Assembly (NCBI GenBank): GCA_024401395.1
Contig: JAKSLD010000023.1
Location: forward strand, 1-46,749
Direction of reading: 5' to 3'
DNA length: 46,749 nt
Source: Bacteroidales bacterium
Lineage (GTDB): Bacteria; Bacteroidota; Bacteroidia; Bacteroidales; Marinilabiliaceae
Each line of letters begins with the position of its first letter. Positions within the stretch are counted from its first letter, which is position 1. Shown here piece by piece: positions 1-46,749 of the stretch. A model generated the notes under the pieces. It saw nothing but the letters and a program-made list of their open reading frames with translations. It ran no database searches and had not been told where the DNA came from. A program made the translations under genes and the position numbers.

Positions 1-2
1 TG

Positions 3-32
3 CAAAGGTAGGGAGGTTTTTTGAATCTGCAA
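3..32 (-). promoter_or_regulatory. Bacteroidetes promoter firing out of the window
   Basis: On the minus strand a TTG (30-32) lies exactly 19 nt before TACCTTTG (3-10), which fits the Bacteroidetes -33/-7 consensus. It would start a transcript that leaves the window on the left, so the gene it serves is not visible. Confidence 0.55.
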
Positions 33-227
33 TAGCTGAATGAAAATATTTTTTGAATTTTTCGTCACCATACGTGTATCTCGTATGAGAGTCAATGAGT
101 TAGAGGGTAGGTTAAATTTTGTTGCATTTGTTGAAGAGTATTGCAAAGGTACGTTGTGGGTAGCACGTGGGTATGTTGTGGGTAGTCGTTCATCGTAATT
201 TTTTAAATCAGGGATACTCACGAGTGA
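33..227. other. Intergenic stretch, no gene seen
   Basis: No open frame of credible length is present. It holds a second minus-strand TACCTTTG box (144-151) without a good -33 partner, a short inverted repeat (CATACG 69-74 / CGTATG 82-87), a duplicated gttgtgggtag (153-163 and 174-184), and at 188-205 a copy of the sequence family GTTCATCGTAATTTTTTA that recurs near 36.7 kb. Confidence 0.4.
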
Positions 228-258
228 TTGGTTTGGGTTCTATTTTTGTGTATTTTTG
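228..258 (+). promoter_or_regulatory. Promoter of the DUF6057-like gene
   Basis: TTG at 228-230, 20 nt, then TATTTTTG at 251-258 (TAnnTTTG). Transcription would begin near 265, which rules out the upstream GTG/ATG-type starts and supports the ATG at 279. Confidence 0.6.
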
Positions 259-278
259 CATTGTACAATATTAATAAT

Positions 279-1907
279 ATGAGTAGCAAATCGTTTATTG
301 GGCAGTTAGCATCAAAGATGCCATACATTGTTGGCGGATTACTTTTCTTCGCTTCAATGTATTTCTGGATGTATAAATACCCTGCACACTTAGCATTCCA
401 GGAACAATCGCAACTTTTTCTCTGGAACAGCGATTATTTTTCTCAGACAGTCTGCAACTCTGCCGGAATGGCGCACTATATAGGCGCATTCCTTACTCAG
501 TTCTATTATGAGATATGGTGGGGAGCAGCTATCGTCTCCTTAATTATAACAGGAATTTACGCCCTGACATACGTCACATTGCGCAAGGCCACATCTGTCA
601 AGGTGTTTATAGTCTCTTTCTTGTCGCTATTACCAGCACTTTTCGCATGGAGCAGTCAGCTGGGGAAGCACTCACTATTGGCATTACCTGTAGCTCTCTT
701 GTTTACCTTAGGAGCAATAATCGGATACCAATATTTTCACAAAGTTTTACGTAGCAAGTACCTATACTATACCACCATCATATTAACCATTATCCTCCTG
801 CACTACCTTTTCGGCGTAATATCTTTCTTATACGCAATATATATAGTGGCATCGGAGATAGTCCAAAACAAAAATTACGCTTCTATAAGCTTTATCGCGG
901 TATCTGCTGTTTTACCTTTCTTATGGTACATCGCGACTCCTACTACCCTGGAGCGTATCTATACCTCCAACTGCTACCACCGACTTCTGGATGGAGAACC
1001 TCAAATGACCTACAATGCCCATGAGGAAGATGCCTTGCACTATAGTTTTCTCGCAAGATACAACAAATGGGGAGCTATTATAAGTCGCGCAGAAAAAAGA
1101 ATGCCGCTTGACATGGCATCACGACAGGTATTGTTGTGTGCTCTAGCTCAAAAGGGACTATTACTCGACAGAATGTTCGACTTTCCTGTCATTAACTCAA
1201 AAGATCTGATAAGCGAACAGCTGGAAAACATGACCGAACCTATGACTGTAAGCGACATATTCTTTAGCATAGGCTTCCTGAATCAGGCTGAACAAGCAGC
1301 TCACAACGCACAGCAGATATACCAGAGCTATAGTGTGCGCTCTTTCCAACGATGGGCTGAATGTTGCATAATCAAGGGGGACAACAATTTAGCGAAGAAA
1401 TACCTGGACGCTCTTGACCAGACTCTTTTCTATAAGAATTGGGCTAAATCTCGAAGAGACCTGGTTGGCAATAAAACTGCAATAGGCGACCATAAAGTAT
1501 ATGGTCCAATCAGCCGACGCCTTATGAAGGATACATACTATTTTTCAAATGATGAGTTGGATAATATCCTGGCCCATTCAACGGGTCCGACTATTGACTT
1601 CAACATCAACTACGATTATCTGATAGCGTATCTGATCCTGAAAAACGACCTCGATAAACTTGCAGCAATGCATGAGGGGTATACCGGACGATTGAATAAA
1701 GCTACCCAAGAGGCTCTTGTCTTGTATTGGATGCAGCACCACCAGTCGTTCAAGGATATGCCATGGAGAATCGATCGGGATGTCGTAACTAATGTCATCG
1801 AGTTCTACAAGAACCTCAATAGCGGAGGCACTATGAAGACGATGCATCCCCGCTTCGGAAAAACATATTGGTATTACAACGTATTCGCATCAAAACTATT
1901 TCAATGA
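279..1907 (+). CDS. DUF6057-like polytopic membrane protein with TPR-like C-terminus
   Basis: Predicted 542-aa inner-membrane protein. The first ~235 residues contain about seven or eight hydrophobic segments; the rest is soluble, helical and rich in the A/L/Y pattern of tetratricopeptide-like repeats. The architecture matches the Bacteroidales family DUF6057, whose function is unknown. The ATG at 279 is chosen because the open frame upstream of it crosses the promoter at 228-258. The stop overlaps the start of the next gene (ATGA), so the two are almost certainly translated together, and the partner is a lipoprotein with a beta-propeller and a CxxCH motif. An envelope complex is a reasonable inference, but no catalytic motif is visible here. 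Confidence 0.7.
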   Translation: MSSKSFIGQLASKMPYIVGGLLFFASMYFWMYKYPAHLAFQEQSQLFLWNSDYFSQTVCNSAGMAHYIGAFLTQFYYEIWWGAAIVSLIITGIYALTYVTLRKATSVKVFIVSFLSLLPALFAWSSQLGKHSLLALPVALLFTLGAIIGYQYFHKVLRSKYLYYTTIILTIILLHYLFGVISFLYAIYIVASEIVQNKNYASISFIAVSAVLPFLWYIATPTTLERIYTSNCYHRLLDGEPQMTYNAHEEDALHYSFLARYNKWGAIISRAEKRMPLDMASRQVLLCALAQKGLLLDRMFDFPVINSKDLISEQLENMTEPMTVSDIFFSIGFLNQAEQAAHNAQQIYQSYSVRSFQRWAECCIIKGDNNLAKKYLDALDQTLFYKNWAKSRRDLVGNKTAIGDHKVYGPISRRLMKDTYYFSNDELDNILAHSTGPTIDFNINYDYLIAYLILKNDLDKLAAMHEGYTGRLNKATQEALVLYWMQHHQSFKDMPWRIDRDVVTNVIEFYKNLNSGGTMKTMHPRFGKTYWYYNVFASKLFQ

Positions 1908-3364
1908 AAAAACTGATATACTCCATATTCGCTGCGTTGCTTTCTATAGGTTGCAGCGAATCTCCTAATAATATCTCGCAGAAAAACAGCACGCCTGAGA
2001 TATACCCTGACTATGTCAGTGTGACTATTCCTGCTACCATTGCACCGCTGAACTTCAGCATGGCTGCCGACGACTGCGAGTATATGGACGTAACGATAAG
2101 CAACAGCAAGGGGGAATCCATACACGTAAACTCCGAATACGCACAGTTTGACATGTCCGACTGGAAGAAGCTGTTATCAACCAGTAAGGGAGATTCTTTG
2201 ACAGTGTCGGTATGCTCGAAGGAGAATGGGTATTGGTTCCAGTACAAACCTTTCTGCATATATGTCAGCCCCGATGATATAGAGGGCTACGGATTAACCT
2301 ACAGAAGGCTCTCCCCTGCCTATAACATATTCTCAAAATTCATGGGAATCTACTGCAGGTCTCTGTCTACCTTCGACGAAAAACTGGTAGTGAGTAACGA
2401 ATTGAACAAGTCTATGTGTATCAACTGCCACGTACAGAACCAGACTCGCACTGGCGATATGGTTTTCCATATCCGTGGAGGTAAGCCTGGTACATATATT
2501 CGTCACAATGGCAAGGAGGAGATAATAGACACGAAGGTGGACTCGTTGATATCTGCCTGCGTATATGACTACTGGCACCCGTCGGGTAAATACATCGCCT
2601 TTTCCAACAACGGCACAAAGCAGTCTTTTCATGTCGGAGGGATGAAAAGAATAGAGGTTTATGACGAGGGGTCTAATATTGTGATGTACGATGTAGAGAA
2701 CCACACCCTCATACGTCAGCCAGAGCTCATGACCGACAGTCTGTACGAGACATACCCAGTATTCTCTCCGGATGGCAAATGGCTGTACTTCTCGTCGTGC
2801 AGAAAACCGGAGAACGAGGATCTCAGTAGATACTGGTACGACATCAAGCGTATCCCATTTGACGAGACCAGTGGCAGAGTCTGCGGTGAGATAGAAACGA
2901 TAGTTGACGCATCATCGAAAGAGAAAAATGCTGTCTTCCCAAGAATTTCACCAGACGGTCAGTTCCTGATGTACAGTGTGTCAGACTATAGCTCATTCAC
3001 CATCTGGCATAAGGAATCTGACCTGTGGATTATGAATCTCAGCACGAAAGAATCTCGGCCTATCGTTGAGGTAAACAGCGACGAAGCGGACAGTTTCCAT
3101 AACTGGTCGGCCGACTCCCGATGGTATGTCTTCACATCTCGCAGAGACGATGGATTGCATTCGCGCTTGTATATAGGTCACGTCGACAAAAATGGCAAAT
3201 GCAGCAAGGCATTCTTGCTTCCTCAAGAGAATCCGAAGAAATACTACCGCGAATTGTTCGAATCATATAATACCCCCGATTTCTGCGATAAGGAAGTTGA
3301 CATTGACCATAGATGGCTATTGAGCAACTTAAAAAAAGGCGGAAGAAAACTCTCGTTGAAATGA
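1904..3364 (+). CDS. PD40/TolB-like beta-propeller lipoprotein with a CxxCH motif
   Basis: 486-aa lipoprotein: a short hydrophobic leader ends in LLSIGC, a lipobox, so the protein should be anchored in the envelope. The C-terminal two thirds carry PD40/WD40-like repeats seen as HPSGKYIAF, FSPDGKWLYF, ISPDGQFLMY and WSADSRWYVF. Residues 172-176 read CINCH, a perfect c-type heme attachment motif placed before the propeller repeats. Whether heme is bound is unproven; no second CxxCH and no obvious distal ligand stand out. The start (ATG at 1904) overlaps the stop of the DUF6057-like gene by four bases, implying translational coupling and a joint role. Similar DUF6057/PD40 pairs are known from Bacteroidales; the substrate or partner is unknown. 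Confidence 0.7.
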   Translation: MKKLIYSIFAALLSIGCSESPNNISQKNSTPEIYPDYVSVTIPATIAPLNFSMAADDCEYMDVTISNSKGESIHVNSEYAQFDMSDWKKLLSTSKGDSLTVSVCSKENGYWFQYKPFCIYVSPDDIEGYGLTYRRLSPAYNIFSKFMGIYCRSLSTFDEKLVVSNELNKSMCINCHVQNQTRTGDMVFHIRGGKPGTYIRHNGKEEIIDTKVDSLISACVYDYWHPSGKYIAFSNNGTKQSFHVGGMKRIEVYDEGSNIVMYDVENHTLIRQPELMTDSLYETYPVFSPDGKWLYFSSCRKPENEDLSRYWYDIKRIPFDETSGRVCGEIETIVDASSKEKNAVFPRISPDGQFLMYSVSDYSSFTIWHKESDLWIMNLSTKESRPIVEVNSDEADSFHNWSADSRWYVFTSRRDDGLHSRLYIGHVDKNGKCSKAFLLPQENPKKYYRELFESYNTPDFCDKEVDIDHRWLLSNLKKGGRKLSLK

Positions 3365-3372
3365 TTTATTTC

Positions 3373-3380
3373 TATATTTG
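3373..3380 (+). promoter_or_regulatory. -7 box of nagB
   Basis: TATATTTG matches TAnnTTTG, 23 nt before the nagB ATG. No TTG/TTTG at the ideal 19-21 nt spacing was found, so only the -7 element is called. Confidence 0.5.
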
Positions 3381-3403
3381 TAAAAACAATAACGCATAGA
3401 AGA

Positions 3404-4228
3404 ATGAGAGTAATAATAACAAAGAATTATGACGAGATGTCTAAATGGGCTGCAAACTATGTCGCACAGCGCATCATAGAATTCAACCCGACACCTGAGC
3501 GTCCTTTCGTATTAGGCTGTCCTACCGGCTCTTCGCCTCTTGGGCTATATAAGCAACTGATAAAGCTCAACAAAGAGGGTAAGATTTCTTTCAAGAATGT
3601 TGTTACCTTCAATATGGACGAGTATGTCAACCTCCCAGAGGCACATCCAGAGAGCTATCACTCGTTTATGTGGAACAATTTCTTCAACCATATTGACATC
3701 AACCCAAAGAATGTTCACATTCTCAATGGTAATGCCCCTGATTTGAAGAAAGAGTGCGACGACTATGAGAAAGCTATCGAGGCTGCCGGCGGCATCGACC
3801 TCTTTATGGGTGGTATCGGTCCTGATGGCCATATAGCTTTCAACGAGCCTGGCTCATCATTGTGTTCTAAGACTCGTATCAAGACTTTGACAACCAACAC
3901 TATTCAGGCTAACAGCCGTTTCTTCGACAACGATATCAATAAAGTTCCTAAACAAGCCCTTACCGTAGGTGTAGGCACTGTAATGGCCGCTAGAGAAGTT
4001 CTCATTGTATGCAATGGTCCTGCAAAGAGCCACGCTCTCTACCATACCATCGACGAGGGTGTCAACCACATGTGGACCGCGTCTGCTCTCCAGATGCACC
4101 CTCATGGCAATATAGTATGCGATGAGGCCGCTTGTGTCGACCTTAAGGTTTCTACTTACCAGTATTTTACCGACAAGCAGAGACTTGAAGGAATTGTTGA
4201 GGAATATTTGACAAAATTCGACAAATAA
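3404..4228 (+). CDS. nagB: Glucosamine-6-phosphate deaminase
   Basis: 274-aa cytosolic enzyme converting glucosamine 6-phosphate to fructose 6-phosphate and ammonia, the committed step of amino-sugar catabolism. Family hallmarks are all present: the phosphate-binding GCPTGSSP (about 38-45), MDEY with the proton-shuttle Asp72, and GGIGPDGHIAFNEPGSS with Asp141, His143 and Glu148, the active-site acidic/His set. Length is close to the usual ~265 aa. It has its own -7 box and a strong terminator, so it is probably monocistronic. No NagA or transporter gene is adjacent. Confidence 0.97.
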   Translation: MRVIITKNYDEMSKWAANYVAQRIIEFNPTPERPFVLGCPTGSSPLGLYKQLIKLNKEGKISFKNVVTFNMDEYVNLPEAHPESYHSFMWNNFFNHIDINPKNVHILNGNAPDLKKECDDYEKAIEAAGGIDLFMGGIGPDGHIAFNEPGSSLCSKTRIKTLTTNTIQANSRFFDNDINKVPKQALTVGVGTVMAAREVLIVCNGPAKSHALYHTIDEGVNHMWTASALQMHPHGNIVCDEAACVDLKVSTYQYFTDKQRLEGIVEEYLTKFDK

Positions 4229-4254
4229 CCCGCCGCAGTGGGAATCTATAAACA

Positions 4255-4283
4255 GGGAAGGTCTAGTTTACCTTCCCTTTTTT
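4255..4283 (+). terminator. Intrinsic terminator of nagB
   Basis: GGGAAGGT (4255-4262) pairs with ACCTTCCC (4270-4277) around a 7-nt loop, followed at once by six T (4278-4283). Confidence 0.9.
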
Positions 4284-4329
4284 ATTGAAAATTGTAGTAA
4301 TAGTATCATTTACAAGACTCATTATTGAT

Positions 4330-4337
4330 TAAGTTTG
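4330..4337 (+). promoter_or_regulatory. -7 box of the GH5 gene
   Basis: TAAGTTTG matches TAnnTTTG, 35 nt before the ATG at 4373. The -33 element is weak (TTTAC near 4308). Confidence 0.45.
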
Positions 4338-4372
4338 CAAAAACTTACGATTAGAAACATAATCAACTAATA

Positions 4373-5974
4373 ATGAAGTACACAAATATCCTGAAGATGC
4401 TCCTATGTGGAGTGATGGCATTGTCTTTGTTTTCTTGCGGGGATGACAAGACCGACGAACCTGCCGGGGCGTTCTCCTTTGTAAGTTCCAACCCTGCTGA
4501 TGGCGCAACAGATGTAGATTTTACTCTGAACAGCATTACGATAACTTACAGCAGTTCGGTTTATAACTTTTCTCGCGCTTCGTTTTCTATCACTGGTGGC
4601 AAAGCTAAACTTGGCAACATCAAGTTGGGTGGCACATCTCTCAACATAGATGTTTCTGGCATTGAGGATGGGACAACATATACACTCAATATCCCTGCAG
4701 GTAATGTCAAAAACGAGAAGGGCGTTGCAGCAGATGCTGTATCAATTACTTTCACGACTGCTAAGCGCCCTGATACTTCTGGCGTCGGACACGGCACTGT
4801 TCCTGGCATGGAACTTGGCTGTAAGGAGATTTGGCATCAGGTAAAGGTAGGCTTCAACCTAGGCAATACACTCGAGGCTTGCGGTGACTGGAACGGCTGC
4901 ACAGAAGAGGGTCAGGAGACCTATTGGGGCAACCCTATGACAACCAAAGCTATGGTAGATGCTATCAAGGCAGCTGGCTTCAACGCTATGCGTATCCCTA
5001 CCCGCTGGTACAACCATAGTGAGGAGGCTCTCTCCATTAAAGAGGCTCGCACAGCAAAGGACATCACTATCAAGGACCGCTGGCTCAAGAGAGTCAAGGA
5101 GGTTGTGGATTACTGCATTGATAACGATATGTACGTAATCCTCAATTCTCACCACGACCAATGGTACGACCGCATCGACTATGATGAATTCGACGAAGAG
5201 GTGGTTTACCACAAGTTTGAGCAGATGTGGACGCAGATCGCAAGTTTCTTCGCAGAATATGACCAGCATCTTATCTTCAGTGGCACAAATGAGGTTATCT
5301 CATATAGCGGCAAGGATAAGGATGGCAATTATATCGAGAACTGGTCGACTGTTACAAGTAAGCAGTCCGATTATCTGAACAAACTCAATCAGATATTCGT
5401 TGATGCTGTTCGTTCTACAGGTGGCAATAACGCTGTTCGTAACCTCATCGTACAACCTTGGGCGTGCGACATGGACAAAGGCATTGCTAGTCTTGTGGTT
5501 CCTGAAGACAAGGTAGAGGGCCGACTCTCTGTAGAGTTCCACTACTACCAGCCTTGGGATTATGCATCTACAGGCAACAGTCGCTACACTTGGGGTTCGT
5601 CTTCAGACCAGTCAGAAGTGGATACCAAGTTCGATAAGTTGAAAAAGAAATGGTATGATGCTGGCTACGGCGTGGTTATGGGCGAGTATGGCGCTTGCTA
5701 CAAGTTCAAGGGCTCCGCACCTACAGAGAAAGAGTTGGAAGACAGAAGACTATTCCACGAGATCGTACTCAAGAAAGCCAAGGAGCATGGCTTCCCAGGC
5801 TTCTATTGGGACAATGGTGGCAATTGCCTTGATGCAAACGGCAAACTCAAGTGCAGCGGCGGAAACAACGGCGAGGTATTCGCTTTGTTCGACCGTCACC
5901 ACAACATGAAGATTGTCGACAATGCCGCTTTGGAAGGCATCATGGCCGGCGCAGCAACCGAATACATCAAATAA
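4373..5974 (+). CDS. GH5-family endoglucanase-type lipoprotein with N-terminal Ig-like domain
   Basis: 533-aa predicted surface lipoprotein. The leader ends in LFSC (Cys22). Residues ~34-132 resemble a bacterial Ig-like Big_5 domain (SNPADGATDV, then alternating beta strands, ending ITFTTAKRP). Residues ~155-520 form a glycoside hydrolase family 5 TIM barrel: VGFNLGNTLEA, GFNAMRIPTRW, LNSHHDQWY, the acid/base in GTNEV (Glu307) and the nucleophile in VVMGEYGA (Glu438). Family 5 enzymes of this type cleave beta-1,4-glucans, xyloglucans or mannans; the exact substrate cannot be read from the sequence. It has its own promoter and terminator and no SusC/SusD pair beside it, so it is not in a classical polysaccharide utilization locus here. 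Confidence 0.92.
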   Translation: MKYTNILKMLLCGVMALSLFSCGDDKTDEPAGAFSFVSSNPADGATDVDFTLNSITITYSSSVYNFSRASFSITGGKAKLGNIKLGGTSLNIDVSGIEDGTTYTLNIPAGNVKNEKGVAADAVSITFTTAKRPDTSGVGHGTVPGMELGCKEIWHQVKVGFNLGNTLEACGDWNGCTEEGQETYWGNPMTTKAMVDAIKAAGFNAMRIPTRWYNHSEEALSIKEARTAKDITIKDRWLKRVKEVVDYCIDNDMYVILNSHHDQWYDRIDYDEFDEEVVYHKFEQMWTQIASFFAEYDQHLIFSGTNEVISYSGKDKDGNYIENWSTVTSKQSDYLNKLNQIFVDAVRSTGGNNAVRNLIVQPWACDMDKGIASLVVPEDKVEGRLSVEFHYYQPWDYASTGNSRYTWGSSSDQSEVDTKFDKLKKKWYDAGYGVVMGEYGACYKFKGSAPTEKELEDRRLFHEIVLKKAKEHGFPGFYWDNGGNCLDANGKLKCSGGNNGEVFALFDRHHNMKIVDNAALEGIMAGAATEYIK

Positions 5975-5991
5975 TCCATATCAACATCTAA

Positions 5992-6033
5992 AACAATGCG
6001 GATAGACCAACAATCTATCCGCGTTGTTTTTTT
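5992..6033 (+). terminator. Intrinsic terminator after the GH5 gene
   Basis: GCGGATAGA (5998-6006) pairs with TCTATCCGC (6014-6022), extended by flanking AACAA/TTGTT, then a run of seven T (6027-6033). The stem lacks an equivalent T-run for the converging helicase gene. Confidence 0.9.
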
Positions 6034-6128
6034 ATGAGCAAAAAATAAATCGCAACTCTTTTTATTGAGCATTGAGTTCTATGATAGATATAGTCTTCAT
6101 ATTTATCTCATTTTACTTTTAGCCCGTA

Positions 6129-8186
6129 TTATTCGGACTGCTCGGCGAATTCCTGCTTCTTGATTCTCCGAATTAAATAAGAAACGGCCTTAGGTGACTT
6201 TTCTCTACACTCCTTAAGTTGAGCAAGAAACTCTTCCTCTGTGGCATCTGAATTGAAAAGATCTACCAACTCGCAGTTATTGTCAGACTGTTTGTCTAGT
6301 TTCTGATTACGATATTGCATCAGCGTGCGCAATGCTAGTATACCTAGATCATACTTGGGACGAGCCTCAACCAGCTTTCGCATAAGGTCAAGACCAGGAT
6401 CTCCTATATACATCTCGTTGAGCATGGCAATCATAAAAAGAACTTTCGCATCTGGAGTCGCCATTTCAAATACGTTCGCAAGTTGACAGTTCACCTCGTC
6501 TGCTTCTGCATAACGTTCTAGTTTAGCCAATGCACGCGACTTTATGTACAACGCTTCAGGACACTGATGGGCAGAGAGCGTCTCTTCAATGTAAGCTAAT
6601 GCCTCTTCATATTTTTGAGCGTAAAGGCTGAGTAAAGCAGCAAGGAACTTTGGCGCCCAATGACTTGCTCGTAGCAGATTTTGAGGAACTGTCTCAATGT
6701 CCCCATAGAGATGTTCATCACATACTAGAATATCAAGAAAACGCTTAGCCTGCTGCATAGCCTCCTTGATATCGCCATCTTCAGCCTTTTTGGCTACAAG
6801 CAAGAGGTACTGTTTGGCTGCTCCATCGTAGTCATCGCGGAGTAATGATTTATATACAGCTTTACCGCTCTCTATTTCGCTACCTATCTGTTGCTCATTG
6901 TTGTATTCACTAGCATAAGTAAGTATTTCATTACTCGTATGAGCATATTGAGGAATAATATTCTTCGAAAGGAATAGCCCTTCTAAAGTTCGCACTCTAC
7001 TAAGTGCCACATAAAGCTGACCAGCAGCAAACATACCACGGCTCAGATCAAGCGAGAGCTTGTCAAAGGTCATTCCTTGACTTTTATGGACGGTAATCGC
7101 CCACGCAAGTTTAAGAGGATACTGTGTGAATGTTCCCGTCAGTTCCTTCTTCATCTTGCGCTCTCCTTTATTGTAGTCATAGTTGTACGACTCCCATGAA
7201 CAGCAAGGTACTACATATGTTTCGCCGTTATTGAGTGTCACACTTATCTCGTCTTTTGTTAGTTTTGTCACTTTGCCAAGTGTGCCATTTGCCCAGCGCT
7301 TATGTTGGTCGTTTCTTGTAAACATCACCTGTGCACCAACTTTCAGACGAAGTTTCTGATCTACAGGAAACTTCTTGTCCTCAAACTTACCTTCTATGGT
7401 TCCCTCATAAACATACTCTTCCGAGTCTATTTCTTCCAGACGCTGTAGGTTTATCTTTTCTGCAGTCTTGTTGATAGATGCCAGTATGATTACTGCTCCA
7501 TCCTCTGCAGCAGGTGTATACACACGGCTATTTAGATGCATGATATCCTCTGGGGTTACTCTGTTCATGCGCACGTTTTCCAGGATATGAAGAAAGTGCT
7601 CATCATCTTGTCGATATACCTTACGGAACTCTATCTTGACCAGACGCATGCGCTTAATGGCTTCTGACTTGTAGAAGAAATAGTCTTCGGTTTGATACAT
7701 ATCCTTTAGCAAATCTTTTTCTGGTCCTTGAGTTACCACAGGAGGCAACTGGAACATGTCTCCTACGAAAATCATCTGCTTCCCGCCAAATGGCATAGTG
7801 TTACGAAGTGCCTTGCGCATAGTGTAGTCAATAGCATCTATGATGTCGCATCTTACCATCGAAACTTCATCTATTATGATTGTATCAGCATGAAGCAATG
7901 CAAGAATCTTCGCCTCACTCATCTTACCACATGTGCCAGGTACACATACTTCCAATGGCAACCCGAAGAAGGAGTGAATAGTGTCTCCTCCTGCAAGTAT
8001 GGCAGCAACACCTGTAGGGGCAAGTATGATGAACTGCTTCTCCACTAACGTCTGTACGTTGTGAAGAAACGTTGTTTTACCTGTCCCTGCTCGTCCTGTA
8101 AGGAAAAAACTGGAGTTTGTGTTGGCAACCAACTCGTATGCGAGCTGCTGCTCTCGATTCTGTGGATCTATCTGTGTGTTCTGCAT
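6129..8186 (-). CDS. PIF1/RecD-like superfamily 1 helicase with TPR-like C-terminus
   Basis: 685-aa cytosolic AAA-type helicase. Walker A is GRAGTGKTTF (31-40), Walker B IIIDEVSM (103-110), motif III VGDMFQLPP (141-149); the C-terminal helicase motifs appear as AITVHKSQGMTFD (363-375) and LYVALSRVRT (391-400), the UvrD_C_2/RecD arrangement of PIF1-like enzymes. Residues ~440-680 are helical with alternating A/L/Y consistent with TPR repeats, an addition seen in Bacteroidetes homologues. Expected to unwind DNA or resolve structured or R-loop DNA; the specific role is unknown. It begins 3 nt after the stop of the upstream unknown gene (8190-8696), so the two are co-transcribed. Confidence 0.88.
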   Translation of the reverse strand: MQNTQIDPQNREQQLAYELVANTNSSFFLTGRAGTGKTTFLHNVQTLVEKQFIILAPTGVAAILAGGDTIHSFFGLPLEVCVPGTCGKMSEAKILALLHADTIIIDEVSMVRCDIIDAIDYTMRKALRNTMPFGGKQMIFVGDMFQLPPVVTQGPEKDLLKDMYQTEDYFFYKSEAIKRMRLVKIEFRKVYRQDDEHFLHILENVRMNRVTPEDIMHLNSRVYTPAAEDGAVIILASINKTAEKINLQRLEEIDSEEYVYEGTIEGKFEDKKFPVDQKLRLKVGAQVMFTRNDQHKRWANGTLGKVTKLTKDEISVTLNNGETYVVPCCSWESYNYDYNKGERKMKKELTGTFTQYPLKLAWAITVHKSQGMTFDKLSLDLSRGMFAAGQLYVALSRVRTLEGLFLSKNIIPQYAHTSNEILTYASEYNNEQQIGSEIESGKAVYKSLLRDDYDGAAKQYLLLVAKKAEDGDIKEAMQQAKRFLDILVCDEHLYGDIETVPQNLLRASHWAPKFLAALLSLYAQKYEEALAYIEETLSAHQCPEALYIKSRALAKLERYAEADEVNCQLANVFEMATPDAKVLFMIAMLNEMYIGDPGLDLMRKLVEARPKYDLGILALRTLMQYRNQKLDKQSDNNCELVDLFNSDATEEEFLAQLKECREKSPKAVSYLIRRIKKQEFAEQSE

Positions 8187-8189
8187 AAC

Positions 8190-8696
8190 TTATTTCTGTT
8201 CTATTTGTGGAAGAATTTGCGTGAGTCGTGTATTGAAGTCACTATCGAGGTAGCTCTTGTAGCAACCATCAATAATCATCTTTACTTTCTCATCTAGCTC
8301 AGTCTGCGGCATACTGCTTTTCTGGGCTTTTAATACTCCCTTGAAGTAGTTGCTCACCATAGCTTCTGTTTCTTTCCGGATGAAACCCTCATTACGGAAT
8401 TCTTTTTCATAGTCTTTCTTCTGGACTAGTTCAAGTCTTGTCCCATTAAACGCATAGATCTCTATACCGTCTATGTACGTCCAGTTATGGAAAAGACCTA
8501 CCTTCTCAACTATGACAATGCGATCACAGAATCTCACACCTTTATAGTATCTATGTCCATTAGCTGTCTCATAGTCTTCACAGAGAAACATTTTCTGTTC
8601 CTCATCCCATACAGGGATATGTACACGAGGGCTGCCAAATGTAGGTAGTATGCTTTCGAACAAGTCTTTATTAATCGCTTTTGTCAAGTTTGCCAT
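8190..8696 (-). CDS. Unknown protein, paralogue of its upstream neighbour
   Basis: 168 aa with no signal peptide or membrane segment; function not recognised. The ATG at 8696 (MANLTKAINK) is chosen over a longer open frame because the extension overlaps the upstream gene and reads as low-quality sequence. The middle reads YYKGVRFCDRIVI then TYIDGIEIYAFNG, which aligns with YYKAIRLSDRLAI and TFLNGITLFAWNG in the gene at 8758-9201, and both end in a C/Y-x-K-S/H-x-L helix. The pair therefore arose by duplication. It lies 3 nt before the helicase gene, and conserved linkage would suggest a shared process with it. Confidence 0.75.
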   Translation of the reverse strand: MANLTKAINKDLFESILPTFGSPRVHIPVWDEEQKMFLCEDYETANGHRYYKGVRFCDRIVIVEKVGLFHNWTYIDGIEIYAFNGTRLELVQKKDYEKEFRNEGFIRKETEAMVSNYFKGVLKAQKSSMPQTELDEKVKMIIDGCYKSYLDSDFNTRLTQILPQIEQK

Positions 8697-8757
8697 AATG
8701 ATTTTGTTTTTTGTTGTGTTAATACTGTTACGGTTCTTCATCCTAGTGCATCTCAAA

Positions 8758-9201
8758 CTATGCGAGGTGCTTCTGATAAGTCGCCTCAACCATAGTTCGC
8801 GAGAAGTCTACAAGTTGCCTGTCCGCCACCATGCTTCCCATTGCTTTGGCCTGGCCAGCAAGAAAATTCTTCAGCATCAGGATGCATTCTTCCTTGGCAC
8901 TACGTTCGTTAAAACATCGCCAGTTGCTACCTCCCCAGAACTTCTGTGCAATGATGTTTGCCTTCTGCCCATTCCATGCAAACAGCGTGATGCCGTTGAG
9001 AAAGGTACGAGCATAGCCTTCGCCAATGTGGTAGTATATTGCTAGTCGGTCCGACAGGCGTATAGCTTTATAGTAGGTGTTGCCAGCTGCGCTGGTGTAA
9101 CCTAATGTGAGACACACGTTCTTCTCAGCATTGTATGTGAGAGAACTGCCCGAAAGGGCTGGAAGTGCCTTTGCGGCAATAAGTGCGAGTGTTGTATTCA
9201 T
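8758..9201 (-). CDS. Unknown protein, paralogue of the 8190-8696 product
   Basis: 147 aa, cytosolic, not assignable to a known function. It shares the core pattern YYK-A/G-I/V-R-x-x-DR, about ten residues, then T-F/Y-x-x-GI-x-x-x-A-W/F-NG with the next gene. The N-terminus (MNTTLALIAAKALPAL) is mildly hydrophobic but lacks a charged signal-peptide start. It is first of a likely three-gene operon ending with the helicase (61 nt to the next start). About 90 nt upstream is a regulatory element (9293-9368) that is repeated in front of the gene at 9385-9798. Confidence 0.7.
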   Translation of the reverse strand: MNTTLALIAAKALPALSGSSLTYNAEKNVCLTLGYTSAAGNTYYKAIRLSDRLAIYYHIGEGYARTFLNGITLFAWNGQKANIIAQKFWGGSNWRCFNERSAKEECILMLKNFLAGQAKAMGSMVADRQLVDFSRTMVEATYQKHLA

Positions 9202-9263
9202 GTTCTTGCTTTTTTGTTTGTTAGACGGAATAGGCCGCCACCTCTAATTGTAGAATAAGTACT

Positions 9264-9479
9264 TTAAACAAAACCAATTCTCTCGGAATTGCAGTGCAAT
9301 ATTACATCGTTTATATCGCGTTGCACAGGATTATCATTCGTATATTGGCACCTCGCATTTTGGAACCAATACGGCTCATATCCACTACGCTGCGAATCTC
9401 CTTTTGCGAATATCTTCCATACATCGGCTAATGCAAGATATTGATATCCGAATTGACGACAAATCTTTTGATCTGCCAT
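9264..9479 (-). CDS. Small unknown ORF, possibly the frameshifted end of the gene upstream
   Basis: 71 aa from the ATG at 9479 (MADQKICRQF), not recognised. The stretch YQYLALADVWKIFAKGD looks like real protein, whereas the same DNA in the frame of the overlapping gene reads as a Ser/Ile/Arg-rich tail. Two explanations fit: a separate gene overlapping its neighbour by 95 nt, or the true C-terminus of that neighbour after a single-base slip near the A-rich run around 9480. Its last third overlaps the repeated element at 9293-9368, which encodes YWFQNAR here. Confidence 0.4.
   Translation of the reverse strand: MADQKICRQFGYQYLALADVWKIFAKGDSQRSGYEPYWFQNARCQYTNDNPVQRDINDVILHCNSERIGFV
9293..9368 (-). 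promoter_or_regulatory. Two-block regulatory repeat, copy A
   Basis: Minus-strand order: TGGTTCCAAAATGCGAGG (9368-9351), 45 nt unlike copy B, then GTAATATTGCACT (9305-9293), whose TAATATTG is one mismatch from the -7 consensus. It lies about 90 nt before the gene starting at 9201. Copy B (9820-9896) has the same two blocks 46 nt apart. Conserved ends with a diverged middle suggest a regulator site plus promoter. Confidence 0.45.
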
Positions 9480-9798
9480 TCTTTTTATGGGCGGCTTGAG
9501 CTTGCCGCTTTTCAACTATACGCCTGAGTATCCTATTTTGAACGCTTTGTGACTTTCCCTGATTGCGGTAATTAAGGTTAAGCAGTATGCCATCTAATAC
9601 CTCTATTTCAATCTTTTGGGTTGTCATATCACACACGTCTTTTATAACAGCTTTCTGATAGCGTCTGGTCGCTTCAACTTTCTGCCAGCTTTCGTATACT
9701 TTTCTTCTCGCTTTTGCTGAAGCTTTTTTTGCGCTATCTGAATGCTTCTTGGAATAGTTTGCTGTCATCTTTTTTGTATTATTCTGAATCTGTTTCAT
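9385..9798 (-). CDS. Small basic unknown protein, C-terminus uncertain
   Basis: 137 aa, strongly basic and Lys/Arg/Ala-rich at the N-terminus (AKKASAKARRKVYESW), helical, no known family. A nucleic-acid-binding role is only a guess from charge. The ATG at 9798 is preceded closely by AAAGG. After about residue 107 (HKK) the reading looks spurious, and the overlapping frame (9264-9479) reads as better protein, so the annotated end may result from a frameshift. The proposed promoter lies in the repeat at 9820-9896. Confidence 0.5.
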   Translation of the reverse strand: MKQIQNNTKKMTANYSKKHSDSAKKASAKARRKVYESWQKVEATRRYQKAVIKDVCDMTTQKIEIEVLDGILLNLNYRNQGKSQSVQNRILRRIVEKRQAQAAHKKNGRSKDLSSIRISISCISRCMEDIRKRRFAA

Positions 9799-9819
9799 AT
9801 GCCTTTGTTTTAGTTTCTG

Positions 9820-9896
9820 AGTGCAATATTACTATATGTTTTTAATGTTGATGGCAGCTATATGCTTATATAATAGTTCCTCTCATTTTGGAACCA
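9820..9896 (-). promoter_or_regulatory. Two-block regulatory repeat, copy B
   Basis: Minus-strand order: TGGTTCCAAAATGAGAGG (9896-9879), 46 nt, GTAATATTGCACT (9832-9820). The upstream block contains the inverted repeat GTTCC-N9-GGAAC. The TAATATTG box would start transcription about 15-20 nt before the ATG at 9798. The start-to-start distance to copy A is 527 bp. Confidence 0.45.
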
Positions 9897-9908
9897 TTCA
9901 CACATAAC

Positions 9909-9951
9909 AAGGGTAGCGTCAACCCCTCATTACGAGGGCGACGCTACCCTT
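9909..9951. terminator. Long hairpin between the WYL operon and the 9.8-kb locus
   Basis: AAGGGTAGCGTC (9909-9920) pairs perfectly with GACGCTACCCTT (9940-9951), and CCCTC/GAGGG pair inside. Neither side has a strong T-run, but the position just after the WYL gene and the 12-bp stem favour a transcription terminator or 3'-end stabiliser. Confidence 0.65.
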
Positions 9952-9980
9952 ATATTATATAGACTGTATTGAATTGTATC

Positions 9981-11075
9981 CTATTGGAAATCTACATTCT
10001 TAGCATACATTTCAGACATCGTCTTAACTTTCTGAAAGACTTCTTCTCTTACGCTTCTAGGCGACATGACCTCCAAATCTGCACCCATTTGAAGCAATCG
10101 ACCTATCAGTTCTTTATTGACCGCTACTTCTATCGAAAACTCTGCATATTCTCCATCTGCGTATTCTCCAAATTCTTTCTCTACCTTATGCGATGGATGA
10201 ATAGGCTTCGTATCCATCAATCTGAACATATAGTAACTATGCGCCCGGATGACAATCTTTTCTTTCACAGCATCCTTAATATGGCTTACCCCCACTATGT
10301 CTTGGAAAAATGTAGTATAGAATAGAGACGGTGCTGGTATGTATTTTTCAATATAGTTTTCTCGAGGCCTCTTTTGTATTCTGTCTAGAGCTATATTATA
10401 TCCGTTTTCTGGCTCCCTGCCTTCTGCATGTCCAAACAGATGCCATCTTCCATTGTACTCTTTAAGATAATGGGGATGAAGCATTATGGTTACCTGTTCT
10501 TCATCAAACGGTTTGTAATCTATCTCCAAGACTGTTTTATTGACAATAGCTTCATAGAGTACCGGCAGATACTCTATGTTTGTTAATATGCGGTCAAGAC
10601 TTGCACTGATTACCTGCTCTCCTTTTTGTCGTTTCGACTTCATGTCAAGTAAATCCTGACAGTCTTTAAAATAATATTCTAGCCAGGGTCTTGGAAAGAA
10701 CCCTGCCGAATCTTGACAGAACTTCCAATACTGACGAAGGTTGTTAATTACCTTGGCATTACGCATATCAGCAAGAGGATCGTTGTCCTTGCCTATGTAA
10801 CGGAAGCGCAAATCACGATTATTGCCTTCGGATTCAAAGCAAGTTCCTTTTACTCTTTCCGAAATGGCTTTTTTCATAATGCCAATGATCTTCTTCAGTT
10901 CGCCATAACCATCACAATTGGATAAGTTTGCTGGGAGTTCCTTCTTTGACACTCCAAGACGTTCTGCCATAATATCAGCATTAGTAACCCATCGAAGACT
11001 CATCAGCCACCGATAGGTTATTATAGCAAATTCTGCTTTATAGCTCTCGCCATCAAAAAGATTCTTGCGTTGCAT
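9981..11075 (-). CDS. WYL-domain transcriptional regulator
   Basis: 364 aa. The N-terminal ~110 residues are helical with a winged-helix-like stretch (TNADIMAERLGVSKKEL). Residues ~173-245 form a WYL domain (VLEIDYKPF, then HPHYLKEYNGRWHLFGH and YNIALDRIQ). The C-terminus fits the WCX extension (LLQMGADLEVMSPRSVREEV). WYL regulators commonly bind a nucleic-acid-type ligand and control phage-defence operons (BrxR and CapW are characterised examples). Its ATG shares a base with the stop of the large STAND-like gene (TAATG), so it is translated in the same operon and probably controls it. A large hairpin (9909-9951) follows. Confidence 0.88.
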   Translation of the reverse strand: MQRKNLFDGESYKAEFAIITYRWLMSLRWVTNADIMAERLGVSKKELPANLSNCDGYGELKKIIGIMKKAISERVKGTCFESEGNNRDLRFRYIGKDNDPLADMRNAKVINNLRQYWKFCQDSAGFFPRPWLEYYFKDCQDLLDMKSKRQKGEQVISASLDRILTNIEYLPVLYEAIVNKTVLEIDYKPFDEEQVTIMLHPHYLKEYNGRWHLFGHAEGREPENGYNIALDRIQKRPRENYIEKYIPAPSLFYTTFFQDIVGVSHIKDAVKEKIVIRAHSYYMFRLMDTKPIHPSHKVEKEFGEYADGEYAEFSIEVAVNKELIGRLLQMGADLEVMSPRSVREEVFQKVKTMSEMYAKNVDFQ

Positions 11076-11077
11076 TA
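11075..11077 (-). promoter_or_regulatory. TAATG stop-start overlap coupling the two defence-candidate genes
   Basis: The TAA of the large STAND-like gene (11077-11075) shares its last A with the ATG of the WYL gene (11075-11073). This arrangement normally couples translation by termination-reinitiation and keeps the regulator in fixed ratio to the effector. Confidence 0.8.
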
Positions 11078-14000
11078 GTCTTCCTTTAATCTTACATTCG
11101 TTGCATACCAGAATGTCTTATTGGCATTCCTGTCATTAGGTCTTGACTTCGCGGTGAAAATTACAGTCTCATCTTCATAGCAATCTGTATTTCTATCTTC
11201 TATTTTCAATGGGAATGGATAGATATCGCACTTTATTTTCTTGTATCCGCCATCCATTATAATGATACCATCATAGTCATTTCCATCAACAAGTTTGTTC
11301 TTTCTTGTATCTTTATTAGTTGGTTTGAACTTGCGAGATATGGAGAATGTGGATGGATCAATAAAGTCGACTTGTTTTAAGCTACTCTTGAAAGCTTCTG
11401 TTGGTTCCGCTTTTGGTTGTTCCTCTTCAACCAAATCTTCTGTGGGAACATAAGATTCAGCAAGTTCTTCAAAAGAAATCTCTTTTTCATCTTGTACATC
11501 CATATACAATTCTGTTAGTTCTTCGTCTATATCTGGACGGAAATCATATAATCCAGGACCACTATATGAAAAGCCTAAAACTCCTCTTAGAGTTTGACCT
11601 TCGGCATGGAACTTATCAAGTCTATTGGCTTTAAATGAAACATCTATTCCGCATAGCATTTTCAGGATTCCTTTGTTGTTATTAACGTGTTGAATTACAC
11701 CCGTAACGGTGCAAGCATCTGTATCTTTTCGATTCTTGTCAACTATACAGTGGATGTCTTCTTTCTCACCTAGATAACATAGCGGCTGAACCGTTCCTTT
11801 ATCAAATCTCTTGGCGAAATCCTCCGACTTGCGGAAATATGTCATTGCCAATTGCGACAATTCCTTATTGGGAACTCCTGCCAATATGGATTTTGCGCTA
11901 TAACACACAGCCAAATAGAAACATGCATTCAAATAACCCCAACCAATTTGGTCGCCGCTAGAAAATTGATGTTCCCATTCTTTTAGTAAGTCTATTGCTT
12001 CATCTATTGAGAATTCGTCAGGACCATAGAGTTTTAAGAGAAATAAAGTTTCATAACTTTTAACGTCCCCTTGATTCTTTTGGTACTCCAGCACTTCTTC
12101 TATCACCATCCTTTCTGATTTTGTCAGATTAGAATAGGCTCGTCGTGTGTCCTTTGAGGACTTCTTGCTGTAAACTATAGACTTTACTAACAAATTGCCA
12201 TAAAGAGACTTGTTCTCCTTTGTTGCGTTATTATACATAGTGCGATAGCGTTGTATCGATTCTGCGTTTAAACCTACAATATTCTGGTGGAAAGCTCGAA
12301 CGGATTCGTAAATAGGATATGAGTTCATGATTTGGCTCAAACCTTCATTCTTAAATGCGTAACAGATTTGTTCAAATAGATCCAACACATTACCTAGCTT
12401 CTCCGCATAATCAGAATATATTGAGTTTGTTTCACAGAAAGAGTAGTCGTTACAACCTATAATCTTTTGTCCAAGAGTTATACTTTCCTTAAACAATTGA
12501 CTCTCTGCTGCATATCCATAAGGACTTGCAGGACTGATTTGAATACTTTGTTCAAATGCTTCATAAGCATCTTGAGTCCATTCATGTAAACAATCTTCAA
12601 CATCTTGAATGTTTACATCCTCAGGGGTAGTCAGCATATCTCTTGTAAATGACTTAGACAAGGCGCTAATTTTTCTTCTCAACAACATTCCCTGCATGTG
12701 GAATAGATCTGCATCATTAGAATTTAAGTCAAATGCCATGTTGAGATTATCTTGAGCGTCAGAGAATAAGCGGTCTTCAATTTCTATCCCCTTTAGCATA
12801 GATGCTTTTTCGTAAAGGAATCTAGCAAAGTGTCCTCTGAAAATTGCATCTTCGGGAAATGCATCCACAAGTGTCTTGAATAAAGACTCGGCTCTTTCTA
12901 TGTCATCAAGATCCCTAATCAACAAAGAAAATTTATTCTTGATATTATCTCTACTATCTTCAATAGCTCGATAATCAGCATTCTTTCTGATTATAAAGAC
13001 GCTATAAAGCATATCTCTATCATCAGAACCAAGTTCACCGGCATTTTGGCAAAGGGATATAAAATCTTTTGCAATCTCAGAAAGACCAAGTTCCCAATTG
13101 GTCTTGTATGCTTCCAAGATAAACTCGGAGAATCTGTTATATCTAGGACGCCATATACCTTTACCAGTTCCATCGTCATTCATTTCCTCAATTAACAACT
13201 TAGAAATGGCATGTTGTTGCTCAAAAGTGTAGGAACGAAGTGATTGATGGAATTCATCTTTCCAAAGAGATTTTAGAATTGTTTGATTTACCCCCAAATC
13301 CGAATATTTAAAAACGAATCCTACATATGCGCAAAACTTGCGGAGATTTTCTGGAAGTTCGTCCATCCACTCGCTCACGTATGTAGAAAGATTCGTACTC
13401 GTTTCTTTGTCCTTGAGCATTAATGGGAAATCTACTACTTCTAGATTTTTTTGATTTTTCAGAGCTCCTTCAAGGATAGAATGTTCAAGACCTTGTGTGG
13501 TGTACTTTTCCACGAATCTTTGCTGTTCCTCCGTTTTTAAATACGAATCAAGAAGTATGACATTCTCTTTCTGGGTATGGTATCGTCTTGTGTAAGGTTC
13601 TATGTAAAAGAACAGAACCTTCTTTGCCGCATCAGACATTCGTTTGACAAGATTCTCGAATTTGTCTTTGGCAACATGTTTTGATTCAACGATGGCAAGA
13701 ATGACCGTATTTTCTGTTTGCTCTGAGAGCTGACAAAGATACTGTTCCGTTAGTTTTATATTACTACAGTTTTTTATATCAATGACGGTACAAGAGATTG
13801 CACCAATCTCATCTTCTTTTCGAATATCAAAGGCAAGTCTTCTTGCTAATGTGGTTGCGCCACTGCCTGGCCTATGTCGCAACGTGTATATTTGAGTACG
13901 TCTTATGGTTCTGATAATTTCAGAGACTCTGAGTTTAACATTACGATAAATATCTCGAATGACATCATGTTGCTTATCTAATTCTTCCCACGTGATTTCT

Positions 14001-15418
14001 GCTCCAGAATAAAAGTCCCATGGTCTTTCTTCTGCGGTATTTTTCGTTGGTCCATAAAATTCTATGCCAGAAGCTTTGTATCTTTCAATAGATTCTGACA
14101 AATCCAACTTATTATTGTGAATCAGCAACCTCTTACTAGAGCCCATTGTTACATTGCCACGTATTTCTTTGATATGTTGTAAAAACTCTGAGAAAGATGC
14201 CGAAACGAAACATACAGGCACATCGTAGTCTTCTGACCATGACGTAAGTTCATCTTTATAATTGTCATTTTTGGTAAATGATATTATTTTGCATCGATTG
14301 GCAACTGATTCCCAAGAGCCAAAAACAATTTCCAGTTTTTCGAATATTCTTTGAGCCAACTTGGGAAAATTATCGCAAAAATCAATAATGATATAATCAT
14401 TGGTTTTGCCAGTCTTAACTAACTTCGAAAATGTATTTGCAAATAATTTAGGAGTTTCCCTAAGTGCTTTTCTGTCATCATAGGCGCCAAGATCCAATCT
14501 TCCTTTTCCGAAAATCCAGTTAGTTAGATTAGAAGTACCAGAGACCTCACTTAAATTATCTGTAATTATTCTTGTGGAAGATTTTACATGAGAGGGAGCA
14601 TTCTCGTATAAACCAAATTCTGTCTTAGCGTCCAAATCTACGACGAAACTCCAATGCAGTTGAAAGAAGTCAGCCAATCGTTCTTTGCTTAGTGAATGTC
14701 CATTATGATCATTCAATAATTCTGGCAAAATGATAACATAATCGAGTCCCGCTGCCTGTTCCATTCTATTTGTCAGTTCATCAAAAACAAGAAAATCATT
14801 ACTTGTTTTGAGAGAGTTCTCCACGCACGAACTTTGAAATGTTACGTTGCTAAGAGGTTTGTTTAAAGTTGATAGAAAAGCAATAGTTTCATTCGATAAA
14901 ATTTTTCGCAAATCGCTAAAAACTTTAGGCATGAAGGTAGAAAGATTCTTGGCCTCAATTTCATTTTCAACTGTTGAAACCCCATCATGCATACCAACTT
15001 CGCTACTATTCTTGAAATCCGATGCTAACTTGACAAAGTCACTATCAATAGCACTTTTTATTCTGTTAACAGTCCTTTGCGTCGAGTACGAAGCCAAGGT
15101 TTTACCTTTTGTGTAATATATTACCTGCCGAGCGAGTGAAGCGAGCATTGAATTTTCTACCGCTCGATTTGTAGGTGTATCAAAAGATGCTGTACAATTA
15201 TTATAGTCACAATGCAATGTTTTCTGTCCAGATAGAAGTTCCTCTGCCAAAATAGCATCAACCAAATCAAAGATGACCAATTTACAGAATGTTTCTATTG
15301 CAGGACGAATGTTCCTAAAAAACAACACACAATCTCCACTATTGTAATTATCTATAGCTTCGTTATAATCGTGTTGAAATCTTATTTTTATATCTTCCAT
15401 ATGATCTGTTTTATCCAT
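11075..15418 (-). CDS. SAMD9-like STAND-type P-loop protein with HEPN-like N-terminus, TPRs and OB-like C-terminus
   Basis: 1447 aa. Residues ~1-175 resemble a HEPN/DUF4145-like helical domain (VLFFRNIRPAIETFCKL, then SSEVGMHDG and a long helix). Residues ~205-420 are alpha/beta (DYVIILPELL, HWSFVVDLDAKTEFGLY, NWIFGKGRLDLGAYDD), at the place where SAMD9-family proteins carry a predicted SIR2-like region. The P-loop is RPGSGATTLARR (516-527), with Ala521 where Walker A normally has Lys; a probable Walker B strand is TVILAIVES (571-579). Residues ~780-1200 are TPR-like helices. Near 1240-1305 and in the last ~65 residues lie beta-rich segments resembling OB/cold-shock folds. This order matches SAMD9-like predicted STAND NTPases. 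It is overlapped by an XRE remnant upstream and a WYL gene downstream, and its DNA looks more A+T-rich than the flanking core genes. Anti-phage function is inferred, not shown. Confidence 0.7.
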   Translation of the reverse strand: MDKTDHMEDIKIRFQHDYNEAIDNYNSGDCVLFFRNIRPAIETFCKLVIFDLVDAILAEELLSGQKTLHCDYNNCTASFDTPTNRAVENSMLASLARQVIYYTKGKTLASYSTQRTVNRIKSAIDSDFVKLASDFKNSSEVGMHDGVSTVENEIEAKNLSTFMPKVFSDLRKILSNETIAFLSTLNKPLSNVTFQSSCVENSLKTSNDFLVFDELTNRMEQAAGLDYVIILPELLNDHNGHSLSKERLADFFQLHWSFVVDLDAKTEFGLYENAPSHVKSSTRIITDNLSEVSGTSNLTNWIFGKGRLDLGAYDDRKALRETPKLFANTFSKLVKTGKTNDYIIIDFCDNFPKLAQRIFEKLEIVFGSWESVANRCKIISFTKNDNYKDELTSWSEDYDVPVCFVSASFSEFLQHIKEIRGNVTMGSSKRLLIHNNKLDLSESIERYKASGIEFYGPTKNTAEERPWDFYSGAEITWEELDKQHDVIRDIYRNVKLRVSEIIRTIRRTQIYTLRHRPGSGATTLARRLAFDIRKEDEIGAISCTVIDIKNCSNIKLTEQYLCQLSEQTENTVILAIVESKHVAKDKFENLVKRMSDAAKKVLFFYIEPYTRRYHTQKENVILLDSYLKTEEQQRFVEKYTTQGLEHSILEGALKNQKNLEVVDFPLMLKDKETSTNLSTYVSEWMDELPENLRKFCAYVGFVFKYSDLGVNQTILKSLWKDEFHQSLRSYTFEQQHAISKLLIEEMNDDGTGKGIWRPRYNRFSEFILEAYKTNWELGLSEIAKDFISLCQNAGELGSDDRDMLYSVFIIRKNADYRAIEDSRDNIKNKFSLLIRDLDDIERAESLFKTLVDAFPEDAIFRGHFARFLYEKASMLKGIEIEDRLFSDAQDNLNMAFDLNSNDADLFHMQGMLLRRKISALSKSFTRDMLTTPEDVNIQDVEDCLHEWTQDAYEAFEQSIQISPASPYGYAAESQLFKESITLGQKIIGCNDYSFCETNSIYSDYAEKLGNVLDLFEQICYAFKNEGLSQIMNSYPIYESVRAFHQNIVGLNAESIQRYRTMYNNATKENKSLYGNLLVKSIVYSKKSSKDTRRAYSNLTKSERMVIEEVLEYQKNQGDVKSYETLFLLKLYGPDEFSIDEAIDLLKEWEHQFSSGDQIGWGYLNACFYLAVCYSAKSILAGVPNKELSQLAMTYFRKSEDFAKRFDKGTVQPLCYLGEKEDIHCIVDKNRKDTDACTVTGVIQHVNNNKGILKMLCGIDVSFKANRLDKFHAEGQTLRGVLGFSYSGPGLYDFRPDIDEELTELYMDVQDEKEISFEELAESYVPTEDLVEEEQPKAEPTEAFKSSLKQVDFIDPSTFSISRKFKPTNKDTRKNKLVDGNDYDGIIIMDGGYKKIKCDIYPFPLKIEDRNTDCYEDETVIFTAKSRPNDRNANKTFWYATNVRLKED

Positions 15419-15605
15419 TTTTGTTTACTATTAGTTCACGCATACTGACTTAGAGTACATAGGAAATCTTTGCCAGCGTCTGCAAATCAAGTTGCGTGGT
15501 GTTTGTACACCTCTTGAAAACAGTTACGGGATTCTTACTTAATTGCTCTGCATACCAGATACCAGTTTTATTTGCATCAGACAATGCTCTTTTAATTCTA
15601 TTCAT
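15411..15605 (-). pseudogene. Small XRE/HTH regulator interrupted by an in-frame stop
   Basis: From the ATG at 15605 the frame reads MNRIKRALSDANKTG, WYAEQLSKNPVTVFKRC and LDLQTLAKISYVL, the pattern of short Bacteroidales XRE helix-turn-helix proteins (MNRIK...WLAEQLGKS...QPDL..L..IA). A TAA at 15452-15450 (codon 52) stops it after 51 residues, yet the same frame continues with VSMRELIVNKNG, the expected family ending, to a second TAA at 15413-15411 that overlaps the ATG of the STAND-like gene. So the full gene was about 64 codons, with one sense codon now a stop. The 51-aa product may still fold, or the regulator may be lost. It sits between the operon promoter and the large gene. Confidence 0.7.
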
Positions 15606-15634
15606 ATTTCCATACAATTATCTTTAGCACTACG

Positions 15635-15663
15635 CAAATATACGAAATCACATTACAATTCAA
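15635..15663 (-). promoter_or_regulatory. Promoter of the XRE/STAND/WYL operon
   Basis: Minus-strand TTG (15663-15661), 18 nt, then TATATTTG (15642-15635), a perfect TAnnTTTG. Transcription would start roughly 20-25 nt before the XRE start at 15605. Confidence 0.65.
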
Positions 15664-15809
15664 GAGTTTTTTTAGAAAAGCTATATATGATTATTTGAAC
15701 GGCTCCTTCGTAATAGTTTTCGGGGGTCTTATATGAATAATTGCCATCTAACAAACTATTCGTGCCAACATGCAAAGACATACCCTTCCCAGCTTCACTT
15801 CTACCTCTC

Positions 15810-16163
15810 TCATTCTTTTCCCTCCTCAAATTTTGGCTCCAGTTCCTCTTCCAGCATCCGCTTGTGAACAAGATATCCCTCCTCGCTGAAGCATTTTAGA
15901 TACTGAAGGTAGTTCTTGTAATCCTCAACAGCTCCATCTATCCCTGCGCCCACATAATCTAAAATATGATCAGCATAGTGAAAGGCTAACTTATTTACAT
16001 CCATTTCATGCCTAAACATGGCACGATACAATCCTGCAGCACGACGATCAAGGTCCTCACTTAACAGAACATTCATCTGTTTAATGGCATCCACAAGACT
16101 GGCCAAAGCAACATCACTATTTGTCATTGCATCATTAGAATCTGCACACATAATCATCGTCAT
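15810..16163 (-). CDS. Unknown helical protein, probably truncated at the 5' end
   Basis: 117 aa from the ATG at 16163; ATGs at 16157 and 16151 are equally possible. Helical and acidic (ALASLVDAIKQMNVLLSEDLDRRAAGLYRAM ... EELEPKFEEGKE), no recognised family. The DNA just upstream reads as protein in two other frames: AKIGFEGEVYFCDAENG from an ATG at 16252-16254, and EMKAFEINNQDDDDYVC at about 16150-16200. Joined with two slips they would give one coherent longer protein, so this may be the surviving 3' part of a decayed gene. Alternatively it is intact and the upstream readings are chance. Confidence 0.45.
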   Translation of the reverse strand: MTMIMCADSNDAMTNSDVALASLVDAIKQMNVLLSEDLDRRAAGLYRAMFRHEMDVNKLAFHYADHILDYVGAGIDGAVEDYKNYLQYLKCFSEEGYLVHKRMLEEELEPKFEEGKE

Positions 16164-16227
16164 CTTGGTTATTAATCTCAAAGGCTTTCATCTCGCCTGC
16201 CATTTTCAGCATCACAAAAGTAAACCT

Positions 16228-16249
16228 CCCCTTCGAACCCTATCTTCGC
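16228..16249 (-). repeat. 22-bp element, copy 1
   Basis: Minus strand reads GCGAAGATAGGGTTCG then AAGGGG; 5 nt later comes TACTTTTG (16222-16215), a -7 consensus box. It differs from copies 2 and 3 at two positions. Confidence 0.6.
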
Positions 16250-16293
16250 AACCATTCCCTCAATCTATTAGGGTACTCGTCCCTGAAAGACAT

Positions 16294-16365
16294 CATCTTG
16301 GACACATCTTGGACATTTTATTTATAACAACCTATATATCAACACATTCATCTTGGACAAAATCT
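16294..16365 (-). pseudogene. Decayed duplicate of part of the downstream ATP-binding gene
   Basis: On the minus strand this stretch reads VQDECVDI, a stop, VVINKMSKMCPR, then a stop. The ATP-binding gene at 16713-16796 encodes VQDKYADIERIVNNMFKICPR. The nucleotide match includes GATTTTGTCCAAGAT and TGATATA and the same 11-bp periodic element. It is therefore a fragment of a second copy of that gene's 3' region, left between the two genes. Confidence 0.6.
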
Positions 16366-16475
16366 GTCCAAGATATTATCATAATTACCTCGAGTCAATC
16401 TACAAAGAAACTTTTGTTCAAATATTTTTCTTACGAGTATTTATTCAATGGGATAGCATACTTGTTCGTCATCAT

Positions 16476-18050
16476 TCAGTTTGACATTAGAATTCTCTTA
16501 CCCAAATCAGACACTTCATACTTTTGATTCTTGCTTCTTGGTTTATCTGGCATAGTCATATTGATAGCCTCCATTTCTAACAATACGTCAAGGTATTTTC
16601 GTCGTAATTGTTTATATGAAATATCCTCGATACCCAGTAGCAACTCTTGCGCAGAAACAGGTGTCACACAACGCAACAGACAAGTAGCAAGCATGCGAAT
16701 TTGCGTCAAGTCCATATCTTGGACATATCTTGGACATATCTTGAACATATTATTTACAATTCGCTCTATATCAGCATATTTATCTTGGACAAAATCTTTC
16801 CTACATGGTATATCTATCAAGAAATATGTACGCGCTTCATCAGTTTCGATAACGGCCTTTGATGACCCATTTTCTCTCAATTTCTTTTGAATAGTAGGAA
16901 TGCCTGTCGCTCTGCCTTCGGTCAGGTCAAGCTCTTTAAGAAACTCTCCCAGACGTCGATTTCTATATCGTCGAGAACGAAGCATATTTGCTTCACGAAT
17001 GGAATCCATACTGATAGAACGATCAGGACCCGAATAGCTTAGAATACTGATACGATGTGGTTCAATTGTAATCTCCACAGGTTCACGCTCCATATAATCT
17101 CTATGATAAAGCGCGTTGACGACAGCCTCTTCAATCGCCTGATAAGGGTAATTAAATATTTTAATTGATCTTTCATCATCTGCTTGTTTTATGATACGCT
17201 CTTGAATAACATTGGTTCGGATGTAACGTAGCGTATCTGTTATCATTCGCGGCACAGGTCCAATAATGGCAGGCACCTCAATGAAATTCTCAGGATTAGC
17301 CTCACGACCTTCAGGGAAGAGTACTATTTCAACACGTGAAACAGGAAAAAACTTGCAAGGATCTTCGCAGAACATCATGGCTGCCACATTTTTTATCAGT
17401 CGCTTTTCTACCGGACCGTCTAACAATCCCATCTGATCAAGAACTGATTCTAGATTGGCCGAAAGCTCAACATCTACTAGACGACTATTAATCTTATGCA
17501 GATAGTCATTAACCAACAATGGCGAAATATCCTTGAGCTGAATTCTATCGTTACCTCTTTCGTCAAAAGGAACACGATTTGCCATATCACGGAGTTGATC
17601 CAAAAATTCACCTTTAGCCTCAATCGATGAAGTACCATAGCGAATATAGAAAACAGGCTTCTTAAGTTTTGCTGTTACATCTGCTGGAGCCGAATAAGGT
17701 CGCATGCTTCCTGCAGGGACCCATATTACTAGCAGAGATGTATTGTCAATCTCTTCAACCGAAATGCGAGGAGCATAAAAAGGCTCAATCATTTGGTTGT
17801 ATTGCAACATCTCTCGCTGTATATGGTCGAGAGACTCTCTTGGAATTCCTTTTACCGGACGTTGTGCCACACCGTCTTTTTCTTCAACACCCACAAGGAT
17901 GTAACCACCTCCAATATTGTCTATATCATTAGCAAACGCACAAATGGAGTGATAAATAGACACAGGATTCCACCCCTGTTTGAACTCTATTCTGTTCGAC
18001 TCCACCTTGCGCTTAGTCAAGAGGTCTTCTATGTTTATGAGTAACGCCAT
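16476..18050 (-). CDS. AlbA_2 (Schlafen-type) and HATPase_c_4 ATP-binding protein
   Basis: 524 aa. The N-terminal ~130 residues match the AlbA_2/Schlafen DNA-binding domain (ESNRIEFKQGWNP, ICAFANDIDNIGGGYILVGVEE). Around 300-400 is a GHKL-type ATPase region (YPYQAIEEAVVNALYHRDY, GRATGIPTIQKKLRENG). The end (~450-524) looks like a winged helix (TPVSAQELLLGI, KYLDVLLEMEAINM). Such proteins are annotated as putative transcriptional regulators or RecG-like and are frequent in mobile or defence regions; their biochemical role is unsettled. An 11-bp tandem repeat (16713-16750) interrupts the coding region before the winged helix. A short broken ORF (18088-18225) and a copy of the 22-bp element precede it. 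The start ATG at 18050 follows an A-rich site. Confidence 0.82.
   Translation of the reverse strand: MALLINIEDLLTKRKVESNRIEFKQGWNPVSIYHSICAFANDIDNIGGGYILVGVEEKDGVAQRPVKGIPRESLDHIQREMLQYNQMIEPFYAPRISVEEIDNTSLLVIWVPAGSMRPYSAPADVTAKLKKPVFYIRYGTSSIEAKGEFLDQLRDMANRVPFDERGNDRIQLKDISPLLVNDYLHKINSRLVDVELSANLESVLDQMGLLDGPVEKRLIKNVAAMMFCEDPCKFFPVSRVEIVLFPEGREANPENFIEVPAIIGPVPRMITDTLRYIRTNVIQERIIKQADDERSIKIFNYPYQAIEEAVVNALYHRDYMEREPVEITIEPHRISILSYSGPDRSISMDSIREANMLRSRRYRNRRLGEFLKELDLTEGRATGIPTIQKKLRENGSSKAVIETDEARTYFLIDIPCRKDFVQDKYADIERIVNNMFKICPRYVQDMDLTQIRMLATCLLRCVTPVSAQELLLGIEDISYKQLRRKYLDVLLEMEAINMTMPDKPRSKNQKYEVSDLGKRILMSN
16713..16750 (-). repeat. 11-bp tandem repeat inside the ATP-binding gene
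   Basis: Plus-strand unit catatcttgga at 16713 and 16724, then catatcttgaa at 16735 and a partial fourth unit. The period is 11, not a multiple of three, so the protein reads each unit in a different frame (FKI, CPR, YVQDM). Confidence 0.85.
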
Positions 18051-18087
18051 TTTTTCTTATTTACAGTCTTTCAATTTAATCATAAGA

Positions 18088-18225
18088 TCACGCATCTGAC
18101 CCTACAAAATTGACTATTTTGTCACCTATATGATTGCGGCTATGACTACGCAACAAACACTCCAACACCTCTGGACCAAAGGTGCTTAATATCTCATCTT
18201 CTAGTATGTCTGTCTTAAACTCCAT
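18088..18225 (-). CDS. Short unknown ORF, probably a gene remnant
   Basis: 45 aa from the ATG at 18225 (MEFKTDILEDEILSTF ... NHIGDKIVNFVG), unknown family. Just after its stop another frame reads QMRDLMIKLKDCK and ends 14 nt before the ATP-binding gene. A single slip would join the two into a coherent ~60-aa protein, so the ORF is likely frameshifted. A TATATTTG box lies upstream at 18284-18277. Confidence 0.4.
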   Translation of the reverse strand: MEFKTDILEDEILSTFGPEVLECLLRSHSRNHIGDKIVNFVGSDA

Positions 18226-18289
18226 GAATCTAACGTGCAGAATATCTTTCAAAAATATAACAAATCTTTCACATCACAAATATACAGCA

Positions 18290-18311
18290 CCCCTCCGAAC
18301 TCTATCTTCGC
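18290..18311 (-). repeat. 22-bp element, copy 2
   Basis: Minus strand GCGAAGATAGAGTTCG then GAGGGG; 5 nt later TATATTTG (18284-18277), an exact TAnnTTTG. Identical over 22 bp to copy 3. Confidence 0.7.
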
Positions 18312-18475
18312 TCCCCGTCATAAAATTTCATCATCTTCTCCTCCCTTCACATAATCTGCGCACCACGTATGTTTTTCTTTACTATACAAACTGGCACATA
18401 AACCCTTTGTGCTAACAAATTTGTTAATCCCCTCCGAACTCTATCTTCGCCCTCCACCAACAATCTTTTATCCCT
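18312..18475. other. Intergenic stretch with the third 22-bp element, no gene seen
   Basis: No credible gene on either strand. It contains copy 3 of the 22-bp element (18429-18450), a perfect 14-bp palindrome TAACAAATTTGTTA (18413-18426) directly beside it, and a minus-strand frame (KRLLVEGEDRVRRGL ... IRGAQIM) that lacks a start codon and may be coding debris. Confidence 0.4.
18429..18450 (-). repeat. 22-bp element, copy 3
   Basis: Same 22 bases as copy 2. The aligned -7 position 5 nt further reads CAAATTTG (18423-18416), one base from consensus. It lies 26 nt after the stop of the DUF4143 gene. Confidence 0.7.
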
Positions 18476-19825
18476 CTACCCTACATACTTCCCCAACACC
18501 TTCTCCAACTGCCCTACATAATAAAATGGCAAATTGATCAGCCGGAATGTCCTCCCGTTACTTGTTTTTACATCATCAACGGATAACGGCTGCGACCATA
18601 CTCTTACTGCCACATCGTGTGTTGTTGCATCCATAAATTGATGTAGCGATTTCAGTTTGGCATTGTGCCCCGACTTGACTTCTATTGGTATCACTAATCC
18701 ATTGTATGGGTATACAAAGTCAACCTCGGCTTCGGAACCTATACGGTCACTGCGCCAATAACTGCGATGCGCAGATACGTCATTGCTTATGGCTAGCAAC
18801 TCTTGTCCTACAATATGTTCTGCTATACGACCTCGCCAGACATCACTCACGTCGGCTACAGAAAAAACATCTCTCTGTATGCCTGCCACATAGTTCACAA
18901 GTCCTGTATCAAGCCATAATAGCTTCGGACGTTTGCGCATATTGGTCATAATAGGCATCTGCTCACTTGTCGTCGGATAGACCAATTCCAGTAACATGGC
19001 CTTGGATATTATACGAAACGCTTCGCTCATCTCGCGCGATCTGTAATTGGTCCCGGCAAAACCTTCAAATGTAATTGTCTCTGCCGCACAATTCCAACCA
19101 TTGCTCAGAATGCTTCTTATTACTTTTGTCATACTGGCACTGGCTGTATATTTCTCCACGTCATCACTATATGACAGGAGCAACGATTCAAATGTATCCT
19201 TTACACTGAGTATATCTCTGTTCTGCGAATATGCCACTATCGCAGCTGGCATTCCTCCGCACAACATGAATTCTCTAAACCGACTCATTAAGCGTTGGTG
19301 TATTATCTCAGGCACTTCTATTGTCTCTACAAGCGTCTGGTCCATCGCTTCTCCCATCGCGCCCAAGAACTCTGTAAATGTACAGGGGCGTAAGGCCATA
19401 TATTGAACACGCCCTACAGGAAACGATATCTTCCGCACATCCATCAGTGTCTCAAGCAAAGATCCTGCGCCAATGACATGTATGTGGTTCGCCTCTTCAT
19501 AGAAATAGCGCAGCATAGCTACTGCCTTACTGGAGTTTTGTATCTCGTCAATGAACAACAGAATATTACCTTGGGTTATCGGCTGCCTCTTGAGTATAAA
19601 AACTGCTCGTATCAGTTCATTGACATCATTGTATACTTCAAACAGGTTTCGGTCGTCTTCTTTCTCTAGATTGAGATGCAGAAACACATCGTACTCTTTC
19701 GCAAATTCAGTGACAAGTGTAGTTTTTCCCACTTGGCGAGCACCTCTCAATATGAGCGGCTTGCGACTGGTCGAAGTTCTCCATTCTCTCAATCGCATCA
19801 GAGCATTTCTGTTAAAACATTCCAT
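18476..19825 (-). CDS. AAA_14 ATPase with DUF4143 domain
   Basis: 449 aa from the ATG at 19825 (MECFNRNALMRL); an ATG four codons upstream is possible. Walker A is LRGARQVGKTTLV, Walker B LLFIDEIQNSSKA, followed by VIGAGSLLE, the AAA_14 signature. The C-terminal DUF4143 region contains EVDFVYPYNGLVIPIEVKSG, the D...ExK pattern of a PD-(D/E)xK nuclease-like fold. The family is abundant and variable in Bacteroidales; biological role unknown. Upstream are four 33-bp-period repeats (19859-19973) that carry promoter-like boxes. Confidence 0.88.
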   Translation of the reverse strand: MECFNRNALMRLREWRTSTSRKPLILRGARQVGKTTLVTEFAKEYDVFLHLNLEKEDDRNLFEVYNDVNELIRAVFILKRQPITQGNILLFIDEIQNSSKAVAMLRYFYEEANHIHVIGAGSLLETLMDVRKISFPVGRVQYMALRPCTFTEFLGAMGEAMDQTLVETIEVPEIIHQRLMSRFREFMLCGGMPAAIVAYSQNRDILSVKDTFESLLLSYSDDVEKYTASASMTKVIRSILSNGWNCAAETITFEGFAGTNYRSREMSEAFRIISKAMLLELVYPTTSEQMPIMTNMRKRPKLLWLDTGLVNYVAGIQRDVFSVADVSDVWRGRIAEHIVGQELLAISNDVSAHRSYWRSDRIGSEAEVDFVYPYNGLVIPIEVKSGHNAKLKSLHQFMDATTHDVAVRVWSQPLSVDDVKTSNGRTFRLINLPFYYVGQLEKVLGKYVG

Positions 19826-19849
19826 AACACCTAACATTCAGACTTTTAC

Positions 19850-19857
19850 ATCTGCAA
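19850..19857 (-). promoter_or_regulatory. -7 box of the DUF4143 ATPase gene
   Basis: Minus strand TACATTTG, a perfect TAnnTTTG, 24 nt before the ATG at 19825 and just downstream of the repeat array. The -33 region falls within the first repeat unit. Confidence 0.5.
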
Positions 19858-19858
19858 A

Positions 19859-19973
19859 TGTAATAAATGTACGGTATAATTCGCAAAATTTTGTAATAAA
19901 TGTACGGTATACTTACCCAATTCTTGTAACAAATGTACGGCATACCTCCCCAACTCTTGTAATAAATGTACGG
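19859..19973 (-). repeat. Four 16-bp repeats with exact 33-bp period
   Basis: Plus-strand unit TGTAATAAATGTACGG starts at 19859, 19892, 19925 (TGTAACAAATGTACGG) and 19958, always 33 bp apart, separated by 17 bp of less conserved sequence. On the coding strand each unit reads CCGTACATTTATTACA, containing TACATTT, close to a -7 box; in unit 3 it is a full TACATTTG. Three helical turns between units would place bound proteins on one DNA face. Confidence 0.85.
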
Positions 19974-20060
19974 TTAACGACATCTCCAACTCCCAAATAC
20001 CTCTAGCCTCTCCTAGTCACTCCAACTGTCTAACCTAGCATCCTCCCCATGCTGCCCCCA

Positions 20061-20242
20061 GCTCCTCCTAGTCTTACTAGACCCACTACCCCAACTAGCT
20101 ACCCGCACAGTCTCATCAGCTCTTCTCCATGCTCTCTCAACATCCTGTAATAGAAAGAAACAGCCGCCCTGTAAGGGCAGCATATACGCAGCATTATACT
20201 TGCAAGGGCACTCCATATACCCAAACAATGCTTATTTTATGG
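20061..20242 (-). pseudogene. Deleted copy of the 31.2-31.8 kb repeated element
   Basis: The minus strand encodes AAVSFYYRMLREHGEEL then directly MRLCG and a stop (20099-20172). The intact gene at 31197-31646 has 34 more residues between the two occurrences of EEL. The flanks also match: the pyrimidine-rich 3' flank (ctcctccta...acccacta) and the 5' flank (gcagcatatacgcagcatta, tgcaaggg, attttatg). At least two deletions have occurred: one inside the gene between gaagagctg repeats, one removing its 5' half. Confidence 0.8.
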
Positions 20243-20277
20243 TATCTCCTATCGAATCCGCCCACCCAAAACCACAT

Positions 20278-20318
20278 AAAAAAAGCAGAGTACACGCATA
20301 CACACACGCATACTCTGC
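20278..20318 (-). terminator. Terminator of the rnf operon
   Basis: GCAGAGTA (20285-20292) pairs with TACTCTGC (20311-20318). On the minus strand the stem is followed by seven T (A-run at 20278-20284). The loop is an unusual tgcg/tgtg-rich tract. Confidence 0.85.
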
Positions 20319-20372
20319 AAATAGAGGTATATAGTGTTTTAGTCTTCTGAACTAGAACCCTTTATCTCTGCC

Positions 20373-20966
20373 TTATACCAAGCCAGAAAAACCGATAAAT
20401 GCCATAGCCATGATACCTGCTGTAATCAAAGCAATAGGCATACCCTGAAGTGGCTTTGGCACATCCATCAACTCTAGGTGCTCACGCAATCCCGCAAAGA
20501 GAATCAACGCCAAAGCAAAGCCTATAGCAGTGGCAATAGCATAAACCACACCTGAAAGAAGGCCAACCTCAACGCCCTGTGCGTTGTAGCTTCCGTCACC
20601 TACCATGATAGCAACACCAAGAATACAGCAGTTGGTTGTAATCAATGGCAAGAATACGCCGAGTGCCTGATAAAGGGATGGAGAAACCTTCTTAAGTATA
20701 ATCTCTACCATCTGAACAAGGGCAGCGATTACAAGGATGAACGCTATGGTCTGAAGGTACTGCAGGTTGAATGGATTGAGTACATACTGCTGAAGGAGGT
20801 ATGTAACAATAGTCGCCAAGGTAAGCACGAATGTTACGGCCGCACCCATACCAGCTGCAGTAGATATCTTCTTACTAACGCCGAGGAAAGGGCAAATACC
20901 CAAGAACTGTGACAATACAACGTTGTTGACGAAGATTGCCGATATGATGATTAGTATATATCCCAT
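20373..20966 (-). CDS. rnfA: Rnf complex membrane subunit A
   Basis: 197-aa integral membrane protein of six predicted helices, starting [23 protein letters not shown], the conserved RnfA/NqrE opening. RnfA pairs with RnfE to form the antiparallel membrane core that holds a [2Fe-2S] cluster and carries electrons across the membrane; the conserved Cys lies in FLGICPFLG. Last gene of the operon, 24 nt after rnfE and followed by a strong terminator. Confidence 0.96.
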
Positions 20967-20990
20967 AATTATCTACGATTTGAGATTGAA

Positions 20991-21572
20991 CTATTTCTTC
21001 ATCTTGTTGATGATTGCTACAAGATATCCGAGTGCAAGGAATGCACCAGGAGCAAGTACGAATGCAAGGCAACCGTACTCCTCACTCCACATCTGAAGCC
21101 CGAAGATCTTACCACTACCGAGTATCTCGCGTACCGAGCCGAGAAGTGTAAGTGCCAATGTAAAGCCAAGACCCATACCGATACCGTCAAGAAGGGAATC
21201 AAATGGTGTATTCTTTGCTGCAAAAGCCTCTGCACGTCCAAGAACGATACAGTTTACTACGATAAGTGGAATGAACAGACCCAATGACTCGTAGAGCGAT
21301 GGAACGTATGCTTGCAACAACATCTGGAGTACTGTTACGAAAGTAGCAATAATCACGATGAAGCTTGGGATGCGTACCATATCTGGAATGACACGCTTGA
21401 GAAGGGATATTACGGTATTTGAGCAAAGCAATACGAAAGTAGTAGCCAAACCCATACCGAGTCCATTGATAGCTGATGTAGTAGTACCCAATGTAGGACA
21501 CATACCGAGTAGCAACACGAAGGTAGGATTCTCCTTTATGATGCCATTCATCATTATGCTTAGCTTACTCAT
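20991..21572 (-). CDS. rnfE: Rnf complex membrane subunit E
   Basis: 193-aa membrane protein with six predicted helices. NGIIKENPTFVLLLGMCPTLG is the typical RnfE/NqrD N-terminus, with the Cys in the inverted position matching RnfA. It forms the core of the ion pump with RnfA. Gene order rnfG-rnfE-rnfA is the usual one; 27 nt separate it from rnfG. Confidence 0.96.
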   Translation of the reverse strand: MSKLSIMMNGIIKENPTFVLLLGMCPTLGTTTSAINGLGMGLATTFVLLCSNTVISLLKRVIPDMVRIPSFIVIIATFVTVLQMLLQAYVPSLYESLGLFIPLIVVNCIVLGRAEAFAAKNTPFDSLLDGIGMGLGFTLALTLLGSVREILGSGKIFGLQMWSEEYGCLAFVLAPGAFLALGYLVAIINKMKK

Positions 21573-21599
21573 AGAATAATTCGATTTAATAGATGACTA

Positions 21600-22220
21600 T
21601 TACTTCTGTGTATTTGTTGCTCCTGTATTACCATGAGCCTCACCTGCACCGAAAAGAGCATTGTACTCGAGGTTTATTGCCTTAAGGAAGGCACGGCTTG
21701 TGATAGTGGAAGCTGTGATAGCCTGAATTTCACCACCGTCCTTTGATACTGTAAGGTTGTTCTTTGCAGGATTCTTGCCAATCACACTACCCTTTCCATC
21801 TGCCTGGAACCATGTAGGTACATTGGCACCAAGTCCTGGTGTCTCTGCCTGCGAAAGTATCTCGTATCCTTTGATAGTGCCTTCCGCATCGAAACCTACC
21901 ATTACTGTGAGGTTTGGCGAGAAGCCTTGAACGGATGTCTTTACCGCAGCACCAAGTGCATTGCCTTGCGCATCTGTTACCTTATATATGGTATACTCTT
22001 GCTCATCAACTTTCTTTACCTCTGCTGGAGCAACAGTAACCGCTTGGTCGGCTCCGATAACAAGAACTTTCTTGATACCATTCTGCTCCTTCTGCTCTGC
22101 CTGTAGTCTGATAGGCTCAGAAGTAACTTCGTTCATGACAGCCAAAAGACCGGCTGCCACTAGGGAAACGAGGGTCAATACTATGACCATGTTGCCCAAT
22201 GTAGACTCTAGCTTTTTCAT
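21600..22220 (-). CDS. rnfG: Rnf complex FMN-binding subunit G
   Basis: 206-aa periplasm-facing subunit with one N-terminal membrane helix (MVIVLTLVSLVAAGLLAVM) and an FMN_bind domain (GLGANVPTWFQADG). FMN is attached covalently to a Thr in the S/T-x-A/S-T-x-T motif, read here as TASTITS; Thr172 is the probable acceptor and needs ApbE. The start codon is 1 nt from the rnfD stop, implying coupling. The C-terminal tail after ~190 is Gly/Asn/Thr-rich and low complexity. Confidence 0.95.
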   Translation of the reverse strand: MKKLESTLGNMVIVLTLVSLVAAGLLAVMNEVTSEPIRLQAEQKEQNGIKKVLVIGADQAVTVAPAEVKKVDEQEYTIYKVTDAQGNALGAAVKTSVQGFSPNLTVMVGFDAEGTIKGYEILSQAETPGLGANVPTWFQADGKGSVIGKNPAKNNLTVSKDGGEIQAITASTITSRAFLKAINLEYNALFGAGEAHGNTGATNTQK

Positions 22221-22221
22221 C

Positions 22222-23190
22222 TTACTTTACACCAAAACGTTTAGGTTGAGTATACTTGTTTATCAGAGGAGTAACGATATTCATAATAAGAATAGCGAAT
22301 GACATACCTTCTGGATATGCACCGTAGCAACGGATGAGCATAGTCAAAAGTCCAATGCCGAAACCGTATATGAGCATACCGTTCTTTGTCATAGGCGATG
22401 TTACGTAATCTGTTGCCATGAAAATCGCACCGAGCATCGCACCACCTGTAAGGAGATGGAACAGTGGATCTGCATTTGTAGCTGGATCAATGCCCCATGC
22501 TATAGCTGCAAACGCTGCCATAGTACCTAGAACTGCTACTGGAATATGCCATGTTATAATGCGCATTGCAAGCATAATTACCAAACCGATAAGGAGCGCG
22601 ATAGCTGAAACCTCACCAAGCGAACCTCCGATATTTCCCATAAGCATATCGGTAGATGTAGGGAGATTTGCAATCTCTGAAATCGACTTGCCTGTATGGA
22701 GACCTTCTTTTAGAAGCCCAAGAGGTGTAGCACCTGTCATACCGTCAACTGCACCAGGGGTTGGCCACGAGGTCATCTGCGCAGGGAAGGATACCAAAAG
22801 GAATACACGACCCGCAATGGCTGGGTTGACAATATTCTGACCAAGGCCGCCAAATGTCATCTTGCAGACTCCGATAGCAAACAAGGCACCGATAACGATA
22901 ATCCATATAGGAAGATTTGATGGCAGGTTGAATGCCAGGATAAGTCCTGTCACTGCAGCTGAGCCGTCAGTAATAGTAGGCTTAACCTTCAGAAGGAATT
23001 TCTGGATGAGAAACTCGAAAAGTACGCATGAAATCACACTAGTCAATATGACTGTCAATGCACCAAGACCAAAGAACCACAACGAAGCGGCAAGGGCTGG
23101 AGCAAGGGCAATGAGAACACCGTACATATTACGCTTCACACTGTCATGTCCGTGGACGTGAGGCGAAGGAGCTATTGTAAGTTTATCCAT
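22222..23190 (-). CDS. rnfD: Rnf complex membrane flavoprotein D
   Basis: 322 aa, RnfD/NqrB family with about nine or ten membrane helices. The N-terminus (LTIAPSPHVHGHDSVKRNM) and the covalent FMN motif DGMTGATPLG are conserved; Thr155 is the expected attachment residue. It takes electrons from the RnfC/B side to RnfG and takes part in ion translocation. Lies 34 nt after rnfC and abuts rnfG. Confidence 0.96.
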   Translation of the reverse strand: MDKLTIAPSPHVHGHDSVKRNMYGVLIALAPALAASLWFFGLGALTVILTSVISCVLFEFLIQKFLLKVKPTITDGSAAVTGLILAFNLPSNLPIWIIVIGALFAIGVCKMTFGGLGQNIVNPAIAGRVFLLVSFPAQMTSWPTPGAVDGMTGATPLGLLKEGLHTGKSISEIANLPTSTDMLMGNIGGSLGEVSAIALLIGLVIMLAMRIITWHIPVAVLGTMAAFAAIAWGIDPATNADPLFHLLTGGAMLGAIFMATDYVTSPMTKNGMLIYGFGIGLLTMLIRCYGAYPEGMSFAILIMNIVTPLINKYTQPKRFGVK

Positions 23191-23224
23191 TACTTATTTA
23201 ATTTCTTAATTCTAACTCAGATTA

Positions 23225-24583
23225 TTACTTCTTTTCTGCTGCGGCTTTCGCTGCGGCTGCCTTAGCTCTAAGGATTGCTCCGACCTTACCCTTGCCTAGA
23301 CGTACATAGTCAAGCAATGGACGGTTGGATGGACAGGTGAAGTTACATGAACCGCACTCGATACAATCCATAATATTATGCTCTTGTGCCTCGTCCCACA
23401 TCTCTTTTGCCGAAAGCTTGGAAAGGAGGTATGGCTCAAGACCCATAGGGCAGACATTCACACACTTGGCACAGCGGATACAGTTGGCTATCTCTGGACG
23501 CTTGCTCTCCTTCTTGTTCATAAGGAGAATGCCTGATGTACCTTTGATAACTGGAACATCTGTATGCATCATAGCTCGTCCCATCATAGGACCACCGCCG
23601 ATAACCTTACCGCAATCTTCTGGCATACCGCCAGCAGCCTCTATACATGCTGATACTGGAGTACCAATACGTACAAGGAAGTTCGATGGCTTGGCAAGTG
23701 GCTTGCCTGTAACACAGACTATTCTCTCAATCAGTGGCTTGTTCTTTTGTACTGCCTCATATACCGCAAGCGCTGTACCTACGTTTTGTACTACTGCACC
23801 TACATTTATAGGGAGCTTGCCACTAGGTACCTGACGGTCCATGCAAGCATCAATAAGCTGCTTTTCACCTCCTTGTGGATATTTCAACTTGAGAGGCTGT
23901 ACTGTCACGCCTGGATAGTTCTTTGCAAGTTCTGTCAACTTGGCAATAGCATCTGGCTTGTTATTCTCAATACCTATATATGCCTTGTCTATCTGGAGAG
24001 CTTTCATGAGTATCTTAACTCCCATGAGTATCTCTTCTGGACGCTCAAGCATTGCTCTATGGTCTGATGTCAAATAAGGCTCACACTCTACTCCATTGAT
24101 AACGAGCGCCTCACATTTCTGACCGTCTGGCACAGCAAGCTTGACATGGGTAGGGAATGTAGCACCGCCCATACCAACAAGGCCCATCTCTGATACCTTG
24201 GCAATAATCTCTTTTGGCTCAAGTTTGATGTCACGAACGATATCTGTAGAGCGGTCGATAGACTCTTCCCACTCGTCTCCCTCAACTGTGATGACGATGG
24301 CCATCTTCTTCATACCGTTGGCATCAACGAATTCTTCAATTTTCTTTACTGTGCCTGAAACTGATGAATGAACGTTGGCCGAAACGAAACCGCCTGCCTT
24401 TGCAATAAGTGTACCTACCTTGACTTTAGCACCAACTTCAACACATGGCTGAGCAGGGGCACCGATATGCTGAGCAAGAGGTATCTTAACCTCGGCTGGT
24501 ACTGGCAATACCTGGATGGGACTTGCCGCAGAGAGTTTGTTCTCGTCTGGATGAATACCGCCTATTTTGAATGTCTTCAACAT
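23225..24583 (-). CDS. rnfC: Rnf complex NADH-reactive subunit C
   Basis: 452-aa peripheral cytoplasmic subunit. It contains the Gly-rich nucleotide/FMN-binding Complex-I-51K-like region (VGMGGATFPTHVKL, INGVECEPYLTSDH) and two [4Fe-4S] motifs, CIRCAKCVNVCP from residue 368 and CIECGSCNFTCP from residue 407. It exchanges electrons with NAD. The Ala/Lys tail is short compared with the long repeats of some proteobacterial RnfC proteins. Confidence 0.96.
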   Translation of the reverse strand: MLKTFKIGGIHPDENKLSAASPIQVLPVPAEVKIPLAQHIGAPAQPCVEVGAKVKVGTLIAKAGGFVSANVHSSVSGTVKKIEEFVDANGMKKMAIVITVEGDEWEESIDRSTDIVRDIKLEPKEIIAKVSEMGLVGMGGATFPTHVKLAVPDGQKCEALVINGVECEPYLTSDHRAMLERPEEILMGVKILMKALQIDKAYIGIENNKPDAIAKLTELAKNYPGVTVQPLKLKYPQGGEKQLIDACMDRQVPSGKLPINVGAVVQNVGTALAVYEAVQKNKPLIERIVCVTGKPLAKPSNFLVRIGTPVSACIEAAGGMPEDCGKVIGGGPMMGRAMMHTDVPVIKGTSGILLMNKKESKRPEIANCIRCAKCVNVCPMGLEPYLLSKLSAKEMWDEAQEHNIMDCIECGSCNFTCPSNRPLLDYVRLGKGKVGAILRAKAAAAKAAAEKK

Positions 24584-24618
24584 TGTGATTACAATTTTTA
24601 CGGAATTGATACTATAGA

Positions 24619-25524
24619 TTACTCTGCCTTTGCCGCTTGTGAAGGCTTCTCTGATGTAGCATCAGCTGGAACTGGTGCAGGTTTTGGCTTCGGAGGCGCT
24701 GGGAAGGTCGCCTGAATAGCATGCGTCGGACACTCATTCAGACACAAGCCGCATGCCTTACACTTAGCTGGGTCAATGTACGCAACATTGTTCTCTACTG
24801 TTATCGCAGCAAACTTACATACCTTGGCACACTTGCCACACCCTATACATGCTGTCTTGCAGGCCTTCATCGCAACTGGTCCCTTGTCTTTGTTGACACA
24901 GTTTACCCACACTCTGCGGTTCTTGCCTTGAACTAGACGTCCCTTAGGACGAAGCTCAATAACATTCTTAGGACAGGCCTTTGCACAGGCACCGCACGCT
25001 ACACACTTCTCTTCGTCTACAATAACACCCTTGTCTGGGTCTATTTGTATAGCATCAAACTTACATGCCTTCACACAGTCTCCATGTCCTAGACAACTGA
25101 AAGCACAACCAGTCTCTGCCGAGAAATGGGTAGCCGCAATAGCACAGGATTGCGCACCATCATACTCCGCAATCTTTATACGGGTATTGCATGACGCACT
25201 ACAACGAGCAACCGCAACTTTAGGTTCTGCTGAACCTGCCTCTTTCCCTAATATCGCCGCAATCTTAGCCATTACTGGAGCTCCTCCTACAGGGCAACCA
25301 ATATTTGAAAGATCATCAGCCTTGGCAAGTGCCTCTGCCAAGCCATGACAGCCTGGGAAACCGCAACCGCCACAATTGGCACCAGGCAACTCTGCCTCTA
25401 CCTCAGCAATCTTTGGATCCTCATAGACCTTAAACTTCTGAGATACAAAGTACAGAATTACTGCCAATGCACAACCAAGTACAGCAAGAACTGCAATAGT
25501 TATAAGTACAGAATTCAAATCCAT
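24619..25524 (-). CDS. rnfB: Rnf complex ferredoxin-type subunit B
   Basis: 301 aa. One N-terminal membrane helix (7-28), the [4Fe-4S] domain CGGCGFPGC (51-59), then several ferredoxin clusters (CVKACKFDAI, CVACGACAKACP, CIGCGKCAKVC, CKACGLCLNECP). It is the entry point for electrons from reduced ferredoxin. The end is a Pro/Ala/Lys-rich linker. It lies 8 nt after the RseC-family gene and begins the rnfBCDGEA order that is usual in this phylum. Confidence 0.96.
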   Translation of the reverse strand: MDLNSVLITIAVLAVLGCALAVILYFVSQKFKVYEDPKIAEVEAELPGANCGGCGFPGCHGLAEALAKADDLSNIGCPVGGAPVMAKIAAILGKEAGSAEPKVAVARCSASCNTRIKIAEYDGAQSCAIAATHFSAETGCAFSCLGHGDCVKACKFDAIQIDPDKGVIVDEEKCVACGACAKACPKNVIELRPKGRLVQGKNRRVWVNCVNKDKGPVAMKACKTACIGCGKCAKVCKFAAITVENNVAYIDPAKCKACGLCLNECPTHAIQATFPAPPKPKPAPVPADATSEKPSQAAKAE

Positions 25525-25532
25525 TATTGTTA

Positions 25533-25955
25533 TTATTTTGTTATTTTAAATACGATACTACGACCCATTCTGTTACGCAAAATGTAAAGTACCAGGAAAT
25601 ATGGCACTAACACGCCTAACGACGCCAGCCCCGCAACATTGTCTGGGATTGAACACGCTTTCGAGATAATAAGTACAGCCAAAATGAGAACAAGTGGCAC
25701 AACGTACGCCAGCACTACAGCTATCAGCCCCCAACTCTTACTTCCATATACATTGACTGTCTGTCCAACCTCAACCTGGTTCTCTGACTCAAGAACTACA
25801 TCTATAATGCGCCTTGATTCATCCGACGCACTGCATAGCATTTTTGCATGACACGCACTACAGGCTGAGCGCACTAGTATCTCTACCTGTGCACTTTTTC
25901 CAGACACGCTACGGACTATCGCTTGATGCTCAATTATCTCTTTATTCGCGCTCAT
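25533..25955 (-). CDS. RseC/MucC-family membrane protein leading the rnf operon
   Basis: 140 aa from the ATG at 25955 (MSANKEIIEHQAIV). Pattern of the RseC/MucC (SoxR-reducing system) family: an N-terminal beta domain with cysteines (CSACHAKMLC), VGQTVNVYG, then two membrane helices (~80-125). In Bacteroidetes it commonly precedes rnfB and may help mature or regulate the complex; the precise role is unproven. The upstream in-frame codon at 25979 lies before the promoter and is rejected as the start. Confidence 0.88.
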   Translation of the reverse strand: MSANKEIIEHQAIVRSVSGKSAQVEILVRSACSACHAKMLCSASDESRRIIDVVLESENQVEVGQTVNVYGSKSWGLIAVVLAYVVPLVLILAVLIISKACSIPDNVAGLASLGVLVPYFLVLYILRNRMGRSIVFKITK

Positions 25956-25965
25956 AATTCGGTTC

Positions 25966-25973
25966 CAAAAGTA
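25966..25973 (-). promoter_or_regulatory. -7 box of the rnf operon
   Basis: Minus strand TACTTTTG fits TAnnTTTG. It sits only about 11 nt before the ATG, so the 5' leader would be a few bases at most. No TTG at ideal spacing is present. Confidence 0.4.
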
Positions 25974-26250
25974 TAACAACCAAATGAAACAAGGTATAGT
26001 TTTGACAATTTGAAATAGATATAAATAAGGAATGGGACGAATTGTTTACCTCAAATCCCTACAAATCAATACATTAACAACACGTCTACAAATAAAAAGA
26101 CCCCCATTTTTCTTTCAAAACAGGGGTCTTTTGCTATCTAAAAACGCCTAAAACAGGCTCATTTTCACACTTGGAAATAGCGTTTTATGTCTCTTTTTGT
26201 CATTTTGAAGTAGCAAATCAACTGTTAAATGTACGTGCTACTCGTATTTT
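25974..26250. other. Intergenic region between the rnf and rpe operons
   Basis: No gene on either strand. It contains the terminator at 26095-26132 and otherwise A+T-rich sequence with no motif recognised. Confidence 0.5.
26095..26132 (-). terminator. Terminator of the rpe operon
   Basis: AAAAGACCCC (26095-26104) pairs with GGGGTCTTTT (26123-26132). Because the stem ends in A/T runs on both sides it could act in both directions; the only gene ending here is rpe, 120 nt upstream. Confidence 0.8.
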
Positions 26251-26898
26251 TTAGAGGCTCTTTAACCACTCTATTGTGGCTTTTGGATCTTTACTGCCAA
26301 ATACAAAACTACCGGCAACTAGCACATCTATGCCGGCCTCTACTGCCTGTGGTGCTGTATTTGTATCTATGCCGCCGTCTACCTCAATAAGTGTATTGAG
26401 TTTCTGCTCTCTTATCATGTTTTTTAGTCTGCGGGCTTTGTCTAGTGTCTGCGGAATGAATTTCTGTCCGCCAAATCCTGGATTCACCGACATCAGTAAT
26501 ACCATATCGACGTCTGGAAGAATGTCTCGTAACACTTCTACCGGGGTCGCAGGATTCAACGTCACCGCTGGCTTCATGCCGGCTTGACGTATCTCTTGTA
26601 CCGTACGGTGTAAATGCTTGCACGCCTCATAGTGAACATTGAGTATATGCGCATTGAGATCTCTGAACAATCCGATATATCGCTCTGGCTGCTCTATCAT
26701 CAGGTGCACATCGAGAGGTTTCTCACAGTGCTTACCCATAGCCTTGATTACTGGCGTACCAAATGAAATGTTGGGAACGAACATGCCGTCCATAACGTCT
26801 ACGTGAGCATAGTCGGCTTTCGACTCGCTCAACATCTTACAGTCATCAGCCAAATGACCAAAGTCGGCCGATAAAAGTGAAGGGGAAACAAGTGCCAT
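26251..26898 (-). CDS. rpe: Ribulose-phosphate 3-epimerase
   Basis: 215-aa TIM-barrel enzyme of the pentose phosphate pathway interconverting ribulose 5-phosphate and xylulose 5-phosphate. Seen: SPSLLSADFGHLADD, the metal-binding HVDVMDGMFVPNISFG, LDVHLMIEQP, LMSVNPGFGGQKF and EVDGGIDTNTAP with phosphate-binding GSFVFG. Full family length. Second gene of an operon, 21 nt after the Sua5-family gene. Confidence 0.97.
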   Translation of the reverse strand: MALVSPSLLSADFGHLADDCKMLSESKADYAHVDVMDGMFVPNISFGTPVIKAMGKHCEKPLDVHLMIEQPERYIGLFRDLNAHILNVHYEACKHLHRTVQEIRQAGMKPAVTLNPATPVEVLRDILPDVDMVLLMSVNPGFGGQKFIPQTLDKARRLKNMIREQKLNTLIEVDGGIDTNTAPQAVEAGIDVLVAGSFVFGSKDPKATIEWLKSL

Positions 26899-26919
26899 AT
26901 TTGTTGCTTAATGCATTTT

Positions 26920-27540
26920 TTATTCTAATTCTTTTTTGCCCTGACGGATAATCTCGCAGTCTCCTTCTGTACAGTCTACTACAGTGGATCCTTCTACGCC
27001 TCCTATGCCGCCGTCTATTACTATGTCCGCAATATACGACAGATTCTCGTGTATCAAGGATGGGTCTGTCTGATACTCATCCCAAGGTACCTCATCATCG
27101 TCTATCTTTACCGAAGTGGATAATATCGGATTGCCTAACTCTTCTGCTATCGCACGGATAATATTGTTGTCTGGAACTCGTATGCCTACCGTCTTCTTGT
27201 TCGCCCTGAACAGCTTCGGAATACTGCCTCCAGCAGGCAATATAAAGGTAAACGGACCAGGCAGATTGCGCTTCATTACCTTGAAAATCTCATTGGGTAT
27301 GGGCTTTACATAGTCCGAAGCCTGACTGATACTGCTGCATATAATGGACAGATTCGTCTTGCGGAGGTTAACATCTTTAAATTTGATGATTCGCTCCATA
27401 GCTTGCTGATTCGTAATATCACAACCTATGCCGTAGACGGTATCCGTAGGATACACCACTATGCCGCCTTCACGCAAACACTTGACTACTTGCGCTATAC
27501 CCCTCGAGTCTGGGTTCTCTGGATGAATAGATAATAACAT
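26920..27540 (-). CDS. L-threonylcarbamoyladenylate synthase (Sua5/YciO/YrdC family)
   Basis: 206 aa from the ATG at 27540 (MLLSIHPENP); an in-frame TTG two codons earlier is less likely. Family hallmarks: LREGGIVVYPTDTVYGIGCD, KxxN/KRNLPGPFTFILPA, GIRVPDN, and STSVKIDDDEVP. The product makes threonylcarbamoyl-AMP for t6A modification of tRNAs decoding ANN codons. It lacks the extra C-terminal Sua5 domain, so it is the short YrdC/YciO-like type; YciO function cannot be excluded. Leads the operon with rpe. Confidence 0.85.
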   Translation of the reverse strand: MLLSIHPENPDSRGIAQVVKCLREGGIVVYPTDTVYGIGCDITNQQAMERIIKFKDVNLRKTNLSIICSSISQASDYVKPIPNEIFKVMKRNLPGPFTFILPAGGSIPKLFRANKKTVGIRVPDNNIIRAIAEELGNPILSTSVKIDDDEVPWDEYQTDPSLIHENLSYIADIVIDGGIGGVEGSTVVDCTEGDCEIIRQGKKELE

Positions 27541-27562
27541 AACCAATCCTGATTAAGACTCA

Positions 27563-27570
27563 CAAAGTTA
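27563..27570 (-). promoter_or_regulatory. -7 box of the Sua5-family/rpe operon
   Basis: Minus strand TAACTTTG (TAnnTTTG), 22 nt before the ATG at 27540; no well-spaced -33. Confidence 0.5.
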
Positions 27571-27632
27571 CAAAAGCTACTAACAAATGAACTCGGCCAA
27601 AGATTAAAAATCTTAAAAAATTAGCTCAAACG

Positions 27633-27663
27633 TTTGGAAGTATCAAAATAGTGCGTACCTTTG
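27633..27663 (+). promoter_or_regulatory. Promoter of tRNA-Arg
   Basis: TTTG (27633-27636), 19 nt, TACCTTTG (27656-27663): an exact Bacteroidetes consensus, with the tRNA beginning 20 nt later. Confidence 0.85.
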
Positions 27664-27683
27664 CAATGTCAAACGACAAAGAT

Positions 27684-27756
27684 GATACCGTAGCACAATG
27701 GATAATGCCTCTGGTTACGGCCCAGAAGATTGGGAGTTCGACCCTCTCCGGTATCA
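27684..27756 (+). tRNA. tRNA-Arg (anticodon ACG)
   Basis: Acceptor GATACCG pairs with CGGTATC, discriminator A. The D arm is GCA/TGC; anticodon stem TCTGG/CCAGA encloses TTACGGC (anticodon ACG); the T arm is GGGAG TTCGACC CTCTC. CCA is not encoded. Own promoter and terminator make it a single-gene unit. Confidence 0.95.
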
Positions 27757-27761
27757 CTTGC

Positions 27762-27796
27762 AGACCTGATTCGAAAGAGTCAGGTCTTTTTGTTTT
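27762..27796 (+). terminator. Terminator of tRNA-Arg
   Basis: AGACCTGA (27762-27769) pairs with TCAGGTCT (27780-27787), followed by TTTTGTTTT. Confidence 0.9.
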
Positions 27797-27870
27797 CCCA
27801 CAACACTATAAAAGCGACCGCAGTTTCCCACGGCCGCTAAATTTATTCACATAATAAAAACCAGCAATAC

Positions 27871-27939
27871 TCAGAAATACATAATAGCACCTATCAATAA
27901 TAGTAATGCTACTGCCCAAAATGTTACGCTTCTACTCAT
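27871..27939 (-). CDS. Possible 22-aa small membrane peptide
   Basis: ATG at 27939 opens MSRSVTFWAVALLLLIGAIM then YF and a TGA. A charged start followed by one hydrophobic helix is the form of small membrane proteins (CydX-like size), but no family is recognised, the Shine-Dalgarno is weak and no clear promoter precedes it. The surrounding 27797-28094 holds no other gene; it contains the A/T-rich repeat at 27991-28010. Confidence 0.35.
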   Translation of the reverse strand: MSRSVTFWAVALLLLIGAIMYF

Positions 27940-27990
27940 TGTTATGTATTTTGAATATTTGACTTCTATCCAAATACAACATCCGTGCCA

Positions 27991-28010
27991 AAATAAAAAA
28001 TTACGAGCAA
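27991..28010 (-). repeat. A/T-rich intergenic repeat, copy A
   Basis: Plus strand aaataaaaaattacgagcaa. Near-identical sequence occurs at 31685-31706 and, with ATG for AGC, at 36670-36690; a related run lies at 188-205. At 31.7 kb it forms the -33 region of a promoter. Confidence 0.6.
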
Positions 28011-28094
28011 CCTTAATGCTCCCTATACCTAGCGACTACCTCGCAGCTACATCCCAACTACCTCCTCCCTGCTATTTTCAACCTTACACAAAAC

Positions 28095-28137
28095 AACAAT
28101 CCCGACCAAAGATTAACTCTCTTTGATCGGGATTGTT
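28095..28137 (-). terminator. Terminator of the asnS-NUDIX operon
   Basis: AACAATCCCGA (28095-28105) pairs with TCGGGATTGTT (28127-28137); CAAAGA/TCTTTG pair inside. It lies 14 nt beyond the NUDIX stop. Confidence 0.85.
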
Positions 28138-28151
28138 CTTATTTGTATTAT

Positions 28152-28760
28152 CTACAATGCAGCCTTGAATACTTCTTGCAACGATGGATAACTCTCTTTC
28201 ACTAGTCCTCTTAGCTCTCCGACTGCTATCCACTTCGCCGACACTATATTCTCTTCTGTCTGTGGCTTCAGTTCCGGAACCCCAGCAACTGTCATCTCAA
28301 ACCATCTTGTTCTCTTCAGTGCCATCTCTCCTTTCAATGGATATGTATGATACGTATCGCATATCATATTCCCCAATGCTAGGCCCGATAGCCCGGTCTC
28401 TTCATTGACTTCCCTCAAGGCATTCTGCTCAGGTGTCTCTCCTTGTTCTTGCTTCCCCTTTGGCAAATCTATCTTGCCTAGTCGCTCTATCACAAGATAT
28501 TCTCCTTTTTCATTCTCAACAAGACCACCAGCTGCTTGTATATACTTGTAGCACTCTTTTACATGCTCAAGCAGTCGCTCTATATCATGGTAATAGACAC
28601 ACCCGCTCTTCAACTCTTCTTTCGCGTCGAAGCTACGGAGAAACTGTCTCAGCTCGTTCTGATTGGAATACTTGTGGATGGCATCATACCCACCCACAGG
28701 CATACCTTTCTCTATATCTGTCGCCAGAGTCAGCGTCCTGTCACCAAAATATATCTGCAT
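28152..28760 (-). CDS. NUDIX hydrolase
   Basis: 202 aa. The Nudix box is exact: GKQEQGETPEQNALREVNEE followed by TGL (G-x5-E-x7-REVxEExGL), in the middle of the protein, preceded by YIQAAGGLVENEKGEYLVIERLG. The N-terminal ~65 residues form an extra domain. Such enzymes hydrolyse nucleoside diphosphates linked to other groups; the substrate is not predictable. The ATG shares a base with the asnS stop (TAATG), so it is translationally coupled to asnS. Confidence 0.9.
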   Translation of the reverse strand: MQIYFGDRTLTLATDIEKGMPVGGYDAIHKYSNQNELRQFLRSFDAKEELKSGCVYYHDIERLLEHVKECYKYIQAAGGLVENEKGEYLVIERLGKIDLPKGKQEQGETPEQNALREVNEETGLSGLALGNMICDTYHTYPLKGEMALKRTRWFEMTVAGVPELKPQTEENIVSAKWIAVGELRGLVKESYPSLQEVFKAAL

Positions 28761-30154
28761 TAGAATTCTGCGTTACGTGGTGTTCTTGGGAAAGGAATCA
28801 CGTCTCGGATATTGGCCATACCTGTAACGAAGAGCATCAATCTCTCGAAACCAAGACCGAAGCCTGAATGTGGACATGTACCGAACTTACGTGTATCCAA
28901 GTACCACCACATATCTTTCATAGGTATGTTGAGCTCTGTAATACGTGTCATAAGCTTGTCATAGCTCTCCTCACGCTCTGATCCACCGATAATCTCACCA
29001 ATCTTAGGGAACAATACGTCCATTGCACGTACTGTCTTGCCATCCTCATTCTGCTTCATGTAGAATGCCTTGATCTCTTTTGGATAGTCTGTAAGGATTA
29101 CTGGACACTTGAAGTGCTGCTCTACAAGGTAACGCTCGTGCTCTGATGCCAAGTCACAACCCCAGAATACTGGGAACTCAAACTTATGGCCAGCAGCTAC
29201 TGCCTCCTCAAGTATCTTGATGCCTTCTGTATATGGAAGACGGATAAAATCGTGCTGCAAAACGAACTTGAGTCGGTCTACCAACTCGTTGTCTACTTTC
29301 TGACAGAGGAAGTTTACATCATCTGTACATTTCTCTAACGCCCAACGAACGCAGTATTTGATGAAGTCTTCTGCCAAGTCCATATTGTCCTTGATGTCGT
29401 TGAATGCAACTTCTGGCTCTATCATCCAGAACTCTGCCAGGTGTCTTGGTGTATTCGAGTTCTCTGCACGGAACGTAGGACCGAATGTGTAAATAGCGCC
29501 AAGTGCTGTAGCAGCAAGCTCTCCCTCGAGCTGACCCGATACTGTCAATGATGCCTGCTTGCCGAAGAAGTCGTCATCATACTTGATATTGCCGTTCTCA
29601 TCCTTCTCTAGCTTGTAGAGGTTCTTTGTAGTTACCTGGAACATCTGTCCCGCTCCCTCACAGTCTGATGCTGTGATAAGTGGTGTGTGGAAATATACAA
29701 ATCCTCTCTCATGGAAGAATGTATGGATGGCCATCGCCATATTGTGACGAATACGGAATATAGCGCCAAACATATTTGTACGAGGACGCAAATGCGCTAC
29801 CTCACGCAAAAACTCCATAGAGTGTGCCTTCGCCTGAATAGGATAGGTCTCGTCACAAGCTCCTATCAGCTCTAGCTCTGTAGCCTGAAGCTCAAACTTC
29901 TGTCCAGCTGCAGGACTGTCTACCAAAATACCCTTGATAGAAACACATGCGCCAGTCGTGAAGCTCTTCAACAACTCAACTGCCACCTTATTAGGATCAA
30001 CTACAACCTGCAAATTGTTTACACTCGATCCATCGTTAAGCATTATGAAGTGCGCAGCCTTCGATGATCTGTGCAAGCGCACCCAACCTTTAACCAAAAC
30101 TTCTTGGCCTGCTTGAGCCTCACTCAATAGTGCCTTAATTGTAATTCGACGCAT
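28760..30154 (-). CDS. asnS: Asparaginyl-tRNA synthetase
   Basis: 464-aa class IIb synthetase. N-terminal OB-fold anticodon domain ([23 protein letters not shown]); catalytic core with motif 2 [21 protein letters not shown] and motif 3 [15 protein letters not shown]. Length and ending ([13 protein letters not shown]) are typical of AsnRS rather than AspRS. First gene of a two-gene operon. Confidence 0.97.
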
Positions 30155-30196
30155 ATATTTGTCTTTTTCTGTTGTTACAGTTTGATATTAACGGTG

Positions 30197-30204
30197 CAAA
30201 AATA
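30197..30204 (-). promoter_or_regulatory. -7 box of asnS
   Basis: Minus strand TATTTTTG (TAnnTTTG), 42 nt before the asnS ATG. Confidence 0.5.
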
Positions 30205-30246
30205 GTAATAAATCATTTACGCTCAACTACTCCGCACCTACACAAA

Positions 30247-30279
30247 TAAAAAAATCCTCATGAATTACTTCACAAGGAT
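30247..30279 (-). terminator. Terminator of tRNA-His
   Basis: On the minus strand ATCCT (30279-30275), with TGAA/TTCA pairing inside, closes with AGGAT (30258-30254) and runs into seven T. Confidence 0.8.
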
Positions 30280-30292
30280 CTAAAACTCTTAG

Positions 30293-30367
30293 GGTGAAAG
30301 GTGGGATTCGAACCCACGACCTCTAGAGCCACAATCTAGCGCTCTAACCAGCTGAGCTACATCCACC
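30293..30367 (-). tRNA. tRNA-His (anticodon GTG)
   Basis: Minus strand begins with the His-specific G-1 opposite C73. Acceptor GTGGATG/CTTTCAC has one T-T mismatch; D arm GCTC/GAGC; anticodon stem CTAGA/TCTAG encloses TTGTGGC; T arm GTGGG TTCGAAT CCCAC. CCA is not encoded. Confidence 0.95.
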
Positions 30368-30407
30368 ATATTTCGGTTTTGCGAGTGCAAAGTAACAGAC
30401 TATTTCG

Positions 30408-30415
30408 TACATTTG
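30408..30415 (+). promoter_or_regulatory. -7 box of the AlkD-like gene
   Basis: TACATTTG (TAnnTTTG). It covers the upstream TTG that could otherwise be a start, supporting initiation at the ATG at 30443. Confidence 0.5.
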
Positions 30416-30442
30416 CAAGAGAAAAATGCAAAAAATATCATC

Positions 30443-31069
30443 ATGTTGCACAAGCATATCAATATCAGCACATTACAACTCGACCTGGAAAGCGAGTTTA
30501 TCGCAAAACTTAAACTGATTACCTCTTATTTCGAATCTCGCATGAATGGTGCAACTGCTCATCAGATGCAGTCTTCTGCTCCTGCCGACCAAAAATATAA
30601 GCTCAACTATGGCATCTCTCTGGGGGATATGAAATATCTCGCTCAGGAAATAAGGGCTGACGAGAATATTTCTCTATCTTCTGCTGATTACGATAATCTC
30701 TGGAATACCGATATTCGCGAGGCTATGCTTCTCGCTCTTATCCTCATCCCAGAAAACCTCATCTCTCCAGAGCGTATCAATGCCTGGATTTCTTCTATCC
30801 ATACTCAGGAAATGGCCGAAATGCTCCCGTTCCTTACCGCATGGAGGACTCCTGATCCCGACTCGCTGCTCTCTTCTATCTCTTCTTCTTTGAAATCAAC
30901 GTCTACTCTCCAGCATATCGCCTATTCTTATACCATAGGCCGTCTTATCCAGCATAACCGTATTTCCCGCAATGACATCTCCGTCTCTGCTCTGTCTACC
31001 TCTCTTTCTGCTCTCCTCCCTCAGTCTTCTCCAAGCATCCTATTCTTGCAGTCTCAACTATCGGAATAA
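30443..31069 (+). CDS. AlkD-like DNA alkylation repair/HEAT-repeat protein
   Basis: 208 aa from the ATG at 30443 (MLHKHINISTLQ). The central part YGISLGDMKYLAQEI, LSSADYDNLWNTDIREAMLLALILIPE and MAEMLPFLTAW follows the helical-repeat pattern of the DNA alkylation repair (AlkD) superfamily, glycosylases that excise bulky alkylated bases by HEAT-like repeats. The Ser/Leu-rich C-terminal third is weakly conserved in appearance, and catalytic residues could not be placed with confidence, so a noncatalytic relative is possible. Stands alone on the plus strand between minus-strand genes. Confidence 0.55.
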   Translation: MLHKHINISTLQLDLESEFIAKLKLITSYFESRMNGATAHQMQSSAPADQKYKLNYGISLGDMKYLAQEIRADENISLSSADYDNLWNTDIREAMLLALILIPENLISPERINAWISSIHTQEMAEMLPFLTAWRTPDPDSLLSSISSSLKSTSTLQHIAYSYTIGRLIQHNRISRNDISVSALSTSLSALLPQSSPSILFLQSQLSE

Positions 31070-31196
31070 AAAGGGCTAACGCCAAACATCTATGAAAAAT
31101 CACATACAAAGTCTATACAGCCGCAATCCATCGCGACTCTAGCCCATCTATCATATCTCGCTCCTCCTACTCTTACTAGACCCACTACTCTCCCAC

Positions 31197-31646
31197 CTAC
31201 CCGCACAGCCTCATCAGCTCTTCTCTATACTCCTCTACGCTGTCAAACTTCACCCAATAAAACATATTCTTCCCCTTCAACAGCTTCTCGTCTTTTTTCC
31301 AAGGCCTGATCTCTACCAGCTCTTCTCCGTGCTCCCTCAGCATCTTGTAATAGAAAGAAACTGCCGCCCTGTATGCGCCGCCTATCTTGTGCTTCCTGGC
31401 CTCTCTCTTCCAGTGCCTTATCCTGTTCCAACTGACCATGTCGCTCTTGGCAAGCTTCTGCGCATCGGCAAACATATCTCTCAATGCCCTCTGCGACTTG
31501 GAGACTTTTACCCTCAAAATACGATAATCTCCCTTGCCACAGCGCTTTATATAGGTACTGTAGCCTGTAATGCGCGACTGTGAGTCGGCTCTCATCATCC
31601 GTCTCGCATACGTCACATATTTGGGTTTTATCGTTACTCTGGCCAT
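31197..31646 (-). CDS. Unknown basic protein of the repeated element
   Basis: 149 aa from the ATG at 31646 (MARVTIKPKYVTYARRM). Very basic in its first two thirds (KVSKSQRALRDMF, NRIRHWKREARKHKIGGAYRAAVSFYY), then a small acidic/aromatic end (FYWVKFDSVEEYREELMRLCG). No known family recognised; nucleic-acid binding is a guess from charge. A longer frame upstream is rejected because it runs through the promoter. A deleted copy at 20.1 kb shows the gene belongs to a repeated family. Confidence 0.65.
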   Translation of the reverse strand: MARVTIKPKYVTYARRMMRADSQSRITGYSTYIKRCGKGDYRILRVKVSKSQRALRDMFADAQKLAKSDMVSWNRIRHWKREARKHKIGGAYRAAVSFYYKMLREHGEELVEIRPWKKDEKLLKGKNMFYWVKFDSVEEYREELMRLCG

Positions 31647-31675
31647 CTTGGTCTGTCTCTCAATTATCGGTCGTG

Positions 31676-31706
31676 CAAATGTACAAAATAAAAAAATTAC
31701 GAGCAA
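31676..31706 (-). promoter_or_regulatory. Promoter of the repeated-element gene
   Basis: Minus strand TTG (31706-31704), 20 nt, TACATTTG (31683-31676). The spacer is the A/T-rich repeat also found at 27991 and 36670. Confidence 0.7.
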
Positions 31707-31790
31707 CAAGGGTGCTGTATATACGCAGCATATACGCAGCATTATACCTGCAAGGGAGCTCCCTAGTCCTAAATAATGCCCATTTTATGA

Positions 31791-32029
31791 AATTCCGTAC
31801 AAATCCGTATTAATCCGTATGAGACTCAAAAAAAAACGCAGGCCCTCGGAATCACTTCCAAAAGCCTGCAACAAACTACTATTAACTATTATCCCTTATG
31901 TCTTTGAACATAATGATCATAAAGAACTATACTGCAAAGTAACATACTATATTCTTCCCCTCTTTACGTAAATTTACGCAAAATCACTCTTTTGCCTGTT
32001 TTTTTCTCTCTTGCTCTCTTCCTTTACCT
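31791..32029. other. Intergenic stretch, no gene seen
   Basis: Contains three near-repeats of ccgtattaat/ccgtac (31796-31822) and the terminator at 31828-31869; the rest to 32029 is A+T-rich without recognised features. Confidence 0.45.
31828..31869 (-). terminator. Terminator of the dgt-ispF-smr-DUF554 operon
   Basis: GCAGGC (31838-31843) pairs with GCCTGC (31864-31869), with GGAA/TTCC inside; on the minus strand nine T follow (A-run 31828-31836). It lies about 160 nt after the DUF554 stop. Confidence 0.8.
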
Positions 32030-32704
32030 TTACCCGACTATCAGATACCAGATCACTGGGCCTAATAATCCTGGTAGCAAATTCAGTGTCTTGCAGTCTT
32101 TCAGCTTGAGCAACGATAAGCCTGTACAGACTATCAACACTCCTCCCACAGTGGATAGCTCGTTCACTAACCCTTCTGAGAAGAATTCTGCCGAGAGGAA
32201 CTTGGCTGTCAAATATATTCCTCCTTGCCAACATAATAGTATCGGCGCCGCCCATATTATCACAATCCCAAATGTCGACGCTAACATTGCCGATGAGAAT
32301 AAATCTAATGTCGCATTGGTAAACAGAAATGTATTGTCTCCTTCTACCGCACTTAACACTGGACCGACTATAGATAGTGTCCCTATACAGAAGAGCAGAC
32401 AGGCTGTCGTCAACCCTTGCGCAGCATTACTGCCTCCTTTTTTCTCTAACGCTCGCTTCACTCTCCCGTCTATAGCTAACGCCGTGCCGACTAGCCCTCC
32501 TATGGCTAACGACATAATGAATAGTACGGGATACTCGCTCTTCCCCATATGGCTGACTGCCGCATTGCATCCTAATACAATGCTTGCTAATCCTAATGCA
32601 TTGAACAGTACCTCGGTGTACTTGTCTCCTAATGCCTTCTTGGCAATGGTTCCGACCGTCGAACCGACTATTATACACCCAACATTTACTATCGTACCTA
32701 GCAT
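32030..32704 (-). CDS. DUF554 membrane protein
   Basis: 224 aa with about seven membrane helices. MLGTIVNVGCIIVGSTVGTIAKK, FCIGTLSIVGPVLSAVEGD and the ending GLLGPVIWYLIVG match the DUF554 (YdfK/YqgA) family, which is of unknown function, possibly transport. Last gene of a four-gene operon, 8 nt after the Smr-domain gene. Confidence 0.88.
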   Translation of the reverse strand: MLGTIVNVGCIIVGSTVGTIAKKALGDKYTEVLFNALGLASIVLGCNAAVSHMGKSEYPVLFIMSLAIGGLVGTALAIDGRVKRALEKKGGSNAAQGLTTACLLFCIGTLSIVGPVLSAVEGDNTFLFTNATLDLFSSAMLASTFGIVIIWAAPILLCWQGGIYLTAKFLSAEFFSEGLVNELSTVGGVLIVCTGLSLLKLKDCKTLNLLPGLLGPVIWYLIVG

Positions 32705-32712
32705 ATCCCACC

Positions 32713-33750
32713 TTATTTTATGGTCACCAACGTCGCCCCATAACCATACTCTCGGAACGAGGCATCTTGATATTGGGCCTTTTTGTACTTTCTCTCTAGT
32801 AGCTTTATGACTTCTGTCTTTAATCTTCCATTGCCTACTCCGTGGATAAATACTATACGCTGTCCTTTCCTGTCTGCATTTTCTTGCATTATATGCTCAA
32901 AACGCGCCAACTGTACTTGTATTATCTCTCCATTGGACATCCCGGCTGTGGTATCTAGTATCTGTTCTATGTGCAGATCTATTTCTATAATGTCGTTTAT
33001 CGTCTTTTTCGACTGCTTCTGCTGCTCTTTGCGCTCTTTTTCTGAAATCACAGCATGCATATCGTGCTCTGTCAGCTTTTCTATCTTCATCTCTAGCTCG
33101 TCTGATGTGACATCATACGACACGGCTCTCTCATCGAAATAATCATTCTCTACAAATGAATTGTCTTTGAAGAATTTTACCGACTTTATGCGGATATCTC
33201 TGCTGATTGGTGCGTATGGCTTATATGTAGCTGTAGGATGGAATAGCAGGGCCTGACATTGCCATAGTCTGTTGTCTATCCTCTGTGGATTGAACTTGCC
33301 TATCAGGGATTTCTCGTGTGCCACAAGTTCTTTCCTGTATATCGGCTCGGCTTTCTTCCCGTCTTCTGATACCTGACCTATAGTGAAATATGCATATACG
33401 GGCGAATCATTGACTACATATAGCTCTAAGTCTCCGGAGTTCCCTTTGTCGGCTTTCAGGAACGACAGCACTATATGTGGTTCGTCACTGGATTGTACCC
33501 CGCTCTCTGTCTCTCTGATTGTCGTAACAACTTCTCTTGCAGGCTCCGACTTCTTCTGATCTTCAAAATATGTCCTCGCTGATTGTGTCTGTGGCGCACT
33601 CTTTTCTTCGTTTACTACCACTACCTCATTGGCGGGTGTCGGTATCTCAAATCCGTCTTCGTCTTCTACATATACGGTCGAACCTTCTATATGTGTGATG
33701 GTACCGCCTCCTACCGCATTGAGAAAACGTACCTTATCTCCTTTTTTCAT
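32713..33750 (-). CDS. DUF2027 and Smr-domain protein
   Basis: 345 aa. N-terminal DUF2027/KOW-like beta domain (KKGDKVRFLNAVGGGTITHI, VEDEDGFEIPTP), a central beta-rich domain, and a C-terminal Smr domain (EIDLHIEQIL, RIVFIHGVGNGRLKTEV, GYGATLVTIK). The HGxGxGxLK motif is the Smr nuclease/nucleic-acid-binding signature shared with MutS2. This DUF2027-Smr form is characteristic of Bacteroidetes. It lies 5 nt after ispF. Confidence 0.92.
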   Translation of the reverse strand: MKKGDKVRFLNAVGGGTITHIEGSTVYVEDEDGFEIPTPANEVVVVNEEKSAPQTQSARTYFEDQKKSEPAREVVTTIRETESGVQSSDEPHIVLSFLKADKGNSGDLELYVVNDSPVYAYFTIGQVSEDGKKAEPIYRKELVAHEKSLIGKFNPQRIDNRLWQCQALLFHPTATYKPYAPISRDIRIKSVKFFKDNSFVENDYFDERAVSYDVTSDELEMKIEKLTEHDMHAVISEKERKEQQKQSKKTINDIIEIDLHIEQILDTTAGMSNGEIIQVQLARFEHIMQENADRKGQRIVFIHGVGNGRLKTEVIKLLERKYKKAQYQDASFREYGYGATLVTIK

Positions 33751-33755
33751 CTTCT

Positions 33756-34235
33756 TTAATCTTTAATTATCAATACTGTAGCGTATGCCGATGCTCCTGT
33801 CCCGTCTCCCTCAAAGCTCAACTTTTCTGTCGTGGTGGCTTTGATTGATACTCTGTCGGCATCTATACCTATCACTTTGGCTAGCGTCTCGCTCATCTCT
33901 GGGATCCTGTCTTTCAATTTGGGCTTCTGCATGGCTATCGTGGAATCTATGTTGGATACTCTGTAGCCTTTTGTAGAAATAATATCTACCGTCCTCTTCA
34001 GGAGTATCTTGGAATCTATCTTCTCAAATTCTGAACTGTTGTCTGGAAAATGATACCCTATGTCTCTCATATTTGCCGCACCTAGCAGCGCATCGCATAT
34101 CGCGTGTATCAGTACGTCTCCGTCTGAATGGGCTACCCATCCTTTTTCCCACTCTATCTTGATACCGCCTATCCAGAGTTCTAACCCCGGCTCTAAACGG
34201 TGGACATCGTATCCGTATCCTACTCTTATATCCAT
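33756..34235 (-). CDS. ispF: 2-C-methyl-D-erythritol 2,4-cyclodiphosphate synthase
   Basis: 159 aa from the ATG at 34235 (MDIRVGYGYDVHRL), preceded by a GGAG site. It cyclises CDP-ME phosphate in the MEP isoprenoid pathway. Metal ligands are in GYDVHRL and AHSDGDVLIHAICDALLGAA; also DIGYHFPDNSSEF and the C-terminal STTEKLSFEGDGTGASAYA-type loop. The start lies one base after the dgt stop. Confidence 0.97.
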   Translation of the reverse strand: MDIRVGYGYDVHRLEPGLELWIGGIKIEWEKGWVAHSDGDVLIHAICDALLGAANMRDIGYHFPDNSSEFEKIDSKILLKRTVDIISTKGYRVSNIDSTIAMQKPKLKDRIPEMSETLAKVIGIDADRVSIKATTTEKLSFEGDGTGASAYATVLIIKD

Positions 34236-34236
34236 A

Positions 34237-35547
34237 TTATATATCTCCAATTATTTTCTTATAAATATCCAATGCATACACGTCTGTCATTCCTGAAACA
34301 ATATCTACTGCCGCTAATGCCTTGTCATATACACTGGCATCAGAATCTGTCCTGAATTGCTCTGGAACGAATGGCAATAGCAGTCCCGAATAGTATCTTT
34401 CTGGATACATAAGTGCCTCAAGGAACTTGTCAAGTAGCGTAGATATTATCTTGAATCCTGAAATCTCAACTTCCATTACGCTTGGATGCCTGTATATCTT
34501 CTCTACCGCAAGCATGGCTATGGTAAATAACGCTTTTTTCTGGACTTCTGGGAGTCTTTTCAGTAGTGTCCCTTCAAACTTTCCTTCTAGTATCTCTTCT
34601 CTGTTGTTCCAAAATATGTCTGTCGCACACCCCACTAGTTTTCCTATGGCAAGCGACCGCAGATAGGATATCCTCTCGTTCAGGTCTGTAACTTGTTGAT
34701 ATACATTATCTCTGTTGTCCCAGAACCATTTATCTTCTTCTTTGTCAAAGAATCCATAGAATAGTTCTGCGGTCTGCTCGTATGGTAGTATCCCTCTTCT
34801 GCAGGCGTCTTCTAGGTCCATCAGCTGGTAGCATATATCATCTGCAGCCTCTACTAAATATACTAGTGGATATCTGCTGTATGTCTCGTTTCCTTTCGAT
34901 GGGATATTGAGCTGCTGCATAATGCCCTCAAATATCTCTTTGTCTTGCTGAAAATAGGCAAATTTCTTTACCCCAACCGATGGCCTTGGATATTTAATTA
35001 TGCTGGCAACTGATGGATATGTAAGCGCTAGCCCTCCTTCTCGCCTACCTCTGAATGTGTGGGATAGTAATCTGAACGTATTGGCATTGCCATCGAAATT
35101 GAGCAGGTCTTGTTTCTGCGCATCGCTCATATCGCTTTGCGCCAGTATCTCTGCTCCTCTGCCGTACTGAAAGTAGTGCGAAATGGCTTTTTCTCCTGAA
35201 TGCCCGAATGGGGGGTTGCCTAGGTCGTGGGCAAGACAGGCTGTAGCCACTATTGACCCTATCTCACTGGCTAACTCTTCTTCTGCCTCTTTGGATTCTA
35301 TCAGTTTCCTGCTGATATTGTTTCCTAATGACCTGCCGACACTGGCTACCTCAAGTGAATGTGTAAGTCTGTTGTGTACAAACACACTCCCAGGCAAAGG
35401 AAATACTTGTGTCTTATTTTGCAATCGCCTGAACGCCGGAGAGAATATCATACGATCATAATCTCGCTGAAATTCTGTTCTGCTCTGCTTTATCTTGTCT
35501 ACTGGTTGCCCCGTCCTTCGTGTTGTCAATAGTTCACTCCACTTCAT
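34237..35547 (-). CDS. dgt: dGTP triphosphohydrolase family protein
   Basis: 436 aa from the ATG at 35547 (MKWSELLTTRRTGQ). HD-domain dNTPase: HNRLTHSLEVASVGRSLG and AHDLGNPPFGHSGE hold the metal-binding His and Asp residues, and YLVEAADDICY supplies the distal Asp. It cleaves dGTP, or dNTPs generally, to deoxynucleoside and triphosphate, adjusting dNTP pools; such enzymes can also restrict phages. Heads the dgt-ispF-smr-DUF554 operon. A 20-codon extension upstream overlaps the hisG terminator and is rejected. Confidence 0.92.
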   Translation of the reverse strand: MKWSELLTTRRTGQPVDKIKQSRTEFQRDYDRMIFSPAFRRLQNKTQVFPLPGSVFVHNRLTHSLEVASVGRSLGNNISRKLIESKEAEEELASEIGSIVATACLAHDLGNPPFGHSGEKAISHYFQYGRGAEILAQSDMSDAQKQDLLNFDGNANTFRLLSHTFRGRREGGLALTYPSVASIIKYPRPSVGVKKFAYFQQDKEIFEGIMQQLNIPSKGNETYSRYPLVYLVEAADDICYQLMDLEDACRRGILPYEQTAELFYGFFDKEEDKWFWDNRDNVYQQVTDLNERISYLRSLAIGKLVGCATDIFWNNREEILEGKFEGTLLKRLPEVQKKALFTIAMLAVEKIYRHPSVMEVEISGFKIISTLLDKFLEALMYPERYYSGLLLPFVPEQFRTDSDASVYDKALAAVDIVSGMTDVYALDIYKKIIGDI

Positions 35548-35589
35548 CGTATTGGCATTATAGATTAAACAATAATAACGAATATGCAA

Positions 35590-35625
35590 AAGGCAGACAC
35601 CTAGCATTTGCGCGATGTCTGCCTT
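35590..35625 (-). terminator. Terminator of hisG
   Basis: AAGGCAGACA (35590-35599) pairs with TGTCTGCCTT (35616-35625), 10 bp perfect; on the minus strand it runs into TTTTGC. It separates hisG from the dgt operon. Confidence 0.8.
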
Positions 35626-35646
35626 ATATTATCTGCCGATGTATTC

Positions 35647-36513
35647 TTAAAGAATCATCTTCTCAATAGGCATGACCAAAATACTCTCAGCGCCCAACTG
35701 CTTGAGCTTGCCGATAATCTCCCAGAAATGCTTCTCCTCAAGTACAGATGCTAATGACGACCATCCCTCTGTCTCTAATGGGGTAACCGTAGGAGCCTTC
35801 ATACCTGGCAAAATCTCACTGGCCTCTTTTATCTTGTTCGTAGGGATGTTGAGAACAATGTATTTCTTGCCCTCTGCATTCTTGTACGAATCAAAACGGA
35901 AAAGTATCTCGTCAAGAATCGCTTTCTTGTCTTCCGACAATCCTTTGTTTCCAATAAGTACAGCCTCACTCTGCATCACTACCTCAACCTCTTTCAGGTT
36001 GTTCGATACCAATGTAGAACCTGAACTTACTATATCGAAAATACAGTCTGCTAACCCAATACCAGGAGCAATCTCTACCGAACCGGTAATAACATGGATG
36101 TCTGCCTTGAGATTGTTCTTGTCAAGGAACTTCTTCAATATGCCTGGGTAACTGGTTGCAATCTTCTTGCCGTTGAACCACTTCAACCCATCTGAAATAT
36201 ACTCTGGCATCTTAATCTCTGGAATAGCCAACGAAAGACGGCACTTCGAAAAATCAAGACGCTTGATAATCGTAGCATCTTCCTGACGCTCCTCATATTC
36301 ATTCTCTCCAACAATACCCACATCTGCAATGCCACTGGCTACTGCTTGTGGAATATCATCGTCACGGAGATATAGTATCTCTACTGGGAAATTCTTTGCT
36401 GGCACCAAAAGTGTTCTCTTGCTCGACTCTACCTTGATGCTCGACTCCGAAAGCATTGTCATAGTCTCCTCATAAAGGCGACCCTTTGTCTGTACTGCTA
36501 TTCTCAGATTCAT
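35647..36513 (-). CDS. hisG: ATP phosphoribosyltransferase, long form
   Basis: 288 aa. First step of histidine synthesis, joining ATP and PRPP. MNLRIAVQTKGRLYEE, the D-D-I-P loop (RDDDIPQAVASGIADVGIVG), and the PRPP-binding stretch EIAPGIGLADCIFDIVSSGSTL are seen. The C-terminal ~75 residues form the ACT-like allosteric domain of the long HisG form, so no HisZ is needed. It has its own promoter and terminator and no other his gene nearby, unlike the usual hisGDCB cluster. Confidence 0.96.
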   Translation of the reverse strand: MNLRIAVQTKGRLYEETMTMLSESSIKVESSKRTLLVPAKNFPVEILYLRDDDIPQAVASGIADVGIVGENEYEERQEDATIIKRLDFSKCRLSLAIPEIKMPEYISDGLKWFNGKKIATSYPGILKKFLDKNNLKADIHVITGSVEIAPGIGLADCIFDIVSSGSTLVSNNLKEVEVVMQSEAVLIGNKGLSEDKKAILDEILFRFDSYKNAEGKKYIVLNIPTNKIKEASEILPGMKAPTVTPLETEGWSSLASVLEEKHFWEIIGKLKQLGAESILVMPIEKMIL

Positions 36514-36589
36514 AATTATCTGTTCTTTTTCCTGATTATGTGGCTAAATTATAACCGCCACTGTCGCACCACCTTTCAGTAATGCGCCA

Positions 36590-36620
36590 CAAAGATAACA
36601 CATTGTTGTATAATAAACAA
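36590..36620 (-). promoter_or_regulatory. Promoter of hisG
   Basis: Minus strand TTG (36620-36618), 20 nt, TATCTTTG (36597-36590), an exact consensus. The leader to the ATG is about 75 nt and shows no obvious leader peptide. Confidence 0.8.
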
Positions 36621-36669
36621 CTTATACAAAAAAGAGTACGGTCTGTCGCCCTTCTCTTATAGGGCTCTT

Positions 36670-36736
36670 AAATAAAAAATTACGATGAACAAGGGTGCTC
36701 TCTTGTACTAGCAAGGGTGCTGTATATGTCTAGCAG
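36670..36736. repeat. A/T-rich intergenic repeat, copy C, with aagggtgct duplication
   Basis: Plus strand aaataaaaaattacgatgaa, then acaagggtgctc, and at 36711 gcaagggtgctgtatat. The same words occur at 31685-31715 in the repeated element. It lies in the gap after folA; part overlaps the folA stop. Confidence 0.55.
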
Positions 36737-37242
36737 CTCTCTATCTCGGTTTCTTTTCTTTCTAATCTCTGATACTTGTAGACATACCCGCTCTTCTCGT
36801 CTCTCTTCCACTCTCCGTCACTCACTACTTCCCATTTCTCCATATCTACCTCTGGAAACACTACATCGTATTCCTCAAAAGCATAATCTATCAATGTCCA
36901 TTCTATGGCATCGGCTATGTCCATGAATAATTTGTAGACTACTGCTCCTCCTATGACATAGAGTTCTTCGTCTTCTCTCAGCGAAGCCATGACTTCTTCT
37001 GCGGAATGCATCACTTCCACATTTTCTATCTTGAGGTCACTACGGGAAAGCACAATATTCCTTCTGTTCGGAAGATACCCTTTGGGCAATGCCTGCTGTG
37101 TCTTTCTGCCCATGACAATAGTATGACCGCTCGTCAGTGCCTTGAATCTCTTCAAATCTTCACTGATGTATGCTAGTTGGTCTCCTTTATTGCCTATCGC
37201 TAGCTGTCTGTCAACAGCAACTATCATCGTTACTTTTCCCAT
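36730..37242 (-). CDS. folA: Dihydrofolate reductase
   Basis: 170 aa. It reduces dihydrofolate to tetrahydrofolate with NADPH. TMIVAVDRQLAIGNKGDQLAY, SEDLKRFKALTSGHTIVMGRKT, NRRNIVLSRSD and LYVIGGAVVYKLFM mark a chromosomal-type FolA; Glu28 of the usual SxDLxxFK loop is read as SEDLKRFK. Last gene of a five-gene operon, 6 nt after the antiporter. No thyA is adjacent. Confidence 0.95.
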   Translation of the reverse strand: MGKVTMIVAVDRQLAIGNKGDQLAYISEDLKRFKALTSGHTIVMGRKTQQALPKGYLPNRRNIVLSRSDLKIENVEVMHSAEEVMASLREDEELYVIGGAVVYKLFMDIADAIEWTLIDYAFEEYDVVFPEVDMEKWEVVSDGEWKRDEKSGYVYKYQRLERKETEIESC

Positions 37243-37248
37243 AGTTCT

Positions 37249-38211
37249 TTATCCCATTATCAACCAGACCGTATACCCAATAAATGAAGCTAGCAGAATG
37301 CTCGCCTCTACTCTGTCTAGTTTGTATGGCGAGAAGAATCTTGGCGACACGAAAATAAATAGCGCTACCGTACCTGCTAGAAGTACATATATCTCTGTGT
37401 TGAACCCTGCATCAAATGGCATAGGTGAAATCAGACACCCGACACCAAGTATCAGCAGTATATTCATAATATTGGATCCTATAATATTGCCGACTGCCAT
37501 TCCTACATTGCCTTTGTGGCACGCCACTATGCTGGTCACAAGCTCTGGCAACGATGTCCCGGCAGCTACTACTGTCAGTCCTATTACTTTTTCTGATACC
37601 CCAAGGACTGTCGCAATGTCTACCGAACCTTGCTCTACTAGCTTTCCTCCGACTATCAGGCCTACTAATCCTCCAATAAGGGATATTATAGCTTTGGCCA
37701 TCGACATCTCTGGAGCACTCACCTCTCCTCCATTCTGCTCTTTCTTGGCATCTCCAAATAATATAAACATATAAAAACCAAGGCAGCAGAGGAATATTAC
37801 CGCATCTATACGGCCAATGAATGTCTCGCTTCCACCGTTCATAAAGTAGTCATTGCCTGAGAGTAATAGCAGAATGGTAAATAGCAGCGACATCGGTATA
37901 TCTCTGAGTACCATCTTCCTTACTACTATGAGCGGCGCCACAATACCTGATACTCCTAGTACCACAAATAGGTTGAAGTTGTTGGAACCTAGCACATTGC
38001 CCATCGCCAACTCGCTGTGACCGTCTACCGACGACACGATATTTACTACCAACTCTGGTGCCGATGTGCCAAGTGCAACTATAGTTAGTCCTACTAGCAT
38101 ATCGGAAACTTTCATATATCTGGCTATATTGCTGCCACCATCCACTATCGCATTTCCAGCTAGCACTAGCAGTACCAAGCCGGCAACTACCATCAACGCA
38201 CTCCAAACCAT
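37249..38211 (-). CDS. CaCA-family calcium/sodium antiporter
   Basis: 320 aa, about ten membrane helices arranged as two inverted repeats, each with an alpha motif: VALGTSAPELVVNIVSS (~45-61) and VAAGTSLPELVTSIVAC (~215-231), followed by GNVLGSNNFN and GNIIGSNIMN. This is the YrbG/K-dependent Na+/Ca2+ exchanger type. Ion specificity cannot be read. It lies 7 nt after the DUF4870-like gene. Confidence 0.94.
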   Translation of the reverse strand: MVWSALMVVAGLVLLVLAGNAIVDGGSNIARYMKVSDMLVGLTIVALGTSAPELVVNIVSSVDGHSELAMGNVLGSNNFNLFVVLGVSGIVAPLIVVRKMVLRDIPMSLLFTILLLLSGNDYFMNGGSETFIGRIDAVIFLCCLGFYMFILFGDAKKEQNGGEVSAPEMSMAKAIISLIGGLVGLIVGGKLVEQGSVDIATVLGVSEKVIGLTVVAAGTSLPELVTSIVACHKGNVGMAVGNIIGSNIMNILLILGVGCLISPMPFDAGFNTEIYVLLAGTVALFIFVSPRFFSPYKLDRVEASILLASFIGYTVWLIMG

Positions 38212-38218
38212 AGTATTT

Positions 38219-38560
38219 CTATTTGATAAAGGTTAGTATCTTATCGTACAGTGTCCCGAACAATGGAACATACCTGCATTTCTCATTGAGGGCATTAAAT
38301 ATTCCCACTATCTGACTCAATACATAAACTAGCTTGACTAGCTCTTCAACTATATACCAGTCTTGATAGGAGAGTATCACCCAAAACAGACCGTATACTA
38401 TAGTCTGACCAAGACCTTGCTTGAGATGAAATATGCAAAAATGTGTCCTGACATCACACAACCACTTGAACAGGAAGGCTACAAGCCAGCCCGCCGGAGT
38501 AATATATGATGCCACTGCTATATATTTCTCATTGTCCTTTATTTTTGCCTCATCAGCCAT
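38219..38560 (-). CDS. DUF4870-like small membrane protein
   Basis: 113 aa, three to four hydrophobic segments (YITPAGWLVAFLF, HLKQGLGQTIVYGLFWVIL, LVYVLSQIVGIFNALN). The pattern, with a charged N-terminus and FHLKQGLGQ, recalls the DUF4870/Tic20-like membrane family. Function unknown. Lies between lpxH and the antiporter with 5- and 7-nt gaps, so certainly co-transcribed. Confidence 0.75.
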   Translation of the reverse strand: MADEAKIKDNEKYIAVASYITPAGWLVAFLFKWLCDVRTHFCIFHLKQGLGQTIVYGLFWVILSYQDWYIVEELVKLVYVLSQIVGIFNALNEKCRYVPLFGTLYDKILTFIK

Positions 38561-38565
38561 CTTGC

Positions 38566-39372
38566 CTATCTGAATCTATATTTGTCTGTTACCTCAATCG
38601 CCTCTCCAGTGGGATTGTCTTTGTCTACTTGATACAACTTTAGCTCTTTCCCATCCCACAGTGCATACGAGAAGTTGTTGAGCCAGTCTCCGATTATTAA
38701 CGCTTGCGCCCCATATTTTGTTTCGTAATCTGCCAAAATATGCCTGTGGCCGAACACATAATAATCATACTCTTTCCCTCCCTTCTCTCTCTCGACATCG
38801 TTCACATACTTAATCTGTATCTCTTCGTCAGCCCCCATGAACTGATGGAACTTTGTCTTCTTTGAATTGTTCTTCCTGCTGAGAAACGACCACGTATTTG
38901 CTATCCAGTTCGCAAAGTCTGGGTGCAGCCACGAATACATCACTTGTATAGGCCTGCAATAAAATACCCACTTGAGTAGTTTATACCCTTTGTCGTACTT
39001 GCCAAGCCCGTCTCCATGTCCCACAAAAAAACGCTTGCCGTCTGCTTCATACGGATAGTGCTCTGTGTGTACCTTCACACCACACTCTTCTTGTAAGTAC
39101 GAAAACATCCATACATCATGGTTTCCCGTGAATATATGGATGTCTATACCCTTTTGCGTCAACTCGGCTAACTTAGCCAGAAAACGCACATAGCCTTTTG
39201 GGACAACTGACTTATACTCAAACCAATAATCAAATATATCTCCTAGCAGATATATCGAATCAGCGTCCTCTTTTATCTTGTCTAGCCACGCCACAAAACG
39301 TACCTCTTGCCCTCGTCTGTCTCCCACGGCCTTAGCGCCAAGGTGAGTGTCAGATGCAAAATAGATACGCAT
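38566..39372 (-). CDS. lpxH: UDP-2,3-diacylglucosamine diphosphatase
   Basis: 268 aa, calcineurin-like metallophosphatase. Metal motifs in order: SDTHLGA, GDIFDYWF, GNHDVW, GHGDGLG and GHRH. The length and the WLHPDF...ANTWSF insertion match LpxH, which removes UMP from UDP-diacylglucosamine to form lipid X in lipid A synthesis at the inner membrane surface. Second gene of the operon, 18 nt after the thioredoxin-fold lipoprotein gene. Confidence 0.92.
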   Translation of the reverse strand: MRIYFASDTHLGAKAVGDRRGQEVRFVAWLDKIKEDADSIYLLGDIFDYWFEYKSVVPKGYVRFLAKLAELTQKGIDIHIFTGNHDVWMFSYLQEECGVKVHTEHYPYEADGKRFFVGHGDGLGKYDKGYKLLKWVFYCRPIQVMYSWLHPDFANWIANTWSFLSRKNNSKKTKFHQFMGADEEIQIKYVNDVEREKGGKEYDYYVFGHRHILADYETKYGAQALIIGDWLNNFSYALWDGKELKLYQVDKDNPTGEAIEVTDKYRFR

Positions 39373-39390
39373 AAACGCGGACTATTTATT

Positions 39391-40572
39391 CTACTTGCCG
39401 AAAATCTCAACCATTCGGTCGTCAAGGCGCTTGCCAAAGAGGTTCTTGCCAATAAGCGAACCATCCTTGTCAAGAATGAAGAGCTGTGGAATTTGAACTA
39501 CCACACTGCCATCTGCTGCCTGAACTGGACGAATGTTATAAAGTGCTGGCGCCGAAGATGAAACACCCTGAAGGTCACATACGCTTGTCCATGTCACCTT
39601 GTCATTCTTCATAGCCTCTTCCCAAAGCAACTTGCTCGTATCAAGAGATACTGAATAAATCTCTAAACCTCTTGACTTATACTTTGAATACAGCTGCGCC
39701 AACTGACGGTTGTTGTCTCTTGATGCCTTTTCTGTCGAAGCCCAGAACTGAAGTATCACAATCTTGCCTTTGTTAACCTCGCTCAATCTGTGCATCTTGC
39801 CGTCTTTGTCTGGCAAAACAAGCTCAGGTGAATTTGCAACTTCAGCATTGTTGATCATATCTTGAAGCTTCTGCTGATGCTTCTGCATCGCACGTGCTTG
39901 AAGTACATTATCACACAATTGCTTGATTCTTGCATCTTCTGGATACGCTATCTGCATACTCGTCGCAACTGTAGAGAACAACTTGTGGTCTTGCAAATCG
40001 CGGATGTCAAATACTGGCATACCCATCACATTCTGATACAATGCGTAGTATGATGCCCAACTGCGTGGATTGTCAAAAATAAACTTCTTTACAAATGACT
40101 TGTATGAATCAATCTCTTTCTGGATCTCTGTCAACTGTGCTTCGTCTGCTACTCGTGTGCATGCTTGCAACTTATCCTGAAGTGCTACAGCCTTCGCTAC
40201 TACTTGCATCGTCTTTGCACTCTCTTCTGAGTTGTCGAAACTAACACTCTCAAACCAGTTCGATGCACTGGCATCTGCCTTTACCTTTACTGTCTCTGCT
40301 GAGTCTGCTACAAAAACAATTGCCTTACCTGTTGGTAAAACCGCACGATAGAATGAGTACCCTGTCGAAACCGGAGCCTCAAGGTCAAATGAGCCGTCTC
40401 CTGATATCTTTACCGAATCAACGATCTGAATGGATTCTGCTCCTACAAGCTGAAGTTGAATCGTCTGATCAGCAGCACCGTTAATCTCACCTGTGAGTTT
40501 TACATTATTTGAGCATGATGCTAAAGCTAGGATAGCAATTATTGTTAATGCCCAGTTATATAAGTTCTTCAT
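39391..40572 (-). CDS. DUF4369-like thioredoxin-fold lipoprotein lacking both catalytic cysteines
   Basis: 393 aa from the ATG at 40572. Lipobox ALASC after an N-terminal hydrophobic stretch. N-terminal beta domain like DUF4369 (KLTGEINGAADQTIQLQL, DSVKISGDGSFDLEAP), a helical middle, and a C-terminal AhpC/TSA-TlpA thioredoxin fold (LPDKDGKMHRLSEVNKGKIV, FWASTEKASRDNN, LEIYSVSLDTS, VQIPQLFILDKDGSLIG). Where active relatives read WCxxC, this one has TEKAS: Glu281 and Ser284 replace the cysteines. It should not do disulphide exchange and may be a binding or scaffold protein. Heads the operon with lpxH, the DUF4870-like gene, the antiporter and folA. Confidence 0.85.
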   Translation of the reverse strand: MKNLYNWALTIIAILALASCSNNVKLTGEINGAADQTIQLQLVGAESIQIVDSVKISGDGSFDLEAPVSTGYSFYRAVLPTGKAIVFVADSAETVKVKADASASNWFESVSFDNSEESAKTMQVVAKAVALQDKLQACTRVADEAQLTEIQKEIDSYKSFVKKFIFDNPRSWASYYALYQNVMGMPVFDIRDLQDHKLFSTVATSMQIAYPEDARIKQLCDNVLQARAMQKHQQKLQDMINNAEVANSPELVLPDKDGKMHRLSEVNKGKIVILQFWASTEKASRDNNRQLAQLYSKYKSRGLEIYSVSLDTSKLLWEEAMKNDKVTWTSVCDLQGVSSSAPALYNIRPVQAADGSVVVQIPQLFILDKDGSLIGKNLFGKRLDDRMVEIFGK

Positions 40573-40620
40573 ACTGAATTTTACTGTGTGTTGATATACG
40601 TTTTGTCGTTTTATCGGTCG

Positions 40621-40628
40621 CAAAGGTA
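40621..40628 (-). promoter_or_regulatory. -7 box of the thioredoxin-fold/lpxH/folA operon
   Basis: Minus strand TACCTTTG (TAnnTTTG), 48 nt before the ATG at 40572. The nearest TTG is 15 nt away, shorter than ideal. Confidence 0.5.
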
Positions 40629-40700
40629 ATAAGAATATACTCTCAACGAAAAAAATTGTCACTTTTCTAACGGTTTGCAACGGTTTTTAACCACTCAGCA

Positions 40701-41405
40701 CTATTTTTTTCGCTTCGCAACGACATATATGACGTCATAAGTTAGTCTCAAGGGTAATTTCATCAGTACGGAGTAGGGTGTCTGCCCCCCTCCTTCGCCT
40801 TGCACTCCTGAATGTTTTATGGATAGTAGCAGGTCTCTTACGGATGCAAAATTCACTTGCTGCTCTTCTGTATTTATCGCCACATCTTCAAAACCACATT
40901 CTGCTAGCACTCGCTCCCACGCACTTCTCTCAGGATAATCTAGCCCCTTGCCTATGTGCGATAGCTCTTTGTATGTCCCCGGCAGAAAGGTGCTGAAGGC
41001 TAATACTCCGTCTTCTGGCAACTCTTTGGCTGCTCTCCTCACTAGGTTGAGGGGGTCGCTAAACCATTGCACGGCTGATGATGACACTATCAGATTTACC
41101 CCCTCTGGCCACTCTACTGTCTCTGCATCAGCACATTGCATATTCACTCGATAATCACCTTTTCTCAACTCTTCGCTGAGTATATCTAGCATCTCTTGCG
41201 ATACGTCATTAACATAATAAACTTCATGAGAAGGCGATAAAATGAGTTGCCTGGTAAGGTGCCCGGTTCCAGCGCCTATCTCATAGACTTTGGACCTCTC
41301 TGGCATCTTGCCTTTTAACATCTGAACTAGGTATAGCGCTATACAGCGCTGTACATCTGATGCTTCATTATATGTCTGCGCATTAGCGCCAAACCGTAAT
41401 GACAT
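40701..41405 (-). CDS. bioC: Malonyl-[acyl-carrier protein] O-methyltransferase
   Basis: 234 aa, SAM-dependent class I methyltransferase. FGANAQTYNEASDVQR is the BioC-type N-terminus, YEIGAGTGHLTRQL the SAM-binding glycine loop, and SSSAVQWFSDP and FSTFLPGTYKEL are characteristic of BioC. It methylates malonyl-ACP to start the pimelate moiety of biotin. No other bio gene is adjacent; it appears to be transcribed alone. Confidence 0.92.
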   Translation of the reverse strand: MSLRFGANAQTYNEASDVQRCIALYLVQMLKGKMPERSKVYEIGAGTGHLTRQLILSPSHEVYYVNDVSQEMLDILSEELRKGDYRVNMQCADAETVEWPEGVNLIVSSSAVQWFSDPLNLVRRAAKELPEDGVLAFSTFLPGTYKELSHIGKGLDYPERSAWERVLAECGFEDVAINTEEQQVNFASVRDLLLSIKHSGVQGEGGGQTPYSVLMKLPLRLTYDVIYVVAKRKK

Positions 41406-41426
41406 GCCCTACTCGTTTTGTCGCCG

Positions 41427-41434
41427 CAAAATTA
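41427..41434 (-). promoter_or_regulatory. -7 box of bioC
   Basis: Minus strand TAATTTTG (TAnnTTTG), 22 nt before the bioC ATG; no well-spaced -33. Confidence 0.45.
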
Positions 41435-41486
41435 GGTATTTTTCATCGCTTTTTTCTTAAAATCAACCCTAAAAGGGATAGCCTTG

Positions 41487-41517
41487 TTTGCAAAGCACAA
41501 TATTAAGACTAACTTTG
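41487..41517 (+). promoter_or_regulatory. Promoter of the 41.6-45.7 kb gene set
   Basis: TTTG (41487-41490), 19 nt, TAACTTTG (41510-41517): exact Bacteroidetes consensus. It drives the small 85-aa gene and probably the three genes after it. Confidence 0.85.
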
Positions 41518-41560
41518 CACTCGTATATTCTAACAATATCAATTTAATACAGAGAAAACT

Positions 41561-41818
41561 ATGGCAAATCGTAGAGACCTCAAGAAGAACATCGCTTTCA
41601 TGGCTGATGACCTCCTTACAATCCTCGAGCTCAAGTACCAACTCGAGAACACTGATGCAGAGAAGACTGACGCTATCAAGGCTAAGGTTTTCACTTTCTA
41701 TAGCGAAGCTATCAGCGCTATCAGCTCTCTCAAGGGTAAGGCTGCTTTCGCTGAACTCAACAAGAAATTGACAGAGCAGTACACAAATATCGTTTCTGAG
41801 GTAGCAGAACTTAAATAA
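41561..41818 (+). CDS. Small conserved helical protein of unknown function
   Basis: 85 aa, soluble, strongly helical and charged (MANRRDLKKNIAFMADDLL, LKYQLENTDAEK, AELNKKLTEQYTNIVSEVAELK). Appearance is of a housekeeping small protein: perfect promoter, codon use like highly expressed genes (many CTC, AAG, GCT), ~40-nt leader. No function is recognised. The stop lies 6 nt before the S9 peptidase start, so they share a transcript. Confidence 0.75.
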   Translation: MANRRDLKKNIAFMADDLLTILELKYQLENTDAEKTDAIKAKVFTFYSEAISAISSLKGKAAFAELNKKLTEQYTNIVSEVAELK

Positions 41819-41824
41819 TCCGTA

Positions 41825-43939
41825 ATGCGAAACACCATTGCATCATATGCATTGCTCTCCGGAGCAATGCTCTTTTTCTTTTCGTGTAACAACGATAACT
41901 CTAAGAATAATATGTCTTCCGTCAATCAGAGCTCGGCATCCTCAACCCCTCATAATCTTACCCCAGAGGACTTGTGGTCTTTCGGCCGTGTGAGTGCTCC
42001 CGCTCTCTCTCCTGATGGCGAGTCGCTCCTCTTTACTATCGCTTACACCGACATTCAGAAAAACTCCTCTAGTACCGACATATATATTATGCCAACTGAA
42101 GGGGGCGAGATGCAATGCTTGGGCGTTACCAAGGAAAATGAATACGAGGTAGCTTGGAGACCTGATGGCAAGGCCGTATGCTACCTGGCTGCTAAATCTG
42201 ACGACCCTCAGATATTCGAGAAGAGTATCGGAAGTACAACAGCTCGTCAGATTACTAACATCAAGGGTGGTATAGATGCTTTTCTATACTCTCCTAACCA
42301 GAAATATATCCTCTTCGTCCAAAGAGTAAAACTGGACAAGGATATTCACGACCTCCATCCGGATATGCCGCTCGCTACAGCGCGCCTGGAAACTGATCTT
42401 ATGTATCGTCACTGGAACGCTTGGTCTGATGGAGCTTATAACCATATCTTCCTACAACGTCTCGATGGCGATGGCAAGACTATCGGCGAACCTGTCGATA
42501 TCATGAAGGGTGAACCTTTCCACGCTCCTCAAATGCCTTTCGGTGGTATTGAGGAGATTGCTTGGTCTCCCGACGGTGAAACCGTAGCTTATACTTCTAA
42601 GAAACTTCAAGGTAAGGAGAGCGCTTTTAGCACTAATTCTAATATCTATCTCTATAACGTCGATTCTGGCATCACAAAGTGCGTGACGGATTTCAACTTG
42701 GGCTACGATAAATGCCCTGCTTTCTCAGCCGATGGCTCTAAACTCTTCTGGCAGAGCATGGAACATGATGGATATGAGTCTGACCAGAATCGTATCTTCA
42801 TGCTCGACCTCAATGAGGAGTCTGAGGCTGTCAACCTCTTTGCCGACACGGAACTGAGCGTGGCTTCTTTCTCTCTCGACCCAAAGAACGAGAATATCAT
42901 CTATTTCATAGCAGATGAACAGGCAAAAGAGGCTATATTCCAACTGAATATCGCTACTAAGGAAATCAAAAAGGTTACTAATGACGTAGCCGACTATACT
43001 TCAATTGCTGTAGTTCCCGATAATTCAAGCCTGATAGCTTGTCGTCAGTCTATGTCGAATCCTAGCGAAGTTTATTATGTTAACCGAGAGTCTGGGAAAG
43101 CGACTCAGCTGACCCATATCAATGACGCTCTCTTGGCTAATATCAACTCTTGCTCTGTCGAGGAACGTTGGGTTAAGACTACTGATAATAAGCAAATGCT
43201 GGTCTGGGTCATCTACCCTCCTCATTTCGACAAATCTAAACAGTATCCTGCTTTGCTATACTGCCAAGGCGGACCTCAATCTACCGTTAGCCAGTTCTGG
43301 TCTACTCGCTGGAACTTCGCCCTCATGGCTGCTAATGATTATATCGTCGTGGCTCCTAACCGCCGCGGTCTCCCTGGCTTCGGCAAGGAGTGGTGCGAAC
43401 AGATTAGTGGCGACTACGGCGGACAGAATATGAAGGATTACCTCGCAGCTATAGATAATGTCGCAGCAGAGCCTTTCGTAGACGCTGACCGTCTTGGCGC
43501 TGTGGGCGCTAGCTATGGTGGCTTCTCTATCTATTGGCTGGCTGGTCACCACAATAAACGCTTCAAGGCGTTCATCTCTCACTGTGGTATCTTCAATTTC
43601 GACCAGATGTATGCTACCACTGAGGAGTCGTTCTTCACCAACTGGGACCTCAAGGGCGCTTTCTGGGAGAAGGATAATGCAGCTGCTATGAAGAGCTACC
43701 GAGAGTCTCCTCACCTCTTCGTCAATAATTGGGATACTCCTATCATGGTCATCCACGGAGAGAAGGACTTCCGAATCCCTTATACTCAGGGTATGGCAGC
43801 ATACAATACTGCCGTCATGAAGGGTATTCCCGCCGAGTTCCTCTACTTCCCTGATGAGTGTCACTGGGTACAGAAACCTCAGAATAGCATCGTATGGCAT
43901 CGAGAGTTCTACAAGTGGCTTGACAAATGGCTAAAATAA
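41825..43939 (+). CDS. S9-family prolyl oligopeptidase-type lipoprotein
   Basis: 704 aa. Lipobox FFFSC (Cys21). An N-terminal beta-propeller (~50-440) contains PD40-like repeats such as LSPDGESLLFTI and WSPDGETVAYTS. The C-terminal alpha/beta hydrolase has the triad Ser563 in GASYGG, Asp648 in HGEKDFRIP and His680 in DECHWV. It should act in the periplasm or on the surface as a di/tripeptidyl-type aminopeptidase, typical of asaccharolytic protein use and also found in gut Bacteroidales. Exact specificity unknown. Confidence 0.93.
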   Translation: MRNTIASYALLSGAMLFFFSCNNDNSKNNMSSVNQSSASSTPHNLTPEDLWSFGRVSAPALSPDGESLLFTIAYTDIQKNSSSTDIYIMPTEGGEMQCLGVTKENEYEVAWRPDGKAVCYLAAKSDDPQIFEKSIGSTTARQITNIKGGIDAFLYSPNQKYILFVQRVKLDKDIHDLHPDMPLATARLETDLMYRHWNAWSDGAYNHIFLQRLDGDGKTIGEPVDIMKGEPFHAPQMPFGGIEEIAWSPDGETVAYTSKKLQGKESAFSTNSNIYLYNVDSGITKCVTDFNLGYDKCPAFSADGSKLFWQSMEHDGYESDQNRIFMLDLNEESEAVNLFADTELSVASFSLDPKNENIIYFIADEQAKEAIFQLNIATKEIKKVTNDVADYTSIAVVPDNSSLIACRQSMSNPSEVYYVNRESGKATQLTHINDALLANINSCSVEERWVKTTDNKQMLVWVIYPPHFDKSKQYPALLYCQGGPQSTVSQFWSTRWNFALMAANDYIVVAPNRRGLPGFGKEWCEQISGDYGGQNMKDYLAAIDNVAAEPFVDADRLGAVGASYGGFSIYWLAGHHNKRFKAFISHCGIFNFDQMYATTEESFFTNWDLKGAFWEKDNAAAMKSYRESPHLFVNNWDTPIMVIHGEKDFRIPYTQGMAAYNTAVMKGIPAEFLYFPDECHWVQKPQNSIVWHREFYKWLDKWLK

Positions 43940-43948
43940 CGCCTCATA

Positions 43949-44707
43949 ATGCAAAGATTTTTCTATATACTACTGATTATTCTACAGCTAAGTTCCTCTG
44001 CATTCTCTCAAAGTGTTTTCACTGCGAGAAATATCTCTATGTCTGCCGAGGTTCCTATGGATGCCCATATTGATAGTATCGTGGGCATCTACTCCGACAG
44101 CCTCTCTGCTCGTATGAGTCGCGTCATAGGTGTCTGCTCTGATAATATGGAGAGCAAACGCCCGGAATCCGACCTTATGCGTTTCGTGGCTGACGCTTTG
44201 ATGGCTGATGGCCTGGAATATGCAAAGGCAAATGGTATCGACTACCCTGCTGTAGCTCTTATCAATGCTGGCGGTATTCGCTCTAATATGCGTAAGGGTG
44301 ACATAACCGTGGGCGACATATACGAAATATCTCCTTTCGAGAATTCTGTAGTCTTGATGGTGCTCACCGCACGACAGCTGCGCGATGTCTGCTACCATAT
44401 CGCTTACCGTAAGGGTGAGGCAACTTCTGGTTTGTCTTTTGCCTTTACCCCGGGCGAAAATAATGCTAAAAGAATCAGAATACAGGATGAACCGATAGAC
44501 AATGATAAGCAATACTTGCTTATTACTTTGGATTATGTCGCCACCGGCGGCGACCAGTTCAAGTGTCTTACTTCTATTCCTCATACAAATACAGGACACC
44601 TTTTCCGTGAGGCTCTTATCTCTTACATCGAGGAGATAACAGCTAGGGGCGAACAGATTACCCCTCCTAAGGAGGAACGACTGAAGGTCGTTAAATCTAA
44701 TTATTGA
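43949..44707 (+). CDS. 5'-nucleotidase C-terminal domain protein
   Basis: 252 aa with a Sec signal peptide (MQRFFYILLIILQLSSSAFS). It matches only the substrate-binding C-terminal half of UshA-type 5'-nucleotidases: LINAGGIRSNMRKGDITVGDIYEISPF-type core and LDYVATGGDQF. The metal-binding catalytic half is encoded by the next gene, 3 nt away. In fused relatives the catalytic half comes first, so the gene order here is reversed. The two products probably assemble in the periplasm. Confidence 0.9.
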   Translation: MQRFFYILLIILQLSSSAFSQSVFTARNISMSAEVPMDAHIDSIVGIYSDSLSARMSRVIGVCSDNMESKRPESDLMRFVADALMADGLEYAKANGIDYPAVALINAGGIRSNMRKGDITVGDIYEISPFENSVVLMVLTARQLRDVCYHIAYRKGEATSGLSFAFTPGENNAKRIRIQDEPIDNDKQYLLITLDYVATGGDQFKCLTSIPHTNTGHLFREALISYIEEITARGEQITPPKEERLKVVKSNY

Positions 44708-44710
44708 ACA

Positions 44711-45664
44711 ATGGAAAGAAGAGAATTTCTGAAAACACTTGCTTTAGGTGGAATGACTCTCGCCCTCAATCCGCTGTCTGCTCTGGCTAATAAGGTCAGT
44801 AGCTCTGCTCGCGTCGTGTCCGACGAGGCTAACCAGCTGACTATCCTACATTGTAATGATGTTCATAGCCATATAGATCCTTTCCCTGCCGACGATAAGA
44901 ACTTCCCTAATATGGGTGGCTACGCTCGTCGTGCTTCTCTCATCAGCCATACTCGTGAACAGGTCGGAGCTGACCACATGCTCAATTTCGAGTCTGGCGA
45001 TATGTTTCAGGGAACTCCTTATTTCAATATATATAAAGGTAAGGTCGAGATATCTCTTATGAACGAGATGGGTGTCGATGCCGTGACTATTGGCAACCAC
45101 GAATTTGACAACGGACTGAATGCCTTGGTGGACCGTATCAACGAGGCTAAATTTCCTTTCGTATGCGCAAATTATAACTTCACAAACCCTCGGGCATTGG
45201 CTAGCATCAAACCTTATACGATCTTCAACCGGGCTGGCAAGCGAATCGGCGTATTCGGCTTGGGCGTAAAAATCGAGGGCCTGATCAGTCCAATGAATGT
45301 CGACGGCACCACTTATTCCGACCCGATTGCTGTGGCTAATGATATGGCGGCATACCTCAAGAATACCGAGAAGTGCGACTTCGTCATCGCCCTCTCTCAT
45401 ATAGGTCATATAATGCTCGATCAGGTGGATGACGTCCATCTGGCAGCCGCATCTCATAATATCGACCTCATCTTGGGTGGCCATACTCATACTTTCTTGC
45501 AGAAACCTGAAATCCACAAGAATGCCGACGGTCGCGACATAATAATCAATCAGGCTGGGTACGGCGGCCTGAGCGTGGGAAGAATTGGCATAACTTTTGA
45601 TAATAGCTCTAGCGAGTACACTTGGGCAATGAACTCAATGACCCATAACCATACCATTGGATAA
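44711..45664 (+). CDS. 5'-nucleotidase catalytic (metallophosphatase) domain protein
   Basis: 317 aa. The N-terminus MERREFLKTLALGGMTLAL resembles a signal peptide of the twin-arginine style, though with RR followed by EFLK rather than a strict SRRxFLK. Metal motifs are LHCNDVHSHID, ESGDMFQGTPYF, GNHEFDNG, SHIGH and GGHTHTF. It is the calcineurin-like half of a UshA/YchR-type nucleotidase without the C-terminal domain, which is supplied by the upstream gene. Likely periplasmic nucleotide salvage. Confidence 0.9.
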   Translation: MERREFLKTLALGGMTLALNPLSALANKVSSSARVVSDEANQLTILHCNDVHSHIDPFPADDKNFPNMGGYARRASLISHTREQVGADHMLNFESGDMFQGTPYFNIYKGKVEISLMNEMGVDAVTIGNHEFDNGLNALVDRINEAKFPFVCANYNFTNPRALASIKPYTIFNRAGKRIGVFGLGVKIEGLISPMNVDGTTYSDPIAVANDMAAYLKNTEKCDFVIALSHIGHIMLDQVDDVHLAAASHNIDLILGGHTHTFLQKPEIHKNADGRDIIINQAGYGGLSVGRIGITFDNSSSEYTWAMNSMTHNHTIG

Positions 45665-45729
45665 AGCCTCCCACAACTTTTTCTTTGGTATATCGTACTA
45701 AACCGTAAACATTAAAACATTATACCAAA

Positions 45730-46584
45730 ATGTACAAAGCACTATTTCTTTCCACAGTTGGCTTTTTGTGCGCCATTGCTGCCATAGCACAAAACTCTGT
45801 GCCTACTGCTGCCGACTATGACAATTTCTCTGGCTCCAAGACTATCGTTGTCCTGGATGATAACATCATGAGCGATTTCAACCGCAAGATCAAGGAGGTA
45901 ATGAAGGCTGAGTGGACCCCTACTGAGTACGATTTCATCGCTAATAAAAGTTTCCCTACTAAGATGACCGACCCTTCTTACTCTTTCCTCACAACGACTA
46001 CCGTCACCTACCCAGAGGATAAGACTAAGGCTAAGTACATCTACCTCTCTCTCCTTATGGGTAAGGAGAAGACTAAGAAGGTAAATAATCTTCCGGATCT
46101 TATCTCTATTCCTTTGGCTTACTCCAACCGAGTAGATATCAACTATACATATAAGATGGCTTCTTTCGTTCGCTTCATCCTCAAGCATGTGGAACTGATG
46201 AAGCAGAACCCTAAGCTTATCTCTAAGACTCCTCTTCTATACTACAACAAGAACATAAAGACTCTTAAGTCTAAGACTCTCTACGTAGTCAAGGAGGATG
46301 TCGAAAAGGATCTCCGCTCTGAGGAGGCTTTCGCTAAGGCTTATGCCAACAAATTCAAGTTCGTGACCGAGGAGGAGGTGACTAAGGCTATCGAAAACAA
46401 GGAGAAGGACGTAGTTTTCCTCCATAAGGTAGGACCTGGCAACAACAAACTGGAAACTCGCTGCTTTAATATGATCATTGGTGCCGATGACGATGAGATT
46501 TATTATTTCGACTACCACATGATCAATAAGAAGAATCCCGACGCTCTCACTGCAAAGGATCTCAAGAAGATGAGCAAGCAGTAA
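45730..46584 (+). CDS. Secreted unknown protein
   Basis: 284 aa with a clear Sec signal peptide (MYKALFLSTVGFLCAIAAIAQ; no lipobox). The mature part is Lys-rich and mixed alpha/beta, with stretches KTIVVLDDNIMSDFNRKIKE, YIYLSLLMGKEKTKKV and DDDEIYYFDYHMI. No catalytic motif or family is recognised; it looks like a conserved Bacteroidales periplasmic protein. A 65-nt gap separates it from the nucleotidase gene and no good promoter was seen there. A terminator follows at 46622-46653. Confidence 0.75.
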   Translation: MYKALFLSTVGFLCAIAAIAQNSVPTAADYDNFSGSKTIVVLDDNIMSDFNRKIKEVMKAEWTPTEYDFIANKSFPTKMTDPSYSFLTTTTVTYPEDKTKAKYIYLSLLMGKEKTKKVNNLPDLISIPLAYSNRVDINYTYKMASFVRFILKHVELMKQNPKLISKTPLLYYNKNIKTLKSKTLYVVKEDVEKDLRSEEAFAKAYANKFKFVTEEEVTKAIENKEKDVVFLHKVGPGNNKLETRCFNMIIGADDDEIYYFDYHMINKKNPDALTAKDLKKMSKQ

Positions 46585-46621
46585 CTCGCTTAGGAACAAT
46601 AGATAACTTACATGAAATAAA

Positions 46622-46653
46622 AAATCGCGCAATCTTTACCGATTACGCGATTT
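46622..46653. terminator. Bidirectional terminator between the secreted protein gene and tRNA-Pro
   Basis: AAATCGCG (46622-46629) pairs with CGCGATTT (46646-46653), with AATC/GATT inside; A-runs and T-runs flank both sides, suiting both the plus-strand gene and the minus-strand tRNA. Confidence 0.85.
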
Positions 46654-46664
46654 TTATTTTTATG

Positions 46665-46737
46665 TCGGGGTGAGGCGACTCGAACGCCCGACCCCTACGT
46701 CCCGAACGTAGTGCGCTACCAACTGCGCTACACCCCG
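46665..46737 (-). tRNA. tRNA-Pro (anticodon CGG)
   Basis: Minus strand acceptor CGGGGTG pairs with CACCCCG, discriminator A; D arm GCGC; anticodon stem CTACG/CGTAG encloses TTCGGGA (CGG); the T loop is TTCGAGT. CCA is not encoded. Its promoter lies at or beyond the right edge of the window. Confidence 0.93.
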
Positions 46738-46749
46738 AAATATTTATCT

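Follow-up and report, generated by a model that had tools for sequence, protein, structure and literature searches.

A SAMD9-family STAND protein as exchangeable cargo of a probable modular cassette in Bacteroidales

Contig JAKSLD010000023.1 of a Bacteroidales bacterium (Marinilabiliaceae; assembly GCA_024401395.1), analyzed at its full length (positions 1-46,749, hereafter the window), carries a SAMD9-like gene flanked by genes for a WYL regulator and a broken XRE regulator. The original prediction read these three genes, at 9981..15605, as a candidate undescribed defence operon. Is this the unit that recurs in other genomes, and how far does the large protein belong with SAMD9? Comparison across loci showed that these borders are too narrow, as the recurring unit extends through three small genes and a helicase gene to position 6129. 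The features of the resulting cassette, 6129-15605(-), are as follows.

6129..8186, minus strand: PIF1-like helicase with a TPR-like C-terminal part, 685 aa (Pfam PIF1, 6.5e-33; TPR_16, 1.5e-4, below cut-off)
8190..8696, minus strand: S168, frame protein and S147 paralogue (26%), from comparison across loci
8758..9201, minus strand: S147, frame protein, family-less in the libraries searched, from comparison across loci
9385..9798, minus strand: S137, small gene, also in loci L005, L008, L044 and L048, with a 27-aa piece in L046
9981..11075, minus strand: WYL-WCX regulator, 364 aa (Pfam WYL, 3.5e-9; WCX, 8.7e-8; alignment of 11 cassette WYL proteins)
11075..15418, minus strand: SAMD9-family STAND protein, 1447 aa, exchangeable cargo (ORF and profile match to a SAMD9 chain)
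11078..11326, minus strand: its C-terminal domain, residues 1365-1447 (the last 83), common to the C-terminus of a different cargo ATPase (L045, 610 aa)
13850..13876, minus strand: its lysine-less P-loop HRPGSGATT, residues 515-523 (translation)
14030..14812, minus strand: its residues 203-463, where SAMD9-family proteins have a SIR2-like domain, placed here solely by an alignment at 17% identity to the Chlorobium relative
14849..15418, minus strand: its N-terminal domain, residues 1-190, HEPN/DUF4145-like at most weakly; AlbA_2 stands here in the Chlorobium relative
15450..15605, minus strand: XRE-type regulator, broken, with 51 codons and then an in-frame stop, start disrupted (tblastn and translation)
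15635..15642, minus strand: TAnnTTTG promoter-like box (TATATTTG) upstream of the XRE gene, kept in aligned upstream regions

The 1447-aa ORF and its P-loop were found as predicted. When a profile of the window protein and six relatives (A10) was run against the PDB with hmmsearch, it matched the SAMD9 chain 37ib_A (967 aa) at E 1.1e-8, from the P-loop to the TPR region, and profile A3 matched the same chain at E 3.6e-7. This was the single SAMD9 chain among the matches of both profiles, from which the longer chains (1434-1450 aa) were absent; the Chlorobium relative alone matched five longer SAMD9 chains (E 3.3e-4 to 8e-4 for four, 0.022 for one). These matches support homology of the P-loop-to-TPR core with SAMD9, and with it family membership, by sequence and no longer by resemblance. 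The P-loop region also resembles Pfam nSTAND_NTPase5 (9.2e-6) at 26 of 34 bits, below the curated cut-off, while PADLOC profiles matched the protein with 0 families at E 0.01. All 7 Bacteroidales copies and the Chlorobium copy share a P-loop of the form H-x-PGSG-(A/G)-(S/T)-T, lacking the lysine and preceded by the upstream His. At the Walker A lysine position stands an Ala in 7/7 Bacteroidales copies and a Gly in the Chlorobium copy; the Gly of SAMD9 is not kept. Both other predicted motifs, W...VVDxDA and NW-x-F-x-KGR, were seen and are retained in close relatives (the former as W...VVDxD), and the LGFSYxGP region is common to the Chlorobium relative. The predicted SAMD9-like architecture stood for the P-loop-to-TPR core; the N-terminus has no Pfam match to AlbA_2. 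Because bacterial SAMD9 homologues have been in print since 2017 (PMC5445408), "undescribed" is too strong for the protein: it is a new member of the SAMD9 family already known in bacteria, with a different N-terminal domain instead of AlbA_2.

This N-terminal domain had been proposed to be of HEPN/DUF4145 type. Pfam gave nothing convincing for the 7 N-termini (best E 0.093; no AlbA_2, SAM or kinase match), nor did their profile find a convincing match in the PDB (best E 0.18). Aligned by hhalign with 7 DUF4145 proteins, the N-termini gave a weak match confined to 44 columns (probability 18%, P 0.0013), the controls giving P 0.66 (reversed alignment) and P 0.58 (S147). The HEPN motif has an Arg a few residues ahead of a conserved His. 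Here H144 is conserved in 7/7 N-termini, and an Arg within the 4-8 residues before it is found in 0/7. The HEPN/DUF4145 assignment is at most weakly supported. The Chlorobium relative has AlbA_2 at its N-terminus (E 2.7e-15), and the available text of PMC5445408 describes AlbA_2 as lost or replaced in some SAMD9 family members. A search of 1679 reading frames (60 aa or longer) from 28 loci gave the N-terminal domain no match at E < 0.6 beyond the SAMD9-like genes. Residues 203-463 fall outside the local tblastn match to the Chlorobium relative (463-1288), and the PDB gave no convincing solved chain for them. The SAMD9 family has an OB fold at the C-terminus; for the OB/cold-shock-like ends that had been suggested, there was no fold evidence and the PDB had no match to the last domain. 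These 83 residues are the domain found on another cargo protein: the C-terminus of the L045 ATPase was recovered at E 1.3e-22 by an HMM built without L045, and blastp of this C-terminus against the window protein gave 8e-15.

Downstream of the WYL gene lie the three small genes and then the PIF1 helicase gene. S147 had nothing convincing in PHROGs, PDB and NCBIfam, and S168 nothing convincing in Pfam, PHROGs, NCBIfam and PDB. S147-S168-PIF1 is contiguous in 18/21 loci having S147 or S168; two others are cut by a contig end before S147 and one has S147 alone. The triad was also present in all five downstream-readable loci that were found via the SAMD9-like gene (window, L004, L005, L006 and L008), a count that omits L007, which is cut, and L049, because it was found through S168. 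These genes are rare: with S147 as query, matches were obtained in 1/71 genomes of the same family and in 3/393 of the order (own genome included, one through its S168), and with the SAMD9-like protein in 1/71, 1/393 and 2/395 genomes. The rarity of S147 and S168 in the genomes searched weakens a reading of the triad as a mere common chromosomal landmark. By eye, the gene neighbourhood beyond the cassette varies from locus to locus.

The WYL gene overlaps the SAMD9-like gene as predicted, its start codon falling on the stop codon of the latter (TAATG). All 7 Bacteroidales copies (window, L004, L005, L006, L007, L008 and L049) have a WYL gene immediately downstream or no more than about 2 kb away, L007 counting by the first 16 residues only, which are all that is on the contig (tblastn E 0.006). 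Among the 21 loci with S147/S168, 17 are readable upstream (L015, L043, L052 and L055 were left out because of contig ends). Thirteen of these 17 carry a full-length WYL gene, 10 between cargo and S147 and 3 at the opposite end of the cargo; it is absent in 3, and L048 retains a 44-aa piece only. XRE, whole, broken or as a piece, occurs in 5/17. The remnant predicted upstream of the SAMD9-like gene is real: the reading frame from 15605 shares 77% identity across 65 aa with the intact 67-aa XRE of Leyella stercorea (L005; tblastn). The claim of one consensus promoter holds in part. The TAnnTTTG box, which we take to be the Bacteroidales promoter consensus, is conserved in 5/5 aligned XRE upstream regions (3 with SAMD9-like, 2 with other cargo), but a sigma-70 scan of the whole region 5900-16500 found 39 sites against 31.7 +/- 5.3 in shuffles, not clearly above chance.

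Different cargo stands in related frames. The slot of the 17 upstream-readable loci holds SAMD9-like genes (6), type III CRISPR-Cas (2), NsnB/OLD-like pairs (2), large P-loop proteins (2), GHKL pairs (2), AbiL (1), a CRISPR array (1) or nothing recognised (1). The AbiL gene of L053 is 3.3 kb from S147, L054 has the triad without recognised cargo, and large slot proteins without a PADLOC match occur in L045 (1548 aa), L050 and L056. Septu shares the L006 locus with a SAMD9-like gene, which, together with the known systems in the same slot elsewhere, gives the gene a defence setting.

Comparison of the window with L005 points to cargo exchange. The SAMD9-like ORF is 96.0% identical in DNA, against 73% for WYL, 83% for S147, 72% for S168 and 76% for PIF1, and 70% for one housekeeping-type gene; the sliding identity profile shows steps. 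This excess over the neighbours (72-83%) and the housekeeping-type gene indicates a recent swap of the SAMD9-like gene between the lineage of the window and L. stercorea. From the WYL start codon onward, L005 and L044 are 83% identical (4989 bp), and at XRE 88% (185 bp); their cargo shows no blastn match. On a PIF1 tree (15 rows with known cargo), the SAMD9-like gene needs 5 changes (4.9 on average in shuffles), at least 4 of them forced by starred branches, and all cargo together needs 8 against a shuffled mean of 8.7, a value as low in 62/200 shuffles. The tree omits L052 (helicase in two frames) and L056 (no helicase), includes only the longer piece of the split helicase of L004, and leaves L015, L043, L055 (cargo not known) and L054 (none) unlabelled. 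Cargo does not appear to follow this helicase tree. Its rows are few, its inner branches weak and most cargo types represented once, and a single gain of the SAMD9-like gene followed by several replacements would fit it as well.

We propose that 6129-15605(-) is probably one modular Bacteroidales defence cassette, made of a fixed frame and an exchangeable defence gene, here the SAMD9-family STAND protein. The frame consists of WYL, S147, S168 and PIF1 with its TPR-like end, often S137, and XRE upstream in some copies. It is possible, though we lean against it, that the SAMD9-like gene and WYL form a self-sufficient two- or three-gene defence system and that S147, S168 and PIF1 merely mark a favoured insertion place. 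Cargo moving without the frame, the pairing of Septu and SAMD9-like in L006 and the L054 triad without recognised cargo all fit such a system; yet S147 and S168 are rare and the outer genes differ by eye, and still the triad follows the SAMD9-like gene in 5/5 readable loci.

It is unlikely, in our estimate, that the frame serves to maintain or transfer a mobile element, with PIF1 as its helicase and the defence genes as accessory cargo. Searches of 72,556 plasmid and 50,697 phage records found no relative of S168 or the SAMD9-like protein, and viral contig scans gave no SAMD9-like protein, S147 or S168, against a very patchy distribution, the recent transfer of cargo and a site that holds 14.4 kb in the window but 5.3 kb of other genes in a congener, all as expected of such an element. 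So are a retropepsin-like gene after PIF1 in three loci and frames near some cassette copies that we take to be relaxase-like. The Chlorobium relative matched 8 plasmid records, all through its AlbA_2 part and none through the rest. It seems improbable that the SAMD9-like protein works as a regulator in stress or signalling rather than in defence: it shares its slot with type III CRISPR-Cas and AbiL and one locus with Septu, and the gene is rare and exchanged between species, even though no PADLOC model matches it and the available text of PMC5445408 proposes signal transduction for bacterial SAMD9 members.

In the modular defence cassette, which would act against phages, the SAMD9-like protein may be kept inactive until a phage product is sensed by its TPR and C-terminal domains; assembly would then proceed through the P-loop core, and the N-terminal domain would act as the effector, leading to abortive infection. 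In animal SAMD9, the domain at the same place is a tRNase. An RNase is for this reason the likeliest guess for the effector, and only a guess, as the usual HEPN Arg is absent. WYL and XRE would control expression of whichever cargo occupies the slot, and WYL may read single-stranded DNA, possibly in link with the PIF1 helicase. A bolder version, which we hold to be rather unlikely, makes WYL-S147-S168-PIF1 a common control and activation unit for many immune effectors, from SAMD9-like to type III CRISPR-Cas: the helicase and small proteins would report phage replication, WYL would read the resulting single-stranded DNA, and the slot gene would be exchanged by XRE-WYL recombination, aided by cargo C-terminal domains docking on the frame.

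With this locus, a bacterial member of the SAMD9 family can be seen in a natural defence setting. A 96% identical gene is present in a culture-collection strain, L. stercorea DSM 18206, that copy being frameshifted in the draft sequence. S147 and S168, without annotation in the libraries searched, could serve as markers for unknown defence genes, and the slot contents are candidates. Should the frame contribute to immunity, unrelated effectors would be served by one shared module.

Compared with SAMD9/SAMD9L and their bacterial homologues (PMC5445408, in its available text; PMC13245274), the P-loop-to-TPR core is homologous by sequence, and the window protein shares the P-loop without lysine, the upstream His and a further C-terminal part after the TPR region; in that text of PMC5445408, the Walker A lysine of the family is replaced (Gly, GGT/S) and the upstream His is described. 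The window protein differs from SAMD9 in an N-terminus without Pfam AlbA_2, SAM or kinase, in the Ala of its P-loop where SAMD9 has Gly, in a last domain common to another cargo and in a gene set in a WYL/PIF1 frame. Avs5 is likewise a STAND protein with a repeat domain and, according to its authors, structurally resembles SAMD9 (PMC12931631, available text); it has nSTAND3 and an N-terminal SIR2-like effector, whereas the window protein is weakly nSTAND_NTPase5 and has no PADLOC model. As in the P2-like phage and P4 satellite hotspots (PMC9122126, as far as its available text goes), fixed flanks enclose exchangeable defence genes, but here the flanks are regulator and helicase genes, with no phage recognised around them. 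BrxR and CapW (PMC9122601 and PMC9122588, available text) are also WYL regulators tied to a range of defence systems; the cassette WYL, unlike what is described there, lies mostly downstream of the cargo and is part of the S147-S168-PIF1 frame. PIF1 and WYL are paired as well in a bacterial Pif1 with a C-terminal WYL domain, which binds single-stranded DNA according to the part of PMC9964779 that recounts earlier work; the cassette encodes the two separately, with a TPR-like part at the end of the helicase.

The SAMD9-like gene of the window lies in a cassette (6129-15605, minus strand) that joins a fixed frame to an exchangeable cargo gene. The frame consists of WYL, S147, S168, a PIF1 helicase and often S137, the S genes being small.

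The window cassette and its upstream neighbor
16476-18050, minus strand: 524-aa protein with SLFN_AlbA_2, HATPase_c_4 and Fic-like C-terminal domains, upstream of the cassette
15635-15642, minus strand: TAnnTTTG promoter-like box, upstream of XRE
15450-15605, minus strand: XRE gene, broken
11075-15418, minus strand: SAMD9-like gene, 1447 aa
9981-11075, minus strand: WYL gene, its start overlapping the stop of the SAMD9-like gene
9385-9798, minus strand: S137
8758-9201, minus strand: S147
8190-8696, minus strand: S168
6129-8186, minus strand: PIF1-like helicase

As originally predicted, an XRE remnant precedes the SAMD9-like gene (the broken gene at 15450-15605) and a WYL gene overlaps it downstream, where its stop and the WYL start form a TAATG junction. 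S147 and S168 (26% identity) are paralogues. In the congener G065, the site flanked by the Rnf genes and a GH5 gene is occupied by other genes (5.3 kb, versus 14.4 kb in the window), so the window's 14.4-kb stretch is an island. Five congener regions, G065 among them, were compared with the window; in the other four the stretch showed no GH5 gene, and the cassette proteins had no match in any of the five. In L005 (Leyella stercorea DSM 18206), too, a relative (39% identical) of the 524-aa protein is encoded upstream of the cassette. An AAA_14/DUF4143 ATPase at 18476-19837 (minus strand) of the window matches the PADLOC candidate PDC-S01 (1e-177).

We collected 21 loci with S147 or S168: the window, L004, L005, L006, L008, L014, L015 and L043-L056. 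L007, whose contig ends 16 residues into WYL-like sequence, stands outside this set. S147, S168 and PIF1 are contiguous in 18 of the 21 loci; a contig end falls ahead of S147 in two, and L056 has S147 without S168 and PIF1. Upstream counts refer to 17 loci, the four with contig ends being excluded. Among these, WYL is full-length in 13, reduced to a 44-aa piece in L048 and absent from L047, L053 and L054, and XRE or its remains occur in five (window, L005, L008, L044 and L045). A retropepsin-like aspartyl protease gene lies past PIF1 in L005 (15717-16622, Pfam match), L043 (5296-6267) and L048 (5554-6474), the last two copies being relatives of the first.

Cargo in the 17 loci readable upstream
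SAMD9-like: 6 loci (window, L004, L005, L006, L008, L049)
Type III CRISPR-Cas: 2 loci (L014, L047)
NsnB/OLD-like ATPase with partner: 2 loci (L046, L051)
Large P-loop protein and second ATPase: 2 loci (L044, L045)
GHKL ATPase with partners: 2 loci (L050, L056; related)
AbiL: 1 locus (L053; AbiLi 1e-96, AbiLii 3e-30; 3.3 kb away)
CRISPR array with DUF3825 protein: 1 locus (L048)
No recognised cargo: 1 locus (L054)

L014 was assigned to type III by PADLOC (III-D Cas5 and Cas7, CARF-HEPN, CARF-PDDEXK, Cas1, Cas2), and L047 combines a repeat array with relatives of the L014 Cas7, CARF-HEPN, Cas1 and Cas2. The large P-loop proteins of L044 (2439-7544, 1701 aa) and L045 (2861-7507, 1548 aa) are related; the L044 cargo matches nSTAND1 (1.4e-7), and the L045 protein had no PADLOC match. 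Nor did the GHKL-ATPase cargo (L050 1253-4942, L056 9578-14042), whose partners, receiver-like by eye, are fused in L056 and split in L050. The frame of L049 also includes a relative of the L048 DUF3825 protein, and in L006 Septu is present in addition to the SAMD9-like gene (PtuA 5e-155, PtuB 1e-64).

DNA identity between the window and L005 is 96.0% for the SAMD9-like ORF, versus 73% for WYL, 83% for S147, 72% for S168 and 76% for PIF1. In 150-column steps, it is 63-89% around XRE and 91-100% between about 15400 and 11600; over the final 500 bases of the SAMD9-like gene it is 81-91%, and beyond them 51-85%. Because one housekeeping-type gene (window 28760-30154), which we take to be asparaginyl-tRNA ligase, has a DNA identity of 70% in this pair of genomes, these comparisons indicate that the SAMD9-like gene was transferred recently. 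In the draft sequence of L005, the SAMD9-like gene (6457-10796) is interrupted by an apparent frameshift at about residue 383. L005 and L044 share 83% identity over 4989 bp from the WYL start codon on and 88% over 185 bp at XRE; blastn found no match between their cargoes. In a PIF1 tree of 19 rows, with cargo known for 15, SAMD9-like cargo requires 5 changes (at least 4 forced by starred branches) versus an average of 4.9 after shuffling. For all cargo, 8 changes are needed versus 8.7, and 62 of the 200 shuffles went as low; support is weak at many branches, and the majority of cargo kinds are represented by one or two rows. The type III locus L047 groups with SAMD9-like L006 and L008 (97/96). 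The tree is also compatible with a single SAMD9-like gain followed by several replacements; either way it is read, cargo does not follow the frame.

With the S147 query, matches within the window's family came from 1 of 71 genomes and within its order from 3 of 393, the window's own genome included; the match in genome G369 was that genome's S168. The S168 profile, which also picks up S147, had matches in family f5 (1 of 14 genomes) and in family f59 (14 of 349). With the SAMD9-like query, we found 1 of 71, 1 of 393 and 2 of 395 genomes, its own in each; the second of the 395 is a Chlorobium protein, found again in its class (1 of 98). Distant members will escape such single-protein queries. 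S147-S168-PIF1 follows in 5 of the 5 loci that were reached through the SAMD9-like gene and are readable downstream (L049, reached through S168, is excluded), which is not background since these genes are so rare.

Alone, the 1447-aa protein gave an nSTAND_NTPase5 match below cut-off and none in PADLOC, NCBIfam or PHROGs. A scan of 84,980 species genomes returned relatives in five Bacteroidales loci (best-segment identity 62-96%) and in Chlorobium ferrooxidans (23%); L049 holds one further copy (56%). The SAMD9-like nature originally proposed was supported by profiles of these relatives, which matched the SAMD9 chain 37ib_A in the PDB (E 3.6e-7 and 1.1e-8). The match is colinear for some 500 residues, beginning ahead of the P-loop and reaching into the TPR part. 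This 967-aa chain was the sole SAMD9 chain among the profile matches, with longer ones not listed; on its own, the Chlorobium relative matched five longer chains (E 3.3e-4 to 0.022), and it carries AlbA_2 (E 2.7e-15). The SAMD9-family P-loop is described, in the available part of PMC5445408, as having glycine in place of lysine and an upstream histidine; the corresponding sequence is HRPGSGA(T/S)T in 7/7 Bacteroidales copies and HLPGSGGST in Chlorobium. On sequence grounds, we assign the protein to the SAMD9 family, and within it to a branch with an N-terminal domain not recognisable as AlbA_2. A SIR2-like identity of one region is unproven, because that region is 17% identical to Chlorobium and lies outside the local match.

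The N-terminal domain gave nothing convincing in Pfam or PDB. Seven sequences keep R38, E42, C45, K46, R119, K121, D125 and H144, and none has an arginine 4-8 residues ahead of the histidine. Against seven DUF4145 proteins, hhalign gave P 0.0013 (probability 18%, 44 columns), with controls at P 0.66 (reversed alignment) and 0.58 (S147); a HEPN fold is possible. The last 83 residues of the SAMD9-like protein also form the C-terminus of the 610-aa ATPase of L045, so one domain occurs on two different cargo proteins; blastp found no other match between the two, and a model built without L045 detects the ATPase (E 1.3e-22). Docking on a frame protein is one possible role of this common domain; alternatively, it may just mark a crossover point.

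In animal SAMD9, an N-terminal tRNase domain depletes a tRNA (available parts of PMC12331169 and PMC13245274). By analogy, the TPR and C-terminal domains of the cargo protein would serve as sensors of a phage product, the STAND core would mediate assembly and the N-terminal domain would be the acting part. WYL proteins control defence loci (PMC9122601; PMC9122588), and WYL domains, including those in some Pif1 helicases, bind single-stranded DNA (PMC9964779), as far as the accessible portions of these papers go. A helicase and WYL in one frame would suggest a replication or single-strand signal as input.

No description of the cassette was found among titles and the beginnings of abstracts on SAMD9 and bacterial defence, or on WYL, PIF1 and defence islands, a coverage outside which most subscription journals lie. 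Among known systems, the SAMD9 domain order given in PMC5445408, as partly available, includes AlbA_2, with which the Chlorobium relative agrees, and Avs5 is compared with SAMD9 by structure in the accessible part of PMC12931631.
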